Assembly (NCBI GenBank): GCA_025964355.1
Contig: JAOPZB010000080.1
Location: 1-37,273 of the forward strand
Reading direction: 5' to 3'
DNA: 37,273 nt
Origin: Solirubrobacterales bacterium
Lineage (GTDB): Bacteria; Actinomycetota; Thermoleophilia; Solirubrobacterales; Solirubrobacteraceae
The stretch's first letter is position 1. Each line of letters begins with the position of its first letter. A program made the translations under genes and the position numbers. The notes under the pieces are model-generated. The model saw only the letters and a program-made list of their open reading frames with translations, made no database searches and was not told where the DNA came from. Positions 1 to 37,273 of this stretch are shown one piece after another.

Positions 1-559
1 GCTTGATGTAGTAGTCCAGGCACGGGCTGCCGCTGCGCCGCCCCGGCTCGGGGCCGGTGCAGGAGCGGAACATGAAGACCTTCGCGAGCACCTCGAGCGT
101 CGCGCGCACCCGCTTGGCGTTCGAGTAGGGGCCGAAGTAGGCGCGACCCGGCCGGTGACGCTCGCGCGTGAAGTAGACCCGCGGATAGTCCTCGTCGAGG
201 GAGATCGCGATGAAGGGGTAGGACTTGTCGTCGCGCAGGCGGATGTTGAAGCGCGGCCTGTACTGCTTGATGAAGCTCTGCTCAGCGAGCAGGGCCTCGG
301 CCTCGGTGGCCACGACGACGAACTCGATCTGCTCGACGCTCGCGACCATCTCGGCGTGACCCGGACTGCTCGGCACCTGAGCTTTGGAGAAGTGCGACGC
401 GACGCGCTTGCGCAGCGACTTGGCCTTGCCGACGTATACGACCCTGCCGTCGCCGTCGCGGAACAGGTAGACGCCCGGCTGGTCGGGCAGACCGCGCCGC
501 TGCTCGGCGACGCTCGCCCGCGCGTCGCCGCTCACCGTCGTCGTCTCCGTTGCTGCCAT
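1..559 (-). CDS. uvrC: Excinuclease ABC subunit C (UvrC), N-terminal part, truncated by window edge
   Basis: Minus-strand translation from ATG at 559: MAATETTTVSGDARASVAEQRRGLPDQPGVYLFRDGDGRVVYVGKAKSLRKRVASHF... is the GIY-YIG domain, followed by RPRFNIRLRDDKSYPFIAISLDEDYPRVYFTRE, typical of UvrC. Not in the ORF track because it runs off the window. Confidence 0.93.
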   Translation of the reverse strand, partial: MAATETTTVSGDARASVAEQRRGLPDQPGVYLFRDGDGRVVYVGKAKSLRKRVASHFSKAQVPSSPGHAEMVASVEQIEFVVVATEAEALLAEQSFIKQYRPRFNIRLRDDKSYPFIAISLDEDYPRVYFTRERHRPGRAYFGPYSNAKRVRATLEVLAKVFMFRSCTGPEPGRRSGSPCLDYYIK

Positions 560-619
560 CTCCACCGAGGATAGGAGGCGCTCAGCGCCGCGACGCCCGT
601 CCGCCCGGCGCGGCTGGGG

Positions 620-979
620 TCAGTAGCTGCGGGATTGGCGGAAGACCTGGACGAGGGCGTATACGACGCAGCCGACGAGCACGAACCAGAGCAGCTCTCC
701 GGAGCCGGTTTCCCACATCCGCCGCCGCGCCGCATAGGCGAACACGCCCAGCGCGACCGCCCCGTAGAGCAGCGCCCGGTGGCGGTCGCCGAGGCTGTAG
801 AGGGTGATCCGGTGTTCGCGATACATGCGCAGCCCGAAGTAGGCGATCCCGAAGCCGAACGCGACCCACAGCGCCGCTTCGAACGTGCTCGCGACATGGC
901 CACCGCCGGGAAGCAGGTATACGGCGGCGGCGATCGCGACGATGATCGCGATGTTGCGGGCGTTGCGCATTCGGTCCAT
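620..979 (-). CDS. Small multi-pass membrane protein, unknown function
   Basis: 119-aa ORF with several hydrophobic segments (IAIIVAIAAAVYLLPGG, LWVAFGFGIAYFGL, LLWFVLVGCVVYALVQVF); TAGACT motif 6 nt before the ATG. Confidence 0.6.
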   Translation of the reverse strand: MDRMRNARNIAIIVAIAAAVYLLPGGGHVASTFEAALWVAFGFGIAYFGLRMYREHRITLYSLGDRHRALLYGAVALGVFAYAARRRMWETGSGELLWFVLVGCVVYALVQVFRQSRSY

Positions 980-993
980 CGCCCAAGTCTAGG

Positions 994-3054
994 TCAGTCG
1001 ATCAACGTCTCGAGCCGAGCGTAGGCCTCGTCGACCGCGCGCTTGGCGGCCGTGTGGCGAGCCTCGGACTTGGCCGACTCATAACGCGTGGCCCATGCCT
1101 CCGGCGTGGCGAGCTCGTCCTCCAGCGCGCGCATCGCGGCCTCGGCCTGCTCGACCGCCCGCTCGGCCTGCTCCTGCGCGCTCAGGCGGTTCTTCGACGG
1201 GCCCTTGGCCTTCGGCTTGCGCCCGGGCTTCTCCGCAGCGGCTCCGTTGCCGCGAGCGGATCGCTCGGCGCTGCCAGCCGGCGCATGCGCCTTGTCCTGT
1301 GCTGTTCCGGGCGGCGCATGCGCCGGCCGGCCGAGGGGCGCATGCGCCCCTCCGGGGGGCCGCACATGTGCGGCCCCCTTCCTGTCGATGGGAGAGATCG
1401 ACGACCTCTCGTCGCGCACGCGCACGTACTCCGGCCAGCCGCCGAGATAGCTGTGCAGGGTGCCGCCCTCGACGGCGACGGTCCGGGTTCCGACCGCGTC
1501 GAGCAGCGCCCGGTCGTGGGACACGAGCAGCACCGCCCCCCCAAACGAGCGCAGCGCGTCCTCGAGCGCCTCGCGGCTCTCGATGTCGAGATGGTTGGTC
1601 GGCTCGTCGAGGATCAGCACGTTGGGGGCGTCGGCGGCGCCGACGAGCACCGCCAGCGAGAGGCGACGGCGCTCGCCGCCCGATAGGCCGCTCAGCGGTT
1701 TCTCGGCCTCCTCTCCGGAGAACAGAAAGCGCCCCAGCAGCGCCCGCGCCCGGCCGGGCGTAAGGCCGGTCGCGCGCTGAGCCGCCTCGAGCACGCTCTG
1801 GTCGGCCGAGCCGCCGGCGCCGAGCTCCTCGGCGTGCTGGGAGAGATAGCCGATCTTGACGTTGTGGCCGATGCTCAGGCGTCCCGCCGCCAGCTCCCGC
1901 CGCCCGGCGAGCGTCTCGATCAGCGTCGTCTTGCCGCTGCCGTTGGCCCCGACGAGCGACACGTGCTCGCCGCGTTCGAGCCACAGCTCGGAGTCCTCCA
2001 GCAGCGTCACCGGCGGCTGCATCCGGCCGTGCGGGCCGTTCGGGCCTCCTCCCACCTCGACGCGACCGTCGAGCAGCTCGAAGATCACGCGCCCGGACCG
2101 CTGCGGCGCCGAGAAGGCGAACTCCAGGCCCTTGGCGTCGCGCGGATCCCGCTCGATGCGCTCCATCTTGTCGAGCTTCTTGACGCGCGACTGAGCCTGG
2201 CGCGCCTTGCTGGCCTTGTAGCGGAAGCGCTCGATGAACCGCTCCATGCGCTCGATCTCCGCGCGCTGGGAGTCGATCGCCCTGCCGAGCGCGATCTCGC
2301 GGGCAGCCTGCTCGCGGCGCCACTGGTGCCAGCTGCCGGCGAAGAAACGCGACCGGGTCGCCTCGATCTCGAGCACGGCCGTGCCGACGGCCTCCAGGAA
2401 CCAGCGGTCGTGGGCGACGAGCACGACCGCGGCGTCGAGGTCCACCAACGTCTGCTCCAGCCACTCGAGCGACTCGATGTCGAGATGGTTCGTCGGCTCG
2501 TCGAGTAGCAGCACGTCCGCGCCGGTGGCGAGCGCGCGGGCGAGCGACGCGCGCGTGAGCTGTCCTCCGGAGAAGCTGGCCAGGGGCCGGTCGAGGTCCT
2601 CCGGCGAGAACCCGAGGCCGCGCGCCATCGCGGTCGCCCGGTCGCGCCATAGATAGCCCCCGCGGGCCTCCAGGCGCGCCTGCGCACGCGCATAGCGCGC
2701 GAGCGTCGCCTCCCCGCCGCTGCCGGCGGTCATCTCCGCCTCGAGATCCCGCAGCTGCGCCTCGATCTGCAGCTCCTCGGCACAGCCGGAGAGCAGATAC
2801 TCGCCCAGCGGGAGCGCTCGCTCGCGCGGCGGTCGCTGGTCGTGCAGGGCGATGCGCACGCCCTTGGCGACGCTCAGCTCGCCGCGGTCGATCGAGGCCT
2901 GCCCGGCGAGCATGCGCAGGAGCGTCGTCTTGCCGGCGCCGTTGCGTCCGGCGATCGTCATGCGGTCGCGGCGCTCGAGCTTGAACGACACGCCGCGCAG
3001 CAGCGGCTGCCCGGCGATGTCCTTGTGCAGATCAGATGCGATCAGGAGAGCCAT
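994..3054 (-). CDS. ABC-F family ATP-binding protein (two ABC domains, Uup/EttA-like)
   Basis: Walker A GRNGAGKTT and GANGSGKTT, signatures FSGGQLTRASLARAL and LSGGERRRLSL, two DEPTNHLDIES motifs, charged linker and C-terminal coiled coil. Confidence 0.93.
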   Translation of the reverse strand: MALLIASDLHKDIAGQPLLRGVSFKLERRDRMTIAGRNGAGKTTLLRMLAGQASIDRGELSVAKGVRIALHDQRPPRERALPLGEYLLSGCAEELQIEAQLRDLEAEMTAGSGGEATLARYARAQARLEARGGYLWRDRATAMARGLGFSPEDLDRPLASFSGGQLTRASLARALATGADVLLLDEPTNHLDIESLEWLEQTLVDLDAAVVLVAHDRWFLEAVGTAVLEIEATRSRFFAGSWHQWRREQAAREIALGRAIDSQRAEIERMERFIERFRYKASKARQAQSRVKKLDKMERIERDPRDAKGLEFAFSAPQRSGRVIFELLDGRVEVGGGPNGPHGRMQPPVTLLEDSELWLERGEHVSLVGANGSGKTTLIETLAGRRELAAGRLSIGHNVKIGYLSQHAEELGAGGSADQSVLEAAQRATGLTPGRARALLGRFLFSGEEAEKPLSGLSGGERRRLSLAVLVGAADAPNVLILDEPTNHLDIESREALEDALRSFGGAVLLVSHDRALLDAVGTRTVAVEGGTLHSYLGGWPEYVRVRDERSSISPIDRKGAAHVRPPGGAHAPLGRPAHAPPGTAQDKAHAPAGSAERSARGNGAAAEKPGRKPKAKGPSKNRLSAQEQAERAVEQAEAAMRALEDELATPEAWATRYESAKSEARHTAAKRAVDEAYARLETLID
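1280..1378. repeat. Cluster of four perfect palindromes (12, 14, 20, 24 bp) inside the ABC-F gene
   Basis: GGCGCATGCGCC (1280-1291), CGGCGCATGCGCCG (1312-1325), GAGGGGCGCATGCGCCCCTC (1333-1352), GGGGGCCGCACATGTGCGGCCCCC (1355-1378); centre spacing 33, 24 and 24 bp. Confidence 0.9.
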
Positions 3055-3129
3055 CGGCTGCTGATGGTAGGGCTCCGGCGCCGTCGTTCCGGCGCATGTC
3101 GGAGGCCGCTCGCCTGCCGCGCGCTGAGG

Positions 3130-3135
3130 TAGGAT
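3130..3135 (+). promoter_or_regulatory. Candidate -10 element (TAGGAT) 10 nt before ATG 3146
   Basis: GAGGTAGGATTCGCCGCCTGATG, no SD. Confidence 0.5.
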
Positions 3136-3145
3136 TCGCCGCCTG

Positions 3146-3421
3146 ATGCGCAGACATCTGCTTACGAGGGTCCTCGCTGCCGCGCTGCTCGTGTCGCTCG
3201 TGCTCGCGCCTGCCGCCGATGCGATGAACGACGGGCGCGGCTTCTACGGCGAGACGAACGACCAGGTCGTCACCAACGCCGGCTTCATCATCATCGCCTT
3301 CTTCCCGATCTTCGTGTTCGTGATGAGCATGCTCCAGCGTTTCCTGGAACGGCGCAAGGACGCGCGCCGGGCGGCGCAGAAGGCGCTGCTGGGCAACTCC
3401 CAGTGGCGCGGCGGCTGGTAG
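3146..3421 (+). CDS. Small membrane/secreted hypothetical protein
   Basis: 91 aa; N-terminal signal-like segment (LLTRVLAAALLVSLVLAPAADA), second TM (AGFIIIAFFPIFVFVMSML), basic C-terminus. Confidence 0.6.
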   Translation: MRRHLLTRVLAAALLVSLVLAPAADAMNDGRGFYGETNDQVVTNAGFIIIAFFPIFVFVMSMLQRFLERRKDARRAAQKALLGNSQWRGGW

Positions 3422-3434
3422 ACCGGCAGCGGGG

Positions 3435-4229
3435 ATGATCGAGCCGGAGCAGGCCGCGGGCGACGGGCCGGCGGTCCGCTACGAGCGCCGCGGCGCCGCG
3501 GCGCTGATCACGATCGACCGCCAGCACAGACGCAACGCCGTCGACGGCCCCACCGCGGCAGCCCTGCACGAGGCGTACCTGCGCTTCGAGGCTGACACGG
3601 ACGCCCGCGTGATGGTGCTGACGGGGGCCGGCGGGGTGTCCTTCTGCGCGGGCGCCGACCTCAAGGCGCAGGAGACGTTCGTCGGCCGGCTGATGAGCCC
3701 CGAGGGACCGATGGGCTTCACCCGCCTGACGGCCTCCAAGCCGACGATCGCGGCGATCTCCGGGTTCTGCCTGGCCGGCGGCCTCGAGCTGGCGCTCTGG
3801 TGCGACCTGCGAATCGCCACCGAGGACTCGACGCTCGGCTATCCCGAGCGCCGCTGGGGCGTGCCGCTGATCGACGGCGGCACCCAGCGCCTGCCGCGCA
3901 TCGTCGGGCTCGGACGAGCGCTGGACCTGATCCTCACCGGCCGCATGCTCGGCGCCGAGGAGGCGCTGTCGATGGGACTCGTGACCGAGGTGGTGGCGCC
4001 GGGACGTCACCTCGACCGCGCGTTGGCGCTCGCCGAGGGCCTCGCCGGCTTTCCCCAGCGCACGATGCTCGCCGACCGCATCGCCGCGATCGAGGGCCTC
4101 GGGCTGCCGCTCGACGAGGGACTCGACCTGGAGGCGAAGGCGGGACCGGAGGTGTTCGAGGACGGGGCGCGGGGCGCCGCGCGGTTCGCCGCAGGAGAGG
4201 GCCGCGGGGGAGCGGGCGCCGGGGCATAG
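3435..4229 (+). CDS. Enoyl-CoA hydratase/isomerase (crotonase) family protein
   Basis: Crotonase signatures: GVSFCAGADLKAQE, KPTIAAISGFCLAGGLELALWCDLRIA, and GGTQRLPRIVGLGRALDLILTGRMLGAEEALSMGLV. Confidence 0.92.
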   Translation: MIEPEQAAGDGPAVRYERRGAAALITIDRQHRRNAVDGPTAAALHEAYLRFEADTDARVMVLTGAGGVSFCAGADLKAQETFVGRLMSPEGPMGFTRLTASKPTIAAISGFCLAGGLELALWCDLRIATEDSTLGYPERRWGVPLIDGGTQRLPRIVGLGRALDLILTGRMLGAEEALSMGLVTEVVAPGRHLDRALALAEGLAGFPQRTMLADRIAAIEGLGLPLDEGLDLEAKAGPEVFEDGARGAARFAAGEGRGGAGAGA

Positions 4230-4305
4230 CGGGAGCGCCGCGCGCGCCGGGCGCGAACCGGCCGCGCATCTGGGCTCCAGCCGGCGCCGGCCGTCGCATT
4301 CGAGG

Positions 4306-4311
4306 TAGGCT
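4306..4311 (+). promoter_or_regulatory. Candidate -10 element (TAGGCT) 9 nt before ATG 4321
   Basis: GAGGTAGGCTCTCGGCGCGATG, no SD. Confidence 0.5.
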
Positions 4312-4320
4312 CTCGGCGCG

Positions 4321-6324
4321 ATGGCCTACTTCGTGACGGGGGCAACCGGCTTCATTGGAAAGCGTCTTGTCGAGCTGCTGCTCGAGAAGCGCCAGGGCAA
4401 GATCTACGTGCTCGTTCGCGAGAACTCCCGCGCGCGCCTGGACGACCTCGTCGAGCGCTGGAGCATCGTCGCCGGCGCCTCGGCCGCCAACCGCATCGAG
4501 CCGGTCGTCGGGGACCTGCGCCGACCGCTGCTCGGGCTCGAGTCCGAACAGGTGCAGGAGCTGCGCGGCAAGGTCACCCACTTCTTCCACCTGGCCGCCG
4601 TCTACGACATGACCGCGCCGGCCGAGCGCAACACCGCCGTCAACGTCGGCGGCACCACCCACGCCGTGGAACTGGCGCGCGCCGTCGACGCCAAGCACCT
4701 GCATCACGTCTCTTCGATCGCCGTCGCCGGCGAGTACCGCGGCCTGTTCGAAGAGGACATGTTCGACGAGGGCCAGCGGCTGCCGTCGCCGTATCACCTG
4801 ACGAAGTTCGAGTCCGAGCGGATCGTGCGCGAGCAGCCCTATGTCCCGTGGCGCGTGTATCGGCCGGGGATCGTCGTCGGGGACTCGAAGACCGGCGAGA
4901 TGGACAAGGTCGACGGGCCGTACTACTTCTTCAAGGCCATCCAGCGCCTGCGCCAGCTGCTCCCCGAGTGGGTGCCGCTCGTCGGCCTGGACCTCGGATA
5001 CACCAACGTCGTGCCGGTCGACTGGGTGGCCGGCGCGCTCGAGCACATCGCGCACGAGCCCGATCTCGACGGGGGCGCATTCCATCTGACCGACCCGCGC
5101 CCGCAGCGCGTCGAGGAGCTCATCAACGAGCTCGCGACGGCGGCGCACGCACCGCGGTTTGCGCTAAGCATCGACAAACGGCTCACCGACCCGCTGCCGA
5201 AGTGGCCGCTGGCGCTCACCGCGCGGCTGCCGCCGTGGCGCCAGCTGCGCAAACTGGCGCTGCGCGAGCTCGGCATCCCCGAGCAGGTCGTCGCGCACGT
5301 CGAGCTAGTGCCGCGCTTTGACACGCGCGAGGCGTCGAGCGCGCTCGCCGGGTCGCCACTTGAACAGCCGCCGCCGCTGCACGACTACGCCTCGCGCCTG
5401 TGGGACTACTGGGAGCGGGAAATGGACCCCGACCTGAGGCGCGGACGGACGCTGAAAGAGGCGCTCGAGGGCCGCACGGTGATGATCACGGGCGCGTCGT
5501 CTGGGATTGGCCGCTCGACGGCGACGAAGGTCGCCGCCGCCGGCGGCATACCGCTGCTGGTGGCCCGCAACGTCGAGAAGCTCGAGGAGGTGCGGGCCGA
5601 GATAGTCGCCGGCGGCGGCACGGCCTACGTCTACGCAGCCGACATCTCGGACATGGAGTCGATCGAGCGGCTGCTGGAACGGGTGCTCGCCGATCATCGC
5701 AACGTCGACATGCTCGTCAACAACGCCGGCCGCTCGATCCGCCGCTCGATCGCGCTCAGCTACGACCGCTTCCACGACTTCGAGCGCACGATGCAGCTCA
5801 ACTACTTCGGCGCGGTCAAGCTGATCATCGGCCTGCTGCCGCGCATGCGCGAACGCGGCTCGGGCCACATCGTGAACATCTCCTCGATCGGCGTGCAGAC
5901 CAACCCTCCGCGCTTCTCGGCCTACGTGGCCTCGAAGGCGGCGCTCGACGCGTTCACGCGGGTGGTCGCCTCCGAGGTGATCGGCGACGGGGTGACCTTC
6001 ACGACGATCCACATGCCGCTCGTGCGCACGCCGATGATCGCGCCGACGAAGATGTACGACGCCTTCCCGGCGATCAGCCCGGAGGAGGCGGCCGACATGA
6101 TCTGCGAGGCGCTGCGCAGCCGCCCCAAGCACATGGGCACGCGCCTGGGCAGGTTCGGCGAAGTCGCCTACACGCTCTCCCCGAGCGCGGTCGACAGGCT
6201 CCTGCATCTCGCCTATCGCGTGTTCCCGGACTCGGCGGCGTCGAAGGGCCAGCCTGACGTCGAGGAGCGCGCCTCATTCGAGCAGATCGCGATGGCGACC
6301 CTGACGAGGGGCGTTCACTGGTAG
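4321..6324 (+). CDS. Two-domain SDR oxidoreductase (extended SDR/acyl reductase-like N-terminal domain fused to classical SDR)
   Basis: N-terminal FVTGATGFIGKRLVELLL with YHLTKFESE; second domain VMITGASSGIGRSTATKV with NNAGRSIRRS and SAYVASKAALDAF. Layout resembles the ~660-aa PRK07201-type proteins. Confidence 0.88.
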   Translation: MAYFVTGATGFIGKRLVELLLEKRQGKIYVLVRENSRARLDDLVERWSIVAGASAANRIEPVVGDLRRPLLGLESEQVQELRGKVTHFFHLAAVYDMTAPAERNTAVNVGGTTHAVELARAVDAKHLHHVSSIAVAGEYRGLFEEDMFDEGQRLPSPYHLTKFESERIVREQPYVPWRVYRPGIVVGDSKTGEMDKVDGPYYFFKAIQRLRQLLPEWVPLVGLDLGYTNVVPVDWVAGALEHIAHEPDLDGGAFHLTDPRPQRVEELINELATAAHAPRFALSIDKRLTDPLPKWPLALTARLPPWRQLRKLALRELGIPEQVVAHVELVPRFDTREASSALAGSPLEQPPPLHDYASRLWDYWEREMDPDLRRGRTLKEALEGRTVMITGASSGIGRSTATKVAAAGGIPLLVARNVEKLEEVRAEIVAGGGTAYVYAADISDMESIERLLERVLADHRNVDMLVNNAGRSIRRSIALSYDRFHDFERTMQLNYFGAVKLIIGLLPRMRERGSGHIVNISSIGVQTNPPRFSAYVASKAALDAFTRVVASEVIGDGVTFTTIHMPLVRTPMIAPTKMYDAFPAISPEEAADMICEALRSRPKHMGTRLGRFGEVAYTLSPSAVDRLLHLAYRVFPDSAASKGQPDVEERASFEQIAMATLTRGVHW

Positions 6325-6359
6325 CGAGCGGCGGTCGTCGGTCCTGGCATGATCGGACC

Positions 6360-7217
6360 GTGAGCGAGACGAGCCCCGCCATCGAGGTGAGCGCGTTGTG
6401 CAAGCGCTACGGCGAGTACGAGGCGGTCCGCGGCCTCGACATAACGGTCAGGCGCGGCGAGGTGTTCGGCCTGCTCGGGCCCAACGGCGCCGGCAAGACG
6501 ACCACGGTGGAGATCCTCGAGGGCTATCGAGCGCGCACGAGCGGCGATGTCTCGGTCCTCGGCCACGATCCCGCAAGCCGCTCGATCGAGCTGCGCCGGC
6601 GGATCGGGGTCGTGCTCCAGTCGGGCGGCATCTACAGCCACATCACCCCGCGCGAGGCGCTGGCCCACTGGGCGAGCTTCTACCCGCATCCCCGCGAGGT
6701 CGGCGAGGTGCTGGCGCTCGCGGGCCTGGAGCCCAAGGCCGACGTGCGCAGCCGCCGTCTGTCCGGCGGGGAGCTGCGGCGGCTGGACTTCGCGCTCGCG
6801 CTCGTCGGCGACCCCGAGCTGATGTTCCTCGACGAGCCGACGACGGGCTTTGACCCGGAGGCGCGCCGGGCGGCCTGGGAGACGGTCAGGTCGCTGCGCG
6901 ACCTCGGCAAGACGATCCTGCTCACGACGCACTATCTCGAGGAGGCGCAGGCACTGGCCGACCGCGTCGCGATCGTCAAGGACGGGCGCGTGCTGGCGGT
7001 TGGGGCGCCGCGCGAGCTGGGGGTCGGAGCGGCGCACTACCGCGTCGCCTACCGCGAGTCCGGCGGCGAGCTCGTCGAACGCGAGACCGGTGACCCGACG
7101 ACGCTTCTGCACGAGCTGACCGGCGCGGCGCTGGCTCGGGGCGAGCGCCTGGAGGAGCTCTCCGTCGAGCGGCCCTCGCTCGAGGACGTCTATCTGGAGC
7201 TGACCGCGAATGCCTGA
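6360..7217 (+). CDS. ABC transporter ATP-binding protein (ABC-2 exporter type)
   Basis: GTG start; Walker A GPNGAGKTTTVE, LSGGELRRLDFALAL, FLDEPTTGFDPEARR, LLTTHYLEEAQALADR. Confidence 0.94.
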   Translation: MSETSPAIEVSALCKRYGEYEAVRGLDITVRRGEVFGLLGPNGAGKTTTVEILEGYRARTSGDVSVLGHDPASRSIELRRRIGVVLQSGGIYSHITPREALAHWASFYPHPREVGEVLALAGLEPKADVRSRRLSGGELRRLDFALALVGDPELMFLDEPTTGFDPEARRAAWETVRSLRDLGKTILLTTHYLEEAQALADRVAIVKDGRVLAVGAPRELGVGAAHYRVAYRESGGELVERETGDPTTLLHELTGAALARGERLEELSVERPSLEDVYLELTANA

Positions 7218-7977
7218 TGCGCTCGACGGCGTCAACCCGGTTGCGCTCTGCTGGCGCCAGTACCGGCTCGAGCGAAAGATGTTCTGGCGCAACCCGAGCG
7301 CCGCGTTCTTCAACTTCCTGCTGCCGCTGCTGTTCCTGTTCGGAGCGGGCGCGATCCTCAGCGGCAACCAGCGCGATCTCAACAAGCTGATCCCGTCGAT
7401 CGCCGGGATGAGCGTGATGTCCACGACCTTCACCGCGCTCGCCTACAACATCGTCTTCCTGCGCGAGCGCGGAGTGCTCAAGCGCATCCGGGGTACGCCG
7501 CTGCCGACGATCTCCTACTTCGGCGGCGTCGCCGCCAACGCAGTGACGAACACCGCGCTGCAGATCGCGATCATCGTCGTCGCCGGACGCGTCTTCTTCG
7601 GCATCGGCTGGCCGCCGGACCCGGGCGAGCTGGTGGTGTTCCTCGTGGTGGGGGTCGTCTGCTTCGCGGCGCTCGGCGTCGCGTTCGCCCACGCGATCCC
7701 CAACTTCGAGTCGACCGCCGCCTATGTCAACGCCGTGTTCCTGCCGGTCGTGTTCGTCTCGTTCTTCGCGTTCGACTCCAGCAGCGCCCCCGGCTTCCTG
7801 CGCACGATCGCCGACGCGCTGCCGCTCAAGCCGCTGATCGAGGGGCTGTCCGGGGCGCTCGTGAGCGGCTCGGGGCTCGCCAACAATCTCGACGCGCTCG
7901 CCGTCATCGGGCTGTGGGGCGCCTTCGGCCTGTACTTCGCCGTGCGCGGCTTCTCCTGGGAGCAGTCGCGCACATGA
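7210..7977 (+). CDS. ABC-2 type transporter permease
   Basis: Overlaps the ATPase gene by 8 bp; six or so hydrophobic segments; ABC2-like MFWRNPSAAFFNFLLPLLFLFGAG and LKRIRGTPLPTISYFGG. Confidence 0.9.
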   Translation: MPDALDGVNPVALCWRQYRLERKMFWRNPSAAFFNFLLPLLFLFGAGAILSGNQRDLNKLIPSIAGMSVMSTTFTALAYNIVFLRERGVLKRIRGTPLPTISYFGGVAANAVTNTALQIAIIVVAGRVFFGIGWPPDPGELVVFLVVGVVCFAALGVAFAHAIPNFESTAAYVNAVFLPVVFVSFFAFDSSSAPGFLRTIADALPLKPLIEGLSGALVSGSGLANNLDALAVIGLWGAFGLYFAVRGFSWEQSRT

Positions 7978-8008
7978 CAAACGACATCACGAACGAGAGG
8001 ACCGCACG

Positions 8009-8677
8009 ATGAGACAGCTCGCCGAAGACGTCCACCAGCTGCACGGATGGCCGCCCAACGCGATCAACGTGTATCTCGTCGGCGACGTGCTGATCGACGC
8101 GGGCACGCGGCGCGCCGAGCGCCGGATCACCCGTCAGATCGCCGGGCGGCCCGTGGCGGCCCACGCGCTCACGCACGCGCACCCCGACCACCAGGGGTCC
8201 AGTCACGCGATCTGCGAGCGCCTCGGGATTCCGCTGTGGTGCGGGCAGGGAGACGTGCCGGCGATCGAGACGCCCGGCGGCGTGGCCGGCTCCGGCCCGC
8301 AGACGTGGGCGACGTTCGTGCAGCGGCGCTTCTGGGTCGGCCCTGCCCATCCGGTCGCGCGGGCGCTCGTGGAGGGCGACGAGGTCGCGGGCTTCACCGT
8401 CCTCGAGACGCCGGGGCACAGCCCCGGGCACGTCGCCTTCTGGCGGGAGTCCGACAGGGTGCTGATCGCCGGCGACGTCCTGACCAACGTGAACCTGATG
8501 ACGGGCCGTCCCGGGCTGCACGAGCCGCTCGCGGCGTTCACGCCCGACCCGTCGCGCAACCGCGGCTCCGCGCGGCGGCTGGCCGAGCTGAGGCCCAGGC
8601 TCACGTGCTTCGGACACGGCCCGCCGCTTTCTGACCCGGGCAGGCTCGCCGAGTTCGTCGACGCGCTGCCGCAGTGA
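8009..8677 (+). CDS. MBL-fold metallo-hydrolase
   Basis: LTHAHPDHQGS, LETPGHSPGHVAFW, LIAGDVLTN metal-ligand motifs. Confidence 0.92.
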   Translation: MRQLAEDVHQLHGWPPNAINVYLVGDVLIDAGTRRAERRITRQIAGRPVAAHALTHAHPDHQGSSHAICERLGIPLWCGQGDVPAIETPGGVAGSGPQTWATFVQRRFWVGPAHPVARALVEGDEVAGFTVLETPGHSPGHVAFWRESDRVLIAGDVLTNVNLMTGRPGLHEPLAAFTPDPSRNRGSARRLAELRPRLTCFGHGPPLSDPGRLAEFVDALPQ

Positions 8678-8684
8678 GCGTCGG

Positions 8685-9464
8685 ATGAGCGACAGCGTCT
8701 TCCTCGCCGAGGGCGAGCAGTTCAGGCCGACCGAGCACGCCCGCGGGCCCTGGGACCCGCACGCCCTCCATGGCGGGGCGCCGGCGGCGCTGCTGACAGC
8801 CGCGTTCGAGCGCTCACAGCCCGGTGCCGAGCTGCGCATCGCACGGCTCGCCTTCGAGTTCCTGCGTCCGATCCCGTTCGCGCCCCTGTCACTGTCCACG
8901 CGCGTCGTGCGCCCCGGGCGCCGCGTGCAGGAGCTCGCCGGCGAGCTGAGCAGCGGCGATCAGCTCGTCTGCCGCGCGAGCGCGCTGCGCGTGCAGGAGG
9001 TGCCTGCGGGGCTGCCGGCGGCGCCCGCGGACGAGGCGATGCCGGGGCCCGATGCGGGGACGCCCGTGCGCTTTGCGCTGGACGGCTCCACCGCCGACAG
9101 CTTCGCGTCCAGCGCGATGGAGATGCGCTGGCTCGACGACCCGTGGGCGCTCGGTCCAGCGCGCGTATGGATGCGCCTGCGCCACCCCCTCCTGGCCGGC
9201 GAGGCGCTCACGCCGCTCGCGCGGCTGGCGGCGACCGCCGACTTCGGCAACGGCGTCAGCGCTGCGCTGTCGTTCGACGAGTACCTGTTCATCAACGCCG
9301 ACCTGACGATCCACCTGCAGCGCCAGCCGCGCGGGGAGTGGATCGGGCTCGATGCCCGCACGCTGCTGCACGCCGGCGGGTCCGGACTGGCCGAGAGCGT
9401 CCTGCACGACGTCGAGGGGACCGTCGGCCGGGCGTTTCAGACGCTCGTGGTGCAGGCGCGCTGA
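8685..9464 (+). CDS. Acyl-CoA thioesterase family protein (TesB-like double hotdog)
   Basis: FRPTEHARGPWDPHALHGGAPAALLTAAFER, ARLAFEFLRPIPFAPLSLSTRVVRPGRRVQ, WIGLDARTLLHAGGSGLAESVLHDVEGTVGRAFQTLVV. Confidence 0.85.
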   Translation: MSDSVFLAEGEQFRPTEHARGPWDPHALHGGAPAALLTAAFERSQPGAELRIARLAFEFLRPIPFAPLSLSTRVVRPGRRVQELAGELSSGDQLVCRASALRVQEVPAGLPAAPADEAMPGPDAGTPVRFALDGSTADSFASSAMEMRWLDDPWALGPARVWMRLRHPLLAGEALTPLARLAATADFGNGVSAALSFDEYLFINADLTIHLQRQPRGEWIGLDARTLLHAGGSGLAESVLHDVEGTVGRAFQTLVVQAR

Positions 9465-9489
9465 GCGCCGCCGGACGAGCGCTGCCGGC

Positions 9490-10437
9490 TCAGCGCACGA
9501 CGACGTCGCCGAGCGCCTCGTCGATCGCGGCGAGCGTGTCCTCGCCGAGCACGACTGCAGACGCGGAGGCGTTGGCGTGCACCTGCTCGGGCCGGGTCGC
9601 GCCGACGATCGCCGAGGCGACGTTCGGCTGGCGCAGCACCCAGGCGAGCGCGAGCTGGGCCATCGTCAGGCCGGCGCCCTCGGCGATCGGTCGCAGGCGC
9701 TGCACCGCCTCGAGCACCCTGGGCTCCATCAGGCGACCGATGAAGCCGCCCATGCTCTCGCTCGTCGCCCTGGTGCCTGGAGGCGGCGGCTCACCCGGCT
9801 GGTACTTGCCGGTGAGCACGCCCTGGGCAAGGGGTGACCACACGATCTGCGAGATGCCCTCGCGTTCACACAGCCGGATCAGCTCGGCCTCGGGACCGCG
9901 CCACAGCATCGAGTACTGCGGCTGGCTTGAGACCCAGCGCTCGACGTCGGGCAGCTGCAACGACTCCTGCACCTTCTCGACCGGCCACTCGCTGAAGCCG
10001 ATGTGGCGGGCCTTGCCCGAACGCACGACTTCGGTCAGCGCCGACATCGTCTCCTCCAGCGGCGTCCGGTCGTCATAGCGGTGGCACTGGTAGAGGTCGA
10101 CGTAGTCGGTGCGCAGGCGCGCGAGCGAGGCGTCTATCTGCTTGTGGATCTGCGCGGCCGACAGGCCACGGTCGGTGTCGGACATAGGGAAGAAGACCTT
10201 CGTCGCGAGCACGTAGGAGGCGCGCTCGCGACCGGCGAGCACATCTCCGAGCAGCGACTCGGCGGCCCCGCGCCCGTAGACGTTGGCCGTGTCGATGAAG
10301 TTGATCCCGTCCTCGAACGCCGCCTGCACGCAGGCCTGTGCCTGTTCGCGCCCCACGCCTCCGGAGTAGGTCAGCCAGGAGCCGAGGCTGATCTCCGAGA
10401 CCTCGATGTCGCTCCAGCCGAGTTTGCGGAATCTCAT
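9490..10437 (-). CDS. Aldo/keto reductase family protein
   Basis: MRFRKLGWSDIEVSEISLGSWLTYSGGV..., GINFIDTANVYGRGAAESLLGDVL, VDLYQCHRYDDRTPLEETM. Start moved from track 10494 to the conserved MRFRKLG at 10437, preceded by TAGTCT. Confidence 0.92.
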   Translation of the reverse strand: MRFRKLGWSDIEVSEISLGSWLTYSGGVGREQAQACVQAAFEDGINFIDTANVYGRGAAESLLGDVLAGRERASYVLATKVFFPMSDTDRGLSAAQIHKQIDASLARLRTDYVDLYQCHRYDDRTPLEETMSALTEVVRSGKARHIGFSEWPVEKVQESLQLPDVERWVSSQPQYSMLWRGPEAELIRLCEREGISQIVWSPLAQGVLTGKYQPGEPPPPGTRATSESMGGFIGRLMEPRVLEAVQRLRPIAEGAGLTMAQLALAWVLRQPNVASAIVGATRPEQVHANASASAVVLGEDTLAAIDEALGDVVVR

Positions 10438-10511
10438 GCCGGACGAGACTACCCTGAAGGAGTGCACCGCATCGGTCGCACCCCCGACCTCCAATCGACA
10501 GACCTCGGCAT

Positions 10512-11396
10512 ATGGTGACCGACCAACCTTCTGGAACCGCGATCGACCCGGCTCTGCGCATCGGCTCGGTGACGCTGGCCGTCAGCGACCTGCCGCGCAG
10601 CGTCGACTTCTACGAGCGCGTCCTGGGCCTGCCGGCGCTGCTCGTCGAGGACCAGACCGCGGCGCTCGGTCCCGATCGTGAGCATCCGGCCCTGCTGCTC
10701 ACGGGCATCGCGGCGCCCACCCCGGTGCCGCCGGCCAGCACCGGCCTGTTCCATGTCGCCTGGCTGCACCCCTCGCGCGCGTCGCTCGCGGCGACGGTGC
10801 GGCGGGTGGTCGGTCAGCGCTGGCCGCTGGAGGGCGCGTCTGACCACGGCGTCTCGGAGGCCCTTTACCTGAGCGATCCCGACGGCCTCGGAATCGAGAT
10901 CTATGCCGACCGGCCCCGCGAGCAGTGGGACCGGCCGGCGCCCGGACGCGGCGTGAGGATGGTGACGCTGCCTCTGGACCTAGAGGACCTGCTCGCTCAG
11001 GACCTCGGTGGACACGCGCCGCTGATGGCGCCGCAGACTACGGTTGGGCACGTGCATCTGAAGGTCTCCGACGTGCCGCGCGCGACCGCCTTCTACGGCG
11101 GCGCGCTCGGCTTCGAGGAGCAGGCGCGGCTGCCGTCGGCCGCCTTTTTGTCGGCCGGGGGCTACCACCATCACGTCGGCCTGAACTCGTGGCAGAGCCA
11201 GGGCGCCGCGACGGCGCCCGATACGGCCCCCGGTCTGCGCCGGGTGCGCTTCGAGCTCAGCGACCCGGCTGCCGTCGACTCGCTGCAGCGCCGTCTCTCC
11301 GACGGGCAGGGCGCGTCCGCCGAGCGCGCGGCGGACGGATCGGTGGCGCTGCTGGATCCGGACGGTCAGCTGCTGGAGTTCGCGGCGCGAGGCTGA
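10512..11396 (+). CDS. VOC (glyoxalase/extradiol dioxygenase) family protein, two tandem domains
   Basis: GSVTLAVSDLPRSVDFYERVLGL and GHVHLKVSDVPRATAFYGGALGFEEQ; HVAWLHP, YLSDPDGLGIEIYADRP, GYHHHVGLNSWQ. Confidence 0.9.
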   Translation: MVTDQPSGTAIDPALRIGSVTLAVSDLPRSVDFYERVLGLPALLVEDQTAALGPDREHPALLLTGIAAPTPVPPASTGLFHVAWLHPSRASLAATVRRVVGQRWPLEGASDHGVSEALYLSDPDGLGIEIYADRPREQWDRPAPGRGVRMVTLPLDLEDLLAQDLGGHAPLMAPQTTVGHVHLKVSDVPRATAFYGGALGFEEQARLPSAAFLSAGGYHHHVGLNSWQSQGAATAPDTAPGLRRVRFELSDPAAVDSLQRRLSDGQGASAERAADGSVALLDPDGQLLEFAARG

Positions 11397-11418
11397 CGGG
11401 CCGCGGAGCGGCCTGATG

Positions 11419-11424
11419 TAGAAT
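11419..11424 (+). promoter_or_regulatory. Candidate -10 element (TAGAAT) of a leaderless methyltransferase mRNA
   Basis: TAGAAT ends 9 nt before the GTG start, no SD visible. Confidence 0.5.
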
Positions 11425-11433
11425 CCGCGCCGC

Positions 11434-12198
11434 GTGCGCGGGATCGACGATCCAATCCGCCAGGGGCAGCTCTACCTTCGGCGGGCTGGACACCTGCTGT
11501 GGGGCTCTTCGCTTGACACCACGCGCATCGATGGCCTCGACGCGGCGGCGCGTGAGACGTTCTTTGAGAACGGAGCCCGCCACGTGGCCGGCCTTGCGAC
11601 CGGCTTCGAAGCGATGGGAGCGACGTTGGAGTCGCGCCGGGTGCTCGACTTCGGCTGCGGTGTCGGGCGCATGTCGCTGCCGCTTGCCGAACGCTGCGAG
11701 CACGTCTATGGGGTCGACGTTTCACCGGCGGTGCTGCGCGAGGCCGACCGCAACGCCAGGCTGCGGAACCTGAGCAACGTCGAGTGGCTGGAGGCCGGGA
11801 GCCTTGACGAGCTGAGCGGCCGCTACGACATGGTGGTATCGCTGTTCGTCTTTCAGCACATTCCCTCGCGCGAGGGCGAGCGAATCATCTCCACGCTCGT
11901 GAGCGGGCTGCGTCCGGGAGGTGTCGGAGCTATCCAGGTTGCGCTTCGACCCAGCCGCCCGCTGGCGCGACTGCTCCCCCGCATGCGCAGGTCCGGCCGG
12001 TCCGCCGGTAGCCGGCCGAACGGGCTCGGTGCCATCGACTGGTCATATCCGTACATGCTGATGCACTCCTACTCGCTCAACCGTCTCGGCGGTCTGCTCG
12101 CCGATGCCAGAGTCTCCAACTGGCAGGTCAAATGGGCTGCGCCCGGCGCCCGCTCGCGCGAGTTCGAGAGCGCCACGATCTTCTTCCGCAAGGACTGA
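11434..12198 (+). CDS. Class I SAM-dependent methyltransferase
   Basis: GTG start; motif I RVLDFGCGVGRMSLPLAERCEHVYGVDVSPAVL; FVFQHIPS; GLRPGGVGAIQVA. Confidence 0.87.
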   Translation: MRGIDDPIRQGQLYLRRAGHLLWGSSLDTTRIDGLDAAARETFFENGARHVAGLATGFEAMGATLESRRVLDFGCGVGRMSLPLAERCEHVYGVDVSPAVLREADRNARLRNLSNVEWLEAGSLDELSGRYDMVVSLFVFQHIPSREGERIISTLVSGLRPGGVGAIQVALRPSRPLARLLPRMRRSGRSAGSRPNGLGAIDWSYPYMLMHSYSLNRLGGLLADARVSNWQVKWAAPGARSREFESATIFFRKD

Positions 12199-12210
12199 TC
12201 AAGCGCGCCC

Positions 12211-13146
12211 CTACTCGGCGCTGACCGCGCTCAGCAGCTCGAGCTGATCGACCGACAGCTTCAGCTTCGCGGCAGGCAGCAGCTCCCCCAGCTGGCCGCG
12301 TGACGTGGCGCTCGCGACGGGCGCCGCGACGGTCGGCTGCGCGAGCAGCCAGGCGAGCGCGACGGCCGACATCGTCGTGTGCTGCTCGGCGGCGACGCGC
12401 TCGAGCGCGTCGAGCACGGCGAAGCCGCGCTCGTTGAAGTAGCTCTCGCGCACGCCGGCCGCGCGGGGACTGTCGACGTCCGGCCCTCCCGGCCGGTACT
12501 TTCCCGTGAGAAAGCCTCGCGCCAGGGCGAAGTAGGGCAGGCAGGGAATGCGCTCTTCTTCGCAAACCGCCTGCAGCTCGCCCTCGTAGCGCCTGCGCTC
12601 CATCAGGTTGTAGTGCGTCTGCAGCGCGACGTACCTGGTCATCCCCTCCGCTTCGCCGACCGCCAGCGCCTCGAGCAGGCGCGGGGCGCTGTAGTTGGAT
12701 GCCGCCGCGTAGCGAATCTTGCCGTCGCGGATCAGTTCGGCGAAGGTGCCGAGCGTCTCGTCGAGCGCCGTTTCGGGATCATCCTGATGGGCGTAGTAGA
12801 GGTCCACCCTGTCGGTGCGCAGATTCCCGAGCGACCGCTCGATCCCGAGGCCGATCGTCTCCGCCGAGAGTCCCGGCAGCGACGGGGAGGCGCCGACCTT
12901 CGTGGCGATCACGAGCTGGTCGCGATTTTCGCGAGCGGCCATCCAGCGGCCGATGATCCTCTCCGACTCGCCCTCACCGCCGGGGCCTCGGCGCCCGTAG
13001 CTGTCGGCGGTGTCGATGAAGTTGCCGCCCGCCTCGACGTAGGCGTCGAGGACCTCATAGGAGCGCTCCTCGTCGATCGACCAGCCGAACACGTTGCCAC
13101 CGAGGCACAGCGGGAAGACGTCGAGGTCGGTGTCGCCGAGGCGCAC
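12211..13146 (-). CDS. Aldo/keto reductase family protein
   Basis: GTG start; MRLGDTDLDVFPLCLGGNVFGWSIDE, GGNFIDTADSYGRRGPGGEGESERIIGRWM, VDLYYAHQDDPETALDETL. Confidence 0.92.
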   Translation of the reverse strand: MRLGDTDLDVFPLCLGGNVFGWSIDEERSYEVLDAYVEAGGNFIDTADSYGRRGPGGEGESERIIGRWMAARENRDQLVIATKVGASPSLPGLSAETIGLGIERSLGNLRTDRVDLYYAHQDDPETALDETLGTFAELIRDGKIRYAAASNYSAPRLLEALAVGEAEGMTRYVALQTHYNLMERRRYEGELQAVCEEERIPCLPYFALARGFLTGKYRPGGPDVDSPRAAGVRESYFNERGFAVLDALERVAAEQHTTMSAVALAWLLAQPTVAAPVASATSRGQLGELLPAAKLKLSVDQLELLSAVSAE

Positions 13147-13196
13147 GATGCGCAGAGGCTACCCGTCCTCGGGCGGCTCACACGGCGCCGCGCCCG

Positions 13197-16100
13197 CTAC
13201 CGCCGCCGGCCGGCGGCGAAGCTCTGCACCGGCGGCGCGACGGCGCGCATGCTGGACCCGACCTCGGCGCTCTGCACGTCCTCCTCCCCCGGTGACGCGG
13301 CCCCCGGCAGGCGATGCACGCGCGCGGTCGCCGCAGCGCCGGCCGCATCGTCGACGCCGCCGGGCAGGAAGCGCTCGAGCGGCGCGAGCTCGCGCACGAT
13401 CACGTTGATCACGGGACGGATCTCCTCGGTCTCCTCCGCGCCCCGTCGCTGGGGCGCGGCGCGTGCGAACGGGGTCGCGGCCGCCGCCTGGAGCGAGCGC
13501 TCCAGGCGACCTCTTGCCAGCAGCAGCGGCTCGGCGCGCGCCAGGTTGCGGTGGCGCTCATAGACGGCCCTGGACACGATCAGGTTTACGGTGCCGAACT
13601 CGTCCTCGAACAGCAGGAACATCGTCCCGTTCGCCGTCCCCGGCCGTTGCCTGGCGATCACCAGGCCGGCGACCGCCACCTGATAGCCGGTGGGCAGGCG
13701 CGCGAGCTGAGCGCTGGTGACGAGCCCGCCCGCGCCGCTGGGCACCGTCAGGCGCTCGCGCAGGATGGCCAGGGCGTGGTCGCCGATCGTCACCCCGCTG
13801 GTCGAGTAGTCGGCGATCAGCCGCTGCCAGCGTCCGAGCCTGCGCAGGCTCGGCGCCGGCGGCAGCTCCAGAGGCAGCGCCAGCTGGGTGCTCTCGCCGG
13901 CGACCGGCCCGGCTCCGCTCGTCTCGGCCGTGCCGGCCAAGCCCAGCTGCCACAGGGCCGAGCGCCTGCCTGCGCCCATTTGCGCGGTCATGAGGCTGTC
14001 GCATGCCCCCGACCAGGCCAGCTGTTCGAGCGCTGCCCGCCTCACGCCGGCGCGCGCGGCGAGATCGGCGAGATCGCGAAAGGGACCGTTTCGCTCGCGC
14101 TCGGCCACGAGCCCGGCCACTTCGGCGCTCGCCACATCCTTGACGTAGCCCAGGCCCAGGCGGACACCACCGGCCTGCACGGTGCATTGCGCAGCCGAGG
14201 CGTTGACGTCGAGCCCGAGGATGGCGATCCCGCGGTTCTCGGCCTCGTGAACGAGGCTGTCGGGTGCGTAGAAGCCCATCGGCTGCTCGTTGAGCAGCGC
14301 GCACAGGAACTCCGCGCCATGGTGCACGCGCAGCCAGGTCGACTGGTAGGCGAGCAGGCCGAAGGCGGCGCTGTGAGCCTTGGGGAAGCCGAAGCCGGCG
14401 AAGCCTTCGACCATCCCCCACACGCGCTCCGCCGTCTCGGGGTCGGCGCCGACATGCCGCCCGGCTCCGGTGACGAAGCGCTCGCGGTGACGGCCGAGAC
14501 GCTCTTTCGAGCGCTTGCGGCTCATCGCCCGGCGCAGGCCGTCCGCCTCGCCGGGGCTGAAGCCGGCGAAGGCTTCGGCCACCTGCATCACCTGGTCCTG
14601 GAAGATGATCGTGCCGAGCGTCTCCCGCAGGACCGGCTCGAGCGTCGGATGCTCGTATGGGATCTCATAGGCCGGGTCTTCTCGCAGGCGCCTGCGACGC
14701 TCGATGTAGGGGTTGATCGCGCCGCCCTGGATCGGGCCGGGCCGCACGATCGCCACCTGGATCGTCAGATCCTCGAGGTTCAACGGCCGCGTGCGCAACA
14801 GCGACTGCATCTGCGCGCGACTCTCGATCTGAAAGACCCCCACCGTGTCGGCCGCACGAATCGCCCTGAAGGTGCTCGGATCGTCGAACGGGATGCGGGA
14901 GAGATCGATGCGCTCCCCGTGCACCCGGGCGATTTCCTCTACGCAGCGCTCCACCGCCGAGAGCATGCCCAAGCCCAGCAGGTCTATCTTCAAGAAGCCG
15001 GCATCCGCGCATGAGTCCTTGTCCCACTGGACCATCTGCCGGCCCTCCATCGCGGCGGGCACGACCGGACAGCAGTCGATCAGCGGCCTGGTCGACACGA
15101 TCATCCCGCCGGAGTGCTGCGACAGATGACGGGGAAGCCCATACGCCTGCTCGACGAGCCTTGCGAGCCAGCGCCAGCGCTCGGATGTGATCGCCTCCTG
15201 TGCCCCTCTCGCGGCGCCCGCCTCGCGCGGACGATCGCCGGCGAGCGCGACGGCGGCGTCGTGCTCGGCGTCTGACCCGTACCTGTCGGCGCCTCTGGCC
15301 AGGCGCTCGATCCCGCCGGCGGGCAGGCCGAGGACCTTGCCGAGCTCGCGGATCGCGCCCCGCGCCCGGAAGGTGGGAAAGGCGGCGACCAGCGCCGTGC
15401 GGTCGTGTCCGTAGCGCTCGTGCACGCGCGGGATCAGCCTCTCGCGGATGTCGCGCGGGAAGTCGAGGTCGATGTCCGGCAGTCCATGCAGATCCTCGTG
15501 CAGGAAGCGTCCCAGCGCCAGCTTGTTCGCGACCGGGTCGATATGCGAGAGGCCGGTCAGGTAGCAGACGAGCGATGAGACCGATGACCCTCGCCCGCGT
15601 CCGGGGGCCAGCAGCGCGCGCACCGAGTCCGCTCCGCGAACCTCCAGGGCCACCTCGCGCGCGAGCTCGAGCATGTCGTGATGGAGCAGGAAGAAGCCTG
15701 CCAGCCCGAGCCGCTCGATCACACGCAGCTCCTGCTCCAAGCGCGCCCGGGACTCCTCGTGGGCTGCGCGGGCGGCTGCAGGCGGGTGGGCTGGCTCCAA
15801 TACGTAGCGCTCGCGCAGCCGCGAGCGGCACAGCTCGGCCAGGCGGCGCGTGGAGCTCGCGTCCTCGGCCCCCGGATAGCGGTAGCCGAGATCCTTCGTC
15901 AGGTCGAACGTGAGCCGCTCGGCCAGCGCCAGCGTCTCGCGGACCGCCTCGGGATGGTCGGCGAAGCGGCTGACCATCGCCTGCGGCGTGCTCATGACAT
16001 GGCTGTGGTTGCCGCGTCGCACCGGCTCGGAGGCGTCGAGGGTCGTGTGGTGGGCAAGCGCCACGAACGCATCCTGCAGCTCGGCCCTGGCGCGTATGTG

Positions 16101-16763
16101 CGCGTGGACGTCGCCGGTGGCCACGCAGCTGACGCCCAATCTCCCGGCAAGCGCGGCGAACGCGCGGTTGCGGGCGCGATCGTGGCGGGCGTAAGGGCGC
16201 TGCAGCTCCACGTAGAGGTCCTGCGGCCCGAACGCGTCCAGCAGGCGCCGGGCCGTCGGCTCGTCGCGCGCGCCGCCACCGATCGCCGAGCGCCCGGCGC
16301 AGCCGGTCAGGCACACGAGACCCTCGGCGTGGTCGAGCACCGCCTGCAGGTCCACCGAGGGCTCGCCGAGCTCGCGCCGCCGAGATCCTTCGCGCGTGTG
16401 CGCATGGGCGAGTGTGAGGATCCGGCAGAGGTTGCTCCAGCCGCGCCCGTCGCGCACGAGCAGGGTGATGTGGCGCCTGTCGTCGGGCTGTCCTCCACCG
16501 GCAGAGCCGCGCTCGCCGCGATCGCGTTCGCCGGGGCGATCGGCCACCACATCGACCTCGGCGCCGTGGATCGCCCTCACGCCATGCTCCGCGGCGACCT
16601 GGGCCAGCTCCATCGAGCCGGATACCGAATTGTGATCGGTCAATGCCAGCGCGCTGTAGCCGAGCTCGCCGGCCCGCTCCGCCAGCTCCTCCGGCAGCGA
16701 GACGCCGTCCAGGAACGAGTACGCCGAATGGCAGTGCAGCTCAACGTATGGCGAGTGCGTCAT
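13197..16763 (-). CDS. dnaE2: Error-prone DNA polymerase III alpha subunit (DnaE2/ImuC)
   Basis: MTHSPYVELHCHSAYSFLDGVSLPEELAERAGELG (PHP domain), LPDIDLDFPRDIRERLIPRV, GFGFPKAHSAAFGLLAYQSTWLR, OB fold at C-terminus. Start placed at 16763; the track ORF (16946) runs into the upstream gene. Confidence 0.95.
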   Translation of the reverse strand: MTHSPYVELHCHSAYSFLDGVSLPEELAERAGELGYSALALTDHNSVSGSMELAQVAAEHGVRAIHGAEVDVVADRPGERDRGERGSAGGGQPDDRRHITLLVRDGRGWSNLCRILTLAHAHTREGSRRRELGEPSVDLQAVLDHAEGLVCLTGCAGRSAIGGGARDEPTARRLLDAFGPQDLYVELQRPYARHDRARNRAFAALAGRLGVSCVATGDVHAHIRARAELQDAFVALAHHTTLDASEPVRRGNHSHVMSTPQAMVSRFADHPEAVRETLALAERLTFDLTKDLGYRYPGAEDASSTRRLAELCRSRLRERYVLEPAHPPAAARAAHEESRARLEQELRVIERLGLAGFFLLHHDMLELAREVALEVRGADSVRALLAPGRGRGSSVSSLVCYLTGLSHIDPVANKLALGRFLHEDLHGLPDIDLDFPRDIRERLIPRVHERYGHDRTALVAAFPTFRARGAIRELGKVLGLPAGGIERLARGADRYGSDAEHDAAVALAGDRPREAGAARGAQEAITSERWRWLARLVEQAYGLPRHLSQHSGGMIVSTRPLIDCCPVVPAAMEGRQMVQWDKDSCADAGFLKIDLLGLGMLSAVERCVEEIARVHGERIDLSRIPFDDPSTFRAIRAADTVGVFQIESRAQMQSLLRTRPLNLEDLTIQVAIVRPGPIQGGAINPYIERRRRLREDPAYEIPYEHPTLEPVLRETLGTIIFQDQVMQVAEAFAGFSPGEADGLRRAMSRKRSKERLGRHRERFVTGAGRHVGADPETAERVWGMVEGFAGFGFPKAHSAAFGLLAYQSTWLRVHHGAEFLCALLNEQPMGFYAPDSLVHEAENRGIAILGLDVNASAAQCTVQAGGVRLGLGYVKDVASAEVAGLVAERERNGPFRDLADLAARAGVRRAALEQLAWSGACDSLMTAQMGAGRRSALWQLGLAGTAETSGAGPVAGESTQLALPLELPPAPSLRRLGRWQRLIADYSTSGVTIGDHALAILRERLTVPSGAGGLVTSAQLARLPTGYQVAVAGLVIARQRPGTANGTMFLLFEDEFGTVNLIVSRAVYERHRNLARAEPLLLARGRLERSLQAAAATPFARAAPQRRGAEETEEIRPVINVIVRELAPLERFLPGGVDDAAGAAATARVHRLPGAASPGEEDVQSAEVGSSMRAVAPPVQSFAAGRRR

Positions 16764-16771
16764 CCTCGGAC

Positions 16772-17077
16772 CTAGGAGCTCTGGATGAACCAGCCGCCGG
16801 CGCCGCCGAGCCGGCCCTTGCCGCGCGCCCTTCCCGCGGGCGCGACGTCGTGGAAGACCACGACGTTTCGCCCCCGCTCGCCGACCAGCTCCCAGTAGCG
16901 ACGGCGCAGTGGCTCGGCGGTCCACCAGCGGTCCTCCACCAGCCACGACTCGCGCAGCGACTCGATCCGTTCGCCGTTCACCTCGATCGGGTGACCTGCG
17001 GGGCGGGCGCCTTCGAATCGCACCCGCGCGGGCCTTGGAGGGTTCAGGGTTCGCGCCAAGGCGCTCACTGCGGTCAT
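16772..17077 (-). CDS. DUF6504-type small protein of the imuB-dnaE2 cassette
   Basis: 101 aa between imuB and dnaE2, overlapping the imuB stop by 4 bp; PIEVNGERIESLRESWLVEDRWWTAEPLRRRYWELVGERGRNVVVFHD. Confidence 0.8.
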   Translation of the reverse strand: MTAVSALARTLNPPRPARVRFEGARPAGHPIEVNGERIESLRESWLVEDRWWTAEPLRRRYWELVGERGRNVVVFHDVAPAGRARGKGRLGGAGGWFIQSS

Positions 17078-18378
17078 TCCGGAATGGGAGCGAGCATCAC
17101 CCGTCGCTCGGGTACGCGCGAGTCCGGATCCACACAGACCGCCCGCAGCGCCGCTTCCTGCCCGGCGACCGTGCGCACCTGGGCGATGGCCTCCCGCAGG
17201 CGGGCGGCACGGCGGGCCGGCTCCTGGTCGAGCAGGGCGCCCTGCTCGTTCGCCGGAGGGCCGAAGCTCGCGACGGACAACCGCAGGGCACCAGCCGGGG
17301 CCGGCAGCAGCAGCAGGCGCAGCGACAGCGCCAGCCGGATGCGCTCGGGGTCGGACAGCGCCTCGCGAAAGACCACGCTTTCGCGCCAGCCGCCACCGGC
17401 GAGCAGGCGCGCGGAGAGGGTGATGGCGCGCAATGTGCGGCCACGACGCTCGGGCCGGGCCAGCAGCCGGCTCACCAGCACGCCCAGCACGCCCTTCAAC
17501 GCCGTCCCGGAGCTCGCGTCGCCGACCTCCATCGATTCCTCCAGGCGCTCTTCGACGCGGCGCGCATGCAGTGGGGTGTCCTCGCCGCAGGCGAGCCTGT
17601 GCGCAAGCGCACCCGACGCTCCGAAGCGGTCGGCGAGCGCCGGGCGACCCAGCTTCACGAGCTCCCCGAGCGTGCGCACGCCGAGGCGCGTGAGGGGCTC
17701 GACCAACGCCGCGGTCTGCTCCCGAAAGCCGAGCAGATCGACCGGGCGCCCGGCGAGCCAGCTCCGGGCCTCGGTCGGGCCTTCAATCAAGAGCGGTCGG
17801 CGCGAGCGCACGGCCAGAGCGGCCGCCATGGCGCAGAAGCGGGTCGGCCCGCCACCGATGCGCGGCGGCCTGCCCAGCTCTCCGGCCCCTGTGCTCTGAT
17901 CGCCCGAGCGGCAGGCATGGCGGGCGGCGGCGATCGTGGCGGCGTCCGTTCCGTGGATGGCGAGCAGGCCGTCGGTCTCGAAGTAGGCGAGCCCCCGGCG
18001 GGCGGGCTCGACAGCGGCGCCGATCGATTCCAGGGCCCGCAGCACGCCCTCCCATCGCTCCGCCGCCCCCACGGGATCTGCAGGCACGAGAATCAGCTCG
18101 GGACAGCGCGCGAGCGCCTCGCCGAGGACCATCCCGGCGACGACGCCGCAGGCTTCAGCCGCTCCGGAGACCTCCCCCACGCGCCCGACGGGGCTCACGG
18201 CGGGGACGGCTGGATCGGCGCCGCGGGCGCTCTTCGATCGCTCGGCGCCGAGCAGCGGCGCCACGGCCAGCGCCCGTCCGGCCAGCGCCTGCCCGACGAT
18301 CTCGACCGGGCCGTCGCCGCATCGGTCTGCGGCGGCTACGACGAGCTCGAAGCGGGGCAGATGAACGCAGACGACCAT
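17074..18378 (-). CDS. imuB: ImuB-type Y-family polymerase-like protein (mutasome component)
   Basis: MVVCVHLPRFELVVAAAD... with LGVRTLGELVKLGRPALADRFGASGALAHRLACGED; lies directly upstream of DUF6504 and dnaE2. Start placed at 18378 rather than 18396 from the promoter architecture. Confidence 0.88.
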   Translation of the reverse strand: MVVCVHLPRFELVVAAADRCGDGPVEIVGQALAGRALAVAPLLGAERSKSARGADPAVPAVSPVGRVGEVSGAAEACGVVAGMVLGEALARCPELILVPADPVGAAERWEGVLRALESIGAAVEPARRGLAYFETDGLLAIHGTDAATIAAARHACRSGDQSTGAGELGRPPRIGGGPTRFCAMAAALAVRSRRPLLIEGPTEARSWLAGRPVDLLGFREQTAALVEPLTRLGVRTLGELVKLGRPALADRFGASGALAHRLACGEDTPLHARRVEERLEESMEVGDASSGTALKGVLGVLVSRLLARPERRGRTLRAITLSARLLAGGGWRESVVFREALSDPERIRLALSLRLLLLPAPAGALRLSVASFGPPANEQGALLDQEPARRAARLREAIAQVRTVAGQEAALRAVCVDPDSRVPERRVMLAPIPE

Positions 18379-18379
18379 A

Positions 18380-18393
18380 CGAACGTATGTTCG
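18380..18393 (-). promoter_or_regulatory. LexA-like SOS box upstream of imuB
   Basis: CGAACATACGTTCG on the minus strand matches the actinobacterial CGAAC-N4-GTTCG pattern. Confidence 0.85.
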
Positions 18394-18411
18394 CATATGG
18401 TCGTCCGCAGG

Positions 18412-19230
18412 TCAATCCATCGTCAGAGGCCCCTCGGCCGCCCCGCTGAGGAACTGGCGCACGAACGCGTTCTCGGAGGAGAACATCCTCTCCGCGTCGC
18501 CCGCTTCCACGATCCGCCCCCGCCAAAGAAGCGCGATGTACTCGCCGATCTGCCGCGCCGACGCGATGTTGTGCGTCACGACTATGTAGGCACCCCTGTG
18601 GATCGTGTGCATCTCCTGGATCAGATCGCACAGCAGCGCCGTGCGCACCGGGTCCAATCCCGAGTCGGGCTCGTCGAAGATCACGATGTCCGGTTCCATG
18701 ACGAGGGCGCGCGCGAAGCCGGCTCGCTTGCGCATGCCGCCCGAGAGCTGGGAGGGCGAGTCGCCCATCGCATCCGCCAGGCCTACGTCGGCGAGGCGCT
18801 GAGAGACGCGCTCGGCGATCTGGGTCTCCGGGAGATCGGTGTGCTGGCGCAGCGGGAAGGCGACGTTGTCGAACACGGACATCGAGCCGAACAGGGCCCC
18901 GTCCTGGAACAGCACGCCGATCTTGCGGCGAAGCGCGAGCAGCCGTGGCATCGTCAGGCTCGGGACCGACTGCCCCTGCACGATGATGTCACCGGAGTCC
19001 GGGAACATCAGGCCGATTATGTGCTTGATCAGCACGCTCTTGCCGGTGCCGGAGGGCCCCAGCACGACGGTGATCGTGTCGTCGGGGAACGCGACGTTCA
19101 ACCCGTTGAGCACCGGCACGCCGCCGAGGCGCTTGTGCACGTCGATGCAGCGGATCGACCACTCGCCCGCGTCGGGGTCTCCGGAGAGCTCGAGGTCGCT
19201 GGTGTGATACTCGAAGTCGTCGGCCATCAT
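18412..19230 (-). CDS. MCE-associated ABC transporter ATP-binding protein (MlaF/Mkl-like)
   Basis: Walker A GPSGTGKSVLIKHIIGL, QLSGGMRKRAGFARALVMEPDIVIFDEPDSGLDPVRT, typical of MlaF/Mkl; overlaps the last MCE gene by 4 bp. Confidence 0.93.
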   Translation of the reverse strand: MMADDFEYHTSDLELSGDPDAGEWSIRCIDVHKRLGGVPVLNGLNVAFPDDTITVVLGPSGTGKSVLIKHIIGLMFPDSGDIIVQGQSVPSLTMPRLLALRRKIGVLFQDGALFGSMSVFDNVAFPLRQHTDLPETQIAERVSQRLADVGLADAMGDSPSQLSGGMRKRAGFARALVMEPDIVIFDEPDSGLDPVRTALLCDLIQEMHTIHRGAYIVVTHNIASARQIGEYIALLWRGRIVEAGDAERMFSSENAFVRQFLSGAAEGPLTMD

Positions 19231-20729
19231 TTCCCTTCAAAGGTTACGTGAGGGAACTGGCTCGTCTGGCCGTTGAACGTGAACGGCCCCTGCTGCAGGC
19301 AGACCGGCGCCGGGACTTCGTTGGCGTGTTCGGGCGTGTTGGCGACCTTGAACTGGATGATCTGTTCGATGATGCTCTGGGAGATCGTTTCGTTCGGCGG
19401 GCCGCTCACCGAGGGCGCGGAGTTCGAGCAGGAGCCGCTGCTGAAGACAGGCAGGCCGCTGGCGAGCGAGTGCAGCGCTCCGGTATGGAAATAGGGGTTG
19501 GAGCGGTCGGTTCCGATCCGGCTCGGGTAGAGCGCGAGGCTCTCCGGGCTGAGCACGTTCATCGACGTCAGCAGGTGCGCGGCCGGGCCGCTCGGGTCGC
19601 TGCCGTTCTTGCCGTGTGACTCGGATGCCGCCGTGAGGTTCGCGAAGAAGGCCTGAACCTCGGGTACGTATTCGCCCGTGTACTGCAGGAACGGGTCGAG
19701 GTTGTGCAGAACCGGCCTGAGGTTTTCGAGCACCGGCACGGTCAGGTCGAGCGTCTTCTTGACGTCGGGGAGCCCGGCCTTCGCGGCCTTGGTGAGCGGG
19801 CCGAGGTCCGTCAGGAACTTGTCGAATTCGGGAGCGAACGGCTTTGCGGCCGTGAGCAGCAGCGCCAGCTGGCGCTCGGCCGGCTTGAATTCGTCGAGGA
19901 ACGGGCTGGCGTCCGCGGCGAAGGCGTCGAGTTCCTTGAGCGCCACCGTCGAGTTGTGCTCGAACGTGGGCAGCGCCTTGAACGCTTCGGCGAAGCCCTG
20001 ACTGCCTTCGGCGGCCGCGTGGAAGGTGTGTTCTCCGTTGACGATCAGGCCTTCGAGCTGATGGTCGCGGCTTGCGAGGGCGTTGAAGACGACGCCCGTG
20101 TTGCGCACGAGCGCGCGCACCGCCCCTTCCTGGGAGTTGAGGATCGTGACGAGACGGTTGGCATGTTCGACGAACGGTTCGAGCTTGGCGCAGGAGGCGT
20201 TGATCTGTTCTCCGCGCCCATTGATCCCTTCGGAGAGCGCCTGCTGCCAGATCGCGAACGCACGCCGGGTCTTGGGGTCGAAGGCCGACAGGATGTCGTC
20301 GAGGGTCACCGACGGTTCGACCTGGGCATTCGCGAGCTGTCCCTGGTCCGCCAGGTAGGGACCGGTGCTCCCCTCCGGGTTCAGCTGCACGAAGGTCTCT
20401 CCCAGGAGCGTCTTCTGGCGGAGGATCGCGTGCATGTTGGCCCGTATCGGGGCGTATTTACCTGACAGTTCGACCGTGGCGTGGGTGCGGCCGTCCTTGC
20501 CGAGCTTCAGCGCGACGACGTGGCCGACGTTCACGCCGCTGATGCGCACGTCGGACTGTTCGGCGAGGGCGAGCGTGCGCGGGAAGGCGACGGTGAAGCG
20601 GTAGCCCTTGGGCTTCAACGGCAGCGGACCGCCGAAGGACTCCCACAGGAACATCAGCAGCCCGAAGCAGCTGAGCACGAACAGGATGATCACGAGGATG
20701 TTGCCGAGGGTGGGCGCGCGCTTCTGCAT
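19227..20729 (-). CDS. MCE/MlaD family protein
   Basis: N-terminal TM then YRFTVAFPRTLALAEQSDVRISGVNVGHVVALKL (MCE domain) and helical region ILSAFDPKTRRAFAIW. Start set at MQKRAPTLGN (20729). Confidence 0.92.
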   Translation of the reverse strand: MQKRAPTLGNILVIILFVLSCFGLLMFLWESFGGPLPLKPKGYRFTVAFPRTLALAEQSDVRISGVNVGHVVALKLGKDGRTHATVELSGKYAPIRANMHAILRQKTLLGETFVQLNPEGSTGPYLADQGQLANAQVEPSVTLDDILSAFDPKTRRAFAIWQQALSEGINGRGEQINASCAKLEPFVEHANRLVTILNSQEGAVRALVRNTGVVFNALASRDHQLEGLIVNGEHTFHAAAEGSQGFAEAFKALPTFEHNSTVALKELDAFAADASPFLDEFKPAERQLALLLTAAKPFAPEFDKFLTDLGPLTKAAKAGLPDVKKTLDLTVPVLENLRPVLHNLDPFLQYTGEYVPEVQAFFANLTAASESHGKNGSDPSGPAAHLLTSMNVLSPESLALYPSRIGTDRSNPYFHTGALHSLASGLPVFSSGSCSNSAPSVSGPPNETISQSIIEQIIQFKVANTPEHANEVPAPVCLQQGPFTFNGQTSQFPHVTFEGK

Positions 20730-20730
20730 G

Positions 20731-22230
20731 TCAGCCCTTCCCTGCGCTCGAGCTCTTCGCGGTTGGCGAGGCCGCTCCGAACACGCTCGGGTTGAGGCTC
20801 GAGAGCGCTGCGCCCGCACTGGCCTTGGGGGCGGCCGAGCTCGTTTTCGCTTTGACCACCGAGCCGGGCAGGAGACGTTCGCATTCAGCCTGTGTGGGCG
20901 GCTTGAGCAGGTTGACGAGCAGGTTCACAGTGGGGTTGACTTCCGATACGCCGACGAGCAGCGGCAGGATGTTGCAGTTGAAGTAGACGAGGCTGCGCCC
21001 GACGGCGCCGTGGGCGTCAGACGTGCTGACGACGCTGTTGAGGTTGTGGTTGCCCCAGTCGAGGAAGAACAGGAAGCCGCCCTTGCTGGGCCCGGGGTTG
21101 TAGGCCAGCTCGTTGAAGAATTCGTTGAGCACCGAGAAGCTCACCGCGAGCTTCGGGAAGGCTTCGCCGGCGCCTTTGGTGGAGGGTGCGAGTTCGTTGA
21201 CGACAGGGAGGATCTGTCGCGCGAACGGGCGGATTTCGTTCTTGATTATCGGCGTCGTCTTGTTGGCGAGCCGCCGCGTCGCTTCGTTGGCGGGGCCGAG
21301 CGCGCTCGCGAACGGCTGCAGCTTTCGCAGCGCCGGGCCGAGCACGCGGCTGGCCGTGCCGAGCTTGCCGAGGCCAGTCCCCGCCTTTTTCAGGGCGCCG
21401 GGGAGCAGGCGCAGCGTCTGCTGGACGTTTGCATCCTCCTTCGCGAAGGTCGCGAACACGGCGTTGGAGGCCTCGACGAGTTCGGCGAGCTGCTTGTCCT
21501 TGCCGCCCAGCGATTCCATCAGCAGCCTGAAGTTGTGGATCGAGCGGGCGACGTTGGCGTGACGGATTTCGACCTGCTCGGCGATCTTCTGGAACTCCTT
21601 GGCCGTCGGATCGAAGCGCTTGAGCGTCGCGGACAGCGCGGCCGCGTTGCCTTTCAGGCCCTGGCCGGCGCCGGCGAGCAGCTCCTGCAGGTAGGCGCGG
21701 GTTTCGGCGTCGAGACCCGCTAGGAACTCGTCGAAGTTGATGTTGGGCGCCGTCTGCGAAAGGGGGAGCACGTGACCGCTGGGCAGCTTCCCCGCGGAGG
21801 GCGTGCCGGGGTTGACCTCGATCGTGATGTCCTGCAGCTGCGTCTTCGGCCGCAGCAGCAGCGTCGCGTTGCGGTAGATGCGCGCGTATTTGGGAACGAC
21901 TTTCATCGTCACCGTGGCGACGCCGTTCTGCAGGTTGACGCTCGCGATTTCCCCGATCTTCGCGCCGGCGATCGTCACCGCCTGACCCTGCCCGGGGGTG
22001 ACGGCCTGTGCGGTCTGGAAGTCGGCCTTGAGCGTGTAGTAGCTGCGTCCGAAGACCGGCACCCAGCCCGGGAGCTTGAGGTTCTCGTGCGCGAGGATGT
22101 AGCCACCGACGGCTGCGGCGAGGATCACCATCGTGACGACGGCTATGAACGCCGTGCGGTAGCGCTCGATCTGGTCGCGGACGCTCAGCCCGCCTTCGTG
22201 TCCCGGTGCCGGCACTCTCGGCGCCATCAT
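20731..22230 (-). CDS. MCE/MlaD family protein
   Basis: TM segment, YYTLKADFQTAQAVTPGQGQAVTIAGAKIGEIASVNL, FLAGLDAETRAYLQELL. Start MMAPRVPAPGHEGG at 22230. Confidence 0.92.
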   Translation of the reverse strand: MMAPRVPAPGHEGGLSVRDQIERYRTAFIAVVTMVILAAAVGGYILAHENLKLPGWVPVFGRSYYTLKADFQTAQAVTPGQGQAVTIAGAKIGEIASVNLQNGVATVTMKVVPKYARIYRNATLLLRPKTQLQDITIEVNPGTPSAGKLPSGHVLPLSQTAPNINFDEFLAGLDAETRAYLQELLAGAGQGLKGNAAALSATLKRFDPTAKEFQKIAEQVEIRHANVARSIHNFRLLMESLGGKDKQLAELVEASNAVFATFAKEDANVQQTLRLLPGALKKAGTGLGKLGTASRVLGPALRKLQPFASALGPANEATRRLANKTTPIIKNEIRPFARQILPVVNELAPSTKGAGEAFPKLAVSFSVLNEFFNELAYNPGPSKGGFLFFLDWGNHNLNSVVSTSDAHGAVGRSLVYFNCNILPLLVGVSEVNPTVNLLVNLLKPPTQAECERLLPGSVVKAKTSSAAPKASAGAALSSLNPSVFGAASPTAKSSSAGKG

Positions 22231-23726
22231 CCGTTCCCGTCCGCCGGGCCCTGCGACAGCGGGCCGTTGAAGTTGGGCAGCGCCTGCTTGTAGCACGGCG
22301 CGAGCGGCTGGTAGGGCGGCTCCTGCGCCGGGTAGGCCGGGCGCGTCCCCTGCGGCGACAGCGGGGAGCGGGCGAGCAGCTGCAGCCCTTCGCTCTTGCT
22401 GCCGAGCTCTTTGACCTTCTGGGAGCGGAGCGTCTGGCCGCTGTTGCCGACCATGAACTTGGCCATCACACCGTTGCCGTCGAAGTGCTGACCGATGCTC
22501 CCGAGGCCGACGAGGCTGTACCAGAATTCCTTGTAGTTTTCGACGCCGGAGGTGCTCGCGCCGTCCTGGATCTTGGTGTTCCCGGCGGGATAGATCACTT
22601 TCGTCAGGCATTTGTTGAACAGCTCGGTCTGCTTGAACAGCGGGACCTGTTCGGCCTCCAGGCTCGCCAGTGACGGCGTCGCGGCCGACAGCCCTTTGGC
22701 CACCCCGCCGAGCTCGGTCGGCGTAAGCGATGCCTGCACCTGTGCGATCCACGGCAGCGCCGCGGCGACGGTGGGGTTCGTCGCCCTGACGCCCGGGAGG
22801 ATGTCGCGTGCGAACGTCCGCGTCGGTGGGAACGAGGCGTTCAGAGCGGCGAGGCCGCGGTCGATGCTCAGCAGCGAGCTCGGGAGCTCCGCGACCGTCG
22901 CGCGCAGCGGCGCGGACTGCGCGGCGAACTCGGAGAAGAACGTGTTGAAGTTGCCGATCAGTTCGCCGAGCTGCTGCTCGTGGACGTTCAGCCCGGCGGT
23001 GACTTTGCCTATGCCGGCGACCAGTTTGGAGAGGTCGTGCGGTTCGGTGCCGCCGATCGCCTGGTTGAGCACCGCGGTGCCGCGCAGCGAGGGCGGACCG
23101 CGATGGTAGGCCTTGGCGAGCGCCTGGGCGGCGTTCAGGCCGCGCACGTCGGGATCCTGTTCGGCGTTTTCGGCGGCGTTCGGCTTGCGGGTCAGCGCGT
23201 CGCCGTATTCGATGAGGAAGGTCTGCAGGTTCGAGCGCGTGTCGGTGTTCAGGGCGTCGAGCACCTGGTCGAGCTGCACGGGATCGGATGTCTGGGTGAT
23301 CGGAATCGTGGCACCCGAGGAGAGCGTGTTCGCGGACGGGCTCCCGGGCTGCAGTTCGACGAACCAGTTGCCTTCGAGGAAGATCCGCGGACGGATCTTG
23401 AGCGTCGCATCCGAGTGGATCGGCAGGCCCTTCGATTCGATTTCCATCGTCACCAGGCCGGCCTTCCCCGAGCGCGTCACCGAGCTGACCTTGCCGACGT
23501 CGACACCGGCCACGCGCACCGGCGACTTCGGGTGGATGTTGACCGCGGTCGCGAACTGCGCCTTCAGGCGGTAGCCGTGTTTGAACGGGATGTGCTTGGT
23601 GAAGCCGAAGTAGACGAGGATCGCGGCGACGACGATGACGATGATCCCGAAGCGCAGCGGGTTGTAGCGCTGCAGCTCGATGACCGGGATTTCGTCGTGG
23701 CGACGCCACCAGCGCCTGCGGCTCAT
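22227..23726 (-). CDS. MCE/MlaD family protein
   Basis: YRLKAQFATAVNIHPKSPVRVAGVDVGKVSSVTRSGKAGLVTMEIESKGLPIHSDATLKIRPRIFLEGNWFVELQPG. Confidence 0.94.
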   Translation of the reverse strand: MSRRRWWRRHDEIPVIELQRYNPLRFGIIVIVVAAILVYFGFTKHIPFKHGYRLKAQFATAVNIHPKSPVRVAGVDVGKVSSVTRSGKAGLVTMEIESKGLPIHSDATLKIRPRIFLEGNWFVELQPGSPSANTLSSGATIPITQTSDPVQLDQVLDALNTDTRSNLQTFLIEYGDALTRKPNAAENAEQDPDVRGLNAAQALAKAYHRGPPSLRGTAVLNQAIGGTEPHDLSKLVAGIGKVTAGLNVHEQQLGELIGNFNTFFSEFAAQSAPLRATVAELPSSLLSIDRGLAALNASFPPTRTFARDILPGVRATNPTVAAALPWIAQVQASLTPTELGGVAKGLSAATPSLASLEAEQVPLFKQTELFNKCLTKVIYPAGNTKIQDGASTSGVENYKEFWYSLVGLGSIGQHFDGNGVMAKFMVGNSGQTLRSQKVKELGSKSEGLQLLARSPLSPQGTRPAYPAQEPPYQPLAPCYKQALPNFNGPLSQGPADGNG

Positions 23727-25237
23727 TTCTTCTTCCCCTTGGCGATCCCGAGCGCCGTGAGGGTCGCGCTCGGGTACGGTTCGCCGGACAGGTCCTGTCC
23801 GCGGGTGGTGAGTTCGCGCTTGTTGGCGACGTCGATCGAGGGCACGTTCCCGATCACGGCTTTGCCTTCCAGATACGTCTCGTTGCCGGCTTCGCAGACC
23901 TGCGGCTGACCGGGCCCGGCGACGTTCGGATACGGGTTCACGTGCACATGGTTGTTGTCGATGATCGTCGTGGATTGGAAGCCGTGTTCGGTCGAGGGGC
24001 CGTTCGCCGGAGCAGACGACGGATAGCCCTCGTTGTTCGGCCCCGGCGGGGAGAGCACGAAGCCCGAGCGGGCGACGGTCCCGACGCCGACGTTCTCGGA
24101 CTCGAGGCTCGCGACGTTGCGGAAAGCCAGCGTCAGGTAGTTGCAGACGGCCTGCTCGGGTGCGATGCCGGCGAACAGGGGATTGCCGACCTGCAGCGTC
24201 CGCGTGAGGTCTTCGAGGCCGAGCGAGGCGACCGGGTTCTGCGCGAAGGCGGCGAGCGCCTGCGATGAGGCGGCGAGCTGCGTGTTCAGTTCCGTCGCCG
24301 CCTTGAGGTTCACGGCGCCCACGGCGAAGGCGTGGGCGAGCGGCGGAGCGACGGTCCGCAGCGACCGCGCGCTCGGGCGCAGCAGGTGCATGAATTCCGT
24401 CGCCTTTTCGATGAACGGCGCCTCGAACGGCAGCGAGTGGATGGCCTGTTCGAGCGCGGCGGGACCACCCTCGGTCGCTTTTTCAAGCGATGGCGCGACG
24501 CTCGCCCAGGCCTTGAAGAACGTGTCCTGGTCGCTGAAGAAGGAGGCCTGCGCGTTGGCCACCGGGGCGGCCTGCGAGGCGACGCGGTCCAGGGCGATGA
24601 AGAAGCCGCGCAGGTCGGTCTGCGGAAGCGCGAGGTTGTGAAGGACCGGCACGGCGTTGTTCACGAGCGGCCGCAGTTCGGCGATCGTGTTGTTCAGCCC
24701 GAGCCCGCGGCCGGCCAGCCCGTCGCCGAAGTTGTTCGTGTTGATCTTGATGGCGGTTCGCGTCGGCTTGTCGAACATGTTGAAGAGTTCGTCGATGTTC
24801 ACCGGTTCGCGCGTCTGCGCTGTGGGCAACGTCTGCCCCGCCTTCAGCGGCTGATGCGAGCTCCCCTTTTCAAGTTCCAGGTACTTCAGGCCGATCGCCG
24901 AGACGGACAGCACGATCGCTTTCGTGTCGGCGGGGAGCGGTTCGATGCCCTTTTCGAGCTTCAGCGTGGCGATCGCGCTGACGCGTCCGGTGGCGCGGTT
25001 CTGGCGCGGCGTGAGCGAGCTGACCAGCCCGACCCGGGTGCCCGCGATGCGCACCTGGTTTGAGGGGATCAGGCCGGACGCCTCGGGCAGTTCGACTTTG
25101 ATGTTGTAGGTCGGCACGAACGGCAGGCCGTTGTTGGCGTTGTAGGCCAGGAACACGGCCACGACGACGATCAGCGTCGTCACCGCCCCGATCAGGAGCG
25201 GGTTGCCGGCGAGGGAGCCGCTGCGACGCCGTTTCAT
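23723..25237 (-). CDS. MCE/MlaD family protein
   Basis: YNIKVELPEASGLIPSNQVRIAGTRVGLVSSLTPR... and VNIDELFNMFDKPTRTAI. Confidence 0.94.
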   Translation of the reverse strand: MKRRRSGSLAGNPLLIGAVTTLIVVVAVFLAYNANNGLPFVPTYNIKVELPEASGLIPSNQVRIAGTRVGLVSSLTPRQNRATGRVSAIATLKLEKGIEPLPADTKAIVLSVSAIGLKYLELEKGSSHQPLKAGQTLPTAQTREPVNIDELFNMFDKPTRTAIKINTNNFGDGLAGRGLGLNNTIAELRPLVNNAVPVLHNLALPQTDLRGFFIALDRVASQAAPVANAQASFFSDQDTFFKAWASVAPSLEKATEGGPAALEQAIHSLPFEAPFIEKATEFMHLLRPSARSLRTVAPPLAHAFAVGAVNLKAATELNTQLAASSQALAAFAQNPVASLGLEDLTRTLQVGNPLFAGIAPEQAVCNYLTLAFRNVASLESENVGVGTVARSGFVLSPPGPNNEGYPSSAPANGPSTEHGFQSTTIIDNNHVHVNPYPNVAGPGQPQVCEAGNETYLEGKAVIGNVPSIDVANKRELTTRGQDLSGEPYPSATLTALGIAKGKKK

Positions 25238-26664
25238 CAGGGCGTCTCCAGCGGGTCGCAGGTAAGCAGGCCGTTGTCGACGAACGGCGAGGAGCCGTCG
25301 GCGGCCGGCTGCGTCGCGCCTCCGGGGCAGCGGCGCAGCTGTCCGGATTTGAGGTTTTCGAGGGCGGCCTGCGGCGTCGTCGGCGCGAGGTTGTTGTTCG
25401 CGCCGAGCTTGAAGTCGGGCAGCACCGGCGTCAGGCGCGCGTAGTGGCCGTTGGCGTCGTAGTAGGCGCCGGCCTGGCCGAACGTGCGCAGCGTCCCGGA
25501 CAGGTCGGGGGCGTAGGGACCGAAGAAGGCGGTGATCGGGACCGATTCCTGCAGTGCCGTGACGCTGCTCGGCGAGCTCGTCGTCAGCGTCCGCGCGAGC
25601 ACCGGCAGCGCCCGGATCAGGTCGGTGAGGTCGTTGTTGGCGCCGGGGCGGTTGAACGCTTCGCTGAAGTTGTGCACGGCGGGTGTCGCGGTTGTCACGA
25701 GCGGGCGCAGGCGTTCGAGCAGGGTGGTCAGCGACTTGGTGGTGGGCCGTGAGGTGTCGACGAGCTTTTTGAGCGCGCTGAACGTCGACGGCAGTTCGGC
25801 GAAGGTGCGGTTGCCCTGGCGCAGCGTGACCGGCAGCTGTTTGAATCCCTGCGCGAGCTGGGTCTGCTGGGAGCCGATCGCCTGGAAGGTCGTGTTCGCG
25901 TTTTCGATCAGGTCGGTGAGCTGTTCGCTGCGGGCGCCGATCGTAGTGACCGCCTTGGCGCTTTCCACCAGGAAGCTCGTGAACACGGGCTGATCGCGGA
26001 CGAGCTCGGAGAAGAACTGATCGCTCGCGTTCAGCGCCGGCGGGAAGTATTCGGTCGACAGCCCGAGGTCGCGCCCGGCTCCGGCGTACTGTTCGGCCGA
26101 CCCCTGCAGGAACTGGGCGAGCCCCTTGCGCGTCTTGGGGTTGAGCGTGTTGAAGAGCTGGTCGAGGTCGACGACTTCACGCGTCGCGCTGGACGGCAGC
26201 GTCGCGCCGGCCGGCAGCGCGCGGTTGTTGTTGGGCCCGGGCGACAGCGCGATGTAGCGGTTGGCGACGCTGGACAGCGACGGCACCCTGACCTGCGCGA
26301 CCGTGCCTTCGTGCAGCGGTGTCAGCGAGGAGTCGACGTGGATCGTGATCCGTGCCCTGAAGTCCTTGGTCAGGACGATGTTCGTGATGCTCCCGACCGG
26401 TACCCCTCCCACCTGCACCTGATCTCCGCGCACGAGCTGCCCGGCTTCCTTGAACACGAGCTGGTAGTTGGAGCCGCCGCTACCGCCGAGCACGAGGAAG
26501 AGGATGACCAGCACCACCGCGGCCAGCGCGGCCACCGCGAGGACGCCGCCCAGGCTGGTGCGCGATGCGCGCGGGCGCCCGGGGGGACCCGTCGGGCTCG
26601 GCGGAGGAGACGGGGTCGCCGGAGGGCTGGGCGGGCTAGCCGTTGCCACCGGAGTGCCTTTCAC
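25237..26664 (-). CDS. MCE/MlaD family protein
   Basis: Pro-rich cytoplasmic tail, TM, YQLVFKEAGQLVRGDQVQVGGVPVGSITNIVLTKDFRARITIHVDSSLTPLHEGTVAQVR. Confidence 0.94.
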   Translation of the reverse strand: MKGTPVATASPPSPPATPSPPPSPTGPPGRPRASRTSLGGVLAVAALAAVVLVILFLVLGGSGGSNYQLVFKEAGQLVRGDQVQVGGVPVGSITNIVLTKDFRARITIHVDSSLTPLHEGTVAQVRVPSLSSVANRYIALSPGPNNNRALPAGATLPSSATREVVDLDQLFNTLNPKTRKGLAQFLQGSAEQYAGAGRDLGLSTEYFPPALNASDQFFSELVRDQPVFTSFLVESAKAVTTIGARSEQLTDLIENANTTFQAIGSQQTQLAQGFKQLPVTLRQGNRTFAELPSTFSALKKLVDTSRPTTKSLTTLLERLRPLVTTATPAVHNFSEAFNRPGANNDLTDLIRALPVLARTLTTSSPSSVTALQESVPITAFFGPYAPDLSGTLRTFGQAGAYYDANGHYARLTPVLPDFKLGANNNLAPTTPQAALENLKSGQLRRCPGGATQPAADGSSPFVDNGLLTCDPLETP

Positions 26665-28915
26665 TCGTCGCGCCGCCAGGCGCCGCGGCCACGCGGATGG
26701 CGGCCGGGGAGGGACCGCGTGCCACGGTCGGATCGGGAATCTCGCCGAGGCGGGCGATCAGCTTTATCCACTCGCTCGGCGTGAGCACGGACGCGGGCGA
26801 GCCGGCGGCGTGCGCGCCGGTCGCGCCCGTGGAGAAGGTGACGCGGACGGCATTGCGCGCCTGCGCGCTCGTGACCGCGCCAACCGCGCGTCCGTAGCTC
26901 ATCTGGCTGACGATGCGCGCTGGCCTGGCGGCGCCCTGCAGCATCAGCAGCTTGCGCACGGCGCTGTCGACGATCGAGCCCTGGCTCTGGTGGCCGGCGA
27001 CCGCGACGCCGTTGATCGCGGTTATGTCAACGGCCTGACCGCTCGACTTCGCGGCGGCGTTCGTCGCGACACCGGCCGGCGTCGAGCCGGGGCACGCCAG
27101 GGCGGACACGGTCGGCTTCATGCCCGACACCGAGAGGTACTCGAGCATCGCCAGCACGCGCTTGTCGACACTGCCGGACTGCACCGCCTCGCGCCCGCAG
27201 CGGGCCAGGCGGATGCCGGCGTCGTGGAGCACCTGGGGCTCGAGCTGCTGCTTTGACTCGAGCAGCACCTGACCGGTCGTCGGCGACGTGGCCAGGAAGG
27301 GGTTCTCCCCTTTCGCCCTGAAGACCGAGGTGTTCTCGAGCGCGACCCAACCGTCGAGAATCGGCTTCGGGTCGATCGCCGGAGCGCCGGCGCCCGCAGG
27401 GCGGATCTGAAAGAGAACGTGCGGTTCGCCCGCCGCGGAAACGGAGCCGGAGCCGGCGCCGGCAGTCGGGCCGACGTGCCCGAGGACGGTCCCGGCGATC
27501 ACGTGAACACCCGCATGGAGACCGTGCAGATAGACGTCGTTCGGGCCTTCCGTGAAGACCCGCACGCCGCCCGACGTGACGCGACCCGCGGCTGGGGGAG
27601 CGGCAGCGAGCGGCCGGCTCAGAGCGGGCGGGGGCGGTTCGAGCGCGGCCGCGGCGCCGAGCGCGAGCGCCGACACGGTCGACGCCTGGGTGAGCGGCGA
27701 GCGAGGCTGCGCGCCGGCGGTCGCCGGACCACTCGGCGGCGGTTCGTTCCCGGCGCCGGCCTGGCCGAGACGATCGCTGACCGCGCTGTGGACGTGCGGC
27801 TTGAGAACCGGATAGACCTTTGAGACATCGCCGAGCTCTGCGTAGAGGTAGGTGTTGCCGAACGCGTCTCGCAGCGAGATGTAGCGTCCGAGGGTCGGGG
27901 AGTTGCCGATCTGGACGACTTCGCCGTCCTGCACCGCGATCACCGGGGCTCCGGGCTGCGTGTAGATCGTCGTCCCGGCGAGCGTTCGCGGAGTGCTCGA
28001 GCCCTTGGCGGCGACCGCCGGGAACCCGTCGCTGAAGTGGGCCGCCGAGTGGACCGGGAAGCGCGCCTCGGTGAGCCCGGTTATGGCGCCGAGGAGTTCC
28101 GCCGGCGTGCCGCCGAGCAGTTGGGCGCGGAGCATGACGGAGTCCACGTAGGCCTGGGAGTGGTTGTAGGAGAAGACGGCCGAGCGGATGGCGGTGGCGC
28201 CGCCGGCCGCGCGCAGGTAGCGCGCCGCCGCGAAGATCGCGTCGGCCGGGTTGTAGGGATCCTCGAAGCCGTCGCCGTTGGCATCGACCCCGTACTGCGC
28301 CCACTCGGCCGGCAGGAACTGCATCCAGCCCTCGGCGTTGGCGCTGGAGACGCTCAGGTCGCGCCCGTAGTCCGTCTCCACCTCGTTGATCGCGGCGAGC
28401 ACCTGCCAGGGGATTCCGTAGGCCGTGCCGGCGGCCTGGAAGATCGGCAGCAGGAACGGGGGGATGCGGAAGCTTTCGATGAAGAAGGCGGGCACGCCCG
28501 CGATCGAGGACTGCAGCGACAGCGGCAGCGACGGGGTGAGCGCCGAGGGCGACGGTGGCTTGGCGCCGTTTGCCGCTGCGGTTGAGCCTTCCCCTTCGCC
28601 CGCGGCGTTCGGCGACGCGGCCTTCTGCGGCTTCGCGCCGGCCCTTCCGCCGAGCGTGCTGCCCTGCGAGCGTTGCGCCTGCACCTGCGGCGCCGTCGTC
28701 GCTTGCGACGGTGCCGGAGATGGCGGGACGGTCACCTGGGTCGTGGAGGTGGAGGTCGCGGGAGCCTCGGGGGCGGGCGCTGCCGCGGTCGTTTCGGTCC
28801 CGTGCACAGGCGGAGCGGCGGCTTCGGCGGCGAGGCTCGCGGCCGGCAGGATCAGGGCGAGGCCGGCGACGGCCGCGAGGAGGAGGCGAGGTGGCAGGGG
28901 TCGTCGGTATCGCAT
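26636..28915 (-). CDS. Lytic transglycosylase (SLT/MltB-like) with C-terminal degenerate M23/LytM-like region
   Basis: Signal peptide; IPWQVLAAINEVETDYGRDLSVSSANAEGWMQFLPAEWAQYGVDANGDGFEDPYNPADAIFAAARYL; later GAPVIAVQDGEVVQIGNSPTLGRYISLRDAFGNTYLYAEL and HVIAGTVLGHVGPTAG...EPHVLFQI. Confidence 0.85.
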   Translation of the reverse strand: MRYRRPLPPRLLLAAVAGLALILPAASLAAEAAAPPVHGTETTAAAPAPEAPATSTSTTQVTVPPSPAPSQATTAPQVQAQRSQGSTLGGRAGAKPQKAASPNAAGEGEGSTAAANGAKPPSPSALTPSLPLSLQSSIAGVPAFFIESFRIPPFLLPIFQAAGTAYGIPWQVLAAINEVETDYGRDLSVSSANAEGWMQFLPAEWAQYGVDANGDGFEDPYNPADAIFAAARYLRAAGGATAIRSAVFSYNHSQAYVDSVMLRAQLLGGTPAELLGAITGLTEARFPVHSAAHFSDGFPAVAAKGSSTPRTLAGTTIYTQPGAPVIAVQDGEVVQIGNSPTLGRYISLRDAFGNTYLYAELGDVSKVYPVLKPHVHSAVSDRLGQAGAGNEPPPSGPATAGAQPRSPLTQASTVSALALGAAAALEPPPPALSRPLAAAPPAAGRVTSGGVRVFTEGPNDVYLHGLHAGVHVIAGTVLGHVGPTAGAGSGSVSAAGEPHVLFQIRPAGAGAPAIDPKPILDGWVALENTSVFRAKGENPFLATSPTTGQVLLESKQQLEPQVLHDAGIRLARCGREAVQSGSVDKRVLAMLEYLSVSGMKPTVSALACPGSTPAGVATNAAAKSSGQAVDITAINGVAVAGHQSQGSIVDSAVRKLLMLQGAARPARIVSQMSYGRAVGAVTSAQARNAVRVTFSTGATGAHAAGSPASVLTPSEWIKLIARLGEIPDPTVARGPSPAAIRVAAAPGGATSERHSGGNG

Positions 28916-28918
28916 GGC

Positions 28919-30499
28919 TCAGTTGCCGAGGAGGTAGTTGAGGAGCAGGCCGCCGGCGGCCGAGCCTTCGCCGTGTGGCGCGTAGTAGGTCGTGCCGGCC
29001 GTGGAGCCGCCGACCGGCTGTGCCGTGGCGCCCGAGCTGCTGGAGGGGGCCGCGCCGCCGATTTCGCTGGCCGTCGGGGCGGAGCCGGGGTATTTGGCGC
29101 GTGCCTGTGCGGGGGTGGCGCCCTGCAGGACCGCCAACGTCCGCGCCATCACGAGGCCGGTGCTCCGCGGATCGACCGATGCCGCCGAGGCGGCCGTGCC
29201 ATTGGAGGCCGAGGCGGCTTCGGCGACCCCGGTCGTGCTGAACAGTTTGCGGTTGCACTGCGAGGTCGGTTTGAGGCTGTATGTCAGGCACGCGGTCCCG
29301 ACCCCCTCGGCCCGCAGGAAATGACCGAGCGCGTCGTAGCCGTTGGAGGCGCCGGCGCCCAGGAAGATGAAGTCCATGATCCGCTCCAGGCCGCCCGTGT
29401 CGCGCAGGCTCGTGAGCAGCGACGAGAGGTTGCCGGTGAACGGCTGCGCTGCGTTGCCGAGCGCCTTCAGGCGGTTGAGCAGCGGCTTGGTGGCGACCAG
29501 CGCCGGGCCGGACAGCTTCGACGTCTTGCCGAGGTTCTGGAAGAACGTCGAGGAGCTGTTGGAGAAGCCGGGGATGTTGGTGAACGCCTTGCTGATCGCG
29601 GGAGCCGCGGCGCCGAGATCGGTGAAGGCGGGCGTCGTCTGGTCGGCGAAGCGTCCGAGGCGTTCCATCGCCGGCCCGAGCTGTCTCAGGAACGGCGGGA
29701 AGAGCTGGAGATTGCGTGCGAGCGCCCCGCGATGCGCGGCGCTTGCCTGGGCGACCTTGTTGCTCTGCACGATGAAGTCGGCGACCTTTTCGCGAACCGC
29801 GGCGAACGGCGCCAGCGCCTGGTCGGAGTCGACGGCGAGTTTCGCGAGCACATGGTTCTCGCTGGCGAGGATGTGGAGCACCTTGTCGAGTTCCTGCAGG
29901 GCCGGGTTGGCGCGGCGGATGACGGCGCTGAGGTCGCTGCCGCGGCCGGCGAGGCCGGCTCCGAGTTCGTTGAGGATGATCGTCAGGCGCTGGCGTTCGG
30001 GCAGGCGGCTGATGTCGCCGAGCAGGTCGACGTCCACGGGGCTGTGCGTCTGCTGCACGGGCAGCAGCCACTGGCCTTCCCCTTCTCGGCCGTGGCCGAT
30101 TTTCTGCAGGGAGGGCGGAAGCGGTGTGCCTTCGACGCGCGGCTGGGTGGGCAGGCAGTCGACGTACTTCTCCCCGATCAGCGCCTGCGGCCGCACGGTG
30201 CAGCTGGCGTCCGAGCGAAAGTCCTGGAAGCCGGGCTTGGTGATGTTCAGGGCGACGGCGGCCTTCGCGGCGGGCGTCGCTGTCACCGACCCGACCGTGC
30301 CGACCTTCACGCCGGCGATCTTGACGTCCTCCCCCGAGATGATGTTGCCGGCGTCGTCGAAGATCGCGCGCACCGTGTAGGTGCCGTTCGAGCCGCCCGC
30401 CGAGGTGGCGAGCGCGACGATGACGGCGAGTGCGACCGTGCACGCGGCACCGGCGATCCCGGCCGCGAATCTCCTCCGCCCGACGCTCTCCTTCCTCAC
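28919..30499 (-). CDS. MCE/MlaD family protein (first gene of the operon)
   Basis: GTG start with GGAAGGA upstream; YTVRAIFDDAGNIISGEDVKIAGVKVGTVGSVTATPAAKAAVALNITKPGFQDFRSDASCTVRPQALIGEKYVDC. Confidence 0.94.
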   Translation of the reverse strand: MRKESVGRRRFAAGIAGAACTVALAVIVALATSAGGSNGTYTVRAIFDDAGNIISGEDVKIAGVKVGTVGSVTATPAAKAAVALNITKPGFQDFRSDASCTVRPQALIGEKYVDCLPTQPRVEGTPLPPSLQKIGHGREGEGQWLLPVQQTHSPVDVDLLGDISRLPERQRLTIILNELGAGLAGRGSDLSAVIRRANPALQELDKVLHILASENHVLAKLAVDSDQALAPFAAVREKVADFIVQSNKVAQASAAHRGALARNLQLFPPFLRQLGPAMERLGRFADQTTPAFTDLGAAAPAISKAFTNIPGFSNSSSTFFQNLGKTSKLSGPALVATKPLLNRLKALGNAAQPFTGNLSSLLTSLRDTGGLERIMDFIFLGAGASNGYDALGHFLRAEGVGTACLTYSLKPTSQCNRKLFSTTGVAEAASASNGTAASAASVDPRSTGLVMARTLAVLQGATPAQARAKYPGSAPTASEIGGAAPSSSSGATAQPVGGSTAGTTYYAPHGEGSAAGGLLLNYLLGN

Positions 30500-30530
30500 C
30501 CCGATCCTTCCTTGCCGTTCACAACGAGGC

Positions 30531-30560
30531 GGGCGACCCCATCATCCGATGGGGTCGCCC
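30531..30560. terminator. Putative hairpin without U-tract between the small secreted gene and the mce operon
   Basis: Perfect 13-bp stem GGGCGACCCCATC / GATGGGGTCGCCC with 4-nt loop ATCC; about 60 bp downstream of the 30620 stop and about 30 bp upstream of the mce operon start. Confidence 0.65.
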
Positions 30561-30619
30561 GTACCGCTCTTGCTTCGGTGGAGCTTACGCTTCCCCGCGC
30601 GTCAACTCCGCTGGTTGTC

Positions 30620-31390
30620 TTAGTGCTTGGGGCAGGGCAGCGAGTAGGGCACTGACACCGTCTGCGGCGACAGCCCGCCGAGTCCTGCGAACAGGAGTTC
30701 CGCCTTGCCTTTCCATGCGCCTTTGCACTTCTTCGGCGTCATGCCGTAGTAGACCGGCTTGCCTTTGGACTTGAACGCGCTGCCGACCTTGACGTTGATG
30801 AATTCAACGGACGCGTCGGGCGCTCCAGGCACGGTTTCGACGAGCGGGATTTCGGTGATCAGCTGCGGCCCGAAGCCGCCGCCGCCGCCGAGGCCCGTGT
30901 ACTTGCCTTTGGAGAAGAATTCAAGCTGGACCGGCGAGTGACCTTCGGTGTAGAAGCCAAGGCCGCCGGCGATGTAGAACGATTCGATCGTCACTTGCTC
31001 TTTGGTCGGTTCGCCTTTGCCGAAGCGCACGACGCCTTCCGCATGACCGGTCGGGCCGGCCTTCGACTTCGGCGGGCACTTGGCCGGTTCCTTGGCTTCG
31101 AGCGTCGGCGTCGGGCAGGTCTTAAAGCCCGCCGTGTGGATCTTCGAGCCGGTCGGCAGGAAGAAGTTGACGCCGATCAGCGGCGGCGGGAACCCTGCGT
31201 ATTCGGTCCCCGAGATGTGGAACGTGGCTTCGGCCGCCGCGCCGGCGCCTAGGAAGTTGCCGGTGTGCGGAAAGCCGGGAATCGCGACTGCTTTGGCTTT
31301 CAGCGTGACCACCGGGGTCGCCGACGCCACGCTCGTGAGCGCGAGTACGGCGAGACCGACGACGGCAAGACAGGTGGATGCTCTGCGCAT
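30620..31390 (-). CDS. Small secreted protein of unknown function with one A-B cysteine module
   Basis: Signal peptide MRRASTCLAVVGLAVLALTSVASA; strong RBS AGAGGAGAG; cysteine spacing TCPTPTLEAKEPAKCPPKSKAG resembles the 34234 protein. Confidence 0.8.
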   Translation of the reverse strand: MRRASTCLAVVGLAVLALTSVASATPVVTLKAKAVAIPGFPHTGNFLGAGAAAEATFHISGTEYAGFPPPLIGVNFFLPTGSKIHTAGFKTCPTPTLEAKEPAKCPPKSKAGPTGHAEGVVRFGKGEPTKEQVTIESFYIAGGLGFYTEGHSPVQLEFFSKGKYTGLGGGGGFGPQLITEIPLVETVPGAPDASVEFINVKVGSAFKSKGKPVYYGMTPKKCKGAWKGKAELLFAGLGGLSPQTVSVPYSLPCPKH

Positions 31391-31691
31391 CAGTTTCTCT
31401 CTCCTCTTTTGATGGACAGGTCCGCCTCGATCCGGGTAGCTCCGGAGCCATGCCGGTCCGGCGACATCGAGATCCCCGGCACACTACCCGGGGAACAGTG
31501 GCGACATTCTTCGGCCGAACCTTATCCCTCCCGCGCAATCCGTTCAACCTTGAACGGCCGCGGTCGGCTGAAGGCAGGACGAGTACGCGCAACCATGGCA
31601 TGTGGGGGGAAATAGCGCGTCATGTGAGCTGTATACCCTCAGGCCGCTCGGAGTAGCGCCCGCCGAAAAACACTGAGGCTGCGCTTGAGGG

Positions 31692-32810
31692 TTATGGCTG
31701 AGGCGCCGACAGCTCCAACTCCGTGCCCGCGTAGCGCACGCCCACGGGCTCGAGTATCACCTCTCTGGGCCCCTCCTCCACCCGACCGGCGACGAGCGCG
31801 CTCAGGCCCAGCTGCTCTGCGATTGCGACGACGCCCGCGCCGGCGCCGGGCGCCGTGTAGATGGCGAAGCCCGACCCCATGTTGAAGGTCGAATAGGCCG
31901 ACTGGGCGTCGAGGCCTGCCTCGGCTGCGAGGAAGCTCAGGACCGGCGGCACCTCCGGCAGACGCTCGACGCGATAGGTCAGCGGCCGCGGCGGGCGCAT
32001 GAGCTTGAGCAGTCCATGGCCGGTGATGTGGCTCATGTAGCTGACGGGCATATCGGCCTCCAGCAGAGCTGCGACGAGAGCGACGTACATGGTCGATGGC
32101 TCGAGCAGTGCCTCGCCGAGCGTGCCGGCGCCGGGCACCGCCGTCGCATAGCCGTCGGGCAGCCGTCCGGCGACCAGCCTCGCGAGCGACGCGCCGTTGG
32201 CGTGCAGTCCACTGGACGAGACGAGCACGATCTCGTCCCCGGGGGCGAGACCCTCCCCGAGGATCGGCGAACGACCCTCCGGGACGGCTCCGACAGCTGC
32301 TCCCGCGAGCTCGATGTCGCGCTCGTCGAGCAGACCCGGCAGCGACGGCGACTCTCCTCCGCCCCACACGCAGCCGGCGTCCGCGCACGCCCGGCGCCAG
32401 CCCTCCAGCAGCGAGGCCGCGCGTTCGCGCTGCAGGTACCACTCCGAGGCGCCGGTCGCGAAGTAGGCGTTCACCACCAGCGGGAGCGCGCCGACGCAGC
32501 AGAGATCGTTCAGGATCGCAGCGACGGTGTCGTACGCGACGTCGCCGAAGCGGTCGATGCCCTGGGTCTCGAGCACGTGGCGGGCGACGACGGACTTCGT
32601 GCCGAGTCCCTCCACGACGAACGCCAGCGTCTGGCCGCCGAACTCGAACACGAACGCCGGCTCCCCGCGAGAGGCGTCGAGCGCACGGCCGCCGCGCGCG
32701 GCGAGCAGCGGGGATGTCGACAGTGCCTTGGCGATCGCCAGGCGCTTTCCCGAGTCGAGCGCGTCGTAGTCCACACCGGCCGCGCGATAGCTGGCGCCTC
32801 TGTCGCTCAT
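31692..32810 (-). CDS. PurM-like AIR synthase-related protein
   Basis: SYRAAGVDYDALDSGKRLAIAKA, FVVEGLGTKSVVARHVL, AILNDLCCVGALPLVVNAYFA, GGESPSLPGLL, SHITGHGLLKLMRP. Start at 32810, preceded by TAGGAT. Confidence 0.82.
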   Translation of the reverse strand: MSDRGASYRAAGVDYDALDSGKRLAIAKALSTSPLLAARGGRALDASRGEPAFVFEFGGQTLAFVVEGLGTKSVVARHVLETQGIDRFGDVAYDTVAAILNDLCCVGALPLVVNAYFATGASEWYLQRERAASLLEGWRRACADAGCVWGGGESPSLPGLLDERDIELAGAAVGAVPEGRSPILGEGLAPGDEIVLVSSSGLHANGASLARLVAGRLPDGYATAVPGAGTLGEALLEPSTMYVALVAALLEADMPVSYMSHITGHGLLKLMRPPRPLTYRVERLPEVPPVLSFLAAEAGLDAQSAYSTFNMGSGFAIYTAPGAGAGVVAIAEQLGLSALVAGRVEEGPREVILEPVGVRYAGTELELSAPQP

Positions 32811-32852
32811 CGTGGATGATCCTAGGCCCATTGCCGTCAGCGAGGAGAACCG

Positions 32853-34079
32853 ATGGACTTCCAGCCGAGCGAGCGCTGTTCCGAATTCAAAGAGCGCCTC
32901 ACGTCGTTCATGGACGAGCACGTCTACCCGGCCGAGGCGATCTACGAGCAGCAGCTGCTCGCATCGGGCGACCCTCATCATCAGCCGGCGGTGATGGAGG
33001 AGCTCAAGCAGCAGGCGCGCGACGCCGGGCTGTGGAACATGTTCCTTCCCGACCCCGACCACGGCGCGGGACTGTCCAACAGCGACTACGCGCCGCTCGC
33101 CGAGATCCTCGGGCGATCGCACATCGCATCCGAGGCATGCAACTGCTCTGCGCCGGACACCGGCAACATGGAGGTGCTCAACCAGTTCGCGACGCCCGAG
33201 CAGAAGGAGCGATGGCTCATGCCGCTGCTCGACGGCGAGATCCGCTCCGCGTTCGCGATGACCGAGCCGGACGTCGCGAGCTCAGACGCGACGAACATCG
33301 CCATGCGCATCGAGCGCGACGGCGAGGACTATGTCCTCAACGGACGCAAGTGGTGGACGTCCAACGCACTGCACCCCAACTGCCGGATCATGATCGTGAT
33401 GGGCAAGACGGCTGGGTGGGAGTCCAGTCCCGCGCCGGTCCACAAGCAGCAGAGCATGATCCTCGTGCCACTCGACACGCCCGGCGTGAGCATCCTCCGC
33501 GGCCTCCCGGTGTTCGGATATCAGGACCAGGAGGGCCACGCCGAAGTCGACTTCGCAGACGTGCGCGTCCCGGCCTCCAACCTGATCGCCGGGGAGGGCG
33601 ACGGCTTCATGATCGCCCAGGCGCGGCTGGGCCCGGGGCGCATCCATCACTGCATGCGCGCGCTCGGCGCCGCGGAGCGAGCGCTGGAAGCGATGTGCCG
33701 CCGTGCGGTCAGCCGCGTGACGTTCGGTCAGCCGATCGCCATGCGCGGCAACATCCAGGACTGGATCGCCGAGTCGCGCATCGAGATCGAGATGGCCCGC
33801 CTGCTGACGCTCAAGGCCGCCTGGATGATGGACACGGTCGGCAACCGCCAGGCGCGCACGGAGATCGCTGCGATAAAGGTGGCCGCGCCGAATGTCGCGC
33901 TCAAGGTCGTCGACCGCGCCATTCAGGTACACGGCGGCGGCGGTGTCTCCGACGACTTCACGCTCGCGTGGGCGTACGCGCACCTGCGCACCCTGCGCCT
34001 CGCCGACGGCCCCGATGAGGTCCACAAGCTGTCCATCGCCCGCCGCGAGCTGGCCCCCTACATACCCCGGGAGGCATGA
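32853..34079 (+). CDS. Acyl-CoA dehydrogenase family protein
   Basis: [126 protein letters not shown]. Confidence 0.95.
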
Positions 34080-34233
34080 CCTCTCGGGCCGCCACGCGGG
34101 GCCGCTCGAGGCGGGTACGGCGCATCGGTCAAACGGCTAGTCCTGACTGGCGCCTGGCAAAACGGGTAGAGCGGGGAGGCCGGGCGCGCGGGCGCCGGGC
34201 CTACGTAAACGAGGGAAGAAGAGGCTCGATCGC

Positions 34234-37200
34234 ATGACGCAGCGTCGCCTGATCGCCGTGCAAAAAGCGCTCGTGGGCGCGCTGCTCGCTTGCGCGCTGT
34301 CCGCGCTCGCGGCGTCCTCTGCGTTCGGCTGGGCCCCGCCTGCGAAATGGGAAGCGGGCACCTGCAACGGCACCCAGCTCACGGTCAAAAATTGCGAATA
34401 CACGAGCCCGCCGAGCGTGTTCTACACCCAGGCCGCAGGGCACCCGTCCTGGGGGCTGACCGCCTTCGAAGTCGCCCACACCGGCTCGGGGGAAAGCCGC
34501 AGACCCGATGAAACGCTCAAACGAATCCGGGTCGACGTCCCCCCCGGCCTGGCCGCGGACCCGCAGGCACTGCCCACCTGCAGCCGCGCGGAATTCACTG
34601 CAAACGCCTGCAGTCCGCTCACGAAAGCCGGGTTCGTCGAACTCGAAGCGTTCGTCGGCGCGCCGGTCGAAAAAGTCCTGAAACTCGAAGGGAACGTCTA
34701 CAACCTCGAACAGGAGCCGGGCCTGCCGCTGCTGTTCGGGATCGAAGTCAAAGGCGTCCCACCGCTCGTCGAAAACACGCAGCTGCTGCTCGAAGGGCAC
34801 GTGAGCTACGCCAGGGAACCGGCGCTGGAAGCGCGCGGTGTCCCCTCCGGCGACTTCCACGAGTGGTTCCAGATCGACAATATTCCGCCGGAAGTCACTG
34901 TGAAACTCGGCCCCCTGCCGATTGAACTCGCCAAAGCGAAACTGCAGACCCTCAAGTCGAAGCTGTTCTTCGACGGCCACGCCGGCCACGGCAACTTCCT
35001 GACGCTGCCCAGCGAATGCGGCCCGCCGAGCAAGTCGACCTCCTACATCGAACTCGAAGACGAAAAACACGAGGTCGTAAGCGCGCCCACCGTGCCGCCC
35101 GTCGGAGTCGACGGCTGCAAAAACGTCCCCTTCAACCCGACCGCACAGGTCAAACCGCAGACCTCCGGCTACGACCAGCCGGATGGCGCGATCACCGACG
35201 TGCTGGTCCCCCAGAACGAAGGCGAAAACGAAATCAATACGGCTGACATCGTCTCGGGCCACGCGCTGTTCCCCGAAGGCCTGACGCTCAACCCCTCCGC
35301 CGCGCACGGCCTCGAAGCGTGCTCGCCCGCGCTCGTCCACTTCGAAAGCAAAGAAGCCGCGCAGTGCCCTGCGGGCTCGCGGATCGGCAGCGTCAACATC
35401 GAAACGGACCTGCCGAAAGGGTCGCTCACCGGCGGTGTCTACCTCGCCGCGCCGAACGGCACACCGATCACCGGTCCGCCGTACGCGACCTACATCGTGG
35501 CCGAAAGCGTCTACGACGTGAAGGTCAAGGTCGAAGCGACCGTCACGCCCGACCCCACCACGGGGCGCCTGAAAGTCGACGTCGTGAACAGCGCCGCGCA
35601 CCCCTTCAACCTGCCGCAGCTGCCGTTCAGCCGCGCCACTCTGACGCTCAACGGAGGGCCGCGCGCACCGCTCGCGAACCCACTCAGCTGCGTCGTGGGC
35701 AACACCGAATCTGACTTCATCGCCTACTCGGGCGAAGGCATCCTCAAAGAGTTCCAGCCGGCGTTCCCGTTCGCGGCCACCGACTGCCCCGCCGCGATCC
35801 CGTTCTCGCTCAGCCAGTCGACGAGCCAGACCAGCAACACCGCCGGCGCCTTCACGAGCTTCACCTTCAACCTCGGCCGCGCCGACGGCCAGCAGAACCT
35901 CGCCAGCGTGCAGACGACGCTGCCCGCCGGCCTGGTCGGCCTGATCCCGTCGGTGCCGCTGTGCCCCGAACCTGGAGCGAACGTCGGCACCTGCCCGGCC
36001 AGCAGCCAGATCGGCACGGCATCCGCGACCGCCGGCGTCGGCGGTGAACCGTTCGGCTTCTCCGGTCCGGTGTACCTGACAGGACCGACCAACGGCGCAC
36101 CCTACGGCCTCTCGATCCCGATCGAGGCGGCGGCGGGGCCGTTCGACCTCGGGCGCGTCGAGACGCGTGTGGCGGTCGGCGTCGACCCGCATAGCGCTCG
36201 CGTGATAGCGACTGCGACCCTGCCGCGGATTGTGGGCGGGGTGCCCCTGCACCTGCGCGGCATCAGCGTCGCGGTCAACCGCCCGAGCTTCCTGTTGAAC
36301 CCCACGTTCTGCGGCCAGCTGGCCACGGACTCGAAGCTGACCTCCACCTTCAACGCCTCGCAGATCGCCTCAAGCCAGTTCGGCGTGACGAACTGCGGGG
36401 CGCTGGCCTTCAAGCCCTCGTTCAAGGTCGCGAGCAGCACCAAGACCTCCAAAGCGAATGGTGCCCCCCTGAAGGTCAACCTCACGCAGGGTGCCCACCA
36501 GGCGAACATCCGCTCGGTCTTCACGCAGCTGCCACTCCAGCTCCCGTCGCGCCTGACGACCCTCCAGAAAGCATGTCCGCAGGCCACCTTCGAAGCCAAC
36601 CCGGCGAGTTGTCCGGCGACCTCCGTGGTGGGCAGCGCGACGGCCGTGACGCCGGTGCTCCCGGGCAGCGTCACCGGTCCCGCCTACCTCGTCTCCCACG
36701 CTGCCGAGGCGTTCCCCAACCTCGTCCTCGTGCTGCAGGACGGCGGCGTGCGCGTGATCCTGGAAGGCACGACGGACATCAAAAAGGGCATCACCACCTC
36801 GACGTTCGCCTCGGTCCCCGACGTCCCGGTGTCGAGCTTCTCGCTCTCGCTGCCGACAGGACCGCACTCGGCGCTGGCCGCCTACGGCAACCTCTGCGCG
36901 CACAGCCTGATAATGCCCACGGTCATCACAGCGCAGAGCGGAGCGCAGTTCAAGCAGAGCACGAAGATCGCCGTGGCCGGGTGTGGCATCAGGATCGTGC
37001 GCCGCAAGCTCGTCGGCCACACGCTGCGGATCACCGTCCAGACGCCAGCCGCCGGGCGGATCACCGTCACCGGCAGGAACCTGAAGACCGCCAAGCGAAG
37101 CGTCCGCAAGGCGACCACGACCACGTTGCGGGTTCGCCTCGGACGAGCCGCGGTGAGCGCGCTGAAAGCACATCGCCGCCTGAAGATCAAGGTGCGCGTC

Positions 37201-37269
37201 AAGTTCGCTCCCCGCCAGAAGGGTGAAGCCCGCTCGACAGCCTCCACCACGGTCAGCGTCAAACGCTGA
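34234..37269 (+). CDS. Large secreted cysteine-module repeat protein, unknown function
   Basis: 1011 aa; signal-like N-terminus (ALVGALLACALSALAASSAFG); about four alternating A and B cysteine modules; basic C-terminus rich in K/R and T. Confidence 0.85.
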   Translation: MTQRRLIAVQKALVGALLACALSALAASSAFGWAPPAKWEAGTCNGTQLTVKNCEYTSPPSVFYTQAAGHPSWGLTAFEVAHTGSGESRRPDETLKRIRVDVPPGLAADPQALPTCSRAEFTANACSPLTKAGFVELEAFVGAPVEKVLKLEGNVYNLEQEPGLPLLFGIEVKGVPPLVENTQLLLEGHVSYAREPALEARGVPSGDFHEWFQIDNIPPEVTVKLGPLPIELAKAKLQTLKSKLFFDGHAGHGNFLTLPSECGPPSKSTSYIELEDEKHEVVSAPTVPPVGVDGCKNVPFNPTAQVKPQTSGYDQPDGAITDVLVPQNEGENEINTADIVSGHALFPEGLTLNPSAAHGLEACSPALVHFESKEAAQCPAGSRIGSVNIETDLPKGSLTGGVYLAAPNGTPITGPPYATYIVAESVYDVKVKVEATVTPDPTTGRLKVDVVNSAAHPFNLPQLPFSRATLTLNGGPRAPLANPLSCVVGNTESDFIAYSGEGILKEFQPAFPFAATDCPAAIPFSLSQSTSQTSNTAGAFTSFTFNLGRADGQQNLASVQTTLPAGLVGLIPSVPLCPEPGANVGTCPASSQIGTASATAGVGGEPFGFSGPVYLTGPTNGAPYGLSIPIEAAAGPFDLGRVETRVAVGVDPHSARVIATATLPRIVGGVPLHLRGISVAVNRPSFLLNPTFCGQLATDSKLTSTFNASQIASSQFGVTNCGALAFKPSFKVASSTKTSKANGAPLKVNLTQGAHQANIRSVFTQLPLQLPSRLTTLQKACPQATFEANPASCPATSVVGSATAVTPVLPGSVTGPAYLVSHAAEAFPNLVLVLQDGGVRVILEGTTDIKKGITTSTFASVPDVPVSSFSLSLPTGPHSALAAYGNLCAHSLIMPTVITAQSGAQFKQSTKIAVAGCGIRIVRRKLVGHTLRITVQTPAAGRITVTGRNLKTAKRSVRKATTTTLRVRLGRAAVSALKAHRRLKIKVRVKFAPRQKGEARSTASTTVSVKR

Positions 37270-37273
37270 CGGC

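What the first reader, a model, noticed from the sequence alone, without database searches (positions are those of the whole stretch)
34234..37269. 1011-aa secreted protein is built from about four alternating cysteine modules (A-B)4, apparently an undescribed family
Seen directly in the translation. A modules share a pattern of roughly 'LPxGL...C.xA.F....CPxxSxIGxxxA...G..GxVYL': VDVPPGLAADPQALPTCSRAEFTANACSPLTKAGFVELEAFVG; FPEGLTLNPSAAHGLEACSPALVHFESKEAAQCPAGSRIGSVNIETDLPKGSLTGGVYLA; LPAGLVGLIPSVPLCPEPGANVGTCPASSQIGTASATAG...SGPVYLT; LPSRLTTLQKACPQATFEANPASCPATSVVGSATAVTPVLPGSVTGPAYLV. B modules share 'NPxxCg...~30-40 aa...C....F.P......TS': LPSECG...DGCKNVPFNPTAQVKPQTS; ANPLSCVVG...TDCPAAIPFSLSQSTSQTS; LNPTFCGQ...TNCGALAFKPSFKVASSTKTS; YGNLCAH...AGCGIRIVRRKLVGHT. 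Each module carries a Cys pair, which fits a disulfide-stabilised extracellular beta-rich rod. I recognise no named family. Function (surface fibre, adhesin, lipid shuttle next to an mce system) is speculation.
Basis: partly seen in the sequence, partly recalled or inferred. Interest (0 to 1): 0.78.

Follow-up and report, generated by a model that had tools for sequence, protein, structure and literature searches.

The report
Soil actinobacterial four-domain secreted rod family
The gene encodes a secreted, disulfide-rich protein made of four copies of a previously unnamed domain; it belongs to a surface-protein family limited to one order of soil bacteria, in which a sister branch is copied about 30 times in one genome alongside a propeller-shaped partner protein, which points to an unexplored way for these cells to meet their surroundings.

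Summary
The 1011-aa ORF at 34234-37269 (+) has a signal peptide, four homologous units of 165-220 aa and a basic tail. All six unit comparisons align (hhalign E 1e-11 to 1e-20; reversed controls >=0.046), and the 16 unit cysteines are conserved in 28-30 of 30 homologues. Units are position-specific; odd and even types alternate, and giant relatives (up to 7223 aa) extend this as P1-(P2-P3)n-P4. No Pfam, NCBIfam, PHROGs, PADLOC or PDB-sequence match exists. In samples of 299 class and 397 phylum genomes the family occurs only in the window's order (Solirubrobacterales).

The window copy is in the "solo" clade, in a synteny block with an mce operon whose first gene is a secreted single-unit relative.

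Best model: a wall-attached rod, basic C-terminus proximal, variable N-terminal unit outermost, used for capture or adhesion. Fold and ligand are unknown; AlphaFold was inconclusive.

The parts
34234..37269 (+). Complete gene of the 1011-aa four-unit secreted protein
   Evidence: homologues throughout genus
34234..34329 (+). Signal peptide (approximate end): MTQRRLIAVQKALVGALLACALSALAASSAFG
   Evidence: sequence; the only hydrophobic 19-residue windows (Kyte-Doolittle >1.6) start at residues 6-16, none elsewhere, so no second membrane anchor
34330..34497 (+). N-terminal segment with extra Cys pair C44/C54 (about two thirds of homologues)
34498..35169 (+). Unit 1 (odd type), Cys 116/126 and 262/295; most variable unit
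35230..35838 (+). Unit 2 (even type), Cys 363/378 and 486/518
35881..36447 (+). Unit 3 (odd type), Cys 577/587 and 693/721
36487..37008 (+). Unit 4 (even type), Cys 781/793 and 888/917; most conserved unit
36985..37266 (+). Basic C-terminal segment (net +26 in 94 aa against -16 for the mature body before it)
   Evidence: weak similarity to the C-terminus of the propeller partner, E 6.8e-9, 38% identity
30620..31390 (-). 256-aa secreted protein: single-unit relative with both Cys pairs, immediately upstream of and codirectional with the mce operon
   Evidence: hhalign to unit profile E 5e-8 over 143 columns, reversed control >=0.026; synteny
32853..34079 (+). Acyl-CoA dehydrogenase gene, conserved upstream neighbour
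   Evidence: Pfam; synteny
31692..32834 (-). AIR-synthase-like gene (start approximate), conserved in the block
18412..30499 (-). mce operon: ABC ATPase, several MlaD/Mce proteins, one SLT + M23 protein

Best explanation
A secreted, cell-wall-associated rod of four tandem two-disulfide domains (types X-Y-X-Y) with a variable N-terminal unit and a strongly basic C-terminal tail. Mechanism I think most likely: Sec export; folding with two disulfides per unit; retention on acidic wall polymers through the basic tail; units projecting outward so that unit 1 is distal and contacts ligand or surface. In the amplified branch the rod is made together with a secreted beta-propeller partner and, in about a third of the cassettes of one genome, a TetR-type regulator, giving a repertoire of regulated surface receptors or adhesins. 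The window copy belongs to the solo branch and probably serves the adjacent mce/oxidoreductase locus by capturing or presenting its hydrophobic substrate. Shown: repeats, cysteines, signal peptide, basic tail, variability gradient within the genus, operons, synteny. Inferred: wall attachment, rod shape, ligand binding, link to Mce substrate.
For: Repeat and Cys data. Hydrophobic signal only at the N-terminus. Tail basic in 114 of 117 members; 95% of unit proteins and 97% of partners in the cassette set carry net charge >=+8 in the last 60 aa, against 3% of neighbouring genes. Identity rises N to C among 29 paralogues of one genome: 0.37, 0.50, 0.60, 0.74 for units 1-4, and among window orthologues 0.52, 0.59, 0.65, 0.69. 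Partner gene directly upstream on the same strand in 17 pairs outside the genus (9 with 4-nt overlap) and 29 of 33 copies in G016; 20 of 34 pairs in that second set overlap by 4 nt; partner and rod distance matrices correlate r=0.77, null maximum 0.18. Partner domains PD40/NHL and Fn3-like. Regulator directly downstream in 11 of 29; the 4 tested carry TetR_N plus a winged-helix match. Window locus synteny in 7 species.
Against: No fold: AlphaFold pLDDT 50/60 and no significant Foldseek hit. No sortase motif or anchor, so the protein could be fully released. The N-to-C gradient is not monotonic outside the genus (0.29, 0.41, 0.40, 0.33). The window copy lacks the propeller partner. Linked genes can show correlated distances simply because they were copied together. 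Basic tails may be a general habit of secreted proteins in this order; the control used neighbouring genes, not secreted ones.
Confidence: 0.5

Rival explanations
1. Lipid carrier or bridge: each unit is a beta-rich hydrophobic-ligand domain; the single-unit protein and the four-unit rod hand lipid or sterol-like substrate across the wall to the Mce importer.
For: The single-unit relative is the first gene upstream of the mce operon; both lie in a block with acyl-CoA dehydrogenase, FMO-like and GMC oxidoreductases in 7 species. Mce genes also lie near a unit gene in another genus (L123).
Against: Most family copies have no mce neighbour; window orthologues in G022 and G016 lie outside the block; no hydrophobic-cavity fold could be shown.
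Confidence: 0.2
2. Structural coat: the rods and propellers form a cell-surface layer, matrix or pellicle rather than binding particular ligands.
For: Large gene dose (5.4% of G016), giant versions with 18 or more units in one family, basic tails.
Against: High divergence between paralogues (mean 50%, minimum 39% identity) and their own TetR-type regulators suggest diversified rather than uniform building blocks.
Confidence: 0.17
3. Polymorphic recognition system (kin or phage recognition), with unit 1 and the propeller as variable tips.
For: Variable N-terminal unit; copy number varies widely within one genus, from 2 matches to about 33 genes.
Against: No defence-family match and no toxin or immunity gene noticed beside the cassettes; copies are diverged paralogues, not shown to be hypervariable allelic sets.
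Confidence: 0.08

Closest known systems
SusC/SusD-type multi-copy surface pairs of Bacteroidetes (from general knowledge)
   Same: Two-gene surface pairs amplified many times per genome, often with a regulator, partners copied together
   Different: Order of Actinomycetota; no TonB-dependent transporter seen; partner is a beta-propeller; ligand unknown
Multi-domain disulfide- or isopeptide-stabilised surface rods of Gram-positive bacteria (from general knowledge)
   Same: Secreted tandem domains with a conserved proximal and variable distal end
   Different: No LPXTG or membrane anchor; unit has no sequence match to any Pfam model, Ig-like, Cna and DUF11 included
Mce-associated secreted proteins (from general knowledge)
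   Same: Encoded beside an mce operon; the single-unit relative heads it
   Different: No Mce or MlaD domain; the family is mostly not mce-linked
WP_093115827.1, a 993-aa Thermoleophilia 'conserved signature protein' of unknown function (PMC6544083, Table 2)
   Same: Similar length, class-restricted, uncharacterised
   Different: Identity with this family could not be tested here; it may or may not be a member

Membership tests
Any curated family (Pfam, NCBIfam, PHROGs, PADLOC) | Profile match to protein or unit | tested here: not met
   none for the whole protein; units only isolated chance-level hits (E>=0.02, one member each)
Solved structures | Sequence or fold match | tested here: not met
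   best 0.098; none at E<=0.001; models of low confidence, so the fold part is weak
Four-unit family defined here | Four position-specific units each with two conserved Cys pairs | tested here: met
Propeller-rod cassette | Beta-propeller gene directly upstream on the same strand | tested here: not met
   Window gene is preceded by an acyl-CoA dehydrogenase; met by the G000:C133 paralogue and 29 copies in G016
LPXTG-anchored adhesin | C-terminal LPXTG, hydrophobic stretch and basic tail | tested here: not met
   No motif in sequence; no hydrophobic window beyond the signal peptide
SusC/SusD system | TonB-dependent transporter partner | tested here: not met
   Partner is a PD40/NHL propeller protein
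Mce / MlaD protein | MlaD domain | tested here: not met
   none in the 1011-aa or 256-aa protein
Disulfide-stabilised domain | Both Cys pairs oxidised within each unit | tested here: inconclusive
   Conservation and joint loss of the second pair; the first pair is almost never lost; no structure

The most novel reading that the evidence does not exclude
A lineage-specific surface system in which tens of regulated propeller-rod cassettes act as the actinobacterial counterpart of Bacteroidetes SusCD repertoires, each recognising a different soil polymer or lipid, with the window's solo branch specialised as the receptor of an Mce lipid importer.
Probability: 0.2. Interest if true: 0.85.

Novelty: new variant of a known kind. 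Interest (0 to 1): 0.6.

Why it matters
Solirubrobacterales are mainly found in soil and poorly studied. One genus member devotes about 5% of its genome to an unnamed two-gene surface cassette, and the domain has no model in current libraries. Naming it would annotate many 'hypothetical' proteins and make concrete tests possible: what these cells bind, how they retain such rods on the wall, and whether the solo branch feeds Mce importers, whose extracellular partners remain an open question.

Tried and rejected
AlphaFold on unit 3 (12 rows) and unit 4 (13 rows), limited by the rule on admissible rows: pLDDT 50.5 and 60.2, Foldseek without significant hits. A two-unit alignment (A1) was unusable because MAFFT aligned overlapping parts. 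Viral contigs and plasmids: none. Literature: no description found. First neighbour clustering picked antisense ORFs in this GC-rich DNA and was redone with codon-position GC. The C-terminal module as a general sorting domain was rejected: only 2 proteins in the own genome carry it (the third match is the contig overlap) and 32 of 127 members. A general N-to-C conservation gradient was rejected outside the genus.

Full report
1. The protein. The window is the whole of contig C236 of a 2.78-Mb metagenome-assembled genome of 264 contigs. Its closest named relative is Solirubrobacterales MAG RYN_264 (about 90% protein identity). The last gene, 34234-37269 (+), is complete and encodes 1011 aa: a signal peptide, a short N-terminal segment, four units, and a basic C-terminal segment. 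Pfam and NCBIfam at E<=1, and PDB sequences, give nothing. Profiles of the unit against PDB, and 34 unit sequences against Pfam, give nothing credible; PHROGs and PADLOC give nothing at E<=0.01.

2. Repeats and cysteines. An alignment of 30 homologues keeps 15 unit cysteines in 30/30 and one in 28/30. The four units match each other by hhalign with E 1.9e-18 (1-2), 1.2e-20 (1-3), 9e-12 (1-4), 2.8e-18 (2-3), 1.6e-20 (2-4), 2.1e-11 (3-4); reversed controls are >=0.046. Of 351 ungapped units, 339 have all four Cys, 8 lack both of the second pair, 3 lack only the last, 1 lacks only the first, which supports pairing of the second two.

3. Order of units. Among the units of four-unit proteins (47-71 per position), the nearest relative of each unit in another locus, when it lies in another four-unit protein, is always the unit of the same position: 227 same, 0 different; the remainder fell in proteins with another count. 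The array was therefore fixed early. Units 1/3 and 2/4 are the closer pairs. In giant relatives the assignment alternates along 18-23 consecutive units, and an eight-unit protein reads P1-(P2-P3)x3-P4 exactly, so growth happens by copying an odd-even pair. One giant ORF spans 7223 aa; its fetched pieces, which meet at the cut, carry 23 and 9 units.

4. Range. Unit profile: 55 of 299 genomes of the class, all in the window's order (families f1-f4); 7 of 397 genomes of the phylum, again only in that order. These scans score a limited number of candidates per genome, so very divergent members could be missed. All 24 genus genomes searched, the own one included, have it.

5. Operon partner. In other genera and families a secreted protein of mostly 715-1342 aa is encoded directly upstream on the same strand in 17 pairs, 9 with a 4-nt overlap. 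Most of those tested carry PD40 and/or NHL propeller repeats, some with Fn3-like segments; 3 of the first 10 gave no Pfam match. Genome G016, of the window's genus, has 33 unit genes among the stretches read; 29 have the partner directly upstream, and one of the four apparent solos has a partner match just upstream by protein search (C25:92076). These pairs make up 177,924 nt, 5.4% of 3.3 Mb. In 11 of 29, a gene of about 320-370 aa follows at once on the same strand; the four tested have TetR_N plus a winged-helix match. Partner and rod evolve together (r 0.77 against null maximum 0.18). The own genome has one such pair on C133.

6. Where the window copy belongs. A tree of 65 proteins separates a solo clade (22 rows, SH-aLRT 99) from a paired clade (34 rows, 99), with a few rows outside both; the window protein is in the solo clade. 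Two contexts dominate there: the mce-linked block and a GGDEF/aconitase-linked context. In 7 species the block reads mce operon - single-unit secreted protein - AIR-synthase-like - acyl-CoA dehydrogenase - four-unit gene, continuing in several of them with beta-lactamase-like, FMO-like and GMC oxidoreductase genes. The continuation in this genome comes from contig C210, whose end overlaps the window end by exactly 127 nt, an assembly-graph neighbour rather than a proven join.

7. The single-unit relative. The 256-aa protein 30620-31390 (-) aligns to the unit profile over 143 columns, both Cys pairs included, E 5e-8. Its family is multiplied in the genus (25 of 41 genomes searched). It lies just upstream of, and in line with, the mce genes.

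8. Mechanism. Within the genus, identity rises from unit 1 to unit 4 in both paralogues and orthologues, and the tail is basic in 114 of 117 proteins, with neighbouring genes as a contrast. This fits a rod held at its C-terminus with unit 1 outermost. The gradient is not monotonic outside the genus. Wall binding, rod shape and ligand are inferences. AlphaFold models were mostly strands but of low confidence, with no significant PDB match.

9. Prior knowledge. No paper describing this family or cassette was found in the held library. A 993-aa class signature protein of unknown function, WP_093115827.1, is listed in PMC6544083; whether it is a member could not be tested. Comparisons with SusCD systems and Gram-positive surface rods rest on general knowledge and concern resemblance in arrangement, not membership.

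Noticed in passing
30620-31390 (-): Single-unit secreted relative heading the mce operon; itself a multi-copy family in the genus.
   Followed up: partly
26639-28915 (-): Protein with both SLT transglycosylase and M23 peptidase domains inside the mce operon, with homologues in 5 syntenic loci; unusual company for mce genes.
   Followed up: partly
L051/L098 (G030:C7 about 253700-275300), L099, L100: Giant secreted proteins of the family, ORFs of 4643-7223 aa with 18 or more units in alternation.
   Followed up: partly
L146, L154, L156, L169 and others: Regulator with an N-terminal TetR_N domain and a C-terminal winged-helix (MarR/IclR-like) match directly after the rod gene; an unusual two-HTH arrangement.
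   Followed up: partly
L037, L047, L049, L167, L173, L174: Second solo context: four-unit gene beside a GAF-GGDEF diguanylate cyclase gene, often with aconitase nearby.
   Followed up: partly
window end 37147-37273 and L036: Contig C210 overlaps the window end by exactly 127 nt, so it is probably the next contig.
   Followed up: yes
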